Source of the DNA: Actinophytocola xinjiangensis
Lineage (GTDB): Bacteria; Actinomycetota; Actinomycetes; Mycobacteriales; Pseudonocardiaceae
Direction: 5' to 3'
DNA: 64,000 nucleotides
Assembly: GCF_001921215.1 (NCBI RefSeq)
Contig: NZ_MSIF01000006.1
Location: 124,001 to 188,000 of the forward strand
Of this stretch, positions 1-64,000 are shown piece by piece. Each line of letters starts with the position of its first letter. Positions within the stretch are counted from its first letter, which is position 1. The position numbers and the translations under genes were made by a program. A model generated the notes under the pieces. It did no database searches. It was not told where the DNA came from and saw nothing but the letters and a program-made list of their open reading frames with translations.

Positions 1-165
1 CTTCATCGCGGCCTGCTCGGTCGGGAAATGCCCTCGAGCACGGATCGCCCGGCGATAGCGCGCGTTCAACGACTCGATCGCATTCGTCGAGCAGATCATC
101 GGCCGGATCTCGACGTCGTAGTCGAGGAACGGAGTGAATTCTTCCCAGGCATTACGCCAGACAAC
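1..165 (-). pseudogene. IS256-family (mutator-type) transposase fragment
   Basis: On the minus strand this stretch encodes the conserved C-terminal part of an IS256/Mutator-type DDE transposase: WRNAWEEFTPFLDYDVEIRP, then ICSTNAIESLNARYRRAIR and ARGHFPTEQAAMK. The STNAIES-LN-R-R motif is diagnostic for the family. The reading continues past the left edge of the window. On its N-terminal side homology stops abruptly near position 165-180, immediately beside the stop codon of the acetyltransferase gene, so the catalytic N-terminal part is missing here. I read it as a truncated insertion-sequence remnant. A less likely alternative is a rearranged copy whose other part lies elsewhere. The family call is firm; its state is inferred. 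Confidence 0.8.
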
Positions 166-183
166 AACGTGGGCCTGACCAGA

Positions 184-657
184 TCAGATCGAGATCTGGA
201 AGACGGCACGGTCCTTGCCAGGTCCCTTGAAGTTGGCGATGACGGGGACCCCGTTGACGATGCGATCGCCGCCGGCGTTGGAGAAGCCCATCGATTCCCA
301 CGCGGCTTGTGCGGCCGCGTTCTCCGGTTCAGAGGTGAGGTATATCCGTGTGCAGTTCCAGGCGGTTGCCTGCTCTCGGACGTGGCCGATCAGCGACTGG
401 GCGATGCCGGCGCGGCGGTGGTCGGGATGGGTCATGACGTCCTGGATGTAGACCTCGTTCGGGGCGTCCTGGCTGCGGAAAGCGATAGCCGCTCCGGCGA
501 GTTCATCGTTGATGACGGCGGTGGGGCATGTGGAGGAGAAGAGGGTGGCGTAGAGCCAGTAGTCGGAGGCGGTACGGGCCCTGACGTAGGGTGCGCCGAG
601 GTCCATGAGCGCGAGGATCTGTGGGATGAGGTCAATGCGCAGCGGCGTGATCTTCAT
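184..657 (-). CDS. GNAT-family N-acetyltransferase
   Basis: This 157-residue protein has the single-domain GNAT fold and would transfer an acetyl group from acetyl-CoA to an unknown amine. The acetyl-CoA pyrophosphate-binding motif A is visible around residues 70-95: beta strand EVYIQDVMTHPDHRRAGIAQ, with the R-R-x-G-I-A loop. It is followed by an ExxNxAAQAAWESMGF motif B, the usual C-terminal signature. Length is normal for the family. The ATG at 657 gives the complete fold. The gene ends against the truncated transposase, so it probably sits at an insertion boundary. Its substrate cannot be told from sequence; a resistance or small-molecule role is as likely as protein acetylation. Confidence 0.85.
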   Translation of the reverse strand: MKITPLRIDLIPQILALMDLGAPYVRARTASDYWLYATLFSSTCPTAVINDELAGAAIAFRSQDAPNEVYIQDVMTHPDHRRAGIAQSLIGHVREQATAWNCTRIYLTSEPENAAAQAAWESMGFSNAGGDRIVNGVPVIANFKGPGKDRAVFQISI

Positions 658-1156
658 GGTGCTCCTGGGGTCGTATCGCGGACGAGGTTGGTGAGGTGGC
701 GGACGACATCGCTGGGATCAACGGCGTCGGAGACGCTGCGGCCGACGACAAGGATAGGTGGGAAGAGCTCTGCGTCGTGCTCGCCGCAACGATTCACCGG
801 CCCCACGCGGCATGGCCCGGTAACGGCAGCCCATGAACTCGACTCGGCGATCGGCGAGAGACGGACACACCGACGGGCGCCCGGGAGCGGTACCGCGCTC
901 ACAAGCTGAACCATCACTCTCTGTGCCAAATATGACTCCTCGTAACAGTGAACTCCGGGAACCTTGGCCCGCCCGACGGCCCAGCACGTCACCGGCAGCG
1001 CACCGACGGCGATCGCGTTTGTGTCAGTGTGCGCGAAGACCGGTGTCGCGCCGAGCCGGGGAGAGCTCGTCGACCCTGAATCTGTTCGCGTCGCCGAAGA
1101 GCTAGCGGCACTCCAAGCTCAGCCGATGCAAGGATGCACCTGCCCGTGACCTCAGC
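658..1156. other. Gene-poor stretch with possible degraded coding sequence
   Basis: I see no convincing gene here. A minus-strand frame from about 992 to 654 encodes 112 residues and stops in a 4-base ATGA overlap with the acetyltransferase start, which would suit translational coupling. Its C-terminal 40 residues (from about DAELFPPILVVG to LVRDTTPGAP) look protein-like, while the N-terminal part looks random. It may be the tail of a decayed upstream gene. A plus-strand frame at 964-1149 has plausible codon use but no recognisable family. No tRNA, repeat or clear promoter was recognised. Confidence 0.35.
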
Positions 1157-2254
1157 TCAGGGCAGACGCCACAGCGTGATCCCGTCGTCGGTGTACGTTG
1201 CGAGGGTCGCGCCGTCCGGGCTGAACGCGAGGCGTGGCGTGTCGACGTGGTTCGGCATCGTCGTGACCGTCCGCCAGGTGCCGGTGTCCCACAGCCGGAT
1301 AGTCCCGTCCTCGGCCGCGCTGGCCAGCAGCTTGTCCTCCGGCGCGAACGCCACCGCGCTCACCGGGCCGCTGTGCCCGGTGAGGGTCGTGACGACGTCC
1401 CCGGACGGCAGGGCGCGGATCTGGATGTCGCCGTTGCCCTGGCCGATGGCAGCCACGGTGCTCGCCGGGTCGATCGCGACCGAATTCGCGTAGTCCTCGG
1501 TCTCCATGGTGGTGACCGGAGTCCACGTCGCACTGTCCCAGTAGGTCAGCACCGAGGACGAGTACGAGCTGGTGAGGAAGTGCCCGTCCGGTGCGGCCAG
1601 GACACTGTCGTCCTGGTTGGGGGCGATGGGGTGCTCACCCGCGGGGGCGCCGGTGGCGGCGTTCCACAGTCGGAAGGCGGTCTCGGTCTTGGTGACAACC
1701 AGCTTGCTGTCCAGCGTGAACGTCCCACCCCCGCTGACGTCGGGCAACGGGAACTCAGCTGACGACACGGTTTCCGGGTCGCGGAGCAGCACGGTGCCGT
1801 CCCCGCCGTTGTCCACCACGATGCTGCGCCCGTCGGGGCTGATCGTCATGCCCAGCACGGACGTGTCGAACCCGATCGTCTTCGCCACGTCGTTCCTGTC
1901 GACGTCGATCAGGTGCAGCGATGGCGGCTGGTACGTGGTGACCACGAGGTACTTGCCGTCGGCGCGATAGGCCAGCCCGGTCGGGCTGCCCTCGACGGGA
2001 ACCGTCGCCGCCGCCTGGGGTGCGGCCGCGACGACACCACCGCGTTGCGTGACGGCGGTCCCGCCGACCGTCGCATCGCCGCCAACCAGCCCGTAGCCAC
2101 TCGCACCCAGCACCACCACCAACGCGGCCGCCATCACGGCGTACGGCCTGGGGTTGGCCTTCGCGTGGTTGACGACCCGCTGCCGGATGGTGACCGACTT
2201 GCCCCGTACGGAGCCGATGTAAGCGCCCGAGTTCACGGACGTGTCCCTTCTCAT
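1157..2254 (-). CDS. Membrane-anchored WD40-repeat protein
   Basis: The protein is 365 residues from the ATG at 2254. That start overlaps the stop of the upstream nucleosidase-propeller gene by ATGA, so the two are translationally coupled. The N-terminus holds the motif NSGAYIGSV (about residues 8-16), a basic stretch, then a membrane segment (about residues 40-58, MAAALVVVLGASGYGLVGG). The rest is WD40-like propeller, with repeats such as GHSGPVSAVAFAPEDKLLAS, DGTIRLWDTGTW and FSPDGATLATYTDDGITLW. The propeller would sit outside the membrane if the N-terminus is cytoplasmic. A reading frame continues upstream to 2455 but runs through the neighbouring gene and lacks homology. The function is unknown; a ligand- or protein-binding sensor is the natural inference. 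Confidence 0.8.
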   Translation of the reverse strand: MRRDTSVNSGAYIGSVRGKSVTIRQRVVNHAKANPRPYAVMAAALVVVLGASGYGLVGGDATVGGTAVTQRGGVVAAAPQAAATVPVEGSPTGLAYRADGKYLVVTTYQPPSLHLIDVDRNDVAKTIGFDTSVLGMTISPDGRSIVVDNGGDGTVLLRDPETVSSAEFPLPDVSGGGTFTLDSKLVVTKTETAFRLWNAATGAPAGEHPIAPNQDDSVLAAPDGHFLTSSYSSSVLTYWDSATWTPVTTMETEDYANSVAIDPASTVAAIGQGNGDIQIRALPSGDVVTTLTGHSGPVSAVAFAPEDKLLASAAEDGTIRLWDTGTWRTVTTMPNHVDTPRLAFSPDGATLATYTDDGITLWRLP

Positions 2255-4065
2255 CGGACGAGCAACCGGTCGGCGGGCACGTCGATGTCCCCCGACTGGC
2301 CCCAGCACTCGGCCCGCCCGTCCTCCCGCAGCGCACAGGAGTACTCGCCGCCCGTGTTCTGGCCGAGGACCGCGAACGTGCCGTCCGGCGGGGTGGTCGC
2401 GCCTTCGTTTCCCTTTCCCCAGCAGGCGATCGTGTTGTCGGTGCGCAACCCGCACGAGTGCTCCTCGCCCGCGGACACGGCGCGGAACGTGCCCTTCGGT
2501 GCGACGGTCTGCCCGCGATCATTGCGGCCCCAGCAGGTCACGCTGTCGTCGGTGCGCAGGCCGCAGGCGTGGTGGCCGCCGACGGAGACCGTGCGGAAGG
2601 TGCCGGACGGTGGCTTCAGGTCGTCGTCCCCCCAGCAATGGATGGTCGCGTCGGTGCGGACCCCGCACACGGCGTCGTACATGGACGCGGTGACCATGGA
2701 GAACGTTCCGGTCGGGTCGGTGCCGTCGTCGCCGTTGACCTTCTTGTCCTCGTCCCAGCACGTCACCTTGCCGTCGCGCAGCACGCCGCACCCCGCGGTG
2801 ACGGCCGTGAACCGGGCCCGGGGGCCGGGTTGCGGTATCTCCTTCTCCTCACGTGGTGTGGGACTCGGCCCGGTCGTCGTGTGCGCACCGTCGCTGTCCC
2901 AGCACGTCGCGGTGCCGTCCTCACGCAGGCCGCAGGCGATCCCGTTGCGGGTGGCGACCGAGGTGAACTGTCCCTCCGGTCTGAGGTACTCGGCCGACTG
3001 GCCCCAGCAGATCGCGGTGTGGTCGGTGCGCAGCCCACACGCGGACTTGTCGCTGACCGACAGGAGGCCCACGGTGCCGGCGGCTGTGGTGGAGGACGAG
3101 TCCTGGTCGTCCGCCGCGGTTGGGCTGACCAGGCCCCACGTGCCCCAGCCAAGCAGGGCGATCACGACCGCGAAGACGATGATCGCGGGCACGGGATTGC
3201 TCCGCACCCCGTTGATCACCCGCTGGGTGATCTTCACCTTGCCGCTGTCGCCGGCGTCCACCATCCCGATGTAGGCGCCGGAGTTGTCGACGATCGGCCC
3301 CTGCCCCTGCCCCTGCCGCGGCGCCGCCTGCCGGTAGGCGGCCGCGACCAGTCCAGCGGCGAACGCGGCGGCGTTGGCGGCGGCGGTGGGCTGCCAGCCC
3401 GCGGCGTCTTCGGCGAACTTGCCCTCGCCACCACCCGCGTGGTCGCCGATGCCGCGGATCGCGACGACCGGGGTGGACTCGGACAGGTGCGCGGCCAGGG
3501 CCACGCCGGAGCTCTCGGTCTCCACCGCCACGGCGTCGTTGTAATGCAGGCGCAGGCGGTCGCTCTCTGGTGCCGTGACCGAGTTGAGCACAACGTCACC
3601 GGCGGCGACCGGTTCGAAGTGGATGGACGGGGCGGTCTTCTTCTTCGCGCCCGGCCACGCCTGGCTCCGATGGACCAGCCTGGCCAGTTCGAGCAACCGG
3701 TGGTTGGTGTCCCACGCCCTCGGCCTGGCCTGGTACCGATCCTGGTCGATTCGCCCGCCCTGATAGGCGTAGATCCGGTTGGCCACGACCACGTCGCCGA
3801 GCGCCAGCCAGTCCCGCATGCCGCCCGCGATGCCGACGAACAACACCGCGGCGGGGGCGAACTCGGCGATCACGCGTTCGGTGAGCGCCGCGGCGTTCGC
3901 GGTGCCCATGCCGATGGCGGCCAGCACGACCTGCGCCTGTGGCTCGTCCTTCAGGCGTCCGATCTCGACGTACGTGCCGGCGGGCAACTGGTGCCACCGC
4001 AGGTTCCTCAGGTGCTTCTTCACCGCCAGGTACTCGATCTCGAGTGCGGTCAGGATCACGATCAT
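2251..4065 (-). CDS. MTA/SAH-nucleosidase-like domain fused via a membrane segment to a seven-repeat RCC1-like propeller
   Basis: This 604-residue protein has three parts. Residues 1 to about 245 are a PNP/UDP phosphorylase-type nucleosidase domain: it opens MIVILTALEIEYLAVKKHL, has FVGIAGG, then VAVETESSGVA with the metal/purine-binding Met-Glu region replaced by VETES, and an IRGIGDHAGG loop. A motif NSGAYIGMV and a basic stretch follow, then a membrane helix near residues 290-312. The C-terminus has seven Cys-x-Leu-Arg-x-Asp ... Cys-Trp repeats of RCC1/BNR type, consistent with a seven-bladed propeller stabilised by disulfides outside the cell. The ATG at 4065 has GGGAG eight bases upstream and starts exactly at the domain; an upstream ATG at 4116 would add 17 unrelated residues. 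The architecture resembles conflict-system receptors that couple a sensor to a nucleosidase effector; that role is inference. Confidence 0.8.
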   Translation of the reverse strand: MIVILTALEIEYLAVKKHLRNLRWHQLPAGTYVEIGRLKDEPQAQVVLAAIGMGTANAAALTERVIAEFAPAAVLFVGIAGGMRDWLALGDVVVANRIYAYQGGRIDQDRYQARPRAWDTNHRLLELARLVHRSQAWPGAKKKTAPSIHFEPVAAGDVVLNSVTAPESDRLRLHYNDAVAVETESSGVALAAHLSESTPVVAIRGIGDHAGGGEGKFAEDAAGWQPTAAANAAAFAAGLVAAAYRQAAPRQGQGQGPIVDNSGAYIGMVDAGDSGKVKITQRVINGVRSNPVPAIIVFAVVIALLGWGTWGLVSPTAADDQDSSSTTAAGTVGLLSVSDKSACGLRTDHTAICWGQSAEYLRPEGQFTSVATRNGIACGLREDGTATCWDSDGAHTTTGPSPTPREEKEIPQPGPRARFTAVTAGCGVLRDGKVTCWDEDKKVNGDDGTDPTGTFSMVTASMYDAVCGVRTDATIHCWGDDDLKPPSGTFRTVSVGGHHACGLRTDDSVTCWGRNDRGQTVAPKGTFRAVSAGEEHSCGLRTDNTIACWGKGNEGATTPPDGTFAVLGQNTGGEYSCALREDGRAECWGQSGDIDVPADRLLVR

Positions 4066-4213
4066 CGCGGCTCTCCCATCCGGCGTCGTGCCCCGCACGC
4101 TAGCCAGCATACCCATTTTGCGTCAACATGACATGAAGTCTCCCGACCGCAACTTCGCCCTGCGTCGAGACCTACATCGCCAAAGGGGGGCGAAGCGTTG
4201 CTGTCGAACGGAC
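4066..4213. promoter_or_regulatory. Divergent promoter region between the nucleosidase-propeller operon and the Nudix regulator
   Basis: About 150 bp separate the two divergent genes and must hold both promoters. The heptamer ACATGAA occurs twice in the same orientation, at about 4133 and 4212. No perfect palindrome stands out. Autoregulation by the Nudix/winged-helix protein is the expected arrangement for an NrtR-like regulator but is not shown by a site I can define. Confidence 0.35.
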
Positions 4214-4948
4214 ATGAAATATGCTGCGGTTGTGACACAGAACGACGACGGCTGGACCATCCCCCTGGTCGCGATCGCGGTCGACCTCGTCATACTGACC
4301 ATCAGGTCGGCGGCGTTGCACGTACTGCTCGTCGAACGCGCAGAGATGCCATACGAAGGGAAACCAGCACTGCCCGGCGGGTTTCTCGCGACCGAATCCG
4401 AGGACCTCGACACCGCGGCGGCCCGGGAACTGACCGAGGAGACCGGGCTGCGCGCCGAGTGGTTGCACCTCGAACAACTGCGCACCTACGGCACGCCCAA
4501 CCGCGACCCGCGCGGCCGCGTGGTCTCCGTCAGCTACCTGGCCATCGTGCCGGACCTCCCGGAACCGGAGGCGGGCGGCGACGCGAGCGACGCCAACTGG
4601 ATGCCGGTCAGACAGGTGCTCCGCCGCCGGGCCGGGCTCGCGTTCGACCACGACCGCATCCTCACCGACGGCCTCGAACACGCGCGGCGGAAACTGGAGC
4701 ACACCACGCTGGCCACGGCGTTCTGCCCGCCGCAGTTCACGGTGACCGAGCTGCGGAACGTGTACGAGATCGTGTGGGGTGTGCGCCTCGACCACCGCAA
4801 CTTTTACCGGAAGGTCACCGGCACGAGGGACTTCCTGGTCCCCACCGGCACACAGACAAAACAGCACGGTGGCAGGCCTGCGGCGTTGTTCCGCCGGGGC
4901 ACCGCCACGGCGCTGTACCCGCCGATCCTGCGGGGCTCGTCGACCTGA
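4214..4948 (+). CDS. NrtR-like Nudix/winged-helix transcriptional regulator
   Basis: The protein is 244 residues from the ATG at 4214 (a GTG at 4232 is an alternative; neither has a strong ribosome site). The N-terminal Nudix domain has the box G-GF-x5-E-x7-RELTEET-GL: PGGFLATESEDLDTAAARELTEETGL. The C-terminal part, FTVTELRNVYEIVWGVRLDHRN, then FYRKV and a basic tail, matches the winged-helix half of NrtR-family regulators, which bind ADP-ribose or related NAD metabolites and control DNA binding. It lies divergent from the nucleosidase-propeller operon, so it probably senses a nucleotide product and controls that operon. Whether the Nudix box still hydrolyses anything is unknown; several NrtR proteins only bind ligand. 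Confidence 0.8.
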   Translation: MKYAAVVTQNDDGWTIPLVAIAVDLVILTIRSAALHVLLVERAEMPYEGKPALPGGFLATESEDLDTAAARELTEETGLRAEWLHLEQLRTYGTPNRDPRGRVVSVSYLAIVPDLPEPEAGGDASDANWMPVRQVLRRRAGLAFDHDRILTDGLEHARRKLEHTTLATAFCPPQFTVTELRNVYEIVWGVRLDHRNFYRKVTGTRDFLVPTGTQTKQHGGRPAALFRRGTATALYPPILRGSST

Positions 4949-5196
4949 CGAACACCAGCGGACATGCGCTGGCGACTGGGCCATCCAGGCGGAAATCCAT
5001 TACCAGGGGTTACACATAACGCTGTATGCAAGTACCTCGGTTGGTGACCCAGCGCTCGCCAACTGCCTGGTCGACCACGCCGCAGCCCGCAGCGCCATTC
5101 TCCCCGGCCGACCCGCTGCTGCGTTACCGCGACCAGCACCCACTCACCAGCCGACGCTACGACCGCCCCTGGTAACGACTCCCCTGGATCGCCACA
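4949..5196. other. Non-coding stretch, nothing recognised
   Basis: Open frames occur on both strands but none has a recognisable family, a ribosome-binding site or a matching neighbour. It lies between the Nudix regulator and the recombinase remnant and may hold further decayed mobile-element sequence. Confidence 0.4.
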
Positions 5197-5450
5197 TCAA
5201 CGGCCCTCTGATCCGCGTGGTAGACGATCTCCAGCCTCAGCGCTTCGTAGACCGAAGAACGCGTACCCGGTGTATCGCGGGTTGTCCAAGATCGCCCGAA
5301 CAGTGCTGCCCTGCCAACCATCCGCCAGCCGGTACCTGTTCTGATGCGACGCACCACTTCCGCCGCCGGCCCATCAACCACCAGCACCCGCAGCCGGTAG
5401 CCCTCGGCGGCCTTGCGCGGATTCGGGTGCGGACCCCCGTCGACCGTCAA
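5197..5450 (-). pseudogene. Frameshifted serine-recombinase remnant
   Basis: Reading the minus strand from 5450, the first frame gives PHPNPRKAAEGYRLRVLVV followed by PAAEVVRRI, the linker and start of the Recombinase (PF07508-type) domain of large serine recombinases. Homology then jumps to the next frame, WQGSTVRAILDNPRYTGYAF, the hallmark of the same domain, ending at a stop at 5197. Several dozen residues that normally lie between these two blocks are missing, and there is no N-terminal catalytic serine domain. This is a deletion and frameshift remnant of an integrase or transposon resolvase. It marks an old integration event near the tRNA array. Confidence 0.75.
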
Positions 5451-5596
5451 CTATCGGTGACAGCCCGCGGCCGGCGGGAAAGCGGGAGTGCTAACCATAC
5501 TGACGGGGTGTCCCCCGCTCAGTTCCTTGTCAGAAGGAAGCACCCCCATGGCCCGCCGGCCGCGGAGCCGAGGAAAGCACGGACGCTGTGTACCAG

Positions 5597-5619
5597 ATCC
5601 GCCCCGTGGGGGCGGTCCC
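5597..5619 (-). terminator. Strong hairpin downstream of the SCO0854-type gene
   Basis: A GC-rich inverted repeat (CCGCCCC and GGGGCGG around a 3-base loop, extended by GAT/ATC) lies about 50 bp past the stop of the SCO0854-type gene. No run of T follows, so it is a plausible but not canonical intrinsic terminator. Confidence 0.5.
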
Positions 5620-5669
5620 GAATCGAACGGAGTAGTAGGAAGCGTCCGCATGGCCTCGGCTGTCACTTG

Positions 5670-7826
5670 TCACGCTGGGATCAGCTCGTTGAGCCTGTCC
5701 AGCGTGTACACCTCCGATCCCTCCGGCAGGTCCTGCGGCGCGTCGATGCCGACGAAGGTCACCGGCTCGTCCGGCGCCTGCCCGTCCCAGGTGGTCACCT
5801 CGGCCCGGGTCCGCCACCGGTCGAACAGGTAGGACATGGTCAGGTACCGCCGCTCCACCAGCGCCCGCACCCGGTCAGCCGTGCTGAACGCGTTGTTCTC
5901 CACTCGGTTGAACCCCCGCATGCCGCGCAGGTACAGGTGCAGCCACACGGCCTGCCAGCCGTGCTCGCCCTTCGCGAACACCACCGGCAGTGCGACCCGG
6001 CCCTGTCCGCGCATCTGCGAACGCGACCGCACGGTCCTGGCGTCGAACGGCGCGCCCCGCTGTGCGACCTCCCGGGTCTGGTACCCGAACATCGACTCGG
6101 CGACCTCGTCGAACGACTCACCCGAGTAGATGTTGACCTGTGGCACCACGTAGCGCCCCGGCAGCGACAACGGCACGTCGATGAACTCGGTCGCGCCGTT
6201 CTCCGCGTGGGTGACGTCCCCGGAGTGCACCACGCCCGCGTGACGGTAGTTCGTCCACGACACCTGGCCCACCGAACGGAACTCGTCGTCGAGCAGCAGC
6301 GCCGACAGGTCGTAGTCCGTGCGCCGCTCCGTCTGCCGCCAGTAGGTGAACAACCGCACCAGCTCACCGGACACCGAGGCACGCGAACCCCGTGGCAGCA
6401 CGGCGAACCCGCTCTCGGCCGCCTTGCCGGACAACGGCAACGCGACGTCGAGCACATCCGGGTGCACCAGGAGCGGCCGCTGCAGTTCCGGCAGCCGGTC
6501 GGTGATCTCGTTGTCCAGCGACGACTCCAGCTCGACCACCAGCTCGGCGGGCAGCGGCGGGCGTTCGTCCGGCCCGACCCACGCGCGCCGCGAACGGTTC
6601 GCGTACATCCGGACCGGCGCGGGCACCTGCCGGTTGCCGACGTGCTCCCGCAGCGAGCAGAGCACCCGGCCCGACGCCGAACCGAGCGCACCGGTGATCG
6701 CCTCGACCACCGAGTCCCGCTCGGTCGCGGGCGCGAGCCGCAGCAACCGGTCCGCGGACCGCAGGAGCAGTCCCGGCGCGTCCGACAGCACGGCCGCGGC
6801 CTGCCCGATCGAACCCGCGCGGAACGCCGCCTCCGCACGGCCCGGGAGACCGCGCACCCGGCGCTCCCCACGTGCGACCGTGAAGACGTCCTGTGCGTGC
6901 GGCCACTGGCCGAACTCGTGCGGGTGCAGCCGCTCCCCGAGCCGCTTCCACGGCTCCGCGTGGCGGGCGACGTCACCGAGCTTGCCCGGGTTCGCGGCGA
7001 CGACCTCGTTCAGCGCGGCCAGCAGGATCCGCCGCTCCCGGCGCCGGAACGCCCGCAAGCGCGTCGGCGTCGCGAGCGACACGTCGCCGCCGGAGACCTG
7101 GCAGGCAACGCGCAGCACGTCGGTCGTGGTGTCCACGGCGACGAGCGGGGCGCCGAGGACGAGCCGGATGCCGTTGAGCACGGCACGGTTCTCCCGCACC
7201 GGGATCTCGGCGGGCTGCTCGCCGTCCATGCAGGCGACCGCCAGCTCGGACAGGATCGCGAGATCCGCCTCGCCGTGCGGTGTCACACTGCCGGCGAGGG
7301 CGAGGTAGAGCCGCGTGGCCTCCGCGTCTACGGTGTCCCCGAGGTTCAGCACGGTCAGCCGGTCACCGGCCGACGCGATCAGCTCGTCGTGCGCGGCCAG
7401 CAGTTCGGCGTAGGTGTGCTGGTAGGTGCCGTAGCCCGGCAATGCGAGCAGGTTGACCCCGCCCGAGGTGACCGCGTCGCGCAGCTGCTCGTCGGTGGCG
7501 CCGCCGCCGGTGAGCACGGCCGCACGCAGGCGCTCGACCCAGAACTCGACGGTGTCCGGCACGTCGTGCGGGAAACCGATGAAGTAGGCGTTGTGCTGGA
7601 CGTGGTCGCCGACCAGCTCGCGCACCGCCGCCACGACGGTGGCCGCGAGGTCCATGGCCGGGCCGACGGCCAGCGCGCCGACGTGCGCCAGCAGCGCCCG
7701 CGACGCCGTGAACCCGGCGTCGAGCAGAGCGGCGTCGAGCTGCCGGGCCACCGGCGTGCCATCGCCTGCCGCCCCGGTGCTCGCCGGCACACGCAACGTC
7801 TTCTGGATGATCAGCTTCTCGAGCAC
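5670..7826 (-). CDS. MXAN_6230/SCO0854-type protein with TerD-like C-terminus
   Basis: The 718-residue protein resembles the actinobacterial/myxobacterial family called MXAN_6230/SCO0854. The N-terminal two thirds are helical (for example FIGFPHDVPDTVEFWVERL, then a region of basic residues near 290-300). The C-terminal portion (about residues 520-640) is TerD/stress-protein-like: FIDVPLSLPGRYVVPQVNIY, then REVAQRGAPFDARTV and FAKGEHGWQAVWLHLYLRG. The start is GTG at 7826 with GGAGG 12 bases upstream. It follows the tRNA array on the same strand with only about 50 bp between, so it is probably cotranscribed with the tRNAs. No catalytic residues are recognised. A role in tRNA or translation stress is suggested by context only. 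Confidence 0.75.
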   Translation of the reverse strand: MLEKLIIQKTLRVPASTGAAGDGTPVARQLDAALLDAGFTASRALLAHVGALAVGPAMDLAATVVAAVRELVGDHVQHNAYFIGFPHDVPDTVEFWVERLRAAVLTGGGATDEQLRDAVTSGGVNLLALPGYGTYQHTYAELLAAHDELIASAGDRLTVLNLGDTVDAEATRLYLALAGSVTPHGEADLAILSELAVACMDGEQPAEIPVRENRAVLNGIRLVLGAPLVAVDTTTDVLRVACQVSGGDVSLATPTRLRAFRRRERRILLAALNEVVAANPGKLGDVARHAEPWKRLGERLHPHEFGQWPHAQDVFTVARGERRVRGLPGRAEAAFRAGSIGQAAAVLSDAPGLLLRSADRLLRLAPATERDSVVEAITGALGSASGRVLCSLREHVGNRQVPAPVRMYANRSRRAWVGPDERPPLPAELVVELESSLDNEITDRLPELQRPLLVHPDVLDVALPLSGKAAESGFAVLPRGSRASVSGELVRLFTYWRQTERRTDYDLSALLLDDEFRSVGQVSWTNYRHAGVVHSGDVTHAENGATEFIDVPLSLPGRYVVPQVNIYSGESFDEVAESMFGYQTREVAQRGAPFDARTVRSRSQMRGQGRVALPVVFAKGEHGWQAVWLHLYLRGMRGFNRVENNAFSTADRVRALVERRYLTMSYLFDRWRTRAEVTTWDGQAPDEPVTFVGIDAPQDLPEGSEVYTLDRLNELIPA

Positions 7827-7875
7827 GGGGCCCTCCCTTCCTCCGGTTGCGGCAGTCCACAGTGGAGCAGACCTG

Positions 7876-7944
7876 TCGCGCGTCCTGGTGTCGATCCAGG
7901 AAACCCGGGGCTATGAATCCCAGGTGACAGCCGTGCCACGCGCG
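7876..7944 (-). tRNA. tRNA-Met(CAT)-like
   Basis: A perfect 7-bp acceptor stem (CGCGCGT/ACGCGCG) closes a 69-nt cloverleaf-like sequence. The anticodon loop reads ATTCATA, giving CAT, and the T arm is CCTGG-ATCGACA-CCAGG. The D arm is unusually short and the anticodon stem imperfect. CCA is not encoded. It may be an initiator-like or elongator Met, an Ile2 type, or a decayed copy. It is the last member of the array before the SCO0854-type gene. Confidence 0.6.
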
Positions 7945-7946
7945 TA

Positions 7947-8023
7947 TGGGGTGGTCGACCGGACTCGCACCGGCTTCGACCGCGTCCACAACCCGGCGCC
8001 TCGACTCCTTCGGCTTCGACCAC
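7947..8023 (-). tRNA. tRNA-His(GTG), CCA encoded
   Basis: The acceptor stem GTGGTCG/CGACCAC is perfect and is followed by C and an encoded CCA. The anticodon loop is TTGTGGA (anticodon GTG) and the T arm is GCCGG-TGCGAGT-CCGGT. Oddities are a T rather than the usual histidine identity G at position -1, and one mismatch in the anticodon stem. Sequence resembles actinobacterial tRNA-His but is divergent, as expected for an accessory array copy. Confidence 0.8.
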
Positions 8024-8025
8024 AG

Positions 8026-8093
8026 TGGAGAACGTGGGTGTCGAACCCACCACGGTGATCTTGCAAGGATCACCTGCGCGCCGGCGCGCCTCC
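8026..8093 (-). tRNA. Divergent tRNA-like gene, anticodon probably TGC (Ala)
   Basis: The T arm (TGGG-TTCGACA-CCCA) is clear. The anticodon arm is a 7-bp stem GGTGATC/GATCACC around CTTGCAA, which gives anticodon TGC (Ala); a shifted reading would give GCA (Cys). The acceptor stem pairs only in part (GGAG/CTCC then mismatches) and the D arm is reduced to GCGC-CGGC-GCGC. It may be a decayed or specialised tRNA. Confidence 0.5.
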
Positions 8094-8105
8094 CTTGATG
8101 TCACG

Positions 8106-8177
8106 CTCTCCCACCAGGACTCGAACCTGGACTTCCCGGGTAACAACCGGGTGTGCTGCCGTGTGCACCACAGGAGA
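8106..8177 (-). tRNA. tRNA-Asn(GTT)
   Basis: This is a normal 72-nt cloverleaf: acceptor TCTCCTG/TGGGAGA with two terminal wobble pairs, D arm GTGC/GCAC, anticodon stem CCCGG/CCGGG with loop TTGTTAC (anticodon GTT), and T arm CCAGG-TTCGAGT-CCTGG. The discriminator is G, as in other Asn tRNAs. CCA is not encoded. Confidence 0.88.
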
Positions 8178-8208
8178 TGAAGCGCCCACAAGCATCATCG
8201 GGGCGCAG

Positions 8209-8297
8209 CGGAGGATGCAGGGTTCGAACCTGCGCGACGCTTCCGCGCCGACTACCGTTTTCGGGACGGCTGCCTTACCGGGCTCGGCCAATCCTCC
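8209..8297 (-). tRNA. Type II tRNA (long variable arm), anticodon CGA, Ser-like
   Basis: The 89-nt gene has a perfect acceptor stem GGAGGAT/ATCCTCC, an anticodon stem GCCGT/ACGGT with loop CCCGAAA (CGA, serine UCG), a long variable arm of about 20 nt, and T arm GCAGG-TTCGAAC-CTGC. The nearly universal U33 before the anticodon is C here, which would be unusual for an active decoder. Discriminator is G, as in Ser tRNAs. Confidence 0.75.
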
Positions 8298-8300
8298 AGG

Positions 8301-8430
8301 TGGGGTTACCGGGGACTCGAACCCCGGACCGGTCGATTAAGAAGGAGAAGGAAGCGCTCCCATGTCCGCGAATCGCGGTGAGCGGGCGCGCTACGCAGAT
8401 CGACTGCTCTGCCACTGAGCTAGTAACCCC
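8301..8430 (-). tRNA. tRNA-Lys(CTT)-like gene with 56-nt insertion in the anticodon loop
   Basis: Both halves of a tRNA are intact: acceptor GGGGTTAC/GTAACCCC (8 bp), D arm GCTC-AGTGGCA-GAGC, anticodon stem GTCGA (8404-8400) and TCGAC (8336-8332), and T arm CGGGG-TTCGAGT-CCCCG with discriminator A. The 3' side of the loop ends TTCTTAA, which would give anticodon CTT. The anticodon loop is 63 nt instead of 7. The extra 56 nt folds as a hairpin (AGCGC/GCGCT outside, CCGCG-ATT-CGCGG inside). It could be a small intron, a tRNA-mimic RNA such as a Y-RNA relative, or an inactivating insertion. Confidence 0.6.
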
Positions 8431-8470
8431 ATAGCTACTTTCTGTCTGCTCCACTGTGAACTTGTCAATG
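8431..8470 (-). promoter_or_regulatory. Candidate promoter of the tRNA array
   Basis: Upstream of the first tRNA on the minus strand there is a TTGACA hexamer (around 8461-8466) and a TAGCTAT element just before the tRNA. Their spacing (about 25 bp) is too long for a standard pair, so only the TTGACA with a weaker -10 (around GACAGA, 17 bp on) would be conventional. Confidence 0.35.
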
Positions 8471-8581
8471 AGGCCACGTCCCGAATGTGCCCCTTAGGAC
8501 ACCGCCCGCCACGCAACCGAACACGCAGTTCCCCTGCTGAGGTCAATGCTTTCGACAAACAACTCCGTGTTTGTGCACGGT

Positions 8582-8621
8582 AAACAAAGAAATCCGCCCT
8601 GGTCGGTTTCCCGACGGGCGG
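8582..8621 (-). terminator. Intrinsic terminator after the 35-codon gene
   Basis: On the minus strand, a stem CCGCCC/GGGCGG with an inner GTCGG/CCGAC stem and a GAAA loop is followed by ATTTCTTTGTTT. This is a classical rho-independent terminator, placed about 25 bp after the stop of the small gene at 8646-8753. Confidence 0.75.
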
Positions 8622-8645
8622 CTCCCTTGACGTGACATCACCTGG

Positions 8646-8753
8646 TCACGGCGGGGAGCCTCTGCCCTTCAGCCACGAACTGGCCGAGCAGGCGACGACG
8701 GCCATGGTGCCGTTATGGCCCCAGGTCGCTCGCTCATGCATTCGGCCGGTCAT
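8646..8753 (-). CDS. Small hypothetical protein, 35 residues
   Basis: A 35-codon frame starts at an ATG (8753) preceded by GAGGAG seven bases upstream and is followed by a strong intrinsic terminator, an arrangement typical of a real small gene. The peptide opens MTGRMHERATWGHNG, has a small hydrophobic middle with one Cys (VVACSASSW) and ends WLKGRGSPP. No family is recognised. It lies between the NRPS cluster and the tRNA array. It could be a regulatory peptide, a ribosomally made peptide precursor, or a fortuitous frame. Confidence 0.45.
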   Translation of the reverse strand: MTGRMHERATWGHNGTMAVVACSASSWLKGRGSPP

Positions 8754-8942
8754 GGTTTCTCCTCAGTTCGTTCTGACAGGATCAATCATGGCCGACCAGC
8801 CGCGTGCCGTCAACGCGGTTAACCGAAGAAATCGCCGGAAACTTCCGCCGCCGACAATCAGGCGAGACTGAACTTCTCGGCGTGCACCTGCCTGACAGGA
8901 CCCTCCAGGTGACGAACGCCGCGCCCACCTGCTGGCCGACCA
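8754..8942. other. Intergenic stretch with hairpin after the thioesterase gene
   Basis: Just past the thioesterase stop, an inverted repeat (CACCTG ... CAGGTG with an inner CCTG/CAGG, near 8888-8913) may end that transcript. The rest presumably holds the promoter of the small gene at 8646-8753. Nothing else was recognised. Confidence 0.35.
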
Positions 8943-9677
8943 CTACTCCACGCCGCGCACGGGACGGTCGTCCAACAGCTCGACCAGCGCGTCGCGCAAC
9001 AGGTCGGGTCGCTCGGCCAGGTACATGTGGCCGCCGTCCACCTCGACCAGGCGGAACTCGGCGGTGGTGGCGGCCGACCACTGTCGACACGACGCCGCGT
9101 CCACCAAGTCGTCGTCGCGGCCGCGCAGGGCGGTGACGGGGACGTCCAGGCGAGCATCCGGTTCGGCCTGGTAGTTCTCGCGCATCTGGACGTCCGCGCG
9201 CAGCACCGGCAGGAGGACTTCGCGCATCTCCTCCATCCGCAGTGCCTCGTGGACGTAGCCGACCAGTCCTTCGACGCGGGCCAGGAACTCGTCGTCGTTC
9301 AGCCCGGTGATGCCGTCCGCGCGAGGCTGCCACGGTCCGGGGGCTCCGCTCACCACGAGCCGGGCCAGCGGCACGGGCGAGCGCCGGGACAGCTCGCGGG
9401 CGAGTTCGAACGCCAGCAGCGCGCCGAGGCTGTGCCCGAACAGCACCACCCGGTCGGCGCCGTCCAGCCTCGGCAGGACCCACCCGCACGCCTCGTCGAC
9501 CACGGCCGCCACCTCAGTGTGCGGGGACTCGACGAACCGCTCCTCGCGTCCGGGCGGCTGCACCGCCAGGACGGTGAACCCGGCCGGGACGGTGGCCGCC
9601 CATTGCCGGAAGAACGCCGCGCCTCCCCCGGCGAAGGGAAGGCATACCAGCGCGGTCGTCGTGGAAGTGCGGGTCAT
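8943..9677 (-). CDS. Type II thioesterase of the NRPS cluster
   Basis: This 244-residue alpha/beta hydrolase belongs to the GrsT/TEII family that hydrolyses mis-primed or stalled acyl groups from carrier proteins. It has the N-terminal CLPFAGGGAAFFRQW block, QPPGREER, the nucleophile elbow GHSLGA (about residues 81-86), an acidic segment RGRDDDLV and the catalytic His in GGHMYL near residue 220. Length matches the family. It is divergent from the carrier-condensation protein gene. No integrated thioesterase domain was seen in the window, so this enzyme is the only thioesterase available for editing or release. Confidence 0.9.
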   Translation of the reverse strand: MTRTSTTTALVCLPFAGGGAAFFRQWAATVPAGFTVLAVQPPGREERFVESPHTEVAAVVDEACGWVLPRLDGADRVVLFGHSLGALLAFELARELSRRSPVPLARLVVSGAPGPWQPRADGITGLNDDEFLARVEGLVGYVHEALRMEEMREVLLPVLRADVQMRENYQAEPDARLDVPVTALRGRDDDLVDAASCRQWSAATTAEFRLVEVDGGHMYLAERPDLLRDALVELLDDRPVRGVE

Positions 9678-9751
9678 GTGGGTCTCCGCCGGCTCGTGTC
9701 GTGGCTCGCGTGGCCCAGAGAACGCTCACACGACCGGGGGCCGGCGTTCCA

Positions 9752-9769
9752 GTCGGGCAATCCACCGAC
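9752..9769. promoter_or_regulatory. Candidate cluster operator 1: GTCGG-N8-CCGAC
   Basis: A perfect inverted repeat GTCGG-GCAATCCA-CCGAC (7-bp arms if the flanking CA/TG is included) lies in the 162-bp divergent promoter region, about 75 bp from the thioesterase start and 71 bp from the carrier-condensation start. It matches seven other sites in the cluster. Confidence 0.6.
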
Positions 9770-9839
9770 TGCCCGGCGCCGGTCCGCCGGAATACCGTCG
9801 AAGGCGATTCCAGGTCTGGCCGGAGGAGGGCGACACCGG

Positions 9840-11504
9840 ATGTCGGATCACCAGCCCGGGGCGGTGGTGCGCCCGATCGTCACGACCGGCGGGCCGCTCG
9901 AGAAGAAGGTCGAGGCGATCTGGTCGGAGGTGCTCCAGCGCGAGCACGTCGGCCCGCACGAGGACTTCTTCGACCTCGGCGGACAGTCGCTGCTCGCGGC
10001 CCGGCTGGCCGAACGGCTGCGGGACGAGTTCGGTGTCCACTTCTCCGTGCGGGAGCTGTACGGCGGCTCCACCATCGCCGACATCACGCGGGTGTTGTCG
10101 GACCGGACGACCACGACCGCCGAGGACCCGGACCAGCCGATCCCGGTGCTGCCGCGCCGGTCGGGCGGCCCGGTGCTGCCGAGTGTCCCGGGAGAGCAGT
10201 GGTTCCCCGCCGCGGTGTCGCAGGTGGGCATGTGGCGCGGCATCGCCGCGAAGGGTGGGCCGGCCCTCGCGATCACCAGCGGCCTGCGGATCCGAGGTGT
10301 GCTGGACCCCGAGCTGGTCGAGGTGGCGTGGAACGCCGTGATCGCCCGGCACGAGACGTTGCGCACCGCGCTCGTCGACCGTGACGGTCAGCTCACGCAG
10401 GTCATCGCCGAGGAGGTCCACGACCGGGTACCGGTGACGCCGGTGCGGGCCCTCGCCGAGTTCGACGACGCGGCCAGGCACGAGGTCGACCGCCCGTTCC
10501 CCCTCGCCCGGCGACCTCTCGCCCGGCTCCGGCTGTTCCGGCTTGCCGAGGACGATCACATCGCCCTGCTGTTGACGCACCACATCATCAGCGACGCGCG
10601 GACGCTGGAGGTGCTCGTCCGTGACCTGGCCGCCGGGTACGCTGCCGCCGCCACCGGCACGCCGGTGCCGCTGCCGCCGCTGCCGGTCCGCTGGGTCGAG
10701 TTCGCCGCCCGGCACCGGGAACGCCTGACCGGTCCCCGCGGGGCCGAGCTGCGCCGCTACTGGGCCCAACGGCTGGCCGGGGTGGTCCCGGTCGACCTGC
10801 CGAGCGACGTCGAGCCCCCGCCGGACCAGGACGCCCACGACGCGCAACGCGGCGACACACTGGTCACCGCGCTGACCCCGACGACGTTCCAGCTCCTGTC
10901 CGAGCTGGTCCGGACGTATCGCGTCACGTCGCACGTGGTGGGGCTCGTCGCCCTCACGGTGGTGCTCGCCCGCCGTTCCCGGCAGCGCGACATCGCCGTC
11001 GACGTCCCGGTCTCCTTCCGTGACCACAGCCAGCTGGACGACGTCGTCGCCGACTTCTCCAACGACGTGATCGTCCGGTCCGACCTGTCGGCCGACCCGA
11101 CGCTCGCCGAGCTGATCGACGCCACCCGCGGCCGGCTCGCCGACGACTTCGCGCACCACGACCTGCCCCCGTTCCTGCTCGCCGAGCACCTCGGCGAGCA
11201 GGGCCTGATGGACCGCCTCGCCGAGGCCCTCTTCACGGCCGAGCACGACCCCGAGGTGGCGCCGCAGCTCGGGCCGCTACGGCTGGAGCCGCTCCACCCG
11301 CCTCGGCAGTACGTGACCCGGCCGTTGAGCGTGCGGCTGCGCCACAACGACTCCGGTGGGCGGCTGATCGTCCGGTACCGCACCAACCGGTTCACCGCCC
11401 GGCGGATCGCCGAGCTGGTGCACGACTACCTCGACCTGTTCCGCGAGATGGCGCACCACCCCGAGCACCGGGTCTTCGCGGACTCGGTCAGGGACGTCGG
11501 GTGA
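9840..11504 (+). CDS. NRPS protein, PCP-condensation (T-C)
   Basis: The protein is 554 residues from the ATG at 9840, which has GGAGGAGG about 10 bases upstream. Residues about 20-95 are a peptidyl carrier domain with the phosphopantetheine site DFFDLGGQSLLAARL. The rest is a condensation domain with the active-site motif HHIISDA (Gly of HHxxxDG replaced by Ala; the second His and Asp are kept) and the structural motif DFSNDVIVR. There is no adenylation domain, so its carrier must be loaded in trans, perhaps by the adenylation-carrier or condensation-adenylation proteins encoded nearby. As the T-C protein lacks anything downstream, its C domain may act as a terminal, release-type condensation domain. 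It is convergent with the adenylation-carrier gene, overlapping by 17 bp. Confidence 0.85.
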   Translation: MSDHQPGAVVRPIVTTGGPLEKKVEAIWSEVLQREHVGPHEDFFDLGGQSLLAARLAERLRDEFGVHFSVRELYGGSTIADITRVLSDRTTTTAEDPDQPIPVLPRRSGGPVLPSVPGEQWFPAAVSQVGMWRGIAAKGGPALAITSGLRIRGVLDPELVEVAWNAVIARHETLRTALVDRDGQLTQVIAEEVHDRVPVTPVRALAEFDDAARHEVDRPFPLARRPLARLRLFRLAEDDHIALLLTHHIISDARTLEVLVRDLAAGYAAAATGTPVPLPPLPVRWVEFAARHRERLTGPRGAELRRYWAQRLAGVVPVDLPSDVEPPPDQDAHDAQRGDTLVTALTPTTFQLLSELVRTYRVTSHVVGLVALTVVLARRSRQRDIAVDVPVSFRDHSQLDDVVADFSNDVIVRSDLSADPTLAELIDATRGRLADDFAHHDLPPFLLAEHLGEQGLMDRLAEALFTAEHDPEVAPQLGPLRLEPLHPPRQYVTRPLSVRLRHNDSGGRLIVRYRTNRFTARRIAELVHDYLDLFREMAHHPEHRVFADSVRDVG

Positions 11505-13269
11505 CGGTGGCCTTCCGCCGTACGGCCTCGGCCGCCGCGGTGAGCTCGCCGGCGGACGCCGCGCGGTCACGCAGCGCCTGCGCCTGTTCCGCCACGGTGA
11601 CCCGTTCGTAGAGCGCGCGCATCGGCAGGTCGACCAGCAGCGCCTGCCTGATCAGCGTGCGCAGCCGGCCGGCCGCGAGGGAATGCCCACCGATATGGAA
11701 GAAGTTGTCGTGCACGCCGACGTCCTCCACCCCGAGCAGGTCCTCCCACAGGACCGCGAGGGCCGCCTCCAGCTCGGTACGCGGTGGGACCGACCGCCCC
11801 GCGCGCACCGGCGCGGGTAGCCCGGACCGGTCCACCTTTCCGTTGGCGGTCAGGGGTAGCCGGTCGAGGACGACCACCGCGGCGGGGACGGCGTACTCGG
11901 GCAGGCGCCGGCGCAGCCAGGCCAGGATCACCTCGGGCAGGTCCGGTTCCGGTGCCGCGGTGACCGTGACGTAGCCGGCCAGCCGCCGGTCGTCGCCGCC
12001 GGTCCCCCACACCGTCACGGCGGCCGCGCCGACCAGCGGGTGCGCGGCCAGGCATGCCTCGACCTCACCAGGTTCGACCCGGAACCCGCGGAGCTTGAGC
12101 TGGTCATCGGAGCGGCCGTGGAAGTCCAGCGACCCGTCCCGCCGCCGGTGCACCAGGTCCCCGGTCCGGTAGAGGCGCCCTCCCCCTGGCCCGACCGGAT
12201 CGGGCACGAACCGCTGTGCGGTCAGCCCGGGTTGCCCGAGATATCCCTGCGCGAGCCCTGGCCCGCCGAGGTACAGCTCGCCCACCTCGCCGGGCGGCGT
12301 CTCACAGAGCAACTCGTCCAGCACGTGCGCCCGGGTCCCGCGAATCGGCAGTCCGATGGGGATGGTGCGGGCGTCCGGCGCGACGTCGTGCACCAGGTGC
12401 CAGGTCGCGAAGGTCGTGGCCTCGGTGGGTCCGTACACGTTCAGCAGCCGCCGCGGCGGCCGGGCGCACACCGCGCGCACTCGCCGCGGGTTCGCGGCCT
12501 CACCACCGAACAGCACGACCCGCAACGACGCGAACGCCTCCGGTGTGGTCACGGCGATCTGGTTGAACAGCGACGTGGTCACGAACATCACGGTCACCCC
12601 GTGCGCCCGCAGCGCGGTGGCCAGGCGTTCCGGCACCAGCAGCGTCTCCCTGGGCAGGACCACCAGGCCGGCTCCGGAGCACAGCGCGCCCCACAGCTCG
12701 AAGGTGAGCGCGTCGAACGCCGGGTTGGACGCGAGCGCCACCCGGTCCGCCGTGCTCAGTCGGACGTAGTCGTCGGCGGTCACGAGGTCACGCACGGCGC
12801 CGTGGGAGACCACGACGCCCTTGGGTGATCCGGTGGTGCCGGAGGTGTAGCACACGTAGGCCGGCTCGTCGTCAGCCGGACGCGCCATCGGCAGCACGCC
12901 TGGCATCGCGGCCATCCGCGTGGTGTCCAGCTCGGTGATGATCGCCGCGGCACCGCAGTCCCGCATGACGGTCCGCTGCCGGGCCGAGGAGTCCTCGGCG
13001 TCGAGGGCGACGTAGGCCGCGCCGGTCCACAGCACCGCGACCAGTGCCACCACCAGGTCCGGCCCGGACGGCAGTCGCACGATCACCCGGTCGCCGCGCC
13101 GGACGCCCTGTGCCACCAGCACCTCAGCCAGCCGCCTCGCGCGGTCGGCCAGCGCCCGGTAGGTCAGCTCACCGTCCGAATGGGACACGGCGACCGCGTC
13201 GGGCCGTCGTTCGACCCAGCCGGCGACCAGACCGACCACACCGCCGGACTCAGAGGCGTTCGAAACCAC
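11488..13269 (-). CDS. Free-standing NRPS adenylation-carrier protein (A-T)
   Basis: The protein has 593 residues. Residues about 15-500 form an intact adenylation domain: A3 YTSGTTGSPKG, A4 FDALTFELWG, A5 NVYGPTEATTF, A7 YRTGD, A8 GRSDDQLKLRGFRVEPGEVE, and A10 NGKVDRSGL with the catalytic Lys. A carrier domain follows, DNFFHIGGHSLAAGRLR. It would activate one amino or carboxylic acid and hold it on its own carrier. The pocket starts Asp-Ala..Phe; I cannot name the substrate. No condensation domain is present, so it must pass its substrate to another protein. It overlaps the stop of the upstream GS-like gene by 20 bp, so it is in that operon. Confidence 0.9.
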   Translation of the reverse strand: MVSNASESGGVVGLVAGWVERRPDAVAVSHSDGELTYRALADRARRLAEVLVAQGVRRGDRVIVRLPSGPDLVVALVAVLWTGAAYVALDAEDSSARQRTVMRDCGAAAIITELDTTRMAAMPGVLPMARPADDEPAYVCYTSGTTGSPKGVVVSHGAVRDLVTADDYVRLSTADRVALASNPAFDALTFELWGALCSGAGLVVLPRETLLVPERLATALRAHGVTVMFVTTSLFNQIAVTTPEAFASLRVVLFGGEAANPRRVRAVCARPPRRLLNVYGPTEATTFATWHLVHDVAPDARTIPIGLPIRGTRAHVLDELLCETPPGEVGELYLGGPGLAQGYLGQPGLTAQRFVPDPVGPGGGRLYRTGDLVHRRRDGSLDFHGRSDDQLKLRGFRVEPGEVEACLAAHPLVGAAAVTVWGTGGDDRRLAGYVTVTAAPEPDLPEVILAWLRRRLPEYAVPAAVVVLDRLPLTANGKVDRSGLPAPVRAGRSVPPRTELEAALAVLWEDLLGVEDVGVHDNFFHIGGHSLAAGRLRTLIRQALLVDLPMRALYERVTVAEQAQALRDRAASAGELTAAAEAVRRKATVTRRP

Positions 13270-14635
13270 GCGCCAGCTCCCAGTCGGTCACGGCGGCGTC
13301 GAACGCGGCGAGCTCGATCCGGGCGTTGTTGGCGTAGTGGTCGGTCACCTCCGGGCCGAAGACCTCCCGGACCACCTCCGAGGCCTCCCACCGGGCCAGG
13401 GCGTCGCGCAGTGTCGCCGGCACCCGGGGCGCGGCCTCGTCGGCGTAGGCGTTGCCGCTGAACACGGTCTCGGGGGTGAGCTCGCGTTCGAGACCGTGCA
13501 CCGCGCCGGCGATCATGGCGGCGATCGCCAGGTGCGGGTTGACGTCCGCGCCGGGTGCCCGGTTCTCGAGCCGGACGCCGGTGCCGTGCCCGGCCACCCG
13601 TACGGCGCAGGTCCGGTTGTCGACGCCCCAGCGGATCGCGGTCGGGGCGAAGGAGCCCGGCGCGTACCGCTTGTAGGAGTTGACGTGTGGCGCGTACAGC
13701 AGGCTGAAATCCGGCATGGTCGCCAGCAGGCCGGCCGCGACCCGCTGCCCGGTGACCGACAGGTGGCCGGGCCCGGCGCCGGGCATCGCGGGCGTGCCGT
13801 CGGCGTCGCGGACCGAGAAGTGGATGTGGCAGGAGTTGCCCTCGCGCTCGTTCGGCTTGGCCATGAAGGTGATCGACATGCCTTCCTGGGCGGCGATCTC
13901 CTTGGCGCCGTGCTTGTAGATCGTGTGCTGGTCGGCGGTGGTCAACGCGTCGGCGTACCGGAACGCGATCTCGTGCTGGCCGAGGTTGCACTCGCCCTTG
14001 GCACTCTCCGGGACCAGCCCGGCGCCGGCCATCTCGTTGCGGATCCGGCGCAGCAGCGGCTCCACCAGGTCCGTGCCCAACAGCGAGTAGTCGACGTTGT
14101 AACGAGTCGCCGGAGTGAGGTCGCGATACCCGCGCCGCTGTGCGTCCCCATAGGACTCGCGGTAGAGCACGAACTCCACCTCGGTAGCCACCTGCGCGGT
14201 CAACGCGTGACCGGCCAGCCGGTCGAGCTGCCGGCGCAGGATCTCCCGGGGCGCGACGGCCACGTCCGCTCCGTCCGGCTTGACCGGGTCGGCGAGCAGC
14301 AGCGCGGTCCCCGGCTGCCAGGGTATCCGCCTCAGGGTGGCCACGTCCGGACGCGTCGTGAAGTCGCCGTACCCGGTCTCCCAGTTCGCCAACCGATAGC
14401 CGGGCACGGGGTTCATCTCGACGTCCACGGCCAGCAGGTAGTTGGACGACTCGCTGCCGTGGGCAAGGATCTCGTCGACGAAGTGCCGACTGTGGAACCG
14501 CTTGCCCTGCAGCCGTCCCTGCATATCCACGAGGGCCATGACCACGGTGTCGATGCCACCCGCGTCCACCTCGGCGATCAGCTCCTGCACCGTCAGCGGT
14601 GGGCCCACGGCGTTCCGGGTCGCTTCGATGGTCAT
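13250..14635 (-). CDS. Glutamine-synthetase-family ligase (gamma-glutamyl-amine synthetase-like)
   Basis: This 461-residue protein belongs to the glutamine synthetase superfamily, closer in layout to PuuA/GlnA3-type gamma-glutamylpolyamine ligases than to housekeeping GlnA. Visible blocks are VEFVLYRESYGD, the Glu metal ligands in KGECNLGQHEIAF, EGNSCHIHFSV with its metal-binding His, NSYKRYAPGSFAPT and RLENRAPGADVNPHLAIA. The reaction would be ATP-dependent formation of a gamma-glutamyl amide. The ATG at 14635 overlaps the stop of the upstream gamma-glutamylcyclotransferase-like gene by ATGA. Together they suggest that an amine intermediate is gamma-glutamylated and later unmasked, as BtrJ/BtrG do in butirosin biosynthesis; here this is inference. 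Confidence 0.85.
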   Translation of the reverse strand: MTIEATRNAVGPPLTVQELIAEVDAGGIDTVVMALVDMQGRLQGKRFHSRHFVDEILAHGSESSNYLLAVDVEMNPVPGYRLANWETGYGDFTTRPDVATLRRIPWQPGTALLLADPVKPDGADVAVAPREILRRQLDRLAGHALTAQVATEVEFVLYRESYGDAQRRGYRDLTPATRYNVDYSLLGTDLVEPLLRRIRNEMAGAGLVPESAKGECNLGQHEIAFRYADALTTADQHTIYKHGAKEIAAQEGMSITFMAKPNEREGNSCHIHFSVRDADGTPAMPGAGPGHLSVTGQRVAAGLLATMPDFSLLYAPHVNSYKRYAPGSFAPTAIRWGVDNRTCAVRVAGHGTGVRLENRAPGADVNPHLAIAAMIAGAVHGLERELTPETVFSGNAYADEAAPRVPATLRDALARWEASEVVREVFGPEVTDHYANNARIELAAFDAAVTDWELARGFERL

Positions 14636-15210
14636 GTCGAGTACGCCGGGTCGATGACGCTTCGCAGCTCGCGCACCGGAAGACTCGACGGCCGCGTCAG
14701 GCGGTCGAAACTCTCGAGCCGGCCGATGTGCGCGAACGCCGCGTGCACGGCCTCCACATACGCCTTGCGCCGGCAGACCGGCCGGCCGTCGGCGACCGCG
14801 TCCTCGACGCGCCGGCACACGTCCTGCCGGGGGACGTACGCCTGCACCACGGCGTCGCCGGGTTTCCCGGCCCAGTCGACCGACCGCGTCACGTCGACCC
14901 GGTCGTAGCTGCGTTCCCGGGGATCGAGGAAGCCGAGGTCGGCGTCGGAGACGGGGACGACGGCCCCGTCGCAGTTCCAACCGTCGCCGCGCTGGCCGAT
15001 GCCGAGCGCGGCGGTCACGCCGTCGAACTCCGATCCGTCCGGCAGCAGGAAGGTCCGTTCGGGGTGGGACACCTTGTCCGAGGCGACGTTCCACGCCCGC
15101 TCCCAGCCCGACAGCACGGCGTAACTCATCTTCTCCCGGTCGATCGGGTGTTTGAGCGTCGACTCCACCTGATCGGGGCTGACCAGTATTCCGTACACGA
15201 AGAGGTACAT
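14632..15210 (-). CDS. Gamma-glutamylcyclotransferase-like (AIG2/GGCT fold) protein
   Basis: The 192-residue protein starts MYLFVYGILVSP, the beta-strand and glycine loop (YGxL) that forms the gamma-glutamyl site of GGCT/AIG2-like proteins. The fold continues through FLDPRERSYDRVDV, where the ERxYxRVxV motif is typical of the family. A longer than usual C-terminal tail (about residues 130-192) carries QAYVPRQDVCRR and no known domain. The enzymes release 5-oxoproline from gamma-glutamyl amines. It lies 33 bp after the cysteine hydrolase gene and is coupled to the GS-like gene. It could cleave a gamma-glutamyl protecting group made by that ligase. Confidence 0.7.
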   Translation of the reverse strand: MYLFVYGILVSPDQVESTLKHPIDREKMSYAVLSGWERAWNVASDKVSHPERTFLLPDGSEFDGVTAALGIGQRGDGWNCDGAVVPVSDADLGFLDPRERSYDRVDVTRSVDWAGKPGDAVVQAYVPRQDVCRRVEDAVADGRPVCRRKAYVEAVHAAFAHIGRLESFDRLTRPSSLPVRELRSVIDPAYST

Positions 15211-15243
15211 GTCGCGATTCCCATCGAAGTCGTACCCCGGCGG

Positions 15244-15828
15244 TCAGGGACTGACGAACACCTTTTCCGGGAGCACGTTCTCCTGGTCGAGAAGTTCGAG
15301 AATCCTGGATGACGGAGCCACCATCGCGCAGTATCCGTCGAGCCATTCCAGCGCCCTGGCCGTGTCCTCCGGGCGCGCCGAGATCACGCAGTCACTCGGG
15401 ACCCACACCTTGTAGTTGCGGAAGTAGGCGTCGGCCGCGGTCGTCTGCACGCAGATCTGCGTCTGCATTCCGGTGACGATCACCGTGTCGACCCCGATCT
15501 TCCGCAGTCGCTCGTGCAGGTCCGTCTCGTAGAAGCCGCTGTCCTTGTTCTTCTCCAGCACGATGTCGCCCTCGCCGAGGAACTCCGGCAGAATGGCGGC
15601 ACCCTCGGTGCCCTTCTGCACCGGGAGGACCCCGTTGTAGCGCTCGGCGACCGGGTCGTCCGGCGGGTTGATCATCTGCAGGTGCACGACCAGGTGACCG
15701 CGGGCGCGCATCGCACCGAGAAACTCGACGTACCCGGGCGTTGCCTTCTCGACCGCGGCCTTCCGCTCCTCGTTCTTGTTGACGAGATCGCTCTGGAGGT
15801 CGTTGGTGAGAACGGCGATTGTGCTCAT
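15244..15828 (-). CDS. Isochorismatase-like cysteine hydrolase
   Basis: The 194-residue protein has the Asp-Lys-Cys triad of the cysteine hydrolase (isochorismatase-like) superfamily: Asp in LTNDLQSDLV, Lys in VLEKNKDSGFY, and nucleophile Cys in GMQTQICVQTTAADA. Members include nicotinamidases, N-carbamoyl-amino-acid amidases and biuret hydrolases. The ATG at 15828 has AAAGGAG seven bases upstream. It opens the operon with the GGCT-like, GS-like and A-T genes, 88 bp downstream of a candidate cluster operator. Amide or carbamoyl hydrolysis would fit the neighbouring HypE/HypF carbamoyl chemistry, but the substrate is not indicated. Confidence 0.85.
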   Translation of the reverse strand: MSTIAVLTNDLQSDLVNKNEERKAAVEKATPGYVEFLGAMRARGHLVVHLQMINPPDDPVAERYNGVLPVQKGTEGAAILPEFLGEGDIVLEKNKDSGFYETDLHERLRKIGVDTVIVTGMQTQICVQTTAADAYFRNYKVWVPSDCVISARPEDTARALEWLDGYCAMVAPSSRILELLDQENVLPEKVFVSP

Positions 15829-15915
15829 GCGAGCTCCTTTGTGCGTTGGGCTGGGACAGGGCGGCGGAACGGTGCCGGACGTGGTAACCGTGGCACGCAA
15901 CAGCACGGGTCCGTA

Positions 15916-15933
15916 GTCGGGGGAATCCCCGAC
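15916..15933. promoter_or_regulatory. Candidate cluster operator 2: GTCGG-N8-CCGAC
   Basis: A perfect inverted repeat GTCGG-GGGAATCC-CCGAC, with AGTCGGGG/CCCCGACT arms of 8 bp, lies 88 bp upstream of the cysteine hydrolase start. It is the most symmetric copy of the cluster motif. Confidence 0.65.
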
Positions 15934-15941
15934 TCCTGGGC

Positions 15942-18900
15942 TCACGGGACGACCCGATGCGACAGGTCGGTCGTCAGCTCCGCGAGGATGTCCACGAAGT
16001 CGGTGGCGAGCCGCTCGATCCGTTCGCGCGAGAACAGGTCCTGCTGGTAGTTCCACAGGCACTTCGGCCGGTCCCCGCCGTACCTGAGCCGAATCCTCAG
16101 TGGACGGTAGGCGTACGGGAACATCGGGGCGTAGGTGCTGACCGACAGGTCGTCCACCGCGAACGCCGGTGTCATCTCCCGCTCGGTGGTGAACTGGATT
16201 CCGGACAACCGGGACAGCAGGCCGGGGTCCGGCAGGTGGGGTTCGAGCAGGTGTGGCGGGAGCTCGCGGTGCGCGAACCCGCTGGCCGTGACCTCCTCGA
16301 CCTGACCCAGCAGGTCGGCGAAGGTGGGCTCGCCCGACAGGTCCAGCCGGATGACGACGTCGTTGGAGAAGTCGGCCACGAGGTCCTGCACCCGCGAGTC
16401 GTCGCGATAGGACACCGGTGCGCGCAGGCAGATCTCGCGGTCACCGGTCGCGCGGGCGAGCACGGCACTCAGCGCGGTCAGACCGACCAGGTAGAGCGTG
16501 ACCCGGTGGTGGGCGGCCAGCCGGACGACGGCGTGGAACGTGTGCGGCGGGATCGGTGTCTCCAGCATCGCCGCGGGTGACCAGGATCCCGTGGACGGCG
16601 TCAGGTCACTCGGGATCGTCCCCGGGGTCGCCCCCGCGAGCCGGTCGACCCAGTAGCGGATCTGCTCGGCGCCACGCGGCCCCTCCAGCACCTCGCGGTG
16701 CCACCGGGCGAACTCGGCGAACCGCACCGGGAGCTCGGGCAGCATGGCCTCTCGGCCGACGTAGCACGCCCAGGTGTCGCGGGCCAGGATCTCGACGGTC
16801 TGCCCGTCGCCGATGAGGTGGTGGAGCACGACCAGCACGGCGTGGTCGTCCTCGGCGAAGCGCAGCACGACGATCCGGGCCGGGACCTCGTTCTCGAGGT
16901 CGAACCCGCGGTCGACCTCCTCCCGGACGATCTTCGGGTAGTCGTCGGGGTCCGCGCCCCGGACCGTGAACGGGATCCGCGCGTCGGGCGAGATTACCTG
17001 GACCAGCTCGCCTCCGGTCTCCTCGCGGTGGGTGCTGCGCAGCGTCTCGTGCCGCGCCGCCACCGAGGCGAACGCCCGCTCCAGACGTTCGACGTCGAGC
17101 GCGCCCCGCACCCGGACACCGCTGAGCACCAGCGGCGGAGGAGCCTCGGGTGTCAACCTCGCCCACACACCATCCTGCGCGGGTGCGGCCCGGAAACGCG
17201 TCCGACCGGACTCGCGTGGGCCTACGACCAGGGGATGTCCAGGCTCGACCGGCCCGGCACGCCTCGTGTCGAGGTTCGCGGCGACGCGTTCGGCGACGAG
17301 CTTGGCCACCGCCGCGACCGTGAAGTCGGCGTAGAGGTCGCCGGCCACCGCCACCTCGACGCCGAACGCCTCGCGCAGCCGGGTGGCCACGCGGACCGCC
17401 GCGAGCGACTGGCCACCGAGGTCGAAGAAGTTGTCGTGCACGCCGACGACGCTCACGTCCAGCAGCTCCGTCCAGATCCGCGCGATCCGCTCCTCGAACG
17501 GGGTCCGCGGTGCCACGTACGGTTCGCTGACCAGCCGATCCACCCAGCCGGCGTTCCCCAGCGTGCCGCCGGCCGGTGTCTCCTCGTCGCGCACGACGAT
17601 CTCCGGGACGAGGTGCGGGGGCAGCCGCCGGCGGAGCTCCTCGTGGATCGCCGGGACGTCCACCTCCGTGCCGGGCACCGGCAGGACCGAGGCGACGAGC
17701 CGGCTGGTGCCGGCCGCCGGCGTCACGGTGCAGCCGGCCACGCCGTCCAGGGCCAGGAGTGCGAGCTCCACCTCCTCGGGGTCGACTCGGCGCCAGGCCA
17801 GGTCGAGCAGCCGGTCCACCCGCCCCACCAGTTCCAGGGATCCGTCCGCCCGGTACCGGACGCGGTCGCCGGTACGGTGGAGCCGGCTGCCCGGCCGGTC
17901 TCCGTACGGGTTGGGCACCAGCGTCGCCGCGGTGAGCCGGGGCTCGTGCCGGAGCGCCACCGCGCCGCCGGGCTCGTCCTCGTACAGCTCACCGACCACA
18001 CCGCCGGGCAGTGGTCGCAGGTCGCGGTCCAGCACGTACCACCGCCGGCCGGACGAGGGACGACCGCTGGAGCGCCGCGCGGACGCCGGGTCGTGGTCGA
18101 GGTCGACCGGCCCTACGGCGACCGCCCCGGTGCCGGCGAAGCGGTGCAGGCGGACCAGCCGTCCGGGCCATGATCGCCACCAGTGGGTGTCGGCGGCGGA
18201 CAGGACCGGGTCGGAGCTCAGGACGACCTCGCGCAGGTGCGTGGGGACGAGCGGGTGGCCGTCCGGGCTGTGCGACGGGGGCATGGGTCGGGCCGACAGG
18301 ACGTGGGTGGCGCCGGTCTCGGCCACGTCCGCCCAGGACCAGGCGCCGTCCGCAGCCGCCAGCACGAGGGTGGCACCGGCGGCGAGCACGGCGAGGATGT
18401 CGCCGGACAGGACCTCCGGGCCGTGGACGGCGGCCAGGCATCGGTCCTTCGTTCGCAGTCGCAGTGCCTGGGCCGTCGCCGCCGCGTCGCCGGCGAGCCG
18501 GGCCCGTGTGGTGGGGACGAGCACGTGCCGTCCCGCCCCGACGGGTGTGTGGCGGAGCTGGGCGACCTCGTCGGGTGAGTGCTGGGCGACCTCGTCGGGT
18601 GGACGCGGGGCGGCCGGGTGGGTGCCGAGGATCGGGATGCCGAGGTCCGCCAGCCGTGTGTCGTCCGGTTCGCCGACGACCAGCGCGGGGTTCGCGGCGT
18701 CGACCGCCTCCCGGACGCGGGCGATGGGTTGCGCCGGATCGAGCACCAGGAACATGCCACCGGCCTCGATCACCGCGAGGAGGGTCACCACCAGCTCGGT
18801 GGCGGGTCGCAGCAGCAGAACGGCGGTGCTCCCCCGCCGCAGGCCGTGCGCCCGGAGCTGGGCCGTCCTGTCCGCGACCCGCTCGGCCAGCGAGGCGTAG

Positions 18901-20354
18901 TCGGTCACCTCGTCCCCGTGGACGACCGCCAGCGCGTCCGGCCGTTCCCGCGCCCAGCGCGTGTGGAACGCCGGCGTCCCAGGCTCCACGGGGTCTCCGG
19001 TGCCGGCCCGCCAGCGGGCCAGGATCTCCTGCCGCTCCGCCGCCGAGGCCAGCGGCACCCCGGACACCGGGAGACGCGGGTCCTCGGCCACCGCCTCGAG
19101 GACGAGCCGGAGGTGGTGCGCCAGGCCGGCGATGGTGTCCGCGTCGAACAGGTCGGTGCTGTACTCGATCCGGCCGGCGTAGTGGTCGGGCCCCGGCTCG
19201 AAGTCCAGGAGGAGGTCGGCCTTGGCCGTCGCGGTGTCGACCTCCATCGGTTCGACGACCAGGCCGGCCGCGCGCAGCGGTGCCCGCCCCGCGTTCTGCA
19301 GGGACAGCATCACCTGACGCCGCAACGTGTCCGTGCCGCGGTTGGCCTGCCGGCGCAGGATGTTGACCACGAGCCAGAAGGGCAGCTCCTGGTGGTCGAA
19401 CGCCTCGGCGCAGGTGGTCCGGACGCGGTCGAGCAGGTCCGCGAAGGTGGGGTCGCCGCCGGTGTCCACCCGGAGGAACACCGGGTTGACGAAGTAGCCG
19501 ATCAGTCCTTCCAGTTCCGGCCTGGTCCGCCCCGCGACGGGTGTCGTCACGGTGATGTCGTGCTGCCCCGTGCAGCGGGTCAGCAGCAGGTCGAGACCGG
19601 CCAGCAGGACCATGAACAGGGTGGCCCTACGCGCGCGGGCCAGCTGCTCCAACCGGTCGACGAGGTGGCTCGGCAGGGTGAAGCGGTGGGAGCCGCCGCG
19701 GCCGGTCGCGGCCTGGCGTGGTGACCGGTCGGTCGGCAGTTCCAGCGGCACGGCCCCCGCCAGCCGGTCGCTCCAGTAGCCGCTCAACGAGTGCAGAGCG
19801 GGACCCTGCAACAGGTTCCGCTGCCACGCCGCGAAGTCCGCGTACTGGATGGGCAGCTCCGGCAGGTCCGGCGCCTGGCCGGCGGACAGAGCGGCGTAGG
19901 CCGCGGTGAGCTCGAGCAGCAGGACCGTCGACGACACGGCGTCGGTGATGATGTGGTGCATCACCAGCACGGCGATGTGCTCGGTCTGGTCGAGCCGCAG
20001 CAGGCGCATCCGCAGCAGCGGGCCCCGCTCGAGGTCGAAGGGCGCGGTCGCCTCGGCGCGGACGATGTCGGAGACGGTGTCCGGAGCGACCGGTGTCACG
20101 GACAGCGTCACCGGCACGGGCGGCTGGATGACCTGGACCAGGTCATCCTCGTGGAGCTGGAAGACGCTGCGCAGCACCTCGTGCCGCTCGACCAGCAGCG
20201 CCAGCGCCCGCTCGACGAGGTCGACCCGCAACGGTCCCCGCAGCCGCACGACGACCGGGATGTTGTACGTGGGTTGGTCGGGGTGCAGCTGGTGGTGCAG
20301 CCAGATGCTGTGCTGGGCGAAGGAGCTGTCGACCACGACCGCCTGGTCTGTCAT
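15942..20354 (-). CDS. NRPS protein C-A(degenerate)-T-C
   Basis: The protein has 1470 residues. The first condensation domain (about 1-430) carries HHIITDA. The adenylation-like region (about 440-930) keeps the fold (LYEDEPGGAVALRHEP, LHRTGDRVRYRADGSLELVG) but has no A3 YTSGTTG-PKG loop (VLVPTTRARLAG stands there), no A5 YGPTE, and no A10 Lys motif, so it should be inactive. It contains a local duplication, PDEVAQ-HS-PDEVAQ. A carrier domain DNFFDLGGQSLAAVRV follows, and then a second condensation domain with canonical HHLIGDG. The carrier must be charged in trans. The ATG at 20354 overlaps the stop of the oxidase gene (ATGA). The last stop is just downstream of operator 2. Confidence 0.88.
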   Translation of the reverse strand: MTDQAVVVDSSFAQHSIWLHHQLHPDQPTYNIPVVVRLRGPLRVDLVERALALLVERHEVLRSVFQLHEDDLVQVIQPPVPVTLSVTPVAPDTVSDIVRAEATAPFDLERGPLLRMRLLRLDQTEHIAVLVMHHIITDAVSSTVLLLELTAAYAALSAGQAPDLPELPIQYADFAAWQRNLLQGPALHSLSGYWSDRLAGAVPLELPTDRSPRQAATGRGGSHRFTLPSHLVDRLEQLARARRATLFMVLLAGLDLLLTRCTGQHDITVTTPVAGRTRPELEGLIGYFVNPVFLRVDTGGDPTFADLLDRVRTTCAEAFDHQELPFWLVVNILRRQANRGTDTLRRQVMLSLQNAGRAPLRAAGLVVEPMEVDTATAKADLLLDFEPGPDHYAGRIEYSTDLFDADTIAGLAHHLRLVLEAVAEDPRLPVSGVPLASAAERQEILARWRAGTGDPVEPGTPAFHTRWARERPDALAVVHGDEVTDYASLAERVADRTAQLRAHGLRRGSTAVLLLRPATELVVTLLAVIEAGGMFLVLDPAQPIARVREAVDAANPALVVGEPDDTRLADLGIPILGTHPAAPRPPDEVAQHSPDEVAQLRHTPVGAGRHVLVPTTRARLAGDAAATAQALRLRTKDRCLAAVHGPEVLSGDILAVLAAGATLVLAAADGAWSWADVAETGATHVLSARPMPPSHSPDGHPLVPTHLREVVLSSDPVLSAADTHWWRSWPGRLVRLHRFAGTGAVAVGPVDLDHDPASARRSSGRPSSGRRWYVLDRDLRPLPGGVVGELYEDEPGGAVALRHEPRLTAATLVPNPYGDRPGSRLHRTGDRVRYRADGSLELVGRVDRLLDLAWRRVDPEEVELALLALDGVAGCTVTPAAGTSRLVASVLPVPGTEVDVPAIHEELRRRLPPHLVPEIVVRDEETPAGGTLGNAGWVDRLVSEPYVAPRTPFEERIARIWTELLDVSVVGVHDNFFDLGGQSLAAVRVATRLREAFGVEVAVAGDLYADFTVAAVAKLVAERVAANLDTRRAGPVEPGHPLVVGPRESGRTRFRAAPAQDGVWARLTPEAPPPLVLSGVRVRGALDVERLERAFASVAARHETLRSTHREETGGELVQVISPDARIPFTVRGADPDDYPKIVREEVDRGFDLENEVPARIVVLRFAEDDHAVLVVLHHLIGDGQTVEILARDTWACYVGREAMLPELPVRFAEFARWHREVLEGPRGAEQIRYWVDRLAGATPGTIPSDLTPSTGSWSPAAMLETPIPPHTFHAVVRLAAHHRVTLYLVGLTALSAVLARATGDREICLRAPVSYRDDSRVQDLVADFSNDVVIRLDLSGEPTFADLLGQVEEVTASGFAHRELPPHLLEPHLPDPGLLSRLSGIQFTTEREMTPAFAVDDLSVSTYAPMFPYAYRPLRIRLRYGGDRPKCLWNYQQDLFSRERIERLATDFVDILAELTTDLSHRVVP

Positions 20355-21448
20355 CCGGACCCCCTGGTTACCGCCGGCACGCCGAACCGGGCCGGTCCGA
20401 ACGTCTCGAACCGTGCCGGCGGGACGGGCTCCACCAGCGCCCGGACCACCAGGTCGGCGGTCAGCGGGGTGAGCAGGATCCCGTTCTGGTGGTGGCCGGT
20501 GGCGACGACGACCCGCGGCTGCCCGGGGAGCGGGCCCAGGATCGGGGCGCTGTCCGGTGTCGCGGGCCGGTGCCGGACGCACACCTCGGTCAGCTCGTAG
20601 TCGGTCAGCTCAGGCACCAGCGCGGTCGCGGCGCCCAGCAGCTCCAGCACGGCACCCGCGGTCGCCAGGTGGTCGGTCCGCTCCTCCATGGTGGCGCCGA
20701 CGACCACCTCCCCGTCGAGCCTGGGCACCACGTAGACCGCGCGCCCGTCGGTGTACCCGCGGACCACGTGCCGCAGGCCCGGTGCCTCCCGGCCCGGGGA
20801 ACGCAGCCGTAGGACCTGCCCCTTGACCGGGCGAACCGGTAGGCCGGTCAGCGCGGCCGAGCCACAGCCGGCAGCGACCACCACCCGCGCGGCCGGCAGG
20901 TCCGCCAGGTCGGTCACCCGGGTGTGCTCGACGACCACGCCGGCGGACCGGCAGGCGGCACGCAACGCGACGACCATCCGTCGGGGGTTCACCTGCCGGT
21001 CGCCGGAGGAGTACACGCCGCCGTGCGGCCGGGGCGCCAGCGACGGCTCACGCGCACGCAGCTCGGCGGCGGTCTGCTGGCGTGCCGGCAGCCCCAGGCC
21101 GGTCTGGTGGTCGCGCAGCCGCAGCACCTCGGCCCGATCGCCGGCGGTGAGCGCCACGACCAGGGTCCCTTCGGCGCGGTAGCCGATGTCCAGCCCGGTG
21201 GCGGCCTCCAGTTCGGCGGCGAAGGCCGGCCAGGACGCGGCGGAGTCCACCAGCAGGCCGGTCAGCTCCGGTTCGCCGACGGTCTCCTCGGACACCGGCG
21301 CCAGGATGCCGGCCGCGGCGTACCAGGCCCCCGAGTCGTCCGGTTCCGGGTCGTACATCGTCACCGCCAGGCCGCGCCGGGCCGCCCGCCAGGCGACCGC
21401 CAGGCCGATCGGCCCCGCCCCGACCACCGCGAGGTCAGACACGGCCAA
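20351..21448 (-). CDS. ThiO-like FAD-dependent amino-acid oxidase
   Basis: The 365-residue flavoprotein is of the DAO family, closest in layout to glycine oxidase ThiO: N-terminal dinucleotide fold DLAVVGAGPIGLAVAWRAARR, AAGILAPVSE near residue 45, GDRQVNPRRMVVALRAAC, KGQVLRLRSPG, and the C-terminal FAD/substrate block PILGPLPGQPRVVVATGHHQNGI. It would oxidise glycine or a small amino acid to an imine. The start is probably TTG at 21448, which has GGGAG about 10 bases upstream; a GTG six bases on is possible. It overlaps the preceding gene and is coupled to the NRPS gene. A precursor or tailoring role is inferred from position. Confidence 0.85.
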   Translation of the reverse strand: MAVSDLAVVGAGPIGLAVAWRAARRGLAVTMYDPEPDDSGAWYAAAGILAPVSEETVGEPELTGLLVDSAASWPAFAAELEAATGLDIGYRAEGTLVVALTAGDRAEVLRLRDHQTGLGLPARQQTAAELRAREPSLAPRPHGGVYSSGDRQVNPRRMVVALRAACRSAGVVVEHTRVTDLADLPAARVVVAAGCGSAALTGLPVRPVKGQVLRLRSPGREAPGLRHVVRGYTDGRAVYVVPRLDGEVVVGATMEERTDHLATAGAVLELLGAATALVPELTDYELTEVCVRHRPATPDSAPILGPLPGQPRVVVATGHHQNGILLTPLTADLVVRALVEPVPPARFETFGPARFGVPAVTRGSG

Positions 21449-22568
21449 CGGAGCCGTTCTCCCGGTACCGCGCGAACCGGGTGCCCAGCTCCCGCGCGCG
21501 ATCCTCGGCTTCGGACAACGGCATGGTGGTGCAGTCGTAGCCGAGCTCGCGGCGCATCACGTCCATTGTGGACTCTTCGAACAGCACGGTCCCGTCGTCG
21601 CCGATCGCGCGGACTCCGTCCTCGACCTGGCCGCTCCGGTTGACGTCCACGGCCTCCTGCTCGGTCATGCCGGAAGGGAGCGCCAGTCGGACCGGCCCCG
21701 ACCCGACCGCGACCGGGTAGCCGCCGGGCAGACCGAGCGGGCCGGGCGCGTGCACCACGGCCTCGCGCTGCTCCAGCAACGGGACCAGCACGCTCATGGC
21801 CGACGCCGCGGTCATGGCCTGGCCGGCCATACCGCCCGTACGGCGGTACTCGGTGGTGAGCGGCTTCAGCAGCCGGGACAGCCCGATGTCCGGCAGGGCG
21901 TCCCGACCCTCGGCCAGGATCGCGATCCGCAGCTGGGTCGGGCTGATGTCGGTCGTCCGCGAGAGCCGGTGGCTGACGTAGTGGTGAGTGACCAGCCGGA
22001 CGTCCACGTCCGCCGGGTCGGTGCCCAGGATCGTGCCCGCCGAGTGGCGAAGCGCCGGAACGTTGTTCGCGACGTTCCCGATCCCGACGTGCGGCGCGAG
22101 CCCGGCGGTGGCCAGCACCGGGTGCACCACGTCGGGGTACGCGGCGTTCACCACGACCGCCTGGGACCCGGCCGCCCGGACGGCCCGCATCGCCTTGTGC
22201 ACCGGTACCAGGTGCATGGGCAGCCAGGGACCGAAGTTCGCGGCGTAGAGCCGCTGGAACCGCTCGGCCGGCAGCGTCGTGATCACCCACCACGACTGCA
22301 GGCTGGCGGCGAGGAACACCACGTCCGGCGCGAACTCGGCGATCACCTCGGCGGTCCTGGCGACGTCGTCGAGGTCGGTCAGCGCGTAGTCGACCCGGCT
22401 TCGGCATCCCTGTTGCAGGGCGCTGAAGCGGATCAGGTTGACGTCTCGCTGCAACGCGTCCTCGGTGCGACCGACGAGACGGACCTCCCAGCGCCGGTCG
22501 CGGTGCGCGAGCTCGCCGCACACGCGCCGGCCGAGGTCGCCCGCTCCGATGATCATGATCTTCCGCAT
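21435..22568 (-). CDS. NAD(P)-dependent Rossmann dehydrogenase-like protein
   Basis: The 377-residue protein opens with a Rossmann motif MRKIMIIGAGDLGRRVCGEL and continues LVGRTEDALQRDVN, resembling the malate/lactate dehydrogenase-type or saccharopine dehydrogenase-type fold (VNAAYPDVVHPVLATAGL, then HVGIGNVANNVPALR). I do not recognise a characterised biosynthetic member. The ATG at 22568 has GAGGAGGGG directly upstream. It lies between the HAD phosphatase and ThiO-like genes in a tight minus-strand operon, so it probably reduces or oxidises a precursor amino acid or keto acid of the peptide. Confidence 0.65.
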   Translation of the reverse strand: MRKIMIIGAGDLGRRVCGELAHRDRRWEVRLVGRTEDALQRDVNLIRFSALQQGCRSRVDYALTDLDDVARTAEVIAEFAPDVVFLAASLQSWWVITTLPAERFQRLYAANFGPWLPMHLVPVHKAMRAVRAAGSQAVVVNAAYPDVVHPVLATAGLAPHVGIGNVANNVPALRHSAGTILGTDPADVDVRLVTHHYVSHRLSRTTDISPTQLRIAILAEGRDALPDIGLSRLLKPLTTEYRRTGGMAGQAMTAASAMSVLVPLLEQREAVVHAPGPLGLPGGYPVAVGSGPVRLALPSGMTEQEAVDVNRSGQVEDGVRAIGDDGTVLFEESTMDVMRRELGYDCTTMPLSEAEDRARELGTRFARYRENGSVGRV

Positions 22569-22616
22569 GCCCCCTCCTCTCTCGATAGGTCACTCCGAGT
22601 GGGGTGCTGCTCGCCG

Positions 22617-23270
22617 TCAGATCAGGCTGGGCAGCTCCGCCATGTGGGCGAAGGTCACGACGCCGTCGCTGTGCGCCGCGACCGCCCGGCCGTTCGTGAA
22701 CTGCAGAACCCGCATTCCGGCGCGCACACCGGCCCGTACCCCGACCGCGCTGTCCTCGATGACCGTGCACCCCGACGGCAGCACCTGGTGGTCGGCCGCG
22801 GCGGACAGGAACAGGCCGGGATCGGGCTTCCAGACGTTCGCGTCGTAGGCCGAGGACAGGCGGTCCTCGAAGTAGTCGAGCAGCCCGCTCGCCCGGAGGC
22901 GGCGCTCGATCAGGTCACGTGGGCTGTTGGAGGCGACGCACTTGGTCACCGTGATGCGCCGCAGGGCCTCCTCGACACCGTCCACCGGGTCGATCCGCGG
23001 GCCGAGGATCCGCTCGCACTCGGTGCGCACGAACTCGACCGCGTCCGCCGGGGCGGGGCGGTCGGAGAGGGTCTCCAGCAGTTCGATGCAGGTGGCGAGC
23101 CGCTTGCCGGAGAACAGCTCCCCCGCCTCCTCGTCGCCGAGCAGCAGACCCATCCGCCGGCCCAGCCGGGCCAGCGCGACGTCCTCGGCGTACTGCGTGT
23201 CGACCAGCACGCCGTCGAGGTCGAACACCACCAGGCGTACCGGAGCTTCGTGTTCCGCGTCGCCCGACAT
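22617..23270 (-). CDS. HAD-superfamily phosphatase-like hydrolase
   Basis: The 217-residue protein has all four HAD motifs: VVFDLDGVLVDT (nucleophile Asp and acid Asp, motif I), SNSPRDL (motif II), KPDPGLFLSAA with its Lys (motif III) and VIEDSAVGVRAGVRAGM (motif IV). The helical cap after motif I is of beta-phosphoglucomutase/phosphoglycolate phosphatase type. The ATG at 23270 has GAGGAG about six bases upstream. It is preceded by a perfect copy of the cluster operator 63 bp away. It would dephosphorylate a small phosphorylated metabolite, possibly a cluster precursor. Confidence 0.85.
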   Translation of the reverse strand: MSGDAEHEAPVRLVVFDLDGVLVDTQYAEDVALARLGRRMGLLLGDEEAGELFSGKRLATCIELLETLSDRPAPADAVEFVRTECERILGPRIDPVDGVEEALRRITVTKCVASNSPRDLIERRLRASGLLDYFEDRLSSAYDANVWKPDPGLFLSAAADHQVLPSGCTVIEDSAVGVRAGVRAGMRVLQFTNGRAVAAHSDGVVTFAHMAELPSLI

Positions 23271-23332
23271 GTCGTCTCCTCGTCCTGGTTGTGGTTCGTT
23301 CTCAATCTGCACCGTCGAGAGGTCGTTGGTAC

Positions 23333-23350
23333 GTCGGTACTTCTCCCGAC
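23333..23350. promoter_or_regulatory. Candidate cluster operator 3: GTCGG-N8-CCGAC
   Basis: A perfect inverted repeat GTCGG-TACTTCTC-CCGAC lies 63 bp upstream of the HAD gene, overlapping the end of the HD-domain gene's downstream region. Its N8 spacer is identical to that of the site upstream of mbtH. Confidence 0.6.
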
Positions 23351-23353
23351 AAC

Positions 23354-23950
23354 TCAGCGGTCGAGCGCGTTGCCGAGAATTCCGTCGGCGAGCCCGTCGC
23401 GGAGGGCTCTTGCGGGAGAGCTGGCCGGCTTTCGGTCGGCCTGGTCCCGGAAACAGGCCAGGAACTCCTTCGCGATGCCCGCCCGGGGCAGCAGGTCCAG
23501 CACGCCGGCCTTGAACCCGGCGGAGAAGTCGTCCATGTACCGGCCGGAGATGTCCATGCTGGTGGACCGCTCCAGCAGGAACCCCTCCGGATGCACGTCG
23601 ACGTCGACCACGTCCCAGGTGTGGCTGAGCACGACGTCGACCAGTTGGGCACGCCTGGCTTCCGGCCAGCCCGCTCCGGCGGAGAACACGTAGGCCACGT
23701 GGCCGCTCACGTCGTCGAACCCGAGGGCGTGGCTGTCGAACTCGGTCACCAGTCCGATGTCGTGCAGCAGGGCTCCGACGTACAACAGCTCGGGGTCGTA
23801 GGGCACGCCTTCGCGTGAACCGTGGGCCGCGGCCCACAGGTAGGAACGGAGGCAGTGGTTGAGCAGCGCCACAGAGCAGTACTTCTCGGCGACCTCCCGG
23901 GCACCGGCGCAGGCCGGTGTCCGGGGAAACGCGGGCAGCTCGGGCTCCAT
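23354..23950 (-). CDS. HD-domain protein, cyanamide-hydratase-like
   Basis: The 198-residue metal-dependent HD protein has AEKYCSVALLNHCLRSYLWA (about residues 21-40, first His ligand), then LLYVGALLHDIGLVTEF, which carries the HD pair, and LSHTWDVVDVDVHPEG with the later His/Asp region. The NH-SLRSY-LHDIGL spacing is that of the cyanamide hydratase/Ddi2 and related HD hydrolases. The ATG at 23950 follows the PLP-enzyme stop by about 20 bp. In context with HypE/HypF, hydration or processing of a cyano group is an attractive idea, but HD proteins also include oxygenases and phosphohydrolases, so the activity is open. Confidence 0.7.
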   Translation of the reverse strand: MEPELPAFPRTPACAGAREVAEKYCSVALLNHCLRSYLWAAAHGSREGVPYDPELLYVGALLHDIGLVTEFDSHALGFDDVSGHVAYVFSAGAGWPEARRAQLVDVVLSHTWDVVDVDVHPEGFLLERSTSMDISGRYMDDFSAGFKAGVLDLLPRAGIAKEFLACFRDQADRKPASSPARALRDGLADGILGNALDR

Positions 23951-23969
23951 GGAGTCTCCCTTCGTGCGG

Positions 23970-25322
23970 TCATTCGTTCCGGATGGACGCCACGCTGAGC
24001 TCGGCCGGCACCTCACCACCCCGGCGGGACAGCGCGGCGGCGCACAGCGCCAGCGCCCGGCGCACCAGCGGCGACCGCGGGTCGGCCGCCTCGCCGTACC
24101 GGGCACGCCGGGGCAGCCGGGCCACCCGGGCGGCGAGTGTCTCCGGCGGCTCGGTCGCCAGTACCGCGGCGGTGAAGACGTCGGCGAGCTCGTCGAGCTC
24201 GGGCCCGGCCAGTCCGCGGTAGGTGGGCTCGTTGAGCCCGATGCGGACCGCTTGGCCCGCGACCCGGGGCAGACCGCCCATGAAGTTGACCCGGAGTCCG
24301 GCCCGGAAGAGGCGGTCGCTGGCCACTCGGGGCGCGACGCCGTCCGCGTCGGTGTCCAGCCACAGCTGGTGCCCGGCGGAGTAACCGCGGTCCGCGGCCA
24401 TCACGGTGAGGCCGCGCTCGGTCAGCAGCGCGCCGAACCGGCGGGTGTTGTCCACGACGGCACGCGCGTACTCGGCACCGAACCGGCGGAACTCCAGCAG
24501 CGCGATGCCGAGGCTGATCGTCGCGGCGAAGTGGTGGCTGCTGATCAGGTACTCCTGGGTCTCCTCGACCTGTTCGGCGACCCGCGGGTCACGGGTCAGG
24601 AAGACGCCCTTCTGCGGGCCGGGGAAGGTCTTGTGCGTGGAGCCGCCGAAGCTGTCCGCGCCGCAGTCGAGGGGGTTGTCGAACACGCCGCCCAGGACGA
24701 GTCCGAGCCACTGGCTGGTGTCGATGTGCACGCGGGTACCGGGCGAGGCCCGCCGCACCGTCTCGACCAGACTCGCCACATCGACGGGGAACAGGCAGTG
24801 GGACTGGTCCACGTAGACGAGCGCGGGCCGCACCGCGGCCAACCGCTCACGGGCGTGCTCGAGGTCGAGCCCGTGCGGATCGGGGCCGCCAAGCTCGTGG
24901 ACCCGCAGGCCCAACCGGGTCGCGAGCCGCGCGGTCGCGTAGTGGCCGCCGACGTCCGGGGACAGCGTCATGACGTCCGAGCCGGGTGGTCCGCCGAGCG
25001 AGGCCAGCACCAGCGTCATCGTGCCCAGCCCGCTCAACGGTCGCACGGACACCCGACCGGCCCTGCCCAGCTCGGCCAGCAACGGCACGGTCAGGTCCGT
25101 CTCCAGCTCGCGCAGGTTCTGTCCGCCGCGGAAGTGCCAGCTCGCCGGGTCGCCACCCTCGTTGAAGAAGTACCGGTGGTACACGTCGAGCAGCAACGGC
25201 AGCTTGGCGATGCCCGACATCGCGGCTTCCGAGGGCACCATGCTCAGTGCCCGGTCCGCGCTCCGCTCGTGGTCCTCCAGGAGGCGCAGCACATCCGTCA
25301 GCTCGAGCACGGGTTCCTCCAT
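23970..25322 (-). CDS. SHMT-family PLP-dependent enzyme
   Basis: The 450-residue protein is a fold-type I PLP enzyme of the serine hydroxymethyltransferase group. The PLP lysine lies in GGSTHKTFPGPQKGVFLT (about residue 225), and HIDTSQWLGLVLGG holds the ring-stacking/Asp region. It is atypical: the N-terminus VPSEAAMS-GIAKLPLLLD replaces the usual SENxxS block, and the folate pocket is not evident. It may be a transaldolase or aldolase (fluorothreonine transaldolase and alpha-methylserine enzymes share the family) that makes a beta-hydroxy amino acid. Start and HypF stop share one base (TGATG), so the two genes are coupled. Confidence 0.8.
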   Translation of the reverse strand: MEEPVLELTDVLRLLEDHERSADRALSMVPSEAAMSGIAKLPLLLDVYHRYFFNEGGDPASWHFRGGQNLRELETDLTVPLLAELGRAGRVSVRPLSGLGTMTLVLASLGGPPGSDVMTLSPDVGGHYATARLATRLGLRVHELGGPDPHGLDLEHARERLAAVRPALVYVDQSHCLFPVDVASLVETVRRASPGTRVHIDTSQWLGLVLGGVFDNPLDCGADSFGGSTHKTFPGPQKGVFLTRDPRVAEQVEETQEYLISSHHFAATISLGIALLEFRRFGAEYARAVVDNTRRFGALLTERGLTVMAADRGYSAGHQLWLDTDADGVAPRVASDRLFRAGLRVNFMGGLPRVAGQAVRIGLNEPTYRGLAGPELDELADVFTAAVLATEPPETLAARVARLPRRARYGEAADPRSPLVRRALALCAAALSRRGGEVPAELSVASIRNE

Positions 25323-27673
25323 CAGTCGGTCCTCGGTCCGTTCTTCTCGCTTCCCCGCTCGGCCCCGATCCGGGAGCTGGCCACGGTGACCTGGCCGAGC
25401 GAGATGCCGCCGTCGTTGCAGGGCACCAACCGGTGGCCGTACGCGGCGAGCCCGGCGCGGCGCAGCTCAACCAGGCAGTTGACGGCGAGGAACTCGTTGA
25501 GGAACACCCCACCCGAGAGCACGACCTGATCGGTGCGGTGCACCCGCGACAGTGCGGTGCACCGCCGTACCACCATGTCCACGACGGCCGTGTGGAACCG
25601 GCGGCTGATCTCGGCGAGGTCGACGCCGGCGGCCAGGTCCTCGGCGACCCGCCGGATCACCGGCCGGGGATCGACCCGCGTGCCGTCCTGGCCGGTCAGC
25701 TCACCGAAGGGGTATCCCTCGCCGAGGGTGAGGTCGCGCTCCAGCAGGCCCTCGAGCTCGATCGGGCCCTGCGCCTCGTACTCGGCGAGCGAGCAGATCC
25801 CGAGCAGTGCTGCCACGGCGTCGAACAGCCGGCCCATGCTCGACGCGAGCGGCGCGTTGATCCGCCGGTGGAACATGACGCCGAACACGTGCCGTTCCCG
25901 CCGCGCCAGCCGCCCCAGCACCGGGAAGGCCGCGGTCACCGCGTCGTCGTCGCCCAGCGCGTCCAGGGCGAAGGCGAAGCCGGACCGGACGGGTTCGCGC
26001 ACCGCTCGGTCGCCACCCAGCAGCGGGGTCGGGCGCAGCCACGAGACGCGGTCGACCGCGGTGACGTCGCCGACCAGGAACTCGCCGCCCCAGACCGTCC
26101 CGTCCACGCCGTAGCCGGCGCCGTCGAACACGACGCCAAGAGTCGGACCGGACAGCCGGTTCTCGGCGATGCAGGACGCCATGTGCGCGTGGTGGTGCTG
26201 GACGGGGTACACCCGTTCCGCCGGCGTGGCGGCGGAGAACCGCGTGGTGCGGAAGTCCGGGTGCAGGTCGCAGGCGACGTAGCGGGGCCGCAACTCGTAC
26301 AGCCCGGTCAGGTGGGTCGCGGTCTGTCCGTGCGAGTCGGCGGTCTGGTGGTTCTTGAGGTCGCCGATGTGCTGGCTGAGGTAGACCGCCGTGCCGTCGG
26401 CGAGCGCGATCGTCGTCTTCAGCTCCGCACCGAACGCCACGACCGGTTCCTGCTCCTCGGCGACCCGGACCGGGTACGGCGCGTATCCACGGGAGCGGCG
26501 CAGAAAGATGGTCAACGGCTCGGCGAGGTCCGGGTGCTCGGCGCAGAGCACGACGGAGTCGTCGACGCGGACCTCGATGTCCCGGTCGTGGTGCAGCACG
26601 AGGTCGGCGACCTCGAACAGGTCGGTGAGCGCCTCCAGGTCGCGGTAGACGATCGGCTGGCCGGAGATGTTGGCGCTCGTCATCACGAGGACGTCCAGCC
26701 CGGGGCGGTCCAGCAGCAGGTGGTGCAGGGGGGAACAGGGCAGCATCACGCCGAGCTTGGGGTTGCGCGGTGCGACCGTCTCTGGCAGCGCCCCGCGCCT
26801 CTTGGTCAGCAGTACGATCGGGCGGGCCGGCGAGGTGAGCAGCGTCGACTCGGCCCGGGTGGGATCGGCGACGGTGTCGACCGCGGTCAGGTCGGCGGCC
26901 ATCACGGCGAAGGGCTTCCAGTCGCGCTTCTTGCGCCGGCGCAGCCGGGCGACCGCCGCCTCGGCGCGCGCGTCGACGGCCAGGTGGTACCCGCCGACGC
27001 TCTTGACCGCGACGACGCGGCCGGCCGCGAGCGCGGCCACGGCCGCCGTCACGGCCTCGTCGCCGGTGGCCCGCGGTCCCTCGGGGCCGGACAGCGTCAC
27101 CTGTGGGCCGCAGTCGGGGCACGCGTTGGGCTGTGCGTGGTATCGGCGGTCCAGCGGGTCGTGGTACTCGGTGGAGCACCGCTCGCACATGGCGAACGAC
27201 GCCATCGAGGTCTCGGCACGGTCGTAGGGGAGCCCGCGGATGATCGAGTACCGCGGTCCGCAGTGGGTGCAGTTGGTGAACGGGTAGCGGTGGCGGCGGT
27301 CGGTGGGGTCGAACACCTCGCGCAGGCACGCGTCACAGATGTGCGCGTCCGGGGCAACGACCGTGTCGGTCCGGCCGGCGCGTTCGCTCTGCCGGATCTC
27401 GAAGCGTGCCGGCGCCTCGTCGACGGGCTCCCGGTGCTCGACGCGGGTCTCGTCGACGCGTGCCAGTGGCGGTGCCTGCTCGCGTAGCGCGGCGAGGAAG
27501 GTGCCCAGCGCCGGCGGCGGGCCATAGGCCGCGGCCTGGACTCCCAGCGTGTCGTTGAGCACCCAGCCGGTGATGCCGTGCGTCTCGGCGAGCTGGTGCA
27601 CGAACGGCCGGAAGCCGACGCCCTGCACCAGACCGTGGACGCGGATCAGCCAGCGTTCGGACCGTACGGTCAT
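25322..27673 (-). CDS. hypF: HypF-type carbamoyltransferase
   Basis: The 783-residue protein has the full HypF architecture. It starts with an acylphosphatase domain (RVHGLVQGVGFRPFVHQLA, about residues 10-28). Two zinc-finger pairs with the canonical CxxC-x18-CxxC spacing follow (CDAC ... CTHC ... CERC ... CPDC, about residues 110-185). A YrdC-like domain comes next, with KRRGALPETVAPRNP, then a Kae1-like C-terminal domain with QHHHAHMASC, FDGAGYGVDGTVWGGEF and VVLSGGVFLNEF. HypF makes carbamoyl-AMP from carbamoyl phosphate and transfers the carbamoyl to the terminal Cys of HypE. The ATG at 27673 starts 10 bp after hypE. The nearest biosynthetic relative in concept is TobZ, but that lacks the acylphosphatase part. 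No hydrogenase gene is visible. Confidence 0.93.
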   Translation of the reverse strand: MTVRSERWLIRVHGLVQGVGFRPFVHQLAETHGITGWVLNDTLGVQAAAYGPPPALGTFLAALREQAPPLARVDETRVEHREPVDEAPARFEIRQSERAGRTDTVVAPDAHICDACLREVFDPTDRRHRYPFTNCTHCGPRYSIIRGLPYDRAETSMASFAMCERCSTEYHDPLDRRYHAQPNACPDCGPQVTLSGPEGPRATGDEAVTAAVAALAAGRVVAVKSVGGYHLAVDARAEAAVARLRRRKKRDWKPFAVMAADLTAVDTVADPTRAESTLLTSPARPIVLLTKRRGALPETVAPRNPKLGVMLPCSPLHHLLLDRPGLDVLVMTSANISGQPIVYRDLEALTDLFEVADLVLHHDRDIEVRVDDSVVLCAEHPDLAEPLTIFLRRSRGYAPYPVRVAEEQEPVVAFGAELKTTIALADGTAVYLSQHIGDLKNHQTADSHGQTATHLTGLYELRPRYVACDLHPDFRTTRFSAATPAERVYPVQHHHAHMASCIAENRLSGPTLGVVFDGAGYGVDGTVWGGEFLVGDVTAVDRVSWLRPTPLLGGDRAVREPVRSGFAFALDALGDDDAVTAAFPVLGRLARRERHVFGVMFHRRINAPLASSMGRLFDAVAALLGICSLAEYEAQGPIELEGLLERDLTLGEGYPFGELTGQDGTRVDPRPVIRRVAEDLAAGVDLAEISRRFHTAVVDMVVRRCTALSRVHRTDQVVLSGGVFLNEFLAVNCLVELRRAGLAAYGHRLVPCNDGGISLGQVTVASSRIGAERGSEKNGPRTD

Positions 27674-27683
27674 GTCGGGCCCG

Positions 27684-28709
27684 TCAGCACAGTCGGGGCA
27701 GTTCGGCGCCCTGGAGCTCGTCGAGGAGGTCGACGCGCCCGTCCGGCCTGGTGACACGCACCTCGCCACCCTCGCCCTCGACCATCGTCCCGACAATCAC
27801 CGCCTGGCGTCCGTAGGGGTGGCCGCGCAGGACCTCCAGCACGCCGTCGGCCGCGGCCTGCTGGACGAACAGGCACAGGCAGCCCTCGTTGGCGGCGTTC
27901 ATCGGGTTGATGCCGAGCATGTCGCACGCCATCCGGACCGCTCGCTCGATCGGCAGCGCCTCCTCGACCAGGTGGGGTGTCAGCCCGGTCGCCCGCGCGT
28001 ACTCGTGCATGACCGCGGTGAGCCCGCCCCGGGTGACGTCGCGGATGGAGTGCACCGCCTGGCCGAACGGCGACCGCGACACGTCGGCGATCAGCCCGTT
28101 CAGCGGCGCGCAGTCACTCAGGACGTCGCGTTCGAACCCGAGCCCTTCCCGCACCGACAGCAGGTGCACGGTGTGGTTGCCGATGGGTCCGGTGAGCAGG
28201 ATGCTGTCGCCGGCCCTCACGTGGGCCATGCGCAACGGCGGGCGCCGGAACACGCCGATGCCCGCCGTGTTGAGGTAGATCTGGTCGGCCTCGCCCGGCC
28301 GCACCACCTTGGTGTCGCCGGCGACGATCACCACGCCGGCCTCGCGTGCCGCCTCGCCGACCGACCGCAGGACGGTGGCGTACCTGGACAGCGGCAGTCC
28401 GGTCTCCAGGATGACGCCCAGTGTCAGGTACCGGGGCTCGGCGCCGAGTACCGCCAGGTCGTTGACCGTGCCGCAGACCGCCACCTTGCCGATGTCCCCG
28501 TTGCCGAACAACGGCGGGTCGACGACGAACGAGTCGGTCGTGATCGCCAGCTGTTCGCCGGCCGTCCGCACGATCGCGCTGTCCTCCATCTCGCCGACGT
28601 AGACGTCGCCGAGCAACTCGGCGGTGAGCTCGACCAGCTCCCGGCTCAGCCGCGCACCGGTGCCGTGGTCGAGGACGATCTCCTGGTCGGCGATGGTCGT
28701 GTTCAGCAT
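27684..28709 (-). CDS. hypE: HypE-type carbamoyl dehydratase
   Basis: The 341-residue protein has the PurM/AIRS-like HypE fold: DHGTGARLSRELVELTAELLG at the N-terminus, GDIGKVAVCGTVNDLAVLGA (about residue 70), GDTKVVRPGEADQIYLNTAGIG, RDVTRGGLTAVMHE and NEGCLCLFVQ. It ends in Pro-Arg-Leu-Cys, so the C-terminal Cys that is carbamoylated by HypF and then dehydrated to thiocyanate in the hydrogenase pathway is kept. That conservation argues for genuine cyano-forming chemistry. The ATG at 28709 lies inside the end of a short upstream frame (28703-28765). It is directly followed by hypF. HypC, HypD, HypA, HypB and hydrogenase subunits are absent from the window. Confidence 0.92.
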   Translation of the reverse strand: MLNTTIADQEIVLDHGTGARLSRELVELTAELLGDVYVGEMEDSAIVRTAGEQLAITTDSFVVDPPLFGNGDIGKVAVCGTVNDLAVLGAEPRYLTLGVILETGLPLSRYATVLRSVGEAAREAGVVIVAGDTKVVRPGEADQIYLNTAGIGVFRRPPLRMAHVRAGDSILLTGPIGNHTVHLLSVREGLGFERDVLSDCAPLNGLIADVSRSPFGQAVHSIRDVTRGGLTAVMHEYARATGLTPHLVEEALPIERAVRMACDMLGINPMNAANEGCLCLFVQQAAADGVLEVLRGHPYGRQAVIVGTMVEGEGGEVRVTRPDGRVDLLDELQGAELPRLC

Positions 28710-28765
28710 CGGCGGTCCAGCCAGTTGCTCATCGGCGCTCCGATTCCGTGCGCGGTACGTCCCAT
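28703..28765 (-). CDS. Possible 20-codon leader peptide overlapping the hypE start
   Basis: A 20-codon frame (start ATG 28765) reads MGRTAHGIGAP, then MSNWLDRRC, and its stop overlaps the hypE start region. The internal ATG at 28732 has GGAG five bases upstream. The arrangement would couple its translation to hypE. Its start is 72 bp from a candidate cluster operator, the same distance as for the other units. It may be a translational leader, or chance. Confidence 0.3.
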   Translation of the reverse strand: MGRTAHGIGAPMSNWLDRRC

Positions 28766-28836
28766 GTGGACAGTCCCGGGCGAGACCGTGCGCTCGCCGC
28801 CCGACGAACGTCCCATCCGGCGCGCGGCTCGGGACA

Positions 28837-28854
28837 GTCGGGCGAAGCCCTGAC
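28837..28854. promoter_or_regulatory. Candidate cluster operator 4: GTCGG-N8-CTGAC
   Basis: The inverted repeat GTCGG-GCGAAGCC-CTGAC has one mismatch to the cluster consensus. It lies between the exporter gene and hypE, 128 bp upstream of hypE and 72 bp upstream of the possible leader peptide. Confidence 0.45.
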
Positions 28855-28866
28855 AGGGCGGACCTG

Positions 28867-30195
28867 TCAGGTGTCGAAGGAGTCGACGACCAGCCGTCGG
28901 TGCCGGTGGACGAGCCGCTGGATGAGGACCACGACGACGAGCTGGGCGAGGCCGGACACGGCGAACGCGGTGGACACGCTGGTGTGGCCGGCCAGCACGC
29001 CACCGGCCAGGGCGCCGAGCGGGATGCCGCCCCACAGCACCACCCGGTTGGCGCCGAGCACCCGGCCGAGCAGCCCGTCCGGGATCATCGCCTGCCGCAA
29101 CGACATCGACAGCACGTTCCACATCGTCACGCCCACCGCGACGCCGAAGAACCACACGCCGGCCGCCCACAGGTTCGTGACGGTGCCGAGCAGGACGAAC
29201 ATCACCGGGGCGATCGCGACGGCGACCATGATCGCCCGCGGCCGGCCGAGGCGGGTGGTCAACGGCCCGACCGCGGCGGACCCCGCGAGGCCGCCGACAC
29301 CCATGGCGACGAACAGGACGCCGTAGAGCGACGGGGTGAGGTGCAGGGTGTCCAGGGCGTACAGCACGGTGAGCGAGGTGGCCATGGACATGAACCCCGC
29401 GATCAGTCCACTGAGGATGGTCAGACCGCGCAGCACGGGGTGGCGCCACAGCCAGCGCAGTCCCTCGCCGATGTCGGCGCGCAGGGTCGTCGGCTCGGTG
29501 CGCTCGGCCCGGAACCGGCCGGGGACGGCGAGCACGAGCATCGCGGCGACCGCGAACCCGATCGCCGTGCCGATGAACGGGGCGGCGCGGAACCAGCCGA
29601 AGAGCGCCGCGCCCACCGGTGGTCCGACGAAGCTCTGCCCGACGGTCTCCTCGACGGTCAGCCAGCTGTTGGCCCGGTCCAGGCCGCGGCGGTCGACGAC
29701 CTGGGGCAGGATGGCGCGGACCGCCGAGTCGTACACCACCTGGCACAGCCCGAGCGCGAACGCGGTGACGTACAGCACCAGGATGTTCCCCACACCGGCG
29801 ACGACGAGCAGGACGAGGGCACCGAGCAGGGCGGCCCGCATGATGTTCACGGTCGACATGGCCCGCCGACGGTCCAGCCGGTCCACCAGCGCCCCGCCCG
29901 GCAGGCCGAACAGCAGCCACGGCAGGAACGCGAACGCGGTGAGGCCGGAGATGAGCAGGGGGTCGTCGGTCAGCGACGCGGCGAGCAGGGGCAGCGAGAT
30001 CTTGGTGATTCCATCGGCACTGGTGGCCGTGGCGGACGCTGCGAACAGTTTCCAGAACGAGCGATCGAGCGCGGGCGCGGAATTGTCGGACGCCGTGGTA
30101 CGCCGAAACACAGTATTTCCACCTTCGGAAACGAAGCGTCGTTTCCGCTCAGGCGGCGGTCGGCCTCCTGCTGGTGCGGAAACGCATGACATCAA
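28867..30195 (-). CDS. MFS exporter (enterobactin/macrolide-exporter-like)
   Basis: The 442-residue membrane protein has about 12 hydrophobic segments and the MFS_3 (EntS-like) layout, including LPGGALVDRLDRRRAMSTVN, the motif-A-like loop between helices 2 and 3, and a second half starting LRADIGEGLRWLWRHPVLRG. It probably exports the peptide product. The start is drawn at 30195, but an internal GTG near the FRRTTASD segment would fit a shorter N-terminus. It is divergent from the C-A-T NRPS gene, sharing the intergenic region with candidate operator 5. Downstream lies hypE. Confidence 0.88.
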   Translation of the reverse strand: MMSCVSAPAGGRPPPERKRRFVSEGGNTVFRRTTASDNSAPALDRSFWKLFAASATATSADGITKISLPLLAASLTDDPLLISGLTAFAFLPWLLFGLPGGALVDRLDRRRAMSTVNIMRAALLGALVLLVVAGVGNILVLYVTAFALGLCQVVYDSAVRAILPQVVDRRGLDRANSWLTVEETVGQSFVGPPVGAALFGWFRAAPFIGTAIGFAVAAMLVLAVPGRFRAERTEPTTLRADIGEGLRWLWRHPVLRGLTILSGLIAGFMSMATSLTVLYALDTLHLTPSLYGVLFVAMGVGGLAGSAAVGPLTTRLGRPRAIMVAVAIAPVMFVLLGTVTNLWAAGVWFFGVAVGVTMWNVLSMSLRQAMIPDGLLGRVLGANRVVLWGGIPLGALAGGVLAGHTSVSTAFAVSGLAQLVVVVLIQRLVHRHRRLVVDSFDT

Positions 30196-30291
30196 CCAGG
30201 TCCATCGTTACCGCCTCCCATCAATTCCCGTGAGGACAACGCGGGAAAGCATAGCATCGCCCGCCGGGAAGGCGAGTCGAACACCCGCGAT

Positions 30292-30309
30292 GTCGGGCGT
30301 TCCCCCGAC
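30292..30309. promoter_or_regulatory. Candidate cluster operator 5: GTCGG-N8-CCGAC in a divergent promoter
   Basis: A perfect inverted repeat GTCGG-GCGTTCCC-CCGAC lies in the 182-bp region between the exporter (start 30195) and the C-A-T NRPS gene (start 30378), about 69 bp upstream of the latter. Confidence 0.6.
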
Positions 30310-30377
30310 TCTCGCGCCACGCCCCGGGCCGGCACGATCGGCCGTGGAGATCCCGTGTCCGCGAACAGGAGACCTCG

Positions 30378-33300
30378 ATGGCAGACGACGCGCCGGACGA
30401 GGCGACGGCGTTGCGGCGCGCGGTGGACGAGCTGTCCCCCGAGCGGCGCGCCCTGCTCAGCCTGCGGCTGGCCGGTAAGCGGGCGGCGGCCCGGGACCGG
30501 ATCCCGCCACGACCGCGCGAGGCCGGGGTCAACCGCTTCCCCGCGTCGCCGGGGCAGGAACGGCTCTACTACCGCCAGGAGCTGGCGCCGGACGCGGTCA
30601 CCTACCTGATGCCGTTCCAGGCCCGGATCACGGGCCGGCTCCGGGTCGACGCGTTGCGTACCGCCCTGACCGACGCGGTGGACCGGCACGAGGTGCTGCG
30701 CACCGGCTTCGAGATCACGCCCGAACTGGGCCTGACCCAGGTCGTGCGCCCCGCCGCGACGGTGCGGATCGACCTGCCGGTCGAGGAGATCCACGCCGAC
30801 GACGTGCCGGACCGGGTCGCCCGGCTGACGAGCCGGCCGTTCGACCTGGGCGCTCCCCCGCTGCTGCGGGCGGGGCTGTGGCGGCCGCGCGGGACCGGTG
30901 TGGCCGACGAATGGGTGTTCGCGCTGTGCGTGCACCACATCGTGGTCGACGGCTGGTCCATCGGTGTGCTGGTGAACGAGGTGATCGAGACCTATTCGGC
31001 GACCGTACGGGAGCACCCTCCCCGGCGGGCGCCGCTGCCGGTGCAGTACGGGGACTTCGCGCACTGGCAACGCGACAGGCTCACCGGTACGGCCGCCACC
31101 GAGCACCTCGCCCACTGGCGTGCCACGCTCGCCGGTGCCCGGCCGCTGACGTTGCCGACCGACCGACCGCGCCGGTCCGAGCGGACCTGCGGGTACGACT
31201 CGGTCGCGCTGCCGCTGTCGCCGGGGACGGTCACCCAGCTCGACACCCTGGCCCGCTCGGCCGAGGCGACCCCCTTCATGGTGCTGCTCGCGGCGTTCGC
31301 CGTGGTGCTGCGGCGCTGGTCGGGTCAGGACGACGTGCTGCTCGGCACCCCGGTCGCCGGGCGTGACCGGCCGGAGCTGGAGGAGCTGGTCGGGTTCTTC
31401 GTCAACACCGTCCCGCTGCGGCTGCGGACCGCCGGGGCGACGACGTTCCGCGAACTGATCGGGCTCGCCCGCGCCACCTGCCTGGACGCCTACGAACATC
31501 AGGAGGTGCCGTTCGAGCGGGTCATGCGGGAGGTCGGCGTCGAGCGCCGGGGTGGGACCGCCGGCCTGCTGACGGTGATGCTCGCTCTGGGCAACGTCCC
31601 GGCCGGTCGGGTGCGGCTGCCGGAGCTGGACGTCGAGGTCCGGGACCTGCCCACCGCGGGCACCGACTTCGACCTGACCGTCGAGCTCACGCCGGTGCCG
31701 GAGGGCGGTCTGTCCGGCTGGCTGGTCTACTCCCGTGACCTGTTCGACCGGGACACCGCCGAGCGGATCGCGGTGGCGCTGCACGAGGTGTTGGCCGCCG
31801 CGCTCGCCGACCCCGACACCGCCCCGCACGACCTGCCCGTCATGCCGGCAACCGACCGGGACACGGTGGTGCGCGGGTTCGGCGTGGCCTCCGAACCCGG
31901 TTGCCCGGTCCGGCCGCCGCTGGACTGGTTCACCGACCACGTGCGCGCCACGCCCCACGCCACCGCGGTCGTCGCCGGGTCGGACACCGTGAGCTTCGCC
32001 GAGCTGTCCGACCGGACCGACCGGCTCGCCCGGCGGCTGCGCCGGCTCGGTGCCGGGCCGGAGGACCGGGTGGCCGTGTGCCTGCCACGCGGTCTGGACC
32101 TGGTGGTGAGCCTGCTCGCGGTGCTGCGGGTCGGGGCGGTGTTCGTCCCGCTGGAGGTTGAGCATCCCGACGAGCGCCTCAGGTGGCTGGTCACCGACGC
32201 CGCACCGAAGCTGGTCCTGGCCGACCCAACGACCGCCGGCCGGCTCTCCGTGCCCGACTCGGTCCTGGTCCCGGTCATGCCCGACGAGCGTGACGGGGAG
32301 CACGGCCGGAACGACCTCGACGAGCCGCCGGCGCACCCGGACAACGCCGCCTACGTGCTCTACACGTCGGGATCGACCGGCCGGCCGAAGGGCGTCGTGA
32401 TCACCCGTCAGGCGCTGGCCAACCGGGTTCGCGGGATGTGCACGGTGTTCCGGATCGACCGGCGGGACGTCGTCCTGCACAAGACCCCGATGAGTTCGGA
32501 CACCGCCATGTGGGAGCTGCTGGTGTCGCTGTTCAGCGGTGGCCTGCTGGTGCTGGCCGACCCCGGCCGGCAGTCCGACCCCGGCCACGTCTTCGACCTG
32601 ATGACCCGCCACCGCGTGACGACCTGCTTCTTCGTGCCGTCTGCTCTGCGCCCGATGCTGGCGGCACCCGGGTTCGCTGAGGCGGCCCGCACCCTGCGGC
32701 TGATGGTCTGTGGTGGTGAGGAGCTGCCGGCAGCGCTGGGCGAGCAGCTGATCGAGGCGGCTCCACACGTCGGCCTGTACAACTCCTACGGGCCGACCGA
32801 GGCCACGATCAACGTCGCCGAGTACGAGGTCCGCTCCCCCGTGCCGGACCCGGTTCCCATCGGCGGCCCGGTTCCCGGCGCCGACCTGTACGTGCTCGAC
32901 GAGCTGCTGCGGCCGCAGCAAATCGGCGTACCGGGCGACCTGTACGCCGGCGGGGTCCAGGTCGCCCGCTGCTACCTCGACCGTCCCGGCCTGACCGCGC
33001 AAAGTTGTGTGCCGCACCCGTTCGCTCGTGGGGAGCGGCTGTACCGCACAGGTGACCGGGCCCGCTGGCGGGGTGACGGGGTGCTGGAGTTCCTCGGGCG
33101 GGCCGACCAACAGATCAAGATCCGGGGTTTCCGCGTCGAGCCGGGCGAGGTGGAGTCGGCGCTGCGGAGTCATCCGGAGGTCGCCGAAGCGGTGGTGGTG
33201 GCCAGGCCGCTGGCCCGGGACGATCTCGGACTGGTCGCCTATGTCACCGCGCGGGTGCCCGGGCCGCTGGGCGTCGACAGCCTGCGTGGCCACCTGACCC

Positions 33301-33758
33301 GGCTGCTGCCGGGGCCGATGGTGCCGGCCAGGTTCGTGCTGCTCGACGCGTTCCCCCTGACCGCGTACGGCAAGGTCGACCGGTCGAACCTGCCCGACGA
33401 CCCGGGGCTCACGCCGTCCGGCGCGACCCACGTGCCCCCGTCCGACGACCTGGAGTCGGTGCTCGCGGGGATCTGGGCGGGGGTTCTCGACATCGCCGAG
33501 ATCGGCGTCCGCGACGACTTCTTCGCCCTCGGCGGTCATTCCCTGCTCGCCACCGTGGTGGTGTCCCAGGTGCGGGAGCTGTTCCGGATGGACCTGCCGC
33601 TGCACTTCTTCGTCGAGGCCCCGACCGTGGCCGACCTCGCCGGCCTGGTCAGGGCCCAGGGGCGCCGCGACGGGGTGGACGTCGACCGGGTCGCCGAGCT
33701 GGTGCTCCGGGTGCGGCGGATGTCGCCCGCCGAGGCGGCGGAGCTGCTCGGCGACTGA
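30378..33758 (+). CDS. NRPS module C-A-T
   Basis: The 1126-residue protein is a complete elongation module. The condensation domain (about 50-490) has CVHHIVVDGWSIG. The adenylation domain (about 500-1010) has A3 YTSGSTGRPKG, A4 SSDTAMWELL (the usual FD is SD), A5 NSYGPTEATIN, A8 GRADQQIKIRGFRVEPGEVE and A10 YGKVDRSNL. A carrier domain follows with DDFFALGGHSLLATVVV, then a C-terminal tail LRRMSPAEAAELL. Pocket residues begin Asp-Thr..Trp with Phe at the next position; I cannot assign the substrate. The ATG has AGGAG about seven bases upstream. It is the only plus-strand NRPS gene apart from the T-C gene. Confidence 0.92.
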   Translation: MADDAPDEATALRRAVDELSPERRALLSLRLAGKRAAARDRIPPRPREAGVNRFPASPGQERLYYRQELAPDAVTYLMPFQARITGRLRVDALRTALTDAVDRHEVLRTGFEITPELGLTQVVRPAATVRIDLPVEEIHADDVPDRVARLTSRPFDLGAPPLLRAGLWRPRGTGVADEWVFALCVHHIVVDGWSIGVLVNEVIETYSATVREHPPRRAPLPVQYGDFAHWQRDRLTGTAATEHLAHWRATLAGARPLTLPTDRPRRSERTCGYDSVALPLSPGTVTQLDTLARSAEATPFMVLLAAFAVVLRRWSGQDDVLLGTPVAGRDRPELEELVGFFVNTVPLRLRTAGATTFRELIGLARATCLDAYEHQEVPFERVMREVGVERRGGTAGLLTVMLALGNVPAGRVRLPELDVEVRDLPTAGTDFDLTVELTPVPEGGLSGWLVYSRDLFDRDTAERIAVALHEVLAAALADPDTAPHDLPVMPATDRDTVVRGFGVASEPGCPVRPPLDWFTDHVRATPHATAVVAGSDTVSFAELSDRTDRLARRLRRLGAGPEDRVAVCLPRGLDLVVSLLAVLRVGAVFVPLEVEHPDERLRWLVTDAAPKLVLADPTTAGRLSVPDSVLVPVMPDERDGEHGRNDLDEPPAHPDNAAYVLYTSGSTGRPKGVVITRQALANRVRGMCTVFRIDRRDVVLHKTPMSSDTAMWELLVSLFSGGLLVLADPGRQSDPGHVFDLMTRHRVTTCFFVPSALRPMLAAPGFAEAARTLRLMVCGGEELPAALGEQLIEAAPHVGLYNSYGPTEATINVAEYEVRSPVPDPVPIGGPVPGADLYVLDELLRPQQIGVPGDLYAGGVQVARCYLDRPGLTAQSCVPHPFARGERLYRTGDRARWRGDGVLEFLGRADQQIKIRGFRVEPGEVESALRSHPEVAEAVVVARPLARDDLGLVAYVTARVPGPLGVDSLRGHLTRLLPGPMVPARFVLLDAFPLTAYGKVDRSNLPDDPGLTPSGATHVPPSDDLESVLAGIWAGVLDIAEIGVRDDFFALGGHSLLATVVVSQVRELFRMDLPLHFFVEAPTVADLAGLVRAQGRRDGVDVDRVAELVLRVRRMSPAEAAELLGD

Positions 33759-33771
33759 CGCCGGGCCCGGG

Positions 33772-36504
33772 TCAGCTCGGTGGCGGCAGGCGTTTGCGGT
33801 CCACCTTTCCGTTGGGGGTCAAGGGGATTCGCTCCAGGGGGACGATCACCGCCGGCACCATGTAGGCCGGCAGCCGGGTGGCGAGCCGACGGCGCACGCC
33901 GACGGAGTCGAGGTCGGCGCCGGGTTCGGGGACCAGGTAGGCGACCAGGACCGGGGTGCCGCTGCCCCGGTGTGCGGCCGCCACGGCCGCGGCGACCTCG
34001 GGGAGCTCGCGCAGTGCCACCTCCACCTCGCCGAGCTCGATCCGGGCGCCGCCGATCTTGACCTGGAGGTCGGCGCGTCCGAGCAGCTCCAGGGTGCCGT
34101 CGGGTCCGTAGCGGGCCAGGTCGCCGGTGGCGTACCGGCGGCCGCCCGGGATCGTGGCGTGGGGGTCGGGACCGAAGCGTGCGGCGGTCTGGGCAGCGTC
34201 ACCGGCGTATCCCCAGGCCAGTCCGAGCCCACCGAGGTACAGGTCGCCAGGGACGCCGACCGGTGCGAGGTGACCGTCGACGTCCAGGACGTAGGCGCGT
34301 TGGTTGGCCATGGGCCGCCCGTAGGGAACGCTCGCCCACCGCGGGTCGACCTCGCCGATCGGGTAGATCGTGGAGTCCATGGACACCTCGGTGGCCCCGC
34401 CGAGGCTGATCACCTCGGCGTCCGGGGACAGCGCCCGGAGGCGCTCGGCCAGGTCCACGGGAATCCAGTCGCCGCCGAGCAGGACCAGTCGCAGGTCGGG
34501 CAGCGCGGACACACCGAGCTCGGTGGCCGCGAACAGGAGCATGTCCAGCAGCGCGGGAACCGAGTGCCACACGGTGACCCGGTGGGTGGTCATCAGGTCC
34601 AGCCAGTGCGCGGGGTCGCGCTCCAGGGCGGGGTCGGGCAGCACCAGGCACGCGCCGGAGACGAGCGGCCCGAACACGTCGTAGGCGGTCATGTCGAAGC
34701 CGAGGGAGGACACCGAGAGGACGGCGTCGCCGGCGCCGACCAGGAACCGCCGGTTGAAGTCGGTGAAGTTGTTGACTCGGCCGCGGTGGTCGAGCAGCAC
34801 CCCCTTGGGTCTGCCGGTGGAGCCGGAGGTGTAGATCACGTAGCAGAGGTCGGCGGCGTCGGTGGCCGGCGGTTCGAGGCCGGTCGGGTCCGGGCCGTCG
34901 TCGTCGACCGGGACCAGGACGGGTCCGTCGGTGGGGAGCCGGCCGGCCGCACCGGGTGTCGCGAGCACGACCGTGGCCCCGGCGTCGTCCATCATCAGGC
35001 GTAGGCGCTCGTCGGGGTGGGTCGGGTCGAGCGGCAGGTACGCGGCGCCGGCGCGCAGCACCGCCAGCAGGGCGACGGCCAGTTCCGGGGTGCGTTCGGT
35101 GGCCACCGCGACCACGCCGCCCCGGCGGACCCCGGCGGCCAGCAACCGGGCCGCCAGCCGGTCCGCCCACCGGTCGAGGACCGCGTAGGTGACCTCGTCG
35201 TGCGCGGTGCGCAGGGCGGGCGCGTCCGGGGCCGCCGCCACCCGCTCGGCGACCAGGCGCGGCAGGGTCGCCTCGGCGGGGAAGTCGACCGCGGTGGCGT
35301 TCCACGTCCGCGCGGCGCGTTCCTGCTCGGCCTCGGTGAGCATGGGCAGGGCGCCGATGGTCGACCCTGGCGCGGCGGCCATGGCCTCCAGCACCCGTTC
35401 CAGGTGACCGAACAGCCGGACGATCCGCTCCCGGTCGACGATCTCGGCGTCGTAGTCGCAGTGGACGCGCAGCCCCTCGGGCAGGTCGACGACCGACAGG
35501 ACGAGGTCGAGGCCGCCATCGCCCGGCCCGGCCGGCGTCCCGAGTTCGAGTCGCTGGACGGTCAGTCCGGGCGGCGCGGACGGTTGTTCGGGCCGGCGGT
35601 AGGCGAACCCGACCTGGTGGGGAACCCCGCCGATGGTGTCGGCGGGGGCGTGCCAGCGGGCGGCGGCGCGGACGGCGTGCGTGTGCCGGAGCAGTTCGGT
35701 CACCTGCCGCCCGCCGTCGACCGGCAGCCGTACCGGCACCGGCCCGGGTCCGGTGCCGACCCGGTCGGCCCGCTCGCGCACGTCCACGGTGGTGCCGACC
35801 ACGAGGTCGGACTTCCCGGTGTAGCGCCGGAGCACGATCCCGAACGCGGCGAGCAGGACGGTCGCGGTGTCCACTTCGGACACTTCGGCCACCTCTCGGG
35901 CGGGCTCGGCCGGTAGCCGGTGCTCCGCGGCGGCGCGGCGGCGGCTGGAGAAGGCCGGCCGCGGGTGGTCGGTCGGCAGGTCGAGTGCCGGGTCGGCACC
36001 GTCGAGGACCTCGTCCCAGTACGCACGGCGTCGCGCCGACGACGGCCCGCCGTCCGCGGTGGCCGCCGTGGTCGACATGGATCCGTTGTACGCGGCGGAG
36101 AACTCCGAGCACAGGACGTCCATGGACGCGTGGTCGGCCACGATCGGGTGGGCGACCAACACCAGCAGGTGCTCGGCCGGCCCGGTCTCGAACAGCGCCA
36201 CGCGGACCGCTGCCTCGGTCAGGTCGAAACCCGCGCCGACGTACGCCTCCGCGGCGCAGGCGGGCGACTCCACCTCGAGCGACCCCATCGGCCGGAGGTC
36301 GACGCCGGGATGCCCGTCGGTGATGGGGAACCGGCCGCGCAGGATCTCGTGCCGGTCGAGCAGCGCCAGCACCGCACCCTCGACCCTGTCCCGGTCGAGC
36401 GGTCCGCTCAGGCGCAGGACCAGTGACACGTTGCCGGTCGCCTCGCCGGGATCCTGTCGCCACCGGTGGAACAGCCGCCGCTGCGCGGCGGACGGCCCGC
36501 TCAC
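33772..36504 (-). CDS. NRPS condensation-like/adenylation protein without carrier domain (C*-A)
   Basis: The 910-residue protein begins with a condensation-type domain whose active-site motif HHxxxDG is replaced by HPIVADH, so it is probably non-catalytic. The adenylation domain is intact: A3 YTSGSTGRPKG, A4 FDMTAYDVFG, A5-region SLGGATEVSMD (as in Cys-type domains), A8 GRADLQVKIGGARIELGEVE and A10 NGKVDRKRL, where the protein ends. No carrier domain follows. It therefore has to load a carrier in another protein, most plausibly one of the modules whose own adenylation domain is degenerate. GTG start overlaps the upstream SHMT-like stop (GTGA). Pocket begins Asp-Met..Tyr; substrate unknown. 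Confidence 0.85.
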   Translation of the reverse strand: MSGPSAAQRRLFHRWRQDPGEATGNVSLVLRLSGPLDRDRVEGAVLALLDRHEILRGRFPITDGHPGVDLRPMGSLEVESPACAAEAYVGAGFDLTEAAVRVALFETGPAEHLLVLVAHPIVADHASMDVLCSEFSAAYNGSMSTTAATADGGPSSARRRAYWDEVLDGADPALDLPTDHPRPAFSSRRRAAAEHRLPAEPAREVAEVSEVDTATVLLAAFGIVLRRYTGKSDLVVGTTVDVRERADRVGTGPGPVPVRLPVDGGRQVTELLRHTHAVRAAARWHAPADTIGGVPHQVGFAYRRPEQPSAPPGLTVQRLELGTPAGPGDGGLDLVLSVVDLPEGLRVHCDYDAEIVDRERIVRLFGHLERVLEAMAAAPGSTIGALPMLTEAEQERAARTWNATAVDFPAEATLPRLVAERVAAAPDAPALRTAHDEVTYAVLDRWADRLAARLLAAGVRRGGVVAVATERTPELAVALLAVLRAGAAYLPLDPTHPDERLRLMMDDAGATVVLATPGAAGRLPTDGPVLVPVDDDGPDPTGLEPPATDAADLCYVIYTSGSTGRPKGVLLDHRGRVNNFTDFNRRFLVGAGDAVLSVSSLGFDMTAYDVFGPLVSGACLVLPDPALERDPAHWLDLMTTHRVTVWHSVPALLDMLLFAATELGVSALPDLRLVLLGGDWIPVDLAERLRALSPDAEVISLGGATEVSMDSTIYPIGEVDPRWASVPYGRPMANQRAYVLDVDGHLAPVGVPGDLYLGGLGLAWGYAGDAAQTAARFGPDPHATIPGGRRYATGDLARYGPDGTLELLGRADLQVKIGGARIELGEVEVALRELPEVAAAVAAAHRGSGTPVLVAYLVPEPGADLDSVGVRRRLATRLPAYMVPAVIVPLERIPLTPNGKVDRKRLPPPS

Positions 36505-37877
36505 GCGGGGGCGCCGGTGTCTGCCGGCACCCGGCGGGTGTACCGGGGCAGCGGGAACTCGATCGCCAGCTTGCGTACCTCGGTACGCACGGCGTCGGCG
36601 GCGAACTCGTCCAGGTCGAACTCCCGGTCAGAGACGGGCCGCACCGCCCGCAGGACGCGATGGATCAGCTCCGCGCACCGGCGCATCTCCCGCGCGCCCA
36701 GGCCGCGCTGCGCGACCGAGTTCGTGCCGATCCGGATACCGCTGCAGGTCGCGGCGGCCCGTCGGTCACCGGGCACCCGGTTCTTGTTCACGATGATCCC
36801 GGTCCGCTCCAACGCCTGCTCGGCCACCAGACCGCTGATCCCGGTGGCCGACAGGTCGACGAGCACGATGTGGTTGTCGGTGCCGCCGGAGACGACCTCG
36901 TAGCCGAGCGAGACCAGCCCGGCGGCCAGCGCCGCCGCGTCGTCGACCACCTGCCGCATCGCCGCGCGGTACCGGTCGGTCCCGAGCAGCGCGAGCGCCC
37001 TGGCCTTCGCGGCGATGACCGGCATGATCGGCGCGCCCTGGAAGTAGGGGAACACGGTTCTCGCGAGCTGTCTGGCGATGGTACGGCCGGTGTCGAGGCA
37101 GGGCAGCTCGAAGTCCCGGCCGCTCATGATCAGGCCGCCGCGCGGGCCGGCGAGCTGTTTGTGGGTGCAGGTCGTCGTGACGTGGGCGTGGTCGATGGGG
37201 CTCGGGTGCAGGCCGGCGGCGACCAGTCCGGCGATGTGCGAGATGTCGGCCATCAGCAGGGCGCCGACCTCGTCGGCGATCTCACGGAACCGCCGCCAGT
37301 CGACCTGGCGGGGGTAGGAGGTGGCACCGCAGATGATCAGCTTGGGCAGGTGGAGCCTGGCCAGGGCCGCGGCCTCCGCGTAGTCGATCCGCCCGGTCTG
37401 GTCCAGGCCGTAGCCCACCGCGGTGAAGTAGCTGCCCGAGTACGCGGCCGAGAAGCCGTGGGTGAGGTGACCACCCTGGTCGAGCCGCATGCCCATGATC
37501 ACGTCTCCCGGCCGGAGCAGGCTGGACAGCACGGCGTAGTTGGCGGTGGTCGCCGAGTGCGGCTGGACGTTGACGTACCGGGCACCGAACGCCTTCCGTG
37601 CCCGGTCGACCGCCAGCCGTTCGATGACGTCGATCTGCTCGCACCCGGCGTGGTAACGGGCGCCGGGATAGCCCTCGGCGGTCACGTTCATCGCCGAGGA
37701 CGCCAGGCAGGCCAGCACCGACGGGTCGGTGATGCTCGACGAGGCGACGAGCATCAGGCCGGTCTCCTGGCGCCGGTGCTCGGCGTGCAGCGCGTCGTGC
37801 AGCTCGGGGTCCTCACCGGCGAGGAGGTCGACACCGAGCAGCGCGGACGAGCCGAGTGAGGTGTCGTCGCCGTTCAT
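36501..37877 (-). CDS. Serine hydroxymethyltransferase-like PLP enzyme
   Basis: The 458-residue protein is a canonical-looking SHMT: NVTAEGYPGARYHAGCEQID, the HSATTANYAVLSSLL segment, DISHIAGLVAAGLHPSP, and the PLP lysine in TTCTHKQLAGPRGGLIMSG. A Ser or alternative replaces parts of the usual N-terminal SENxxS (VASSSITDPSV). The enzyme interconverts Ser and Gly, or performs related retro-aldol chemistry on beta-hydroxy amino acids. Because it lies in a four-gene operon with two oxygenases and an NRPS adenylation protein (overlaps of 4 bp on both sides), a precursor role for a glycine- or beta-hydroxy-amino-acid unit is likely. A housekeeping role is less likely. Confidence 0.85.
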   Translation of the reverse strand: MNGDDTSLGSSALLGVDLLAGEDPELHDALHAEHRRQETGLMLVASSSITDPSVLACLASSAMNVTAEGYPGARYHAGCEQIDVIERLAVDRARKAFGARYVNVQPHSATTANYAVLSSLLRPGDVIMGMRLDQGGHLTHGFSAAYSGSYFTAVGYGLDQTGRIDYAEAAALARLHLPKLIICGATSYPRQVDWRRFREIADEVGALLMADISHIAGLVAAGLHPSPIDHAHVTTTCTHKQLAGPRGGLIMSGRDFELPCLDTGRTIARQLARTVFPYFQGAPIMPVIAAKARALALLGTDRYRAAMRQVVDDAAALAAGLVSLGYEVVSGGTDNHIVLVDLSATGISGLVAEQALERTGIIVNKNRVPGDRRAAATCSGIRIGTNSVAQRGLGAREMRRCAELIHRVLRAVRPVSDREFDLDEFAADAVRTEVRKLAIEFPLPRYTRRVPADTGAPA

Positions 37878-38854
37878 CGCGCACTCCGCTCCAGGTGCAG
37901 GTCGGACATGGCGACGAGGATCCGGCGTTCCCCCTCGAAGGGCTCCCGCGCGTGGCTGGCCAGCCAGTTGTCCACCAGGAGCACGTCACCGCGCTGCCAG
38001 GGGAACGACACGGCGGCGTCGCGGTACAGCTGCCGGACGAGCCCGGCGACCTCGTCCTCGATCGGTGTCCCGTCCCCGTAGTAGGCGTTGCGCGGCAACC
38101 CGTCGAGGCCGAACTCCTCGACGAGCACCGCCGAGACCTCCGCCGGCAGGTTGGACACGTGGAAGATGTGGGCGTGGTTGAACCAGACGGTCTCCCCGGT
38201 GGCGGGATGGCGGGACACGGCCTGGCGGACCGACGTCGTGCGCAGGGCGTCGTCGCCGATCCACTCGAAGTCCATCTGGGACTCCCGGCAGTAGCCGGCC
38301 ACCTCGTCCCGGTCGGTGGTCTGGAACACCTCCTGCCACGGCAGGTCGATGTCGGGTCCGTAGTTGCGGACGTAGCGCACGCCGTGCCGGAGGAACCGCT
38401 CCCGCACCTCGGCCGGGATGCGCGGGTACACCGTCCGCTCGCTGGCGACCGGCGTCGCACCTCCTCGCGTGGGGGGGACGTCACAGTAGAAGTACAGCCG
38501 GCTCGGCCAGTTGTGCGCGTAGCTCATCTCGTGGTGGAACGGGATCCACTGGTCGGCGGCGAACTCGGTCGAGGTGAACACCTTGTCGGCGACCTCGGTT
38601 CGCGGTGCCGCGCGTTCGAGGTAGTCCAGCAGCCGGGGCGAGAACGCCCGCGCCGCCTGGCCGAAACCGTCCGGGCCGGCGACCGTGAAGCCACGGAACA
38701 GGACCGAGCCGTGCCGGTGGAGCTGGTCGAGGACCCACTCCCGGTTGCCCTCGATCCATTCGGCGAGCGGCGGGCCAGGCGGGTCGGACTCGACCCTCAG
38801 CAGGAAGGGCTCGTCATGCAGTGGGTGGACGCGGATCTGCTCTGTGACGGGCAT
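37874..38854 (-). CDS. TauD/SyrP-like Fe(II)/2-oxoglutarate oxygenase (paralogue 2)
   Basis: The 326-residue protein is of the TauD/clavaminate-synthase-like group, near the SyrP-type NRPS hydroxylases that oxidise carrier-bound amino acids. Visible: LFRGFTVAGPDGFGQ, the metal motif in PFHHEMSYAHNWP (HxE), YVRNYGPDIDLPWQEVFQT, TVWFNHAHIFHV, and the distal His/Arg block NWLASHAREPFEGERRIL. The ATG at 38854 has GAGGGGA upstream; a longer start at 38884 would overlap the preceding gene. It is closely related to the adjacent oxygenase, so the two arose by duplication. The stop overlaps the SHMT-like start by 4 bp. Confidence 0.88.
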   Translation of the reverse strand: MPVTEQIRVHPLHDEPFLLRVESDPPGPPLAEWIEGNREWVLDQLHRHGSVLFRGFTVAGPDGFGQAARAFSPRLLDYLERAAPRTEVADKVFTSTEFAADQWIPFHHEMSYAHNWPSRLYFYCDVPPTRGGATPVASERTVYPRIPAEVRERFLRHGVRYVRNYGPDIDLPWQEVFQTTDRDEVAGYCRESQMDFEWIGDDALRTTSVRQAVSRHPATGETVWFNHAHIFHVSNLPAEVSAVLVEEFGLDGLPRNAYYGDGTPIEDEVAGLVRQLYRDAAVSFPWQRGDVLLVDNWLASHAREPFEGERRILVAMSDLHLERSAR

Positions 38855-38867
38855 CTGGTCCCCTCGG

Positions 38868-39863
38868 TCACCTACGGAGGTCACGGATCGGGTCGCACAT
38901 CGCGGCGAGGATTCGGCGCGGGCCCTCGAACGGCTCGCGCGCGTGCGCGGTGATCATGTTCTCGACCACGAGCACGTCGCCTGTCTGCCAGGTGAACGCG
39001 ACGGTCTCCCGGTCGAGCGCGGCTCGGAGCTCGGCCAGCGTCGCCGGCTCGATGGGCGTGCCGTCCCCGTAGTAGGTCTGGTACGGGAAGTCGTCCTCGG
39101 ACAGCAGTTCGGTCAGCCCGGCGCTCACCTCCTCCGGCAGCGAGGTGACGTGGAAGAACACGGCATGGTTGAACCAGGTCCGGTCGCCGGTCGCCGGGTG
39201 GGTGTGGATCGCGGGGCGCTGCTGGTAGGTGCGCAGGTGGTCCTCGCCGACCCAATCGGCGACGATGCCGGCCCGCTCGCAGTAGGCGTCCACTTCGGAC
39301 CTGCTGTCGGTCTGGAACGCCTCCTGCCACGGGAGGCTGATCCCACGCAGGTAGTTGCGCACGTACCGGACGCCGAGCCGCTCGAACCGCTCCACCGTCG
39401 CCGGGTCGAGCGCGGCGAGGACCCGCCGTGAGTCGGCGAGCGGTGTGCGGCCGCCCACGGCGGCGGGGCGCTCGCAGCAGAACACGATCCGCACGGGCCA
39501 GTTGTCCGTGTAGGACTGTTCGTTGTGTAGCAGGATGTGTTGGTCGGCCGGGTACTCGGTGGAGGTGTAGACGCCGGTCGACACCTCGGTCCGCGGCGAG
39601 GAACGCTCGCCGTAGTTCAGCACCGCGGGTGACAGGGCGTCCATCACTGCCCGGAACGCGGTGGCCCCGGGCACGGCGAACCCGCGCAGCAGCACGGCAC
39701 CGGCGGTGTGGGCGAGCCGGTCGAGCGTGCCGGTGTTGGCGGTGATCCAGGCGGCGAGGTCGAGGTCGGGCCGCTCGGCGCGCACCAACGCGGGCAGTGA
39801 GCGCCCCTCCCAGCTCTGGGACACGGCGACCGGCATCGCGCCGGTGCGCGGTACATGCGTCAT
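38868..39863 (-). CDS. TauD/SyrP-like Fe(II)/2-oxoglutarate oxygenase (paralogue 1)
   Basis: The 331-residue protein shares the whole layout with the next gene: LLRGFAVPGATAFR, HxE metal motif in LLHNEQSYTDNWP, YVRNYLRGISLPWQEAFQT, TWFNHAVFFHV, and the C-terminal ITAHAREPFEGPRRIL. These are beta-carbon hydroxylases of carrier-tethered or free amino acids in several NRPS systems. The ATG at 39863 has GGGAG six bases upstream; a GTG directly before it is also possible. It follows the C-A-T gene by 87 bp and a candidate operator, so it probably opens its own transcription unit. Confidence 0.88.
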   Translation of the reverse strand: MTHVPRTGAMPVAVSQSWEGRSLPALVRAERPDLDLAAWITANTGTLDRLAHTAGAVLLRGFAVPGATAFRAVMDALSPAVLNYGERSSPRTEVSTGVYTSTEYPADQHILLHNEQSYTDNWPVRIVFCCERPAAVGGRTPLADSRRVLAALDPATVERFERLGVRYVRNYLRGISLPWQEAFQTDSRSEVDAYCERAGIVADWVGEDHLRTYQQRPAIHTHPATGDRTWFNHAVFFHVTSLPEEVSAGLTELLSEDDFPYQTYYGDGTPIEPATLAELRAALDRETVAFTWQTGDVLVVENMITAHAREPFEGPRRILAAMCDPIRDLRR

Positions 39864-39920
39864 CACGAACTCCCGGTATCGGTGGACTTCGATCCTGTTC
39901 GGCCCGCCGGGCGGGCGGCA

Positions 39921-39938
39921 GTCGGTACATGCCCGGAC
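39921..39938. promoter_or_regulatory. Candidate cluster operator 6: GTCGG-N8-CGGAC
   Basis: The repeat GTCGG-TACATGCC-CGGAC has one mismatch to the consensus and lies 58 bp upstream of the first oxygenase gene, in the only gap between it and the NRPS gene. Confidence 0.45.
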
Positions 39939-39950
39939 AGGCGGGCCGGG

Positions 39951-42900
39951 TCAGGGTCGGGGGCGGCGCCGGTCGACCTTGGGGATCGGGGCGGCCGACG
40001 GGGTCACCTGGCCGTCCCGCCGTTGCCGCTCGATCAGCTCGGCGATCGAGGCGACGTCCGGGGAGTCGAAGAACTGCGCCACCCGCAGGTCGACCTGGAG
40101 CCTGGCCCGGATCCGGGAGAGCGCCCGGATGGCGAGCAGCGAGTGCCCGCCGAGGTCGAGGAAGGAGTCGTTGACGCCGATCCGTTCCTGGTGCAGCAGC
40201 TCGGCGAACACGCCGGCGACGACGTGCTGCACGGGGGTGCTGGGCGCGACGTAGGTGGACCCGGCGGCCGGCCTGTCGCCGTCGGGTGGCGGCAGCGCGG
40301 CGCGGTCGACCTTGCCGTGCACGCCGACCGGCCACCGGTCGACCTCGGTCAGGTGGGCCGGGACCGCAGGCCCGGGCAGGCGCTGCCGGAGGAAGTTCAG
40401 CAGTTCCGCCGGCTGTACCCGGCCGGAGAAGTACCCGCGCAGCCGAGGATCTCCCGTTTCGCCGGTGTCGACCACGACGACCGCCCGTTCCACGCCGGGG
40501 TGCGCGGCCAGCTCCGCTTCGACCTCGCCCGGCTCGACCCGGTTGCCGCGTATCTTGACCTGCTCGTCGAGCCTGCCGCGGAACTCCAGGGACCCGTCGG
40601 GCAACCAGCGGACCCGGTCCCCGGTCGCGTAGAGCCGCTCCCCCGGCACGAACGGGTCCGGCACGAACCGCTCGGCCGTGCGGCCGGGTTGGCCCAGGTA
40701 GCCGCGGGCCAGCTGTACGCCGCCGAGGTGGAGCTCACCGGCGACCCCCACCGGCTGCGGTCGGCACAGCTCGTCGAGCACGTAGCCGCGCACGCCGGGG
40801 AGCATGCCGCCGATCGGCACTCTGGCCGGGACCGGTGCGCTCACCGCCGTGGCGGTCACGTCCACGGTGGTCTCGGTCGGTCCGTACTGGTTGACCAGCT
40901 CCGCGTTCGGCAGCCGCCGCAGAGCGGTCGCCGCGAGATCGGCCGGCAGTTCCTCCCCACCGGAGAGCAGCAGCCGCACGCTGTCGTGGGCGCGGTGGGG
41001 TCCGTCGAGGAACTCGCGCAACATCGACGGCACGAAGTGGCAGACGGTGACCCGCTCCCGGTCGATCAGCTCGTGCAGGTGTTCGGCGTCGCGGTGTCCG
41101 TCGAGGCCGGCGGGCACCACGGCGGCACCGGTCAGCACCGGCAGCAGCAGCTCCCAGAGCGAGACGTCGAAGCCGAGTGGCGCCTTCTGCAGCACGCGGT
41201 CGCCGGCACCGACCCGGAACGCGTCCCGCATCCCGGCCAGCCGGTTGACCAGGCCGCCGTGTGTGCCGAGCACCCCCTTGGGCCGCCCGGTCGAGCCGGA
41301 GGTGAACAGCAGGTACGCGACGCTGTCTGGCCAGGTCCTGGCCGGAGCCGGCCGGTGGGTGGGTTGCCCGGACACCGCGGACAGGTCACGCACCGGCGGC
41401 CCGGTGTCGAGCCGTGCCCGAAGACCGGGAGTGGTGAGGATCAGCCGGGGTGCGCCGAGCTCGACCAACAGGTTCACCCTGCCGGGTGGATAGCCGGGAT
41501 CCAGCGGCAGGTACACCGCACCGGCCTTGAGCACGCCGAGCACCGTGGCGAGCAGGTCGGCGCCGGGCGGGAGGAACACCCCGACCCGGTCCTCGGGCCC
41601 GGTGCCCGCCGAGCGGAGCAGGTGGGCGATCCGGTTCGCCCGCTCGTCGAGCTCCCGGTAGGTGAGTCGCTCGCCGTCACCGCCGACGGCCGGCGCGTTC
41701 GGCGTACGGTCCACCTGCTCCTCGAACCAGGACACCAGTCCCGGTTCCGTCGTCGGGACCGACCCGGCACCGCTGTGCCGCTCGAGCAACTCCTGCCGGG
41801 AAGCCGTTGGCAGCACGGGAAGTTCGGCCACCGCTCGGTCCGGGTCGGCGACCGCGGCGCCGAGGACGGTGTGCAGCGCGTCGACGATCCGTTCGGCCGT
41901 GTCCCGGTCGAACAGCTCGGTGGAGAACTCCAGCCAGCCGGCGATCCCGCCGTCCTGGTCCGGGACCAGCTGGAAGGACAGGTCGCAGCGGACCGAGCCG
42001 ACCAGCGCCGGTTCCAGCTCGGCGGTAAGCCCCGGCGCGTCGAAGCGCAGGGGCGGGGTGTTGTGCAGCACGATCCAGTGGCGGGCGAGGGTGGTCTGGC
42101 CCGAGGCGTCCCGGTCCGACGCCAGCTCGTGCACGATCCGTTCGAACGGCACGTCCTGGTGCGCGTAGGCCCGGACACACACCTCGCGGACCCGGCGGAC
42201 CAGCTCGCGGAAGGATTCGTGCCCGGTGTGCCTGACCCGCAACGGCAACGTGTTGACGAAGAAGCCGACGACCGGTTCGAGCTCGGCGCGCCGACGGCCC
42301 GCCATCGGGGTGCCGACCACGACGTCCCGTTCGCCGGACCATCGGCCGAGCACCACCGAGAGCACCGAGACCATCGCCATGAACAGGGTGGCCCGGCTGT
42401 CGTCGGCGATCGTCCGCAGCGCGCGCAGGACCGTCGGGGCGACCGTGATGGGGACGGTGGCGCCGGCATAGCTGCGTTCGGCCGGCCGGGGCCGGTCGGT
42501 GGGCAGGTCGCCGCCCGGCAGGTCGGTCAGTTCGTCACGCCAGAAGCGCAGCTGTTCGGCCAGCGTGGCGCCGCTGAGCCGCTCGCGCTGCCAGACGGCG
42601 AAGTCGACGTACTGCACCTCCAGCTCCGGCAGCCGGGGCCGGTCACCCTCGGCGAGTGCCCGGTAGACCTCGGCGAGCTCGGCGACGAGGAGCCCGAGGG
42701 ACCAGCCGTCGACCACGATGTGGTGCACGCACAGCAGCAGCACCCATTCCGGACCGAGCGCGTCGCCGACCCGCACCAGCTCCGCGCGCAGCAGCGGTGG
42801 CCGCGTCAGGTCGAACCCGGTGCCGGCCAGTTCGGCCACCCTGGCCCGGACGTCGTCGCCGGGCAGCTCACGGACCGGGAGGTCCACCGAGGACGAACCG

Positions 42901-43229
42901 GGCGGGTGCACGACCTGCTCGACGCCGTCGGGGCCCTCGACGAACCCGGTCCGCAACACCTCGTGCCTGGCCAGCATCGCCGTGATCGCCTGCTCGATCA
43001 GGTCCACCCGCAGCTCGCCGCGCATCCGCAGCGCGCCGCAGAGCTGGTAGGCCGGTGAACCCGGGCGCAGCCGTTCGACGTAGTGCAGCCGCTCCTGCCC
43101 GAAAGACAGCGGCGCGTGCTCGCGGTCGCCGGTCCAGCGCGGCACCCCGGCGGGTGATCCGGCACGATCTTCCCGTTCCAGCAACCGATCGAGCAGCGCG
43201 CGCTGCTCGGCGGACAACCGTGACGCCAT
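39951..43229 (-). CDS. NRPS module C-A-T, adenylation domain predicted for serine
   Basis: The 1092-residue module has a condensation domain with CVHHIVVDGWSLG, an adenylation domain with A3 FTSGSTGRPKG, A4 FDVSLWELLL, A5 NQYGPTETTVD, A8 GRLDEQVKIRGNRVEPGEVE and A10 HGKVDRAAL, then a carrier domain DLGGHSLLAIRALSRIR. Pocket residues can be read as Asp-Val-Trp-His-Leu-Ser-...-Val-Asp, close to the known serine code DVWHLSLVD. The ATG at 43229 has GGGGGAG five bases upstream. It follows mbtH directly. A C-terminal tail ends KVDRRRPRP. Serine is also the substrate and product type of the two SHMT-family enzymes. Confidence 0.9.
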   Translation of the reverse strand: MASRLSAEQRALLDRLLEREDRAGSPAGVPRWTGDREHAPLSFGQERLHYVERLRPGSPAYQLCGALRMRGELRVDLIEQAITAMLARHEVLRTGFVEGPDGVEQVVHPPGSSSVDLPVRELPGDDVRARVAELAGTGFDLTRPPLLRAELVRVGDALGPEWVLLLCVHHIVVDGWSLGLLVAELAEVYRALAEGDRPRLPELEVQYVDFAVWQRERLSGATLAEQLRFWRDELTDLPGGDLPTDRPRPAERSYAGATVPITVAPTVLRALRTIADDSRATLFMAMVSVLSVVLGRWSGERDVVVGTPMAGRRRAELEPVVGFFVNTLPLRVRHTGHESFRELVRRVREVCVRAYAHQDVPFERIVHELASDRDASGQTTLARHWIVLHNTPPLRFDAPGLTAELEPALVGSVRCDLSFQLVPDQDGGIAGWLEFSTELFDRDTAERIVDALHTVLGAAVADPDRAVAELPVLPTASRQELLERHSGAGSVPTTEPGLVSWFEEQVDRTPNAPAVGGDGERLTYRELDERANRIAHLLRSAGTGPEDRVGVFLPPGADLLATVLGVLKAGAVYLPLDPGYPPGRVNLLVELGAPRLILTTPGLRARLDTGPPVRDLSAVSGQPTHRPAPARTWPDSVAYLLFTSGSTGRPKGVLGTHGGLVNRLAGMRDAFRVGAGDRVLQKAPLGFDVSLWELLLPVLTGAAVVPAGLDGHRDAEHLHELIDRERVTVCHFVPSMLREFLDGPHRAHDSVRLLLSGGEELPADLAATALRRLPNAELVNQYGPTETTVDVTATAVSAPVPARVPIGGMLPGVRGYVLDELCRPQPVGVAGELHLGGVQLARGYLGQPGRTAERFVPDPFVPGERLYATGDRVRWLPDGSLEFRGRLDEQVKIRGNRVEPGEVEAELAAHPGVERAVVVVDTGETGDPRLRGYFSGRVQPAELLNFLRQRLPGPAVPAHLTEVDRWPVGVHGKVDRAALPPPDGDRPAAGSTYVAPSTPVQHVVAGVFAELLHQERIGVNDSFLDLGGHSLLAIRALSRIRARLQVDLRVAQFFDSPDVASIAELIERQRRDGQVTPSAAPIPKVDRRRPRP

Positions 43230-43240
43230 GAAGCTCCCCC

Positions 43241-43447
43241 TCAGGCCTGGTTCGCCTGCTCCATCTGTCGTCGCAGGCTCAGCGGGCGCATGTCGGTCCA
43301 CACCTCGTCGATGTGCGCGAGGCACTGTTCGCGGGTGCCGCTGGTGCCTGCCGGCCGCCAGCCGGCCGGCAGCTCCAGGTCCGACCGCCAGATCGAGTAC
43401 TGCAGCTCGTCGTTGATCACGACGAGGTAGGTCTGCTCCTGGGCCAT
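43241..43447 (-). CDS. mbtH: MbtH-like adenylation-domain chaperone
   Basis: The 68-residue protein has the MbtH signature, [17 protein letters not shown] followed by [21 protein letters not shown]. MbtH proteins bind adenylation domains and are often needed for their folding or activity. The ATG has GAGGAG six bases upstream. It lies 11 bp before the serine-predicted NRPS gene and 69 bp downstream of a candidate operator. Confidence 0.95.
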
Positions 43448-43515
43448 GGTCCACTCCTCGTTCGCGGGCTTCGCGCGTCTGGAGTGAATGTGTCGCATCG
43501 GCGGGTCCCTGTGAT

Positions 43516-43533
43516 GTCCGTACTTCTCCCGAC
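43516..43533. promoter_or_regulatory. Candidate cluster operator 7: GTCCG-N8-CCGAC
   Basis: The repeat GTCCG-TACTTCTC-CCGAC lies 69 bp upstream of mbtH, in the gap after the LAL regulator. It differs from site 3 by a single base over all 18 positions, including the whole spacer. Confidence 0.55.
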
Positions 43534-43545
43534 CGGCCTCCTGGA

Positions 43546-45963
43546 TCAGCCGGCGACGCCCCTCGACCGGCGGGCCACCTGTCCGGCGAGCCCGACGAGC
43601 GCCGCGACCTCGGCGCGGGAGGAGACGAACAGCTTCTTGAAGATCCGGCCGAGGTAGGTCTCCACGGTCTTGTGGCTCAGTTCCAACCTTCTGGCGATCT
43701 GTTGGTTCGTCCGCCCGTCGCTGACCAGGACAGCGACCTCGAGCTCCCGCTCGCTCAGACCGTCGAGCCTGATGCTCGCCTCGTCGCGTTGGGACTCCGG
43801 TTCGCGGGCGAGTCGCGTCGGTTCCGGCTCCGCCTCGAGGATGTCGAGGTTGTCGAGGTGGTCGAAGACCTCGACGTCCCTGCCCCCGTCGGCGCCGGCG
43901 ATCGCGGCCTCCAGGGCGACGGCCCTGGCCAGCAGGGCGGCGCTGCCGGTGGCGGCGGCAGCCGTCCGGCCGCACGCGGCGTGCCGGATGGCCCCGTCCG
44001 GGTCGCCGAGGCGGACCTGCGTCACCGCGAGGGCGGTGGCGAACTGGGGGACCAGGCCACCGAGGCGGCGTCGTTCGGCCGTCCGCAGGCCGTGTTCGTA
44101 GTGGGCCGCGGCCGGTCCCGGCCAGCCGAGGCCGGTTTCCGCGCCGGCCAGCCAGTAGAGCCCGTCGAGCTGCTGTGCGACCTCGTCGTCGGCGAGTTCC
44201 TCGTACAGCTCGGCCGCCGCCTCGGCGTGTCGCCTGGTCTGCTCCCGGTCGCCGAACCGGAACGTCGCGACGGAGAGCACGGCGAACACACCGGCCGCGG
44301 TCGCCGCCGGCATGGCGGCGACGTGCCGGCGCAGCACCGACTCGTCGGCCTCGTCCGGCCGGGTGCCGGTGTCCAGTGCGAGCGCGAGCCGCGCCCGGTG
44401 CACCTGGACCACGTCGGGCACCTCGCCGGGTGAGAGCAGCCGCAACGCGGCCGCGAGGTCTCTGGCGGCGTCCTCGATCCGGCCCGTCAGGCGCCACACC
44501 CACGCACGCCAGCAGAGGGCCTCGATCCAGACCGTCGGGTCCTGCTGTTCGGTCGGGACCAGCTCGCCGAGCAGGTAGCCGGCCTCGGGGAGCCGACCGG
44601 CCAGCGCGAGTGCCTTGCCCAGCATGAGTTTGCGCTCCGGTGTGGTCCCGGGGCCGTCGGTCTCCAGCTCGATGACCGTGCGCAGCCAGGACGCCGACTG
44701 TGCCGGATGGTCCCACAGGCACTGCTCCGCCCCGTCCAGGAGCAGCCGCACGCTGTGGTTGTCGCCGATGGTGGCGGTGCGCACGACGTGCCTGGCCACC
44801 TGGCCGGCCCGGTCGCCCCGGTCCAGGAGCGCCTGTGCCGCGCGGGCGTGGGCGCCGAGGAGCCAGCCCGGCCCGGCCGACTGGTAGGCGGCCGCACGCA
44901 GCAGCGGGTTGGCGAACGACAGCCGGCGCGAGGATCCCCGCGTGCTGATCAGGTCCTCGGCGATGAGCTCGTCGATGGCCGTCAGCACCCGGGTGGCGTC
45001 CAGCTCGGCGACCCGCGCGAGCAGCTCGGGGTCGAACGGGTCGTCGAGGACGGCCGCCGATCGCGCCACCAGCCAGACCGGTTCGGACAGGGCGTGGAAG
45101 TCGCGCAGGCACTCGGCGAGCACGTCGGCCGGCAGGACGGCCGGTTCGCCGGCCGACTGCCCATCGATCCCGAGGGAGGTGAACACGCGCAGCAGTCCCG
45201 GATTGCCGCCGAACTTGCGCAGCAGGTCGGTGCACCGCGCGCGGCTGAGGTCACTCGGCAACAACGCGGACGCCTCCTGCTCGGCGAGCGGCGCGAGCTC
45301 GACGCGGCGCGCCATGCCGGTCGTCACCGCGGCGTCCAGCAGCCCACGCAGCGCCTGGTCGGTCTGGCGGGCTCGGTGCGCGAGGACGAGCACCACCTGG
45401 CCGTCTGGCGGGTGCCGCAGCAGATGGCTGATCAGCTGCACCGACGCCTCGTCGGCCCAGTGCACGTCATCGAGCACGAGCAGCAGGTCACCGAAGGCGG
45501 CCAGGGCGCCGACCAGCCCTCGGATGGCGTGGAAGACGTGGTACAGCTCGGCCGGGTCGGTCGGCCGGGTCGAGGGCAGGGCGGTGGCGAGCGCGGGGAA
45601 CACCCCGCCGAGCCAGCGGGCGTGTTCGGTCGGGCAGCCAGCGACGAGGTCGTCGCGGTGCCTGCCGACCAGGGTGTTGAGGGCGTCGACGAACGCGCCG
45701 AAGGGCACTCCGGGCGGCGGGGAGGTGGCCGATCCGACCGCGACCCGCCAGCCGATCGCGCCCGCGGTCCTGGCCATGTCCGCGAGCAGGGCGGTCTTGC
45801 CGCTCCACCGGTCGCCGCGGACCTCCACCACCGGGACGCGGCCGACGTCACCACGTAGCAGCCAGTCGAACTCGGTGAGGGCGTCCGCGCGGCTGTGCAA
45901 CACATCGGGGTACGACTCGTGGTCGGTTGCGAAATCCTGTAGGGACAAAGCCCTGAGGATCAT
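43546..45963 (-). CDS. LAL-type LuxR-family transcriptional regulator
   Basis: The 805-residue protein is a large ATP-binding LuxR regulator (LAL). An N-terminal AAA-like NTPase domain has Walker [15 protein letters not shown] (about residue 55) and Walker [14 protein letters not shown], followed by a long helical TPR-like region. The C-terminal LuxR helix-turn-helix is [20 protein letters not shown], then [23 protein letters not shown]. The ATG at 45963 has GAGGAGG nine bases upstream; a TTG 57 bases further up is a weaker option. It lies within the cluster and is the obvious pathway-specific activator. It may bind the GTCGG-N8-CCGAC sites. Confidence 0.92.
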
Positions 45964-46352
45964 CAGCGAGTCCTCCTCGACCCATGCAACGGCACGGACA
46001 TAAACCGGGCAGATTGACAAGCAATCTGACCAGCAAAGTCAGACAAAAGGGTTCTTCAAAGACACGAGCGCGTCGGCGAAATCACGGGACCGATTCGCGT
46101 CGAGGTACGTCAAGAATCCATTTCACCCACAACGCGAAGCGCCTGAGCGAGTCCGCCTCGGACTGATCGTCTTCGACGAGATCGATCACGTCTTTTCCAC
46201 CCCAGGGATCACCCGAACCCGCCGGTTATTTCTTAACCCAGTGTACCCAGTCCACCACACTGAGACAAGTGAGAAAGCGCTGGAGCATACCCTCGGATAC
46301 TGCCATCCCTATTGGGCCGATCAGCGTAAGAATGCGCATTCAAACCGACGAT
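45964..46352. other. 389-bp lower-GC intergenic region upstream of the LAL gene
   Basis: It holds the promoter of the LAL gene and the 3' end region of the FAAL-NRPS gene. It is the least GC-rich stretch of the cluster. A hairpin (AGTCCG-CCT-CGGACT, about 46158-46172) could be a terminator. Near 46010-46045 there are imperfect repeats of GTCTGAC/AATCTGAC. No copy of the cluster operator was seen, so the regulator gene itself may be controlled differently. No gene was recognised. Confidence 0.4.
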
Positions 46353-49300
46353 TTATGGCTCGACGGGATCGCCGCCCGCCGATTCGGCCAGGAGTCGGCT
46401 GACGTGGTCGTCCGGCAGGTCGGCGAGATCGGCCAGCAGCTCGGCGAGATCATCCTCGGACGCCTCCTCGATCTCGGCCCGACGTACCCGGTCGGCCAGC
46501 CGCTCGATGGTGAGGCCGCCGCCGAGCAGACCGGCGACCGGAAGCTCGACACCGAACTCGGCGCGCACCCGCACCACGATCCGGGTCGCGAGCAGCGAGT
46601 GGCCGCCGACGTCGAAGAAGTCGCTGGTCACCGAGACCTCGGGCAGATCGAGAACCGCACACCACATCTCGACCAGCCGCCGCTCGAGCTCGTCGCGCGG
46701 CGCCACCAGGGCCGCTCGCCCGGCCGGCACGACGGTGTCCGGTGGGGCGAGCGGCTCGACGGTGCCGCCGGCACGCCAGCGGCCGCGCTCCCCGGTCCGG
46801 TACAGCCGCCCGCCCGGAATGACGGGGTCGGGGACGAACCGGCCGGCCGTGTGGCCGGCCCGGCCACGGTAGCCGCGGGCCGACCACGAACCGCCGGCGT
46901 GGATCTCACCGACGGCACCCGCCGGCACCAGCCGCCCCCGGTCGTCGAGGACCATCCGGTGCCCGGGGTCGGCCAGCAGCAGGCGCGCGTCCGGCAACAC
47001 CGACCGCACCTCCGCCGCGAGGTCGGCGGGCGGCGTGCCCAGGCACAGCACCCGCCTCAGCGCGGTGGTCCCGGCCGGCGGGTCGGCGACGAGGGCACGC
47101 AACGCGGCCGGGTCGGCCAGCCAGGTAGTCACCCCACGCTCGGCGAACGACTCCGCCGCGGTCGACCGGTCGAGCACGACCTCGGCGCCACTGCCGAGAC
47201 ACCAGACCAGCGCCGGCACCGACGGCTCGACCAGCACCACGTCCTCGGCGGTCAGCGGGCATGACGCCGTCCAGGCCGCGACCCGGCGCAGGACGTCGGC
47301 CCGCTCGGTCATCAGCCCGGAGTCGGTCACGGCGGCCAGCGCCCGGGGAAACGCACCGGTGTCGACCCGGACCGAGGGCTGGTCGGCGTGGGGGGCGGCG
47401 TCCAGACACAGAACCGGCCGGCCGGCGGCGCGGTAGCGGGCGGCGAGCGCCAGGGTGGTCACCACCGCAACGGGCTCCAGGTCGTCCCACTCGGTCAGGG
47501 CCACCGCCGCTCCCGCCTTCAGCACGGCCAGCACGGCGACGGCGAGCTCGGGGACCGGCGGGAGGGACACGACGACGAACCGCTCCGGCGCGGCGCCGGC
47601 GCCGCGCAGCAGCCACGCGAGCCGGTTGGCCTCCTCGTCGAGGTCCCGGTAGGTCAGCACACCTCGGGGCGAGCGCAGGGCTGGTGCGGACGGACAACGG
47701 TCCACCGCGCGCTCGACCGCCTCGTTCGGGGACGTGGTCACCGGGCCGTCCGAACGAGCGGCGGTCAGCTCGGCGAGGGTCCGGTCCCGCTCGTCCTCGG
47801 TGAGGATCGGCAGGTCGGGCAGGCGGGTGCCGGGCGACTCCTGGGCGGTCCGCAACACCAGCCCCACCGCGTCGAGCAACCCCCGCATGGTCGCGGCGTC
47901 GAACAACTCGGCGTCGTAGACGAGGTGGCCGGCCAGCCGGCCGTCCGGCTGCTCGCTCACCCGCAGGTACAGCTCGAACTGGGCGCCCGGCGCGGGCAGC
48001 TCGAACGGTTCGGCACGCGTCCCGCCGGCCTGCCACCGCGACATCGGCAGGTTCTGCAGTGCCAGCACGACGCGCACCAGCGGGGCGCGCCCATCGGAGC
48101 GGCGTGTACCGGCCTGGCGCAGGATCCGCTCGAACGGGAGCCGCCGATGCCGGTAGGCGGCGAGGGTGGAGGTCCGCACCCGGCGCAGCAGCTCATCGAA
48201 GGCCGGTGCCCCGGCGGCGTCCACCCGTAGCGGCAGCACATTGACGAACATCCCGATGGACTCGGCGGTGCCGGGATCACGGCCGGACCCTGGCGTGCCG
48301 ATGACGATGTCGTCCTGGCCGGTCCACCGGGCGAGGGCGGCACCGAGCCCGGCGAGCAGGACCGTGAACAGCGTCGCGTCCTGGGTCGCTCCGTACCTCC
48401 TGAGCCCGGCCGTCCGCTCGGCGCTCAGCTCGAACGGCAACGCCGCCGACCGCCACGTCGGGGCCGCCGGCAAGGGGTTGTCCAGCGGCAGGTCCACCGG
48501 GTTCGCGCCCGACAGGTGGTCGCGCCAGAACTCCTCGTCGGGGGCGAGGTCGCCGGGCACCGGTGCCGGCACGGTCTCGCGGCCGAGGTCGGGCACGGGT
48601 GCCTTGTCCACCAGTGCTCGGTAACAGGTGCCGAGGTCGCGCAGCAGCAGCCCGAGCGACCACCCGTCGACGATGATGTGGTGCGCGCACATCGCCAGGC
48701 ACCACGAGCCCGGGTCGAGGCGGATCAGCATCGCTCGCAGCAGTGGCCCTGTGGCCAGGTCGAACGGTGTCGCGGCCAGCTCCTGGATGACCGGCTCCAG
48801 CTGGTCGGGCCGACCGGACAGGTCCCGTTCGGTGAGCGTCACCGGCCGGGCCGGGCCGGTGACCCCCTTCGGGAGCCCGTCGGCACCCGGCGGGAACGTG
48901 GTGCGCAGCGCGTGGTGCTGACGAACCAGCTCGTCCAGCGACCCACGCACGGCCGCGGTGTCGACCAGGCCCGTCAGACGCACCCCGCCGACCACGGTGC
49001 AGGCGCCGCTCGCGCCGATTCGCTGGTCCAGCAACCACATCCAGCGCTGGGCGTCGGTCGGCTCCCCCAGCTCGGGGGTCGTCCATCCACCTGTCCCGGT
49101 CGGGTCGCCCTCGTCCAGTGCCCGGGCGAGTTGGCGGGAGGTCATCCCGTCGAGCAGGCGCTCGACCCCGACGTCGATGGCGTACCGCTCGCGCACCGCA
49201 CCAGCGAGCCGCATGCCGGTCAGCGAGTCGAGGCCGAGCCCGACCAGTGAGGTGTCCGGGTCGACGCGGTCCTCGGGCAGGTCGAGCGCGGCGCCGACGA

Positions 49301-51053
49301 GCCCGAGGACGCCCGCGGGGTCCAGGCCGTCGGCCGGCGGGGTGGTCGTGGGTTCGGGGCCGGTCACTCCGGACAGCGCGCCGGTCGACCAGCGTTCCCG
49401 GCAGGCGGATCGCCGAATCTTGCCGCTGGTCGTGCGCGGGATCGTGCCCCGGCGGACCAGCACGACATCGTGCAGCGTCAGGCCGTGCCCGGCGGCGACG
49501 GCGTCGCGCGTCGCCGCGATCGCGGCGGGCGCGTCCCTCGGTTCGAAGCCGCGGACCACCTCGTGGACGAGGACGACCCGTTCGGCGTCGCCGTGGTCGA
49601 CTCCGAACACCGCCGCCCCGGCCGGTTGGAGCCCGGGATGGGCACGCGTGGCCGTCTGCTCGATGTCGTGCGGGTGGTGGTTGCGGCCGCGCACGACGAT
49701 CAGGTCCTTCACCCGGCCGACGAGGTACAGCTCGTCGCCGTGCACCGAGCCGAGGTCCCCGGTGCGCAGGAAGAGTCGGTCGCCGTGTCCGAGGAGCCCG
49801 GCACGGAAGACCCGTGCGGTCTCGTCGGGCCGGCCCCAGTACCCGTCGGTGACCCCGGCACCGCCGACCCACACCTCGCCGACCTCACCGGGCGCGCACT
49901 CCCGGCCGGTCCGCCGGTCCACCACGACGACCAGGTCGTCGCCGTGCGTTCGCCCGCAGCCGGTGAGGGTGACCGAGCTCCGGCCGTCCCCCGCCGGGGC
50001 GACCCTGCCCCGCGTCAGCTGCTCGCGGTCGGCGTCGAGCACTGCGGGCCCCTGTTCGCGCACCGGGGACATGGTGACCAGCAGGGTCGCCTCGGCCAAC
50101 CCGTAGCAGGGGCGGAACGCCGACCGGTCGAACCCCGCCGGCGCGAACGCCCGGGCGAACGAGTCCAGTGTGCTGGCCCGGACCGGCTCGGCGCCGACCA
50201 GCGCATGCCGCCAGGTGCTCAGGTCCAGCCCCGCGCTCTCCTCGGCGCTGATCCGGCGGGCGCATTCCAGGTAGGCGAAGTCGGGGGCCACCGACATCGT
50301 CGCCCCGGTCCGGCTGATCGCCTCGAGCCAGCGCGCCGGCCTGCGCAGGAAGGTCGACGGTGCGAGCAGGGTGGCGGGAAAGCCGGCGAAGACGGGTTGG
50401 AGGATGCCGCCGATGAGGCCCATGTCGTGGAACGGGGGCAGCCAACTCACGCTCCGGCTCTCCGGCCCGGCGCCGACAACCTCGCTGATCGCCGCGGAGT
50501 TGTGGACGAGGTTGTCGTGGCGCACCATCACGCCCTTCGGGGTTCCGACGGAACCGGAGGTGTACTGCAGGAAGGCGAGGTCCGTGGCCAGCGGCACCCG
50601 GCCGTTCCAGTCCTCCGCCCCGTCGGTGATGTCGTCGGTGGCCAGCGTGCTCAGCCGCCCGGCGAGCTCCGCCCCGGAGCCGAGCGCGGCGAGGGTGACG
50701 CGGTCGCCGAGGGCGAGCGCGGCGCCGGCGTCGGCGGCCACCGCGAGCATGGTGGCCGGCCCGCGCCGACCGGTCGGCGGGGAGACCGGCACGGCGACCA
50801 CTCCGGCGTAGAGGCAGCCGAAGAACCCGATCACGAAGTCGATTCCGGGCGGGTGGAGCAGCAGCGCGCGTTCGCCCCGCGCCCCTCGGTCGTCGAGGTG
50901 CGCGGCGACCCTCCTCGCCCCGGTGTCCAGGTCGGCGTAGTCGACCACCCGGCTGGCACCGTCCTCGTCGACGAACTCCAACGCGGTTCTTCCCGGGGTC
51001 CGCGCGGCCCGGTCACGCAACACGTCGACGAATGTCCGCGATGAGTGAGGCAA
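46353..51053 (-). CDS. Loading NRPS: FAAL-T-C-A(degenerate)-T
   Basis: The 1566-residue protein starts with a fatty-acyl-AMP ligase domain (about 1-570): QYTSGSVGTPKGVMVRHDNL, SWLPPFHDMGLIGGILQPVF, FRPCYGLAEATLLV, GRVKDLIVVRGRNHHPHDIE. A carrier domain (LGLDSLTGMRL), a condensation domain (CAHHIIVDGWSLG), an adenylation-like region and a final carrier domain (DFFDVGGHSLLATRI) follow. The adenylation-like region has lost A3 and A5 and the A10 Lys (VVPAGRAALVAPRD stands there), so it is probably inactive. A fatty acid would be loaded and condensed to a residue provided in trans. TTG at 51053 is the probable start, seven bases after GGGAGG; GTG at 51101 is the longer option. Confidence 0.88.
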   Translation of the reverse strand: MPHSSRTFVDVLRDRAARTPGRTALEFVDEDGASRVVDYADLDTGARRVAAHLDDRGARGERALLLHPPGIDFVIGFFGCLYAGVVAVPVSPPTGRRGPATMLAVAADAGAALALGDRVTLAALGSGAELAGRLSTLATDDITDGAEDWNGRVPLATDLAFLQYTSGSVGTPKGVMVRHDNLVHNSAAISEVVGAGPESRSVSWLPPFHDMGLIGGILQPVFAGFPATLLAPSTFLRRPARWLEAISRTGATMSVAPDFAYLECARRISAEESAGLDLSTWRHALVGAEPVRASTLDSFARAFAPAGFDRSAFRPCYGLAEATLLVTMSPVREQGPAVLDADREQLTRGRVAPAGDGRSSVTLTGCGRTHGDDLVVVVDRRTGRECAPGEVGEVWVGGAGVTDGYWGRPDETARVFRAGLLGHGDRLFLRTGDLGSVHGDELYLVGRVKDLIVVRGRNHHPHDIEQTATRAHPGLQPAGAAVFGVDHGDAERVVLVHEVVRGFEPRDAPAAIAATRDAVAAGHGLTLHDVVLVRRGTIPRTTSGKIRRSACRERWSTGALSGVTGPEPTTTPPADGLDPAGVLGLVGAALDLPEDRVDPDTSLVGLGLDSLTGMRLAGAVRERYAIDVGVERLLDGMTSRQLARALDEGDPTGTGGWTTPELGEPTDAQRWMWLLDQRIGASGACTVVGGVRLTGLVDTAAVRGSLDELVRQHHALRTTFPPGADGLPKGVTGPARPVTLTERDLSGRPDQLEPVIQELAATPFDLATGPLLRAMLIRLDPGSWCLAMCAHHIIVDGWSLGLLLRDLGTCYRALVDKAPVPDLGRETVPAPVPGDLAPDEEFWRDHLSGANPVDLPLDNPLPAAPTWRSAALPFELSAERTAGLRRYGATQDATLFTVLLAGLGAALARWTGQDDIVIGTPGSGRDPGTAESIGMFVNVLPLRVDAAGAPAFDELLRRVRTSTLAAYRHRRLPFERILRQAGTRRSDGRAPLVRVVLALQNLPMSRWQAGGTRAEPFELPAPGAQFELYLRVSEQPDGRLAGHLVYDAELFDAATMRGLLDAVGLVLRTAQESPGTRLPDLPILTEDERDRTLAELTAARSDGPVTTSPNEAVERAVDRCPSAPALRSPRGVLTYRDLDEEANRLAWLLRGAGAAPERFVVVSLPPVPELAVAVLAVLKAGAAVALTEWDDLEPVAVVTTLALAARYRAAGRPVLCLDAAPHADQPSVRVDTGAFPRALAAVTDSGLMTERADVLRRVAAWTASCPLTAEDVVLVEPSVPALVWCLGSGAEVVLDRSTAAESFAERGVTTWLADPAALRALVADPPAGTTALRRVLCLGTPPADLAAEVRSVLPDARLLLADPGHRMVLDDRGRLVPAGAVGEIHAGGSWSARGYRGRAGHTAGRFVPDPVIPGGRLYRTGERGRWRAGGTVEPLAPPDTVVPAGRAALVAPRDELERRLVEMWCAVLDLPEVSVTSDFFDVGGHSLLATRIVVRVRAEFGVELPVAGLLGGGLTIERLADRVRRAEIEEASEDDLAELLADLADLPDDHVSRLLAESAGGDPVEP

Positions 51054-51115
51054 AGCCGGTCCTCCCGTGACGACAGCCGTCGGACCAGAATCCAGGCTCA
51101 CCCGTGGCCGAGGCA

Positions 51116-51133
51116 GTCAGGACAATCCCCTAC
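51116..51133. promoter_or_regulatory. Weak candidate cluster operator 8: GTCAG-N8-CCTAC
   Basis: The repeat GTCAG-GACAATCC-CCTAC has two mismatches to the consensus but keeps spacing and spacer similarity (AATCC as at sites 1 and 2). It is 63 bp upstream of the TTG start of the FAAL-NRPS, the same distance as other sites. Confidence 0.35.
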
Positions 51134-51224
51134 GACCCGTGGCGTCAATGGCACAATCCTCCTCGAGGTGAGTCATGGTCCGGGGTGTTCACCAACTACC
51201 GGGCACGGGAAGAACCCGGCGAGT

Positions 51225-52298
51225 TCAGACGGTGGTGGTACCAGGACATCGCGGTCCAGGCCGTGGCGGAACAGCTGCTGTGGCCACAGGGGAGTCCGCA
51301 CGGCGCGCCGATGCACGGGCGGGCGAGTGTGCCGCTTTCGGACTTGGCCGCTCCCGCCGACGACCCCGTCGGCGGTGCCACCACCACACCGCCGCGGCGA
51401 CGAGGAGCGCCAGTACCACGAGCGGGAGCCATGGCACCGCCCACAGCGTCGCCGACCCAGCGGCAGGCGCCGGGGGTGGCGTCAGCTCCTGGCCGCCGGA
51501 CGCCTCCAGCGTGACGGTGACCTCGGCGGTCAGCCAGCCGAGCTGCCACGCGCCGGGGACGGTCGTATTGGCCCGGATGGAGTCGCCGGGTTTCAGCTCC
51601 GTCAGACGTTCGCCGGTCACGACCCGTTCACCCCAGCCGAACAGGCCGGTGACCCGCGCCGAGAGACGGCCCGCGAGACGGAGGTTCCCGTCGTTGCGCA
51701 CAACGTAGTCCAGCCGGACATCACCGGGCACGCCGAGCGGGGAGCCGTCGAAGGTGGCCCGCAGGTCCACGACGGTCAGCGAGGGGTTCAGTGTGCCGGT
51801 GACCCGTGCGTAGATCCGTGCACCCACCCGGCGGTCCACGGCGACGCCGTCCTCACCGTTCGCGAGCAGGCTCGCGACGATGCCGCCCGCGTGGTCGCCG
51901 GGGGTGGCGTTCGCGGGCACCGTGACCGTGAACGGGACGTCCACTCTGGACCGGGGGGACACGGTCACGGTCACGGCCTCGACCCGCGTCCACGCGCCGA
52001 CGTCGGACGGTTTCCCGGCCGAGGGCAGCAGGTCGAACCCACCGTCGGTGCTGCGCACGGCGTCACTCGCGTACACGCGCAGTGTCAGGATTTTCTCGGT
52101 GTAGTTGACGACACTGACCGCATCGGTGATCTCCGCACCAGGGTCGAGTGTGTAGGTGAACGCGCCGCGGCCGTTCTCGCCCGCCGGGACCACACCCCAG
52201 ACCACGGGGGCCTCGTCGGCGGGCTGCGCCGTGACGGGCCCGGCGGAAAGGACCGTGGCGAGCAGGGCAAGCGCGGTGGCGCGCAGAAGCGTGGGCAT
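51225..52298 (-). CDS. Secreted/membrane-anchored WxL-interacting (DUF916-like) surface protein
   Basis: The 357-residue protein has a signal peptide (MPTLLRATALALLATVLSAG, cleaved near AQPADE), an Ig-like domain pair of the DUF916/WxL-interacting type (VVWGVVPAGENGRGAFTYTL, VTVPANATPGDHAGGIVASL, DYVVRNDGNLRLAGRLSARV), a C-terminal membrane helix (WLPLVVLALLVAAAVWWW) and an RRRGRRRER-rich tail. The ATG at 52298 has GGAG six bases upstream. It follows the choice-of-anchor protein gene, separated by a strong hairpin. Its association with anchored-repeat transporter genes is typical. It is probably a cell-envelope component of the zinc-responsive region. Confidence 0.8.
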   Translation of the reverse strand: MPTLLRATALALLATVLSAGPVTAQPADEAPVVWGVVPAGENGRGAFTYTLDPGAEITDAVSVVNYTEKILTLRVYASDAVRSTDGGFDLLPSAGKPSDVGAWTRVEAVTVTVSPRSRVDVPFTVTVPANATPGDHAGGIVASLLANGEDGVAVDRRVGARIYARVTGTLNPSLTVVDLRATFDGSPLGVPGDVRLDYVVRNDGNLRLAGRLSARVTGLFGWGERVVTGERLTELKPGDSIRANTTVPGAWQLGWLTAEVTVTLEASGGQELTPPPAPAAGSATLWAVPWLPLVVLALLVAAAVWWWHRRRGRRRERPSPKAAHSPARASARRADSPVATAAVPPRPGPRCPGTTTV

Positions 52299-52323
52299 CG
52301 GTCTCCGATCCGTGCGGCCGATA

Positions 52324-52357
52324 TCCACTGTGGCCGGAAGCATCCGGCCACAGTGGA
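52324..52357. terminator. 14-bp perfect inverted repeat between surface-protein genes
   Basis: Arms 52324-52337 and 52344-52357 are exact complements around a 6-base loop. It lies between the stop of the choice-of-anchor gene and the start of the WxL-interacting-like gene, where it can terminate or attenuate the transcript. No T run follows. The arm contains the recurrent TCCACTGTGG motif. Confidence 0.6.
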
Positions 52358-52362
52358 CTCGA

Positions 52363-53829
52363 TCAGATCACCGTGAACGTGATCGTCGCGGTGTAGGTGC
52401 CCGGCCGCAGCGTGGTCGGCGCCTCGATGACGAGGCCCGCACCGAGTTCGCTTGAGCCGAACCCTGTACCCGGCTCCGCCGACGCGAGCACACTCACGGC
52501 CGACAGGCCGTCACCGCCGCTGAACCCGGACGGGACGGACGGCCCCGCCACCACCCCGGCGCCTTCCGCCTGCTGGGCGACCACGGGGGTCCAGCCGAGA
52601 CTGCCGCCCCGCAACGTCTCCGCGCCCGCGGTGAAGTCGCCGACCTGGGCAGACACCGTCCACCCCGGAGCGGCAGACCGCGTGTCGGTCACCATCACCG
52701 GCCGCAGGTCACCGCTGGAGACCCACCGGTCACCGGAGGTGCCGAGCTCGAGATCGCTCATCAGCACCCGCCAGTCGTCCGGGTCCACGCTGATGACCAG
52801 CGCGCCGGCGTTCTCGGCCAGGGTCGCCTCGATCTCCTGGCTGGCCGCCGGCGGCGGCTCCTCGCCGTGGTCGTCAACCACCACGGTCACCGGCTCGGAC
52901 TCCGCGACCACGTTGTGGTCGTGGTCGTAAAGCCGCGCGATGACAGCGAGCCCGTCGTGCTGGGCGCTCGCGGTGAAGCTGTACCGCGCGCCACCCGCGT
53001 CCGGCACGATCTGCCACTCCGTCGTTCCCGCCGCACGCGTGAACCAGTGGTAGTGGTCCAGGTCCGTCACCGGATCCTGCACCGCCGTCAACGTCACCAC
53101 ATCACCCGAATGATAGTGATCCGCCAACCCTGTCACACTCAACGACGTCGTCGGCGACTCCTCGCCCACGTCGCCGACCTGGAAGGTGTAGGCCCGCTCG
53201 ACGGAGGTCGCCGTGCCGCCACCGGCCAGGGTCCCGCTCGCCACGACGGTGAACGTGTAGGCGCCCTGCTCGGAGAAGGCCCACTCCGCGTGCGCGTGCA
53301 CGCCGACGTTCGGCGAGATCGTGCCCGGCAGCTGGTAGCCGCCACCGTTCAGCACAGAGATCGGGTTGCCCACCGCGCCGGTCTGCCACAGGAAGACGTT
53401 ACCTGGCCCAGTCACCTCAGTGATGTCGATGCGCAGCGGGTTGGTGAACACGCCACCCGGGATCCGCTCCGTGCTCCACCCCGGCCAGATCAGGTTCGGG
53501 TCCTGGGTCTGCGGGAGGTGGTGGATGACCTCGCCCGGCTCGCCGAGGAAGCTGAGCGCGGGCGGCACCGGGTCGGGCAATTCGAACGCCGCCTCCGGTT
53601 TCACCTTCAGCAGCACGTCCTCCGGCGCATGGAGGACGTGACTACCGGTCACGTCCTCCTGCAATTGGAGGTCCAGCTTGTTGTCGGTCCACGTCAGGGT
53701 GAAGGCGTCGATGTGGCCGTGATCGAGGACCAGCTGGTCCTCGGCCATCGCCGTCGTCGCGGCACCGGTGGTGACGAGTGCCACCGCCGTCGCGACGACA
53801 AGCCAGGGTCTCGCTCGTGTGCGTAACAT
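52363..53829 (-). CDS. Choice-of-anchor M domain surface protein (actinobacterial anchored-repeat family)
   Basis: The 488-residue protein has a signal peptide (MLRTRARPWLVVATAVALVT) and two parts. The N-terminal part is the actinobacterial surface-anchored domain (TIGR03769-like): VLDHGHIDAFTLTW, then GEPGEVIHHLPQTQDPNLIW PGWSTE and HAHAEWAFSEQGAYTFTVVA. A repeat-like Ig segment and a C-terminal adhesion-like domain (FTAGAETLRGGSLGW, TLRPGTYTATITFTV) follow. The ATG at 53829 has GAGG five bases upstream. It starts about 170 bp from a Zur-box-like site and belongs to the same system as the transporter at 58.3-62.5 kb. It may capture or handle zinc or haem at the cell surface, as proposed for the family. 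Confidence 0.8.
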   Translation of the reverse strand: MLRTRARPWLVVATAVALVTTGAATTAMAEDQLVLDHGHIDAFTLTWTDNKLDLQLQEDVTGSHVLHAPEDVLLKVKPEAAFELPDPVPPALSFLGEPGEVIHHLPQTQDPNLIWPGWSTERIPGGVFTNPLRIDITEVTGPGNVFLWQTGAVGNPISVLNGGGYQLPGTISPNVGVHAHAEWAFSEQGAYTFTVVASGTLAGGGTATSVERAYTFQVGDVGEESPTTSLSVTGLADHYHSGDVVTLTAVQDPVTDLDHYHWFTRAAGTTEWQIVPDAGGARYSFTASAQHDGLAVIARLYDHDHNVVAESEPVTVVVDDHGEEPPPAASQEIEATLAENAGALVISVDPDDWRVLMSDLELGTSGDRWVSSGDLRPVMVTDTRSAAPGWTVSAQVGDFTAGAETLRGGSLGWTPVVAQQAEGAGVVAGPSVPSGFSGGDGLSAVSVLASAEPGTGFGSSELGAGLVIEAPTTLRPGTYTATITFTVI

Positions 53830-54234
53830 CCGTTCCTCTCTCTGATTGTCCTCCGTGGCCACCGGATGCGACGCCGTGTGCGGGCAGGTGGCGCCCTGCC
53901 GGTCGACCGGAGGTACGCACATCCACGTCACAGCTACGCGTGTGATCCACACAGCGAGCTGGTCCCCGCGCCGCCGCCGCACCCATACCCTAACCGGACA
54001 TGAATATCGTTATCAATAGAGTGAAGGTGACATCTCACGCCTCGCGGTGCCGAGGTCCGCCAGGCAGCGGTTGTTTGGCGCCGACACGGCCACTCGTCCG
54101 GCCAGGGGCGGTGCTGCGCACGAAAGGGTGCTGGGGACTCGCTGGAGTCCGCTTGGCCGAGGACTTCCCCGGCCCGGTACCCTCAGAACACCTGAACATG
54201 GATGTCATTCCTTTTATCCCTGGAGCTCCCGACA
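53830..54234. other. 405-bp divergent intergenic region
   Basis: It separates the choice-of-anchor gene from the CooC-like ATPase gene. It holds the Zur-box-like site at 54001-54015. Near 54178 the TACCCT hexamer may be a -10 element for the rightward genes. I see no gene here. Confidence 0.5.
54001..54015. promoter_or_regulatory. Zur-box-like site
   Basis: TGAATATCGTTATCA is a 7-1-7 imperfect palindrome close to the actinobacterial Zur consensus TGATAATCGTTATCA or TGAAAATGATTTTCA. It stands in the divergent region between the choice-of-anchor surface gene and the CooC-like ATPase gene, so it may repress both when zinc is sufficient. Confidence 0.65.
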
Positions 54235-55200
54235 GTGAAGATCGCCTTCGTCGGCAAGGGGGGCAGCGGCAAGACCACGTTGTCCTCGCTGTTCGTCCGG
54301 CACCTCGTCGCCCGCGGCCTGCCCGTGCTGGCCATCGACGCCGACATCAACCAGCACCTGGCCACCGCGCTGGGCGCCACCCCGGAGCAAGCCGACGCGC
54401 TGCCGACACTCAGCGCCCACCTGCCGCTGATCAAGGACTACCTGCGGGGAGACAACCCCCGGATCAGCTCAGCCGCCGCCATGGTGAAGACGACCCCGCC
54501 TGGCACCGGGTCACGGCTGCTGACCGTGACCGGGGACAACCCCGTCTACGCGGCGTGCGTGCGCGAAGTTTGCGGGACCCGGCTCGCTGTCACCGGGCCG
54601 TTCACCGAGGAGGACCTCGGCGTCGCCTGCTACCACTCCAAGATCGGCGCTGCCGAACTGCTGCTCAACCACCTCGTCGACGACCGAGGTGAGTACGTCG
54701 TCATGGACATGACCGCGGGCGCGGACTCGTTCGCGTCCGGGCTGTTCACCCGGTTCGACCTCACCGTGCTGGTGTGCGAGCCGACGATGCGCAGTGTGGG
54801 CGTCTACCGGCAGTACCAGAGCTACGCGTCCGACCACGGTGTGCGGATCGCGGTCGTGGGCAACAAGGTCTGCGACGCCGAGGACCTGGAGTTCCTGCGC
54901 GGCCAGCTCGGCAAGGACCTCCTGTGCTGGTTCCGCCGGTCGGATTTCGTGCGTGCCTCGGAACGCGGTGTCGTGCGGCCGTTCGACGAACTGGAACCCG
55001 ACAGCGCCGTGGCCCTGTCTGCGATCCAGGACGAGCTGGACGCCATCACCCGCGACTGGGCCAGCTACCAGGCGCAGGCCGTCACGTTCCACCTCCACAA
55101 CGCGCGTGCGTGGGCCAACGAGCGCGTCGGTGAGGACCTGGCGCTCCAGGTCGAGCCCGGCTTCGTGCCGCGCCCGCCCGTGCGGGCGAACATCAAGTGA
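54235..55200 (+). CDS. CooC-like P-loop ATPase (ArsA/Mrp/MinD class)
   Basis: The 321-residue protein starts at GTG 54235 with GGAG nine bases upstream. It has the deviant Walker A GKGGSGKTTLSSLF (about residues 6-19), DADINQHLATALG (Asp switch), DMTAGADSFASGLFTRFDLT and VVGNKVCDAEDLEFL. These are features of the CooC/ArsA/nitrogenase iron-protein class of ATPases that insert metal cofactors or ferry metals. Zinc-specific members are not firmly known, but the Zur-box position suggests a role in zinc-limited growth. Its stop overlaps the LLM oxidoreductase start (GTGA). Confidence 0.8.
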   Translation: MKIAFVGKGGSGKTTLSSLFVRHLVARGLPVLAIDADINQHLATALGATPEQADALPTLSAHLPLIKDYLRGDNPRISSAAAMVKTTPPGTGSRLLTVTGDNPVYAACVREVCGTRLAVTGPFTEEDLGVACYHSKIGAAELLLNHLVDDRGEYVVMDMTAGADSFASGLFTRFDLTVLVCEPTMRSVGVYRQYQSYASDHGVRIAVVGNKVCDAEDLEFLRGQLGKDLLCWFRRSDFVRASERGVVRPFDELEPDSAVALSAIQDELDAITRDWASYQAQAVTFHLHNARAWANERVGEDLALQVEPGFVPRPPVRANIK

Positions 55201-56216
55201 CGACCGGCCTCCGGGTCGGGGTTTTTCTGCTGGCCGGCCGGTTCCCCGGCCAAGACGACGGCACCGCGCTGCGACGCGCGCGGGACGCGGTGGTGCGCGC
55301 CGAGGCCGCCGGGTTCGACGACGCGTGGATCGCCGAGCATCACTTCATGTCCTACGGCACCTGCCCCTCCGCGATCACGTTCGCCGCGCACGCACTCGGG
55401 GCGACCTCGCGTATCGGGCTGGGCACGGCCGTCAGCGTGCTGTCGACCACACACCCGGTGGCACTCGCCGAGCAGGTCGCACTTCTCGACCACCTCGCCG
55501 ACGGCCGCCTGTCACTCGGTGTCGGGCGCGGTGGCCCCTGGGTGGACCTCGAAGTGCTGGATACCGGGCTCGCCCGCTACGAACACGGCTTCGCCGAGGG
55601 TCTGGACCTGTTGCTGCGCGGCCTGACGGAACCGACGGTCGCCGCCGACGGCGACCACTTCGCGTTCCGCGAGGTGCCGATGGTGCCCCGGCCGTTGACC
55701 CGGCCGAGGCCACCGGTGGTCGTCGCGGCCACGTCCGAGCCGACGGCGCGGCTGGCCGCGGCACGCGGGCTGCCGATGCTGCTCGGCCTGCACATGACCG
55801 ACGACGAGAAGGCCGCCATGGTGGCGAGGTACGACGCCACGGCACGCGAGGCGGGCCACGACCCGGCGTCCGTCCGGCACGTGTCCGCGATGCTCGCGCA
55901 GGTCGCTGACGACCGTGACCAGGCACGCGCACAGGTCCGGGCCGCGATGCCCGGCTGGCTCACCGAGGGGCTGGCCGGGTACGTGCCGATCGACGGTAGG
56001 CCCCGGCCACGCCGCGACCCGGTGCCCTACACCGACTTTCTCGCCGAACTGCACGCGCTGGGCAGCCCGGCCGACTGTGCGCGACGGATCCGCGACAGCG
56101 CGGACCGTACCGGCATCCGCCACGTCGTCCTCATGGTCGAGGCACGCGGCGACCACCAGGCGACCATGGACAACATCGCCCGCCTCGGCGATGAGGTGCT
56201 CCCGCTGCTGCGCTGA
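55197..56216 (+). CDS. LLM-class flavin-dependent oxidoreductase
   Basis: The 339-residue protein is a luciferase-like monooxygenase: GVFLLAGRFPGQ, DAWIAEHHFMSYGTCPSAI, RIGLGTAVSVLSTTHPVALAE, GRLSLGVGRGGPWVDLE and PPVVVAATSEPTARLAAARG. It probably uses FMNH2 or F420. GTG start overlaps the ATPase stop by 4 bp, so the two form an operon. Its substrate is unknown; the only context is zinc regulation. It ends two bases before the convergent SCO5389-type gene. Confidence 0.88.
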   Translation: MTTGLRVGVFLLAGRFPGQDDGTALRRARDAVVRAEAAGFDDAWIAEHHFMSYGTCPSAITFAAHALGATSRIGLGTAVSVLSTTHPVALAEQVALLDHLADGRLSLGVGRGGPWVDLEVLDTGLARYEHGFAEGLDLLLRGLTEPTVAADGDHFAFREVPMVPRPLTRPRPPVVVAATSEPTARLAAARGLPMLLGLHMTDDEKAAMVARYDATAREAGHDPASVRHVSAMLAQVADDRDQARAQVRAAMPGWLTEGLAGYVPIDGRPRPRRDPVPYTDFLAELHALGSPADCARRIRDSADRTGIRHVVLMVEARGDHQATMDNIARLGDEVLPLLR

Positions 56217-56218
56217 GT

Positions 56219-56611
56219 TCAGCAGTCACGCAGCTCCGGGCTCTGGTTCAGCAGTTGCCCCCTCGGCGAGATGAACGCGCGGTAGCGGTCACTGTCCACA
56301 GCGGACGGCGTGAACGCCGCGACCCGGTGGCAGTTCTGGAACGCCAGCTTGACGCCGTAGTGGCGTTCGAGACCGCCGCGGATCGCGTCCGAGGCCAGCG
56401 CCCGCAACAGCTGGCCGCGATCGGCCTCGCTGGGCGGCGGGATCTCATTGTCGGCGAAGTCCCCGCCCTCGGCACGCAGTTCGGACACCACTCCGTCGAT
56501 GACCTTCCACGCGTACGGCAGGGAGTCCCGCACCACCAGGACGAAGTCGGCATCGGCGACCTCGCCCCGCTCGGCGCGCTCCAGAAGCTCCGCGGGTACG
56601 TCCAGCGACAT
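56219..56611 (-). CDS. SCO5389-type small conserved actinobacterial protein
   Basis: The 130-residue protein matches my recollection of the SCO5389 family: MSLDVPAELLERAERGEVAD, RDSLPYAWKVIDGVV, GQLLRALASDAIRGGLERHY, FQNCHRVAAF and a C-terminal LLNQSPELRDC. Function unknown. The ATG at 56611 has GGAGG eight bases upstream; an upstream start at 56626 is less likely. It shares an intergenic region with the methyltransferase gene that carries a Zur-box-like site. Confidence 0.75.
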   Translation of the reverse strand: MSLDVPAELLERAERGEVADADFVLVVRDSLPYAWKVIDGVVSELRAEGGDFADNEIPPPSEADRGQLLRALASDAIRGGLERHYGVKLAFQNCHRVAAFTPSAVDSDRYRAFISPRGQLLNQSPELRDC

Positions 56612-56729
56612 GACAACGACCTCCAACGATCAGTCAGACGACTGCTTCCAGTGCTACTTCCCGCCGTCATCACCGACAAGGACCCTGGCACAGGATCACC
56701 GGTATGGACCAGCGGCTGCCATCCTCAAG

Positions 56730-56744
56730 CGACAACGATTATCA
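56730..56744. promoter_or_regulatory. Zur-box-like site
   Basis: CGACAACGATTATCA differs at two positions from the palindrome TGATAACGATTATCA. It lies 9 bp before the methyltransferase ATG and about 120 bp upstream of the SCO5389-type gene, in the right place to block transcription of the methyltransferase. Confidence 0.6.
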
Positions 56745-56752
56745 TCTCAATT

Positions 56753-57574
56753 ATGATAGCTGATTCTCGGCAGGACAACACCCGGCGCGCGTTCGACGAC
56801 GCCGCCACCGACTTCACCGCCCTCGGGCGCCACCTGTGGGACCCCATCGGCGCCGCGACGGCGGCGGCCGCCCAACTCGGCCCGGGTGACCGGGTCATGG
56901 ACGCGTGCTGCGGCGCGGGCGCCTCCGCAATCCCCGCCGCAGGCCTCGTCGGCGCGGACGGGGTGGTGGACGCGGTCGACCTGTCCGGCCCGATGGTTGG
57001 TGAGCTGCGACGGCTGTCCTCCGACCTACCCCAACTGCACGCCACCCAGGCGGACGTGACGACCTGGGACACGGCCGGCTACGACGCGGTCCTCTGCGCA
57101 CTCGGCATATTCTTCTTCCCCGACATGACCGAGGGCACCCGGCACCTGATCTCCCGCACCCGGCCCGGCGGGCGCGTCGTGTTCACGATCTGGCGTGGGG
57201 ACGCGATGGCCGCCGCAGGCCGTTGCCTCGGCCACGCGGTGGCGGCCGTCACCGACGCGGCCCCTCCACAGGAACGCGAACCCCATCTGTTCGACCGGAT
57301 CAACAAGGCGGACACCTACCTGGCCTGGCTGACCGAACTGGGACTGACCGACGTGGACGTGGCCACCCACGAACTGCGGCTGCCCCTCACCCCGGACCTG
57401 GCGTGGCTGGTGATCACCGGCTCTGGCTACCGGGGCGCCCTCGGCAACCTCGAACCCGACGTCGTCGAGGACGTGCGCAAGCGCTACCTTGACTCGCTCC
57501 ACGCCGAGGGGATCACCGAGTTCGACGGGACCACCCTGATCGGCATCGGCCTCTCCCCTCGGCACGCCAGGTAG
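56753..57574 (+). CDS. Class I SAM-dependent methyltransferase
   Basis: The 273-residue protein has motif I DRVMDACCGAGASAIPAAGL (about residue 45), motif II with DAVDLSGPMVGEL, YDAVLCALGIFFFPDM (post II) and RPGGRVVFTIWRG (motif III), as in UbiE/Methyltransf_11 proteins. Its substrate is not indicated. The ATG at 56753 lies very close to a Zur-box-like site, so its mRNA may be leaderless. The next gene downstream is zur, about 215 bp away. Confidence 0.85.
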   Translation: MIADSRQDNTRRAFDDAATDFTALGRHLWDPIGAATAAAAQLGPGDRVMDACCGAGASAIPAAGLVGADGVVDAVDLSGPMVGELRRLSSDLPQLHATQADVTTWDTAGYDAVLCALGIFFFPDMTEGTRHLISRTRPGGRVVFTIWRGDAMAAAGRCLGHAVAAVTDAAPPQEREPHLFDRINKADTYLAWLTELGLTDVDVATHELRLPLTPDLAWLVITGSGYRGALGNLEPDVVEDVRKRYLDSLHAEGITEFDGTTLIGIGLSPRHAR

Positions 57575-57790
57575 TCCGGTGTGGATCCTGCCCAGACGCA
57601 GAACCCGAGCCACTCCGTCACCTTCCGGGTCAGCGGCACGCTGACCTCGGGGGATTACCGTGTCCGACCAGGCGACCCACACGTTCACTCCGCAGTCATG
57701 AGAGCGGTCGTGGGCCGCCGTTCGCGGCGGCCAACGACCCACATGGTCTACTCTCGACAGGAACCAGGTGCCGCACCACATGGAGTCCTG
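57575..57790. other. Intergenic region upstream of zur
   Basis: A GGCCGCC/GGCGGCC inverted repeat with a 6-base loop is at about 57713-57732 and could end the methyltransferase transcript. The rest presumably contains the zur promoter. No Zur box was seen here. Confidence 0.4.
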
Positions 57791-58204
57791 TTGAGCAGTG
57801 ATCGTTCCCGGCCAGCCGTTCCCGGACAGCGGTCGACCCGGCAGCGTACCGCGGTCGCGGCCCTGCTCGAGGAGATCGCGGAGTTCCGTTCCGCCCAGGA
57901 CCTGTTCGAGGAGCTGCGCAGCCGCGGCGAGGACGTCGGACTGACCACCGTCTACCGGACCCTCCAGTCGCTCGCCGACGCCGACGAGATCGACGTCCTG
58001 CGCTTCGACTCCGGCGAGGCCTACTACCGCCGCTGTTCCCGCGGCCATCACCACCATCTCGTGTGCCGCGACTGCGGGCGCACCGTCGAGGTCACCGGCC
58101 CGACGGTGGAGCGCTGGGCCGACAAGATCGCCGCCGAGCACGGCTTCACCGATGTGGGCCACTCGCTGGAGATCTTCGGCCGCTGCACCGCCTGCGCGGG
58201 CTGA
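57791..58204 (+). CDS. zur: Zinc uptake regulator of the Fur family
   Basis: The 137-residue protein is Fur-like: winged-helix segment FRSAQDLFEELRSRGEDVGL-TTVYRTLQSLAD, then GEAYYRRCSRGHHHHLVCRDCG. It keeps the His-rich metal site and both CxxC pairs (CRDC and CTAC) of the structural zinc site. The probable start is TTG at 57791 with GGAG five bases before it, giving normal length. It is upstream of a zinc ABC transporter and near three Zur-box-like sites, so I call it Zur rather than Fur. Confidence 0.9.
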   Translation: MSSDRSRPAVPGQRSTRQRTAVAALLEEIAEFRSAQDLFEELRSRGEDVGLTTVYRTLQSLADADEIDVLRFDSGEAYYRRCSRGHHHHLVCRDCGRTVEVTGPTVERWADKIAAEHGFTDVGHSLEIFGRCTACAG

Positions 58205-58278
58205 CCTTCCCCACTCGATCCGCGACCGCGACAGCGGCCGCGGATTCCGGCATGGACGCCATCCGCGCTTATCGCATA

Positions 58279-58293
58279 TGGTAATCATTGTCG
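58279..58293. promoter_or_regulatory. Zur-box-like site
   Basis: TGGTAATCATTGTCG has three mismatches to TGATAATCATTATCA and stands 33 bp before the GTG start of the substrate-binding lipoprotein, where it can repress the transporter operon. Confidence 0.65.
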
Positions 58294-58325
58294 CGAAGGT
58301 CCCACCATAGATTGGCTGCCGAGTC

Positions 58326-59897
58326 GTGCGTTTCCTCCGTCACTCCCGGCGACGCTCCCCGGTCGCGTGGCTGGCCGTGTTGATCGCCATCACGGGATGC
58401 GCGGCGCCACCCGCGTTGACTGACCGGGACAACCGGCTGCAGGTGGTGACCACGACCGGTCTGTTGCGGGACCTGGTATCGCGGGTGGGCGGGGATCGGG
58501 TGAACGTGACGTCCCTGGTGCCCGACGGCGCCGACCCGCACTCCTACGAGCCGAGCCTGCGCGACGTGCGTGACGTCGTCTACGCCGACGTCGCCTTCAG
58601 CAACTACGTGATGCTCGAGGAACACAACGTCATCAAGACCCTCGACGCGAACCTTGACGTGGACGCGGCGAACGTCTCGCTGGCCGAGAGCGCGGTCAAG
58701 TACGCCGCCGAGATCATCCCGCTGGTCGAGGACGTCTCCCTGGACACGATCTGGCTGGGTCTGCGCGCCAGGGGCAACGGCGCCCGGTACGGGGCGAACC
58801 GCGCGTCGGACGTGGTACTGAGCATGACCGCGGCCCGGGGACCGGGTGCGGTCTTCGGTTACCTCACCGGTTCGTTCGGTGACACCGACGTCTACTTCGA
58901 CTCGAGTGACGGGTTCGACGCCGGCGACGGGTACCGCGAGGACACCGCCACACTGCCAGCCGACGCGCACACCCACATGTCGTGGGTGTTCACCGAGCCC
59001 GGCACCTATGAACTGACCCTGTCCGCCCGCCTGCGGGTCGACCAACAGAGCCGTCCCATCCCACTGGGTGAATCGACGTTCACCGTCGCGGTCGGGGTAC
59101 CGCCCGCCGAGTCCGGGGTGGACGGTGCCACCGTCCTGGACCGTGGGCACGCCGACCTCACCGTCGATCTGGAGCGTGAGGAGGTGTACGCGCTCTACGA
59201 CCCGGAGGGTGGCGGCGAGGCGACTCAGGAGGTCGTCCCGGCGGACCGGGCGGTGATCGAGGTGCCGAACAAGGCGCTCGCCGAGGTCCCGACGGCGTCG
59301 CAGTTCGGGTTCCTCGGCCACGCTGGTGACCAGATCTACCAGCTGGCACAGGCTGTGCTGGGCAAGCACGTGCACGGTGAGATCGACCCACATCTGTGGC
59401 AGGACGTGCACAACGCGATGTCCTACGTGGAGGTCATCCGCGACACGCTGATCGAGCGGGATCCCGGGAGCGCCAAGGAATACCGACGCAACACGACCGC
59501 CTACCTCGAAGAACTTGAGGAGCTCGACACCTACGTGCGAGACCGGACCGCGCAGATCCCGGAGTCGCGGCGTTACCTCGTGACCACACACGACGCGTTC
59601 GCCTATCTCGCCCAGGCCTACGACATGACCGTGGCCGGGTTCGTCACTCCCAATCCGGCCACGGAACCTTCTCTGGCCGACCGCCGCAAGCTCACCGACA
59701 CCATCCGCAACCTGCGCGTGCCCGCGGTGTTCCTCGAACCCAACCTCGCCGCACGCTCCTCAACCCTCACCGAGGTGGCCGCGGAACAGGGCATCCGGGT
59801 CTGCCCGATCTACGGCGACACCTTCGACGACACCGTCAACACCTATGTGGCGATGATGCGGTTCAACGCGGACTCACTGCGTGACTGCCTGCGCTGA
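58326..59897 (+). CDS. Anchored-repeat ABC transporter substrate-binding lipoprotein (zinc)
   Basis: The 523-residue protein has a lipobox LIAITGC (Cys at about residue 25) and two ZnuA-like halves (residues 35-125 and about 350-523) with metal His in GADPHSYEP and EIDPHLWQDVHNAM, DAFAYLAQAYDM, and FLEPNLAARSSTLTEVA. An anchored-repeat domain of about 190 residues (FDAGDGYREDTATLPADAHTHMSWVFTEPG) is inserted between them, as in the TIGR03772-type family. It binds zinc (or manganese) outside the membrane for the ABC transporter encoded downstream. The GTG at 58326 follows a Zur-box-like site. Confidence 0.9.
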   Translation: MRFLRHSRRRSPVAWLAVLIAITGCAAPPALTDRDNRLQVVTTTGLLRDLVSRVGGDRVNVTSLVPDGADPHSYEPSLRDVRDVVYADVAFSNYVMLEEHNVIKTLDANLDVDAANVSLAESAVKYAAEIIPLVEDVSLDTIWLGLRARGNGARYGANRASDVVLSMTAARGPGAVFGYLTGSFGDTDVYFDSSDGFDAGDGYREDTATLPADAHTHMSWVFTEPGTYELTLSARLRVDQQSRPIPLGESTFTVAVGVPPAESGVDGATVLDRGHADLTVDLEREEVYALYDPEGGGEATQEVVPADRAVIEVPNKALAEVPTASQFGFLGHAGDQIYQLAQAVLGKHVHGEIDPHLWQDVHNAMSYVEVIRDTLIERDPGSAKEYRRNTTAYLEELEELDTYVRDRTAQIPESRRYLVTTHDAFAYLAQAYDMTVAGFVTPNPATEPSLADRRKLTDTIRNLRVPAVFLEPNLAARSSTLTEVAAEQGIRVCPIYGDTFDDTVNTYVAMMRFNADSLRDCLR

Positions 59898-59907
59898 AAG
59901 GACATCG

Positions 59908-60837
59908 ATGAGACGCGCTCTCGCGCTGCCGGGCGCCGCACTGCTCGCGGCGCTGCTCGCACCCGCCGCCCTGGCACAACCACCCAGCGACGAGCTGGAC
60001 CAGACCATCGGCGCCGACCAACCGGTGTCGACCGACCGCGCCGTGCTGTCACTGGGACACGTCGACATCGGCCCCCGGTACGTCGACGGCGTGTGGACGC
60101 TCATGGTGCATGATGACACGCGCGCCATCGTGGACCGGTCGGTGTGGCGCGAGCTCGACCAGACGGTGTTCCAGGTGTCGGACACCGCGGTACTGCCGGT
60201 GCCGGAGGACCCCTCCTACTCGTTCATCGGCGAACCCGGCACGAGCGTGTACGTGTTACCGCAGGTGCAGAACCCGGACGTGGTGTGGGTGGGGTGGAAC
60301 ACCCAGGATCCCGACGTGATGGACACGATCGAGGGCGGGGTCACACTCACCCTCACCAGCCTCGACGGGCCCGGCGAGTTGTTCGTGTACCTGCAGGCGG
60401 GCAACTTCGGCGCCGCCGACGTGCTCTGGGACTCGACGAAGAGCGAACGGCAGGACATCTGGGTGGAGGTCAACACCCACACCCACGCCAACTGGGTCTT
60501 CACCGAACCCGGCGTCTACCTCGCCCAGGTCGAGGCGACCGCCGACCTCGTCGACGGCAGCACCGTCAACGGCACCGCGGCCCTGCGATTCGCCGTCGGG
60601 AATGCCACCGATCCCGAAGGCGCCTTCGCCGCCAAGGAACACGCCGTCCCCTCAATCCCCGCGGGTGCGACCCGGGCAGGCGCTTCCAGTGACCCGGCCG
60701 AAGAAGCGAGCTCCGGCCCGGACGTGCTCACTCTGGCCCTGGCCGGGGTCGCGCTGATCCTCGCAGCCGGGATGGTCGTCGTCGTGGTTCGCGGCCGGGC
60801 CGCGAAACGTCACGCCGCCAGCAGGGACACACCATGA
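59908..60837 (+). CDS. Transporter-associated anchored surface protein
   Basis: The 309-residue protein has a signal peptide (MRRALALPGAALLAALLAPA), one anchored-repeat domain (VLSLGHVDIGPRYVDGVWTL, PEDPSYSFIGEPGTSVYVLP, HTHANWVFTEPGVYLAQVEA) and a C-terminal membrane helix (LTLALAGVALILAAGMVVVV) with a short basic tail. It has AAAGGA before ATG 59908. It overlaps the ATP-binding gene (ATGA) and belongs to the same transport system; it may present or capture metal at the surface. Confidence 0.85.
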   Translation: MRRALALPGAALLAALLAPAALAQPPSDELDQTIGADQPVSTDRAVLSLGHVDIGPRYVDGVWTLMVHDDTRAIVDRSVWRELDQTVFQVSDTAVLPVPEDPSYSFIGEPGTSVYVLPQVQNPDVVWVGWNTQDPDVMDTIEGGVTLTLTSLDGPGELFVYLQAGNFGAADVLWDSTKSERQDIWVEVNTHTHANWVFTEPGVYLAQVEATADLVDGSTVNGTAALRFAVGNATDPEGAFAAKEHAVPSIPAGATRAGASSDPAEEASSGPDVLTLALAGVALILAAGMVVVVVRGRAAKRHAASRDTP

Positions 60838-61577
60838 GCGCGCTGGGGGTACACGGCCTGACCGTGGACCTCGGCGGTCGAACGGTGCTGACCGACGTCG
60901 ACCTGACGGTGGACAAGGGTGAGCTGGTCGGACTGGTCGGGCCGAACGGTGCGGGAAAAACCACCCTGCTGCGGACGCTGATGGGCTTGTTGCGTCCTCG
61001 TGCGGGACAGGTCGTGGTAGCGGACGGGCCGGTACGCCGGGGACGGGCGAAGCTCGGCTACGTGCCGCAACGTCACGAGTTCGCGTGGGACTTCCCCATT
61101 TCCGTGGAGAACGTCGTGATGACCGGACGCACCGGCATGCTCGGACTGTTCCGCAGGCCGGGCGTCACCGACTGGCGCGCCGTGGCCGAGGCCATCGACC
61201 GGGTACGGATGACCGACCTGCGCTCCCGCCCTGTCGGCGAGCTGTCCGGCGGGCAACGCCAGCGGGTCCTCCTCGCCCGCGCGCTGGCCCTCCAGCCGTC
61301 GGTGCTACTGCTCGACGAACCGTTCACCGGCCTGGACATGCCCACCCAGGACATGCTCTCCGATCTGCTGCGCTCCCTCGCCCGTGAGGCCCACGCCGTG
61401 CTGACCACCACCCACGACCTGCCCGGGGCACTGCACACCTGCGACCGGCTCGCGCTGCTCAACCGCACGGTGATCGCTGCGGGCACGCCCGACCAGCTCC
61501 GCGACGAGCAGTTGTGGATGGATACGTTCGGCATCGGCGAGCACAGCCCGCTGCTCAAGATCCTGAAGGCGACCTGA
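60834..61577 (+). CDS. Zinc ABC transporter ATP-binding protein
   Basis: The 247-residue ABC ATPase has Walker A GPNGAGKTTLLRTL (about residue 40), Q-loop near VPQRHEF, the ABC signature LSGGQRQRVLLARAL, Walker B VLLLDEPFTGLD and the H-loop TTTHDL. Start overlaps the preceding gene by ATGA and its stop shares a base with the permease start (TGATG), so translation is coupled through the operon. The family is the anchored-repeat type ZnuC-like ATPase. Confidence 0.93.
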   Translation: MSALGVHGLTVDLGGRTVLTDVDLTVDKGELVGLVGPNGAGKTTLLRTLMGLLRPRAGQVVVADGPVRRGRAKLGYVPQRHEFAWDFPISVENVVMTGRTGMLGLFRRPGVTDWRAVAEAIDRVRMTDLRSRPVGELSGGQRQRVLLARALALQPSVLLLDEPFTGLDMPTQDMLSDLLRSLAREAHAVLTTTHDLPGALHTCDRLALLNRTVIAAGTPDQLRDEQLWMDTFGIGEHSPLLKILKAT

Positions 61578-62476
61578 TGTCCCCCATCGACTTTCTCCAC
61601 GACCTGGTCAACCCCGACCTCGCGTTCCTGCCCAAAGCGCTGCTGGTCGCGATGATGTCGTCGATCGTGTGCGGCGTGGTCGGCTGCTACGTCGTGTTGC
61701 GCGGTATGGCCTTCATCGGCGACGCCGTCGCCCACGCCGTGTTCCCCGGTCTTGCCGTCGCCTTCGTGCTGTCGGGCAACCTGATCCTTGGTGGCACCCT
61801 CGCCGGAATCGCGACTGCCATCCTCGTCGCGGTGTTCTCCCAGAACCGCCGACTACGTGAGGACTCGGTCATCGGCATCTTCTTCGTTGCCGCGTTCGCG
61901 CTCGGCATCGTCGTCATCTCCCGGGCACCGGGCTACGCGGGGTCCCTGCAGCAGTTCCTGTTCGGCTCCCTCACCGGCATCCCCGACGAGGACCTCTACG
62001 TCGTCGGCGGCACCGGGATCCTCGTGCTGGGATTGGTCTTCGCGCTGCACAAGGAGTTCGTCGCGATCACCCTGGATCGTGAGATGGCCCGGGCACAAGG
62101 ACTGCGAGTGTTCTGGCTCGACATCGTGCTCTACGTCCTGGTCACCCTCGCAGTGGTGATTTCCGTGCAGACCATCGGCAACATCCTCGTGTTGGCCCTG
62201 CTCGTAACCCCTGCGGCGACCGCGCGGCTGCTCACCGACCGGCTCGCGGTGATGATGCTCCTCGCGCCGGTCATCGGCGGCCTCTCCGCGCTGGTTGGCC
62301 TGTACGTGTCGTGGTCCTGGGACTTCCCCACCGGCGGCACGGTGGTACTCGTGCTCACCGTTGCCTTCCTCACCGTCTGGGTCCTCGCGCCCCGACACGG
62401 GCTGCTCGCCCGTCGCCTCCGGCCAGCGCCCGGAGGACCGGTGGAGAAGGCGGACAACACCGCCATGGCCGGCTGA
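61577..62476 (+). CDS. Zinc ABC transporter permease
   Basis: The 299-residue permease has eight or nine hydrophobic segments of the ABC-3 (ZnuB/MntB) family: GCYVVLRGMAFIGDAVAHAV, FPGLAVAFVLSGNLILGG, LFGSLTGIPDEDLYVV and QTIGNILVLALLVTPAATA. The ATG at 61577 is the start; the frame continues upstream without homology. It ends just before a large hairpin and the convergent zinc-free ribosomal-protein operon. Confidence 0.92.
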   Translation: MSPIDFLHDLVNPDLAFLPKALLVAMMSSIVCGVVGCYVVLRGMAFIGDAVAHAVFPGLAVAFVLSGNLILGGTLAGIATAILVAVFSQNRRLREDSVIGIFFVAAFALGIVVISRAPGYAGSLQQFLFGSLTGIPDEDLYVVGGTGILVLGLVFALHKEFVAITLDREMARAQGLRVFWLDIVLYVLVTLAVVISVQTIGNILVLALLVTPAATARLLTDRLAVMMLLAPVIGGLSALVGLYVSWSWDFPTGGTVVLVLTVAFLTVWVLAPRHGLLARRLRPAPGGPVEKADNTAMAG

Positions 62477-62479
62477 CCG

Positions 62480-62532
62480 AACCCACACGTCTGCCGGGCC
62501 CCATCGTCGCGGCAGTCCGGCAGGCGTGTGGG
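62480..62532. terminator. Long bidirectional hairpin between convergent operons
   Basis: Arms ACCCACACG (62480-62488) and CGTGTGGGT (62524-62532), with a further CTGCCGG/CCGGCAG stem inside, form a long hairpin. It sits exactly between the permease stop and the rpmJ stop, so it can terminate both transcripts. Confidence 0.75.
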
Positions 62533-62655
62533 TCAGCCCTGCCGGGCCTTGAACCTCGGGTTCGCCTTGTTGATGACGTAGACCTTGCCCCGGCGACGCA
62601 CGACCTGCGAGCCGGGTTTGTTCTTCAATGACTTCAACGACTTGCGCACCTTCAT
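62533..62655 (-). CDS. rpmJ: Ribosomal protein L36, cysteine-free (zinc-independent) paralogue
   Basis: The 40-residue protein is L36-like ([20 protein letters not shown], then [17 protein letters not shown]) but lacks the Cys/His zinc ligands of the usual form. This C-minus form replaces the zinc-containing copy under zinc limitation. The ATG overlaps the L32 stop by ATGA. Confidence 0.9.
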
Positions 62656-62834
62656 CGGCGGTCTCCCCCGATCAGCCCGCGGCGCGCGGCGTTCGCCGCG
62701 GAGGCGGGCACCGTGATTCGCCGTCCGTCCACAGTGGTCACCTCGACCAACTGTGTCGCGGTGGCACTTCCGAGCCACTGCGCGCGACGGCTCCTGGTGC
62801 GGCTGCGGGACTTGCGGCGTTTGGGAACGGCCAT
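62652..62834 (-). CDS. rpmF: Ribosomal protein L32 paralogue lacking the zinc site
   Basis: The 60-residue protein begins [20 protein letters not shown], the L32 N-terminus. The C-terminal Cys ligands of the zinc ribbon are absent; the tail is [20 protein letters not shown]. It is the zinc-independent copy of an operon expressed when zinc is scarce. Start and the L31 stop share one base. Confidence 0.88.
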
Positions 62835-63100
62835 CAGGCGCCACCCCCTCGGGTGCGTCGCTGGCCGTAGCGGCGGTTGAACTTCTCCACCTGTCCCGCG
62901 CTGTCGAGCACGCGCTGTTTCCCGGTCCAGAACGGGTGCGAGTCGGCGGTGATGTCGACGACGATCAGCGGGTAGGTGTTCCCGTCGGACCACTTGGTGG
63001 TCACCGCCGAGGTGGCGGTGGAGCGGGTGAGGAACTCCTTGCCGGTCGCGCTGTCGCGGAACACCACCGGCCCGTAGGCGGGGTGGATTCCCGGTTTCAT
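62834..63100 (-). CDS. rpmE2: Ribosomal protein L31 type B (zinc-independent)
   Basis: The 88-residue protein has the L31 type B pattern [29 protein letters not shown] and [20 protein letters not shown], with no CxxC zinc site. It replaces zinc-containing L31 under zinc depletion. The start overlaps the CobW-type GTPase stop by ATGA. Confidence 0.93.
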
Positions 63101-64000
63101 GCACTGTCCTTTCGATCGGTGACAGGTTCGGCGCGCCATTCCCCGAAGGGGTCGGGGTAGTGACGCCACGCGGACTCGCCCTCGGCGAGTTCGGCGTCGG
63201 TGAGCAGCGCGGCACGCAGCGCCGCGGTGATGTCGTCCGGATCGGCCTCGTAGGACAGGATCGCCAGTTCCTGGACGCGATCACCGAACCTCGGATGCCA
63301 GTCCAGCGCCGCCTTGGCCCTGCGCTGAGCGTCGACCTGATCCCAGGCCTCGTCGTCGGCGGTGGCGAGCCAGCCACCCGCGTGACCGACCCGTAGCCCG
63401 CCGCCCGCGGACTCCAGCCACAGCGCCACATCCGGCTGGCTCGCGAGCCAGGCCCGACCCCTGGTGTGCACGACTCCCTCCAGCAGGGCGTCGATCGCCT
63501 CGTACAGGCGGCCGGGGTGGAACGGGCGGCGGTCGGTGAACAGGGTGAGGGCCACTCCGTGTCGGAGCTCGAGCGGTGGGTCGCCGCGCAGCAGCGGTGC
63601 GTGTGCGTCCTCCACCACACCCCGGCGCGCCGAGGCGGGGATGCGCGACAGCAGGCCGAGCAGTTCGTCTCCCGTGCCGAGCGGAGCGCGAGGCACACCC
63701 GGCACGAGACGATCGAGCACGGCGGCCAGCCGCGCGCCGGCCCAGCCGTAGTCGGCCCGGCCGGTGACCAGGACGGCGTCGGCGAACGCGACCTGCGCGA
63801 TGGCGACCTGAGCGAGCGTGCGGTCGTCGTCGGGGATGACGTCCAGACCACGGTCAGCCAGTTCCTCCATGCACGCCTCGCCGGTCGCGTCGGCGAGCCA
63901 GGTGCCCTCGTCGAGTACGGCAAGCACCGCCTCGATGTCCAGGACGTCAGTGACGGCAACCTCCCCGACCGCGACCGTGCCGAGTGCCCAGCACACCGAC
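63097..64000 (-). CDS. CobW/COG0523-type GTPase, N-terminus beyond the window
   Basis: The 300 residues visible are the C-terminal part of a CobW-type GTPase: the central [26 protein letters not shown] segment and the CobW_C domain [20 protein letters not shown], then [14 protein letters not shown] and [15 protein letters not shown]. The GTP-binding P-loop and CxCC motif lie past the right edge. Such COG0523 proteins are zinc metallochaperones typically regulated by Zur and placed with rpmE2/rpmF/rpmJ copies, as here. The gene heads the minus-strand operon; its promoter is outside the window. Confidence 0.88.

Follow-up and report, generated by a model that had tools for sequence, protein, structure and literature searches.

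Synthesis of cyanide by HypE and HypF is described, in the sections of the literature available to us, only within hydrogenase maturation, and a PRIC motif is given as common to all HypE proteins in the part consulted of one report (PMC12130793). Our literature searches listed no account of HypE or HypF serving nonribosomal peptide synthetase (NRPS), nitrile or cyano biosynthesis, but one may exist in a subscription journal or as a preprint. The HypF-related carbamoyltransferases of natural products, GdmN and TobZ, act directly on the product, and for simple carbamoyltransferases no HypE is needed as carrier. Here, we describe an intact hypF and hypE inside an NRPS operon of Actinophytocola xinjiangensis, located in a 64,000-nucleotide stretch of DNA (the window), and propose that the pair probably places cyanide onto small organic molecules rather than onto iron.

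The hypF–hypE pair and its operon

The hypF gene (25322..27673, minus strand) encodes a predicted carbamoyltransferase that would act from carbamoyl phosphate to HypE, and its product scores 718.7 bits against the NCBIfam TIGR00143 hypF equivalog (cut-off 466.1). All of its domains are intact: Pfam matches comprise the acylphosphatase, two zf-HYPF, the YrdC-type and both Kae1-like domains, and the translation has CX2C-X18-CX2C spacing in both zinc fingers. The hypE gene (27684..28709, minus strand) encodes a predicted carbamoyl dehydratase, or cyano carrier, with 394.7 bits to the TIGR02124 equivalog (cut-off 251.6). It retains the C-terminal Cys, in the form PRLC, and aligns identically with HypE 2z1e at Lys134 and Glu272 (positions counted by hand), which we take to be catalytic. 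By our own gene calling, the likely starts are the ATG at 28709 for HypE and the ATG at 27673 for HypF. Large neighbouring genes with condensation, AMP-binding and PP-binding domains provide the NRPS context. These results bear out the first-pass annotation, which had reported a four-part HypF with canonical zinc-finger spacing and a HypE with its C-terminal Cys in an NRPS cluster. Given that both genes are full-length and intact, and that their order is conserved in tens of loci, we do not regard the pair as a chance occurrence.

The stop codon of hypF shares one base with the ATG of the following gene (23970..25322, minus strand), which encodes a PLP enzyme of the SHMT fold. The coupling of these two genes had been noted before and stands; the description of the second as "SHMT-like" does not, since its closest family is fluorothreonine transaldolase, albeit at 202.7 bits, below the cut-off of 650. 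PLP genes of this type lie directly 3′ of hypF in 11 other loci. The operon also encodes an HD-domain protein of the cyanamide-hydratase family (23354..23950, minus strand; PF01966), which matches TIGR03401 at 40.8 bits, below the curated cut-off of 109.85. In the available part of its description, the metal motif of cyanamide hydratase Ddi2 is H, HD and Thr, with Thr in place of the last Asp (PMC8177086), and H32, H63-D64 and T130 of the window protein correspond to H55, H88-D89 and T157 of Ddi2 (offset worked out by hand). The only PDB sequence matches of the HD protein are 6dk9, 6dkd and 6dka, and its gene is the only cyanamide-hydratase-family match in its own genome. TIGR03401-like genes, found in 12 of 41 genomes, are not rare, and of ten NRPS regions, counting the window, only two have the HD protein. 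Modelling of its fold gave a poor result (mean pLDDT 50.4), which was excluded from inference.

The other genes, on the minus strand unless stated and with NRPS domains assigned by domain search, begin with an NRPS T-C protein (9840..11504, plus strand) and an A-T protein (11488..13239). They are followed by a glutamine-synthetase-family ligase (13250..14635; PF00120), possibly a gamma-glutamyl-amine ligase, which scores 229.9 bits as a type III glutamate-ammonia ligase and 194.9 bits as a gamma-glutamylputrescine synthetase, both below cut-off; a possible gamma-glutamylcyclotransferase-like (GGACT/AIG2) protein (14632..15210; PF06094, E 0.0091, below cut-off); an NRPS with two condensation domains, one weak AMP-binding domain and PP-binding (15942..20354); a ThiO-type FAD amine/glycine oxidase (20351..21448; TIGR02352, 283.8 bits, cut-off 250.8); a Rossmann-type protein weakly like saccharopine dehydrogenase (21435..22568; PF03435, 21.6 bits, below cut-off); and a HAD-family phosphatase (22617..23270; profile and domain matches). 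Upstream of hypE lie an MFS transporter (28867..30111; PF07690, PF05977), an NRPS C-A-T protein (30378..33758, plus strand), a C-A protein (33772..36504), a serine hydroxymethyltransferase (36501..37877; profile and domain matches), two TauD-type oxygenases (37874..38854 and 38868..39836; PF02668), a second C-A-T protein (39951..43145), an MbtH-like protein (43241..43498; PF03621), an AAA/LuxR-type regulator (43546..45963; PF13191, PF00196) and an NRPS with an N-terminal acyl-AMP ligase-like domain (46353..50981), which may use a fatty-acyl starter. Inspected by eye, the A-domain codes in the window NRPS translations gave no assignable specificity from which a product could be deduced.

The ISOCH partner and the cassette

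A third member of the cassette, ISOCH (15244..15828, minus strand; PF00857), is an isochorismatase-fold cysteine hydrolase that we propose, from its fold and linkage, to be a cyano (or carbamoyl) transferase. The triad Asp10, Lys93 and Cys126 is present in the window protein. With a structure model of pLDDT 93.7, the best E-values in the fold search were to triuret and biuret hydrolases; ranked by TM-score, the best matches were uncharacterised isochorismatase-family structures rather than biuret hydrolases. ISOCH also resembles 3eef, an N-carbamoylsarcosine-amidase-related protein. In six Nocardia loci the Cys is kept and Asp10 and Lys93 are lost, so the activity may differ between lineages.

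Among 67 related loci, which were selected for having HypE, ISOCH adjoins hypE in 60 and is one gene away in four (64/67 in total), and the two predicted genes overlap in 17 of the 60 loci of common order. In 297 genomes of the same family, all nine places with ISOCH (in eight genomes) were near a hypF match, eight of them within 2 kb; in the window, the distance to hypF is 9.5 kb. Across 394 class-wide genomes, ISOCH was found in two, the only two with a HypE of at least 65% identity, and was absent at E 1e-30 from the 103 other HypE-bearing genomes of that set. We are highly confident that ISOCH is a dedicated partner of HypEF.

The window HypE falls within a clade that is split from hydrogenase HypE with support of 100/100. 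The C-terminus is PRLC in all 63 distinct cassette HypE proteins and PRIC in 22 of 23 hydrogenase HypE proteins. At equal thresholds, clade-diagnostic columns number 31–43 of 341 in HypE and 2–17 of 786 in HypF, as expected if carbamoylation is conserved in the cassette but the HypE tail now meets a different acceptor.

The cassette clade spans actinobacteria, proteobacteria and plasmids, and its neighbours vary from NRPS with a transaldolase-like gene, to diaminobutyrate aminotransferase with ATP-grasp, to aminosugar-type genes. We considered an NRPS-specific trait and rejected it, as many cassette loci carry other genes. A PLP enzyme is encoded in 40 of the 51 cassette loci with flanks, and by a single tblastn method in 37/43 cassette loci versus 6/18 other hypF loci; the locus counts given throughout are of related loci, some entered twice. 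Of the 11 flanked loci without any of the five seed PLP families, four carry HAD genes and three carry arginase-family genes; the remaining four are two Sorangium NRPS loci together with L060 and L120. Two enterobacterial plasmid operons have the order ISOCH-hypE-hypF-HAD-MFS with a LysR gene alongside, and on a Rhizobium plasmid the trio is accompanied by ABC and DMT transporters; none of these has an obvious acceptor-making enzyme. The Citrobacter cassette, used as a query against E. coli genomes, gave no near match. As for HypE–HypF pairs in other NRPS clusters, which the first-pass annotation had suggested seeking and whose loss would have spoken against it, nine related NRPS regions extended for comparison all keep both genes, by construction, having been found through HypF. 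The ISOCH partner, the HD gene and the wide spread outside NRPS loci go beyond what that annotation had described.

A proposed route from carbamoyl phosphate to an organic acceptor

HypE and HypF both exceed the hydrogenase equivalog cut-offs, as they would if the pair were a remnant of [NiFe]-hydrogenase maturation, or an aid to it, trapped in an NRPS cluster. The genome (9.5 Mb, 99.3% complete, one full-length HypF) contradicts this: searches returned no HypD, HypC or HypA, nor any hydrogenase in which the first Ni-binding motif is intact. Its sole hydrogenase-like large subunit is a partial group-4-like match over 67 of 508 positions, which reads RVSGDTT where the first Ni-binding Cys motif is expected, and that motif is absent. 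A hydrogenase operon lacking its own hypE/hypF, previously named as the finding that would overturn a role in biosynthesis, was thus not encountered. HypD is present in 21 of 55 cassette genomes and absent from 34. In P. phymatum, the cassette does lie near a hydrogenase operon, but plasmid pBPHY02 carries both types, namely a separate hydrogenase set, hypABFCDE, whose HypE ends in PRIC, and the cassette, whose HypE ends in PRLC and which is accompanied by a diaminobutyrate aminotransferase and a GNAT. Since cassette HypE proteins also form a distinct clade, we rejected the hydrogenase remnant as extremely improbable, and consider that HypEF almost certainly functions here independently of hydrogenase.

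Were the chemistry to end at carbamoylation, ISOCH would move the carbamoyl group of the HypE thiocarbamate to an amine or hydroxyl, giving a urea or carbamate, and the cyano stage would be skipped or incidental. The likeness of ISOCH to 3eef and to the biuret and triuret hydrolases, which are enzymes of carbamoyl compounds, fits such a scheme, as do GdmN and TobZ; yet simple carbamoyltransferases need no such carrier, HypE is found in 67/67 loci (although these were chosen for it) and the window protein keeps the 2z1e Lys134 and Glu272 equivalents. The cyanamide-hydratase-family gene would also be left unexplained, and we think this course unlikely. It is quite improbable, too, that the trio yields free cyanide, cyanate, thiocyanate or cyanamide for export or for use by other enzymes, for example in a C-bound nitrile. 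The enterobacterial operons and the Rhizobium transporter locus would accommodate such a supply, but the PLP enzyme in most flanked loci argues against it, and NRPS, ATP-grasp and aminosugar-type contexts are more in keeping with a group that is built into a molecule than with one that is set free.

Taken as a whole, HypEF and ISOCH are, in our moderately confident judgement, best explained by a cyano donor that is passed to an organic nucleophile. From the conserved machinery, HypF would activate carbamoyl phosphate and load the carbamoyl group onto the C-terminal Cys of HypE, which would then use ATP to dehydrate the thiocarbamate to HypE-S-C≡N. The carrier would then meet ISOCH in place of HypCD, which the genome lacks. 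ISOCH, with its invariant active-site Cys and relatives that handle carbamoyl groups, would accept the cyano group, or position the HypE tail by the substrate, for delivery to the nucleophile. The group transferred is likely cyano and not carbamoyl; as to whether the acceptor is an amine, we are evenly divided, and the best candidate here would be the amine of a beta-hydroxy amino acid from the transaldolase-like PLP enzyme. The N-cyano compound could persist as a cyanamide, undergo ring closure to a cyclic guanidine or 2-aminooxazoline, or be converted to a urea through hydration by the HD protein, whose action on such an intermediate we regard as rather doubtful. The NRPS peptide would incorporate the product as a building block. 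A carbamoyl, cyano or thiocyanate group on a precursor, as the first-pass annotation had it, is something we still infer, now strengthened by a partner whose top fold matches by E-value are triuret and biuret hydrolases and by a cyanamide-hydratase-family gene in the operon.

More tentatively, and with somewhat less than even credence, HypE-HypF-ISOCH may be a general, mobile N-cyanation machine that converts carbamoyl phosphate to an electrophilic cyano donor for amines. Across many small-molecule pathways, the cyanamides formed would go on to cyclic guanidines, 2-aminooxazolines or ureas, and guanidine-type groups would have a route independent of arginine. If so, the cyano donor of HypEF also serves organic synthesis, via a HypE clade that stands apart and has a conserved partner; a set of orphan gene clusters would be explained, new natural products with nitrile, cyanamide, guanidine or urea groups would be predicted, and a tool for biocatalytic cyanation would be on offer.

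Comparison with described systems

The window pair shares with the [NiFe]-hydrogenase HypE-HypF of E. coli and Thermococcus the full HypF domain set, including the catalytic domains, the HypE dehydratase fold, the C-terminal Cys and the Lys134/Glu272 equivalents. It differs in that the genome shows no HypC-HypD scaffold, HypA or intact hydrogenase large subunit, in its ISOCH partner, in ending in PRLC instead of PRIC, and in its biosynthetic neighbours. Carbamoyl-AMP chemistry in YrdC/Kae1-like domains is common to HypF and the TobZ/GdmN-type carbamoyltransferases, but the window HypF also carries acylphosphatase and zinc-finger domains and is paired with a HypE. ISOCH is like the biuret and triuret hydrolases, RutB and N-carbamoylsarcosine amidase in fold, in Asp-Lys-Cys and in sequence and structural matches, and is unlike them in going with HypE-HypF and, in the six Nocardia proteins, in lacking the Asp and Lys. 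Finally, the HD protein, a candidate hydratase, keeps the H, HD and Thr of the yeast HD-domain enzyme Ddi2, whereas its overall similarity to that enzyme is low (28 bits) and below the family cut-off.

The HypE-HypF pair and hydrogenase genes in the genome

The window carries full-length hypF (25322-27673, minus strand) and hypE (27684-28709), surrounded by NRPS genes. Both score well above the hydrogenase-type equivalog cut-offs (HypF, 718.7 bits against 466.1; HypE, 394.7 against 251.6). HypF contains an acylphosphatase domain, two zinc fingers, a YrdC-like domain and both Kae1-like domains, and HypE ends in PRLC. The first-pass annotation of an intact pair in an NRPS setting, with hypF overlapping the next gene by one base, was therefore borne out. 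It had also reported that HypA, HypC and HypD are absent around the pair; a search of the whole genome (9.5 Mb, completeness 99.26%) likewise found none of the three. HypF is present there as one full copy and one 24.9-bit match to the acylphosphatase region. The sole match to a hydrogenase large subunit (L001, the genome's own locus; C23:541518-541718) spans 67 of 508 positions and reads RVSGDTT at the expected site of RxCGxC, which we take to be the hydrogenase motif. This group-4-hydrogenase-like subunit (the type being our assumption) is without the first Ni-binding Cys motif, and probably belongs to an energy-converting hydrogenase-related complex.

Elsewhere in the window, we noted by eye a CooC-like ATPase and a luciferase-like gene followed by a substrate-binding protein of the metal type, an ABC ATPase and a permease (54202-62473), with LDxGHxD-like segments shared between proteins there, and a single protein (2254-4065) in which a nucleoside-phosphorylase-like domain precedes a membrane segment and RCC1-like repeats.

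A distinct HypE clade and its isochorismatase-fold partner

HypF is present in 126 of 297 same-family genomes (E 1e-60), but reaches at least 59% identity in only seven, including our own, all others being at or below 50%. From 123 gathered loci, including a sample from a scan of genome contigs (the best 80 of at least 582), we drew a set of 67 with HypE above 50% identity. These include the window's own locus (L002) as well as three pairs whose HypE and HypF are identical and which look like one genome drawn twice each.

Of the 67 loci, 64 have an isochorismatase-fold cysteine hydrolase (ISOCH), which adjoins hypE in 60 and is one gene off in four; once L002 and the three repeats are removed, 61 of 63 have it. 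The two remaining loci are cut: L068 starts 495 bases before hypE, and L081 stops 74 bases past hypF, with no ISOCH found in the 9 kb on its other side. The order ISOCH-hypE-hypF on a single strand holds in 60 of 64 loci; the order differs in L075, and ISOCH is on the opposite strand in L102, L112 and L121. The window's ISOCH (15244-15828, minus strand) lies 9.5 kb downstream, within the same run of minus-strand genes. In the reverse direction, ISOCH (E 1e-30) occurred at nine places in eight of the 297 family genomes, always near a hypF match; two of these hypF share only 44-47% identity and would belong with the S. clavuligerus-like form. Among 394 class-wide genomes, it occurred in exactly the two with HypE of at least 65%, and was absent from the other 103 with HypE, including one at 50%. 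ISOCH is very probably a dedicated partner of HypE-HypF. Its Cys126 is kept in 60 of 60 full-length sequences; six Nocardia proteins (L050, L058, L060, L065, L067, L080) retain the Cys but have jointly lost Asp10 and Lys93 of the hydrolase triad. A fold search with the predicted model (pLDDT 93.7) gave the best E-values for triuret and biuret hydrolases, but higher TM-scores for the uncharacterised isochorismatase-family structures 3hu5 and 3hb7; the closest sequence is an N-carbamoylsarcosine-amidase-related protein.

In the HypE tree, a single branch (support 100/100) parts the 67 rows of the cassette type (window included, L002 excluded) from 23 hydrogenase rows, five of which fill less than half of the columns. 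When 63 distinct cassette rows were compared with 23 HypE or 51 HypF rows at equal thresholds, clade-diagnostic columns numbered 31-43 of 341 in HypE and 2-17 of 786 in HypF. The tail is PRLC in all 63 distinct cassette HypE, and PRIC in 22 of 23 hydrogenase HypE, the other being truncated. Together, these columns and tails suggest that the carbamoyl-transferring protein, HypF, was retained and that the carrier meeting the acceptor, HypE, was altered. A 2025 paper describes PRIC as common to all HypE, its Arg being proposed to contact HypD (PMC12130793).

Of 53 loci and six family genomes considered for HypD, 55 were searched, with three loci set aside and one more not covered, and 21 had it; when the three repeated pairs, none of which has HypD, are counted once, it is missing from 31 of 52. 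The cassette is not for hydrogenase in other genomes either. The P. phymatum plasmid pBPHY02 carries both kinds: a hydrogenase set (hypA, B, F, C, D, E and hydrogenase; HypE tail PRIC) and, ~12 kb past hypA, diaminobutyrate aminotransferase and GNAT genes followed by ISOCH, HypE (PRLC) and HypF.

Gene neighbourhoods of the cassette

Family scans of single representatives, together with gene order, gave seven context types. Context A has NRPS genes and, immediately behind hypF, a transaldolase-like gene, which in all nine of the relatives that were extended is itself succeeded by a gene of the C26 gamma-glutamyl-hydrolase type. This last gene is missing from the window, where a glutamine-synthetase-family ligase lies next to a weak GGACT match (13250-15210), possibly a swapped deprotection step for a gamma-glutamyl-protected amine. 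Context B has ATP-grasp ligases, a diaminobutyrate-decarboxylase-like enzyme, and desaturase-like and methylaspartate-mutase genes; C, diaminobutyrate aminotransferase, GNAT, M20 amidohydrolase and ATP-grasp; D (Nocardia), HisC-like aminotransferase, UbiA, a ThDP enzyme and a P450-like gene; E, epimerase, DegT aminotransferase, NUDIX and inositol-phosphatase; and G (an S. clavuligerus plasmid), arginase-family and ATP-grasp genes. The GNAT/M20 genes of C and the gamma-glutamyl-type genes of A resemble amine protection, we infer.

Context F is ISOCH-hypE-hypF-HAD, to which two enterobacterial plasmids (L118, L119) add an MFS gene, giving a compact five-gene form with a LysR gene alongside and no acceptor-making enzyme visible at the locus. 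This form is the simplest system for learning the cassette product.

A PLP enzyme from five seed families occurs in 40 of the 51 cassette loci that are flanked by 4.5 kb or more on each side. By tblastn, among loci of at least 20 kb within the best 80 of at least 582 in the contig scan, they occur in 37 of 43 cassette and 6 of 18 other loci (Fisher 9e-5), an excess that is indicative only, as related loci were counted, the seeds had been taken from cassette loci and five of the six control matches are Geomonas. Two loci of differing context have, close to the cassette, a haem-oxygenase-like protein (L057, 6509-7246; PF14518) and a DUF3865 protein (L121, 11260-11955), respectively, both below cut-off; N-oxidising and fragmenting enzymes are among the proteins with such folds.

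Proposed chemistry and comparison with known systems

The genes, their conservation, their partner and their contexts are direct observations; the chemistry is argued by analogy. Established HypEF chemistry provides the basis for a cyano carrier (PMC12134894), and infrared data in PMC4506123 favour isothiocyanate over thiocyanate on HypE. By this precedent, the HypE Cys would carry a cyano-type group. We propose in addition that this group would be handed over to, or by, ISOCH and captured by an amine. Alternatively, ISOCH would pass on a carbamoyl group, with no cyano transfer. This carbamoylation-only reading is the weaker, since HypE still has the residues that align with Lys134 and Glu272 of 2z1e, which presumably have roles in dehydration.

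A candidate relative of cyanamide hydratase, the HD protein (23354-23950, minus strand), which the first-pass annotation of the pair did not mention, bears on the cyano-type reading. It scores 40.8 bits against that family, below the cut-off of 109.85; its S. albicerus cluster homologue scores 64.4 bits. Among PDB sequences it matches only 6dk9, 6dkd and 6dka (E up to 0.01), titled DNA damage-inducible protein. PMC8177086 identifies 6DKA as the yeast cyanamide hydratase Ddi2, with Zn ligands H55, H88 and D89 and with T157 replacing the usual Asp; H32, H63, D64 and T130 of the HD protein align with these four (offset of 8 by hand). As it is the sole family match in the genome and such matches occur in 12 of the 41 genomes searched, chance placement in the operon is unlikely but possible. 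It is found in only two of ten NRPS regions (window included; L088, a tenth relative, left out).

We found no description of HypE-HypF outside hydrogenase maturation in the literature searched, the scope of which excluded most subscription journals and all preprints. Set against the hydrogenase system, the cyano-carrier chemistry is the known part, and the partner, the clade and the setting are new.
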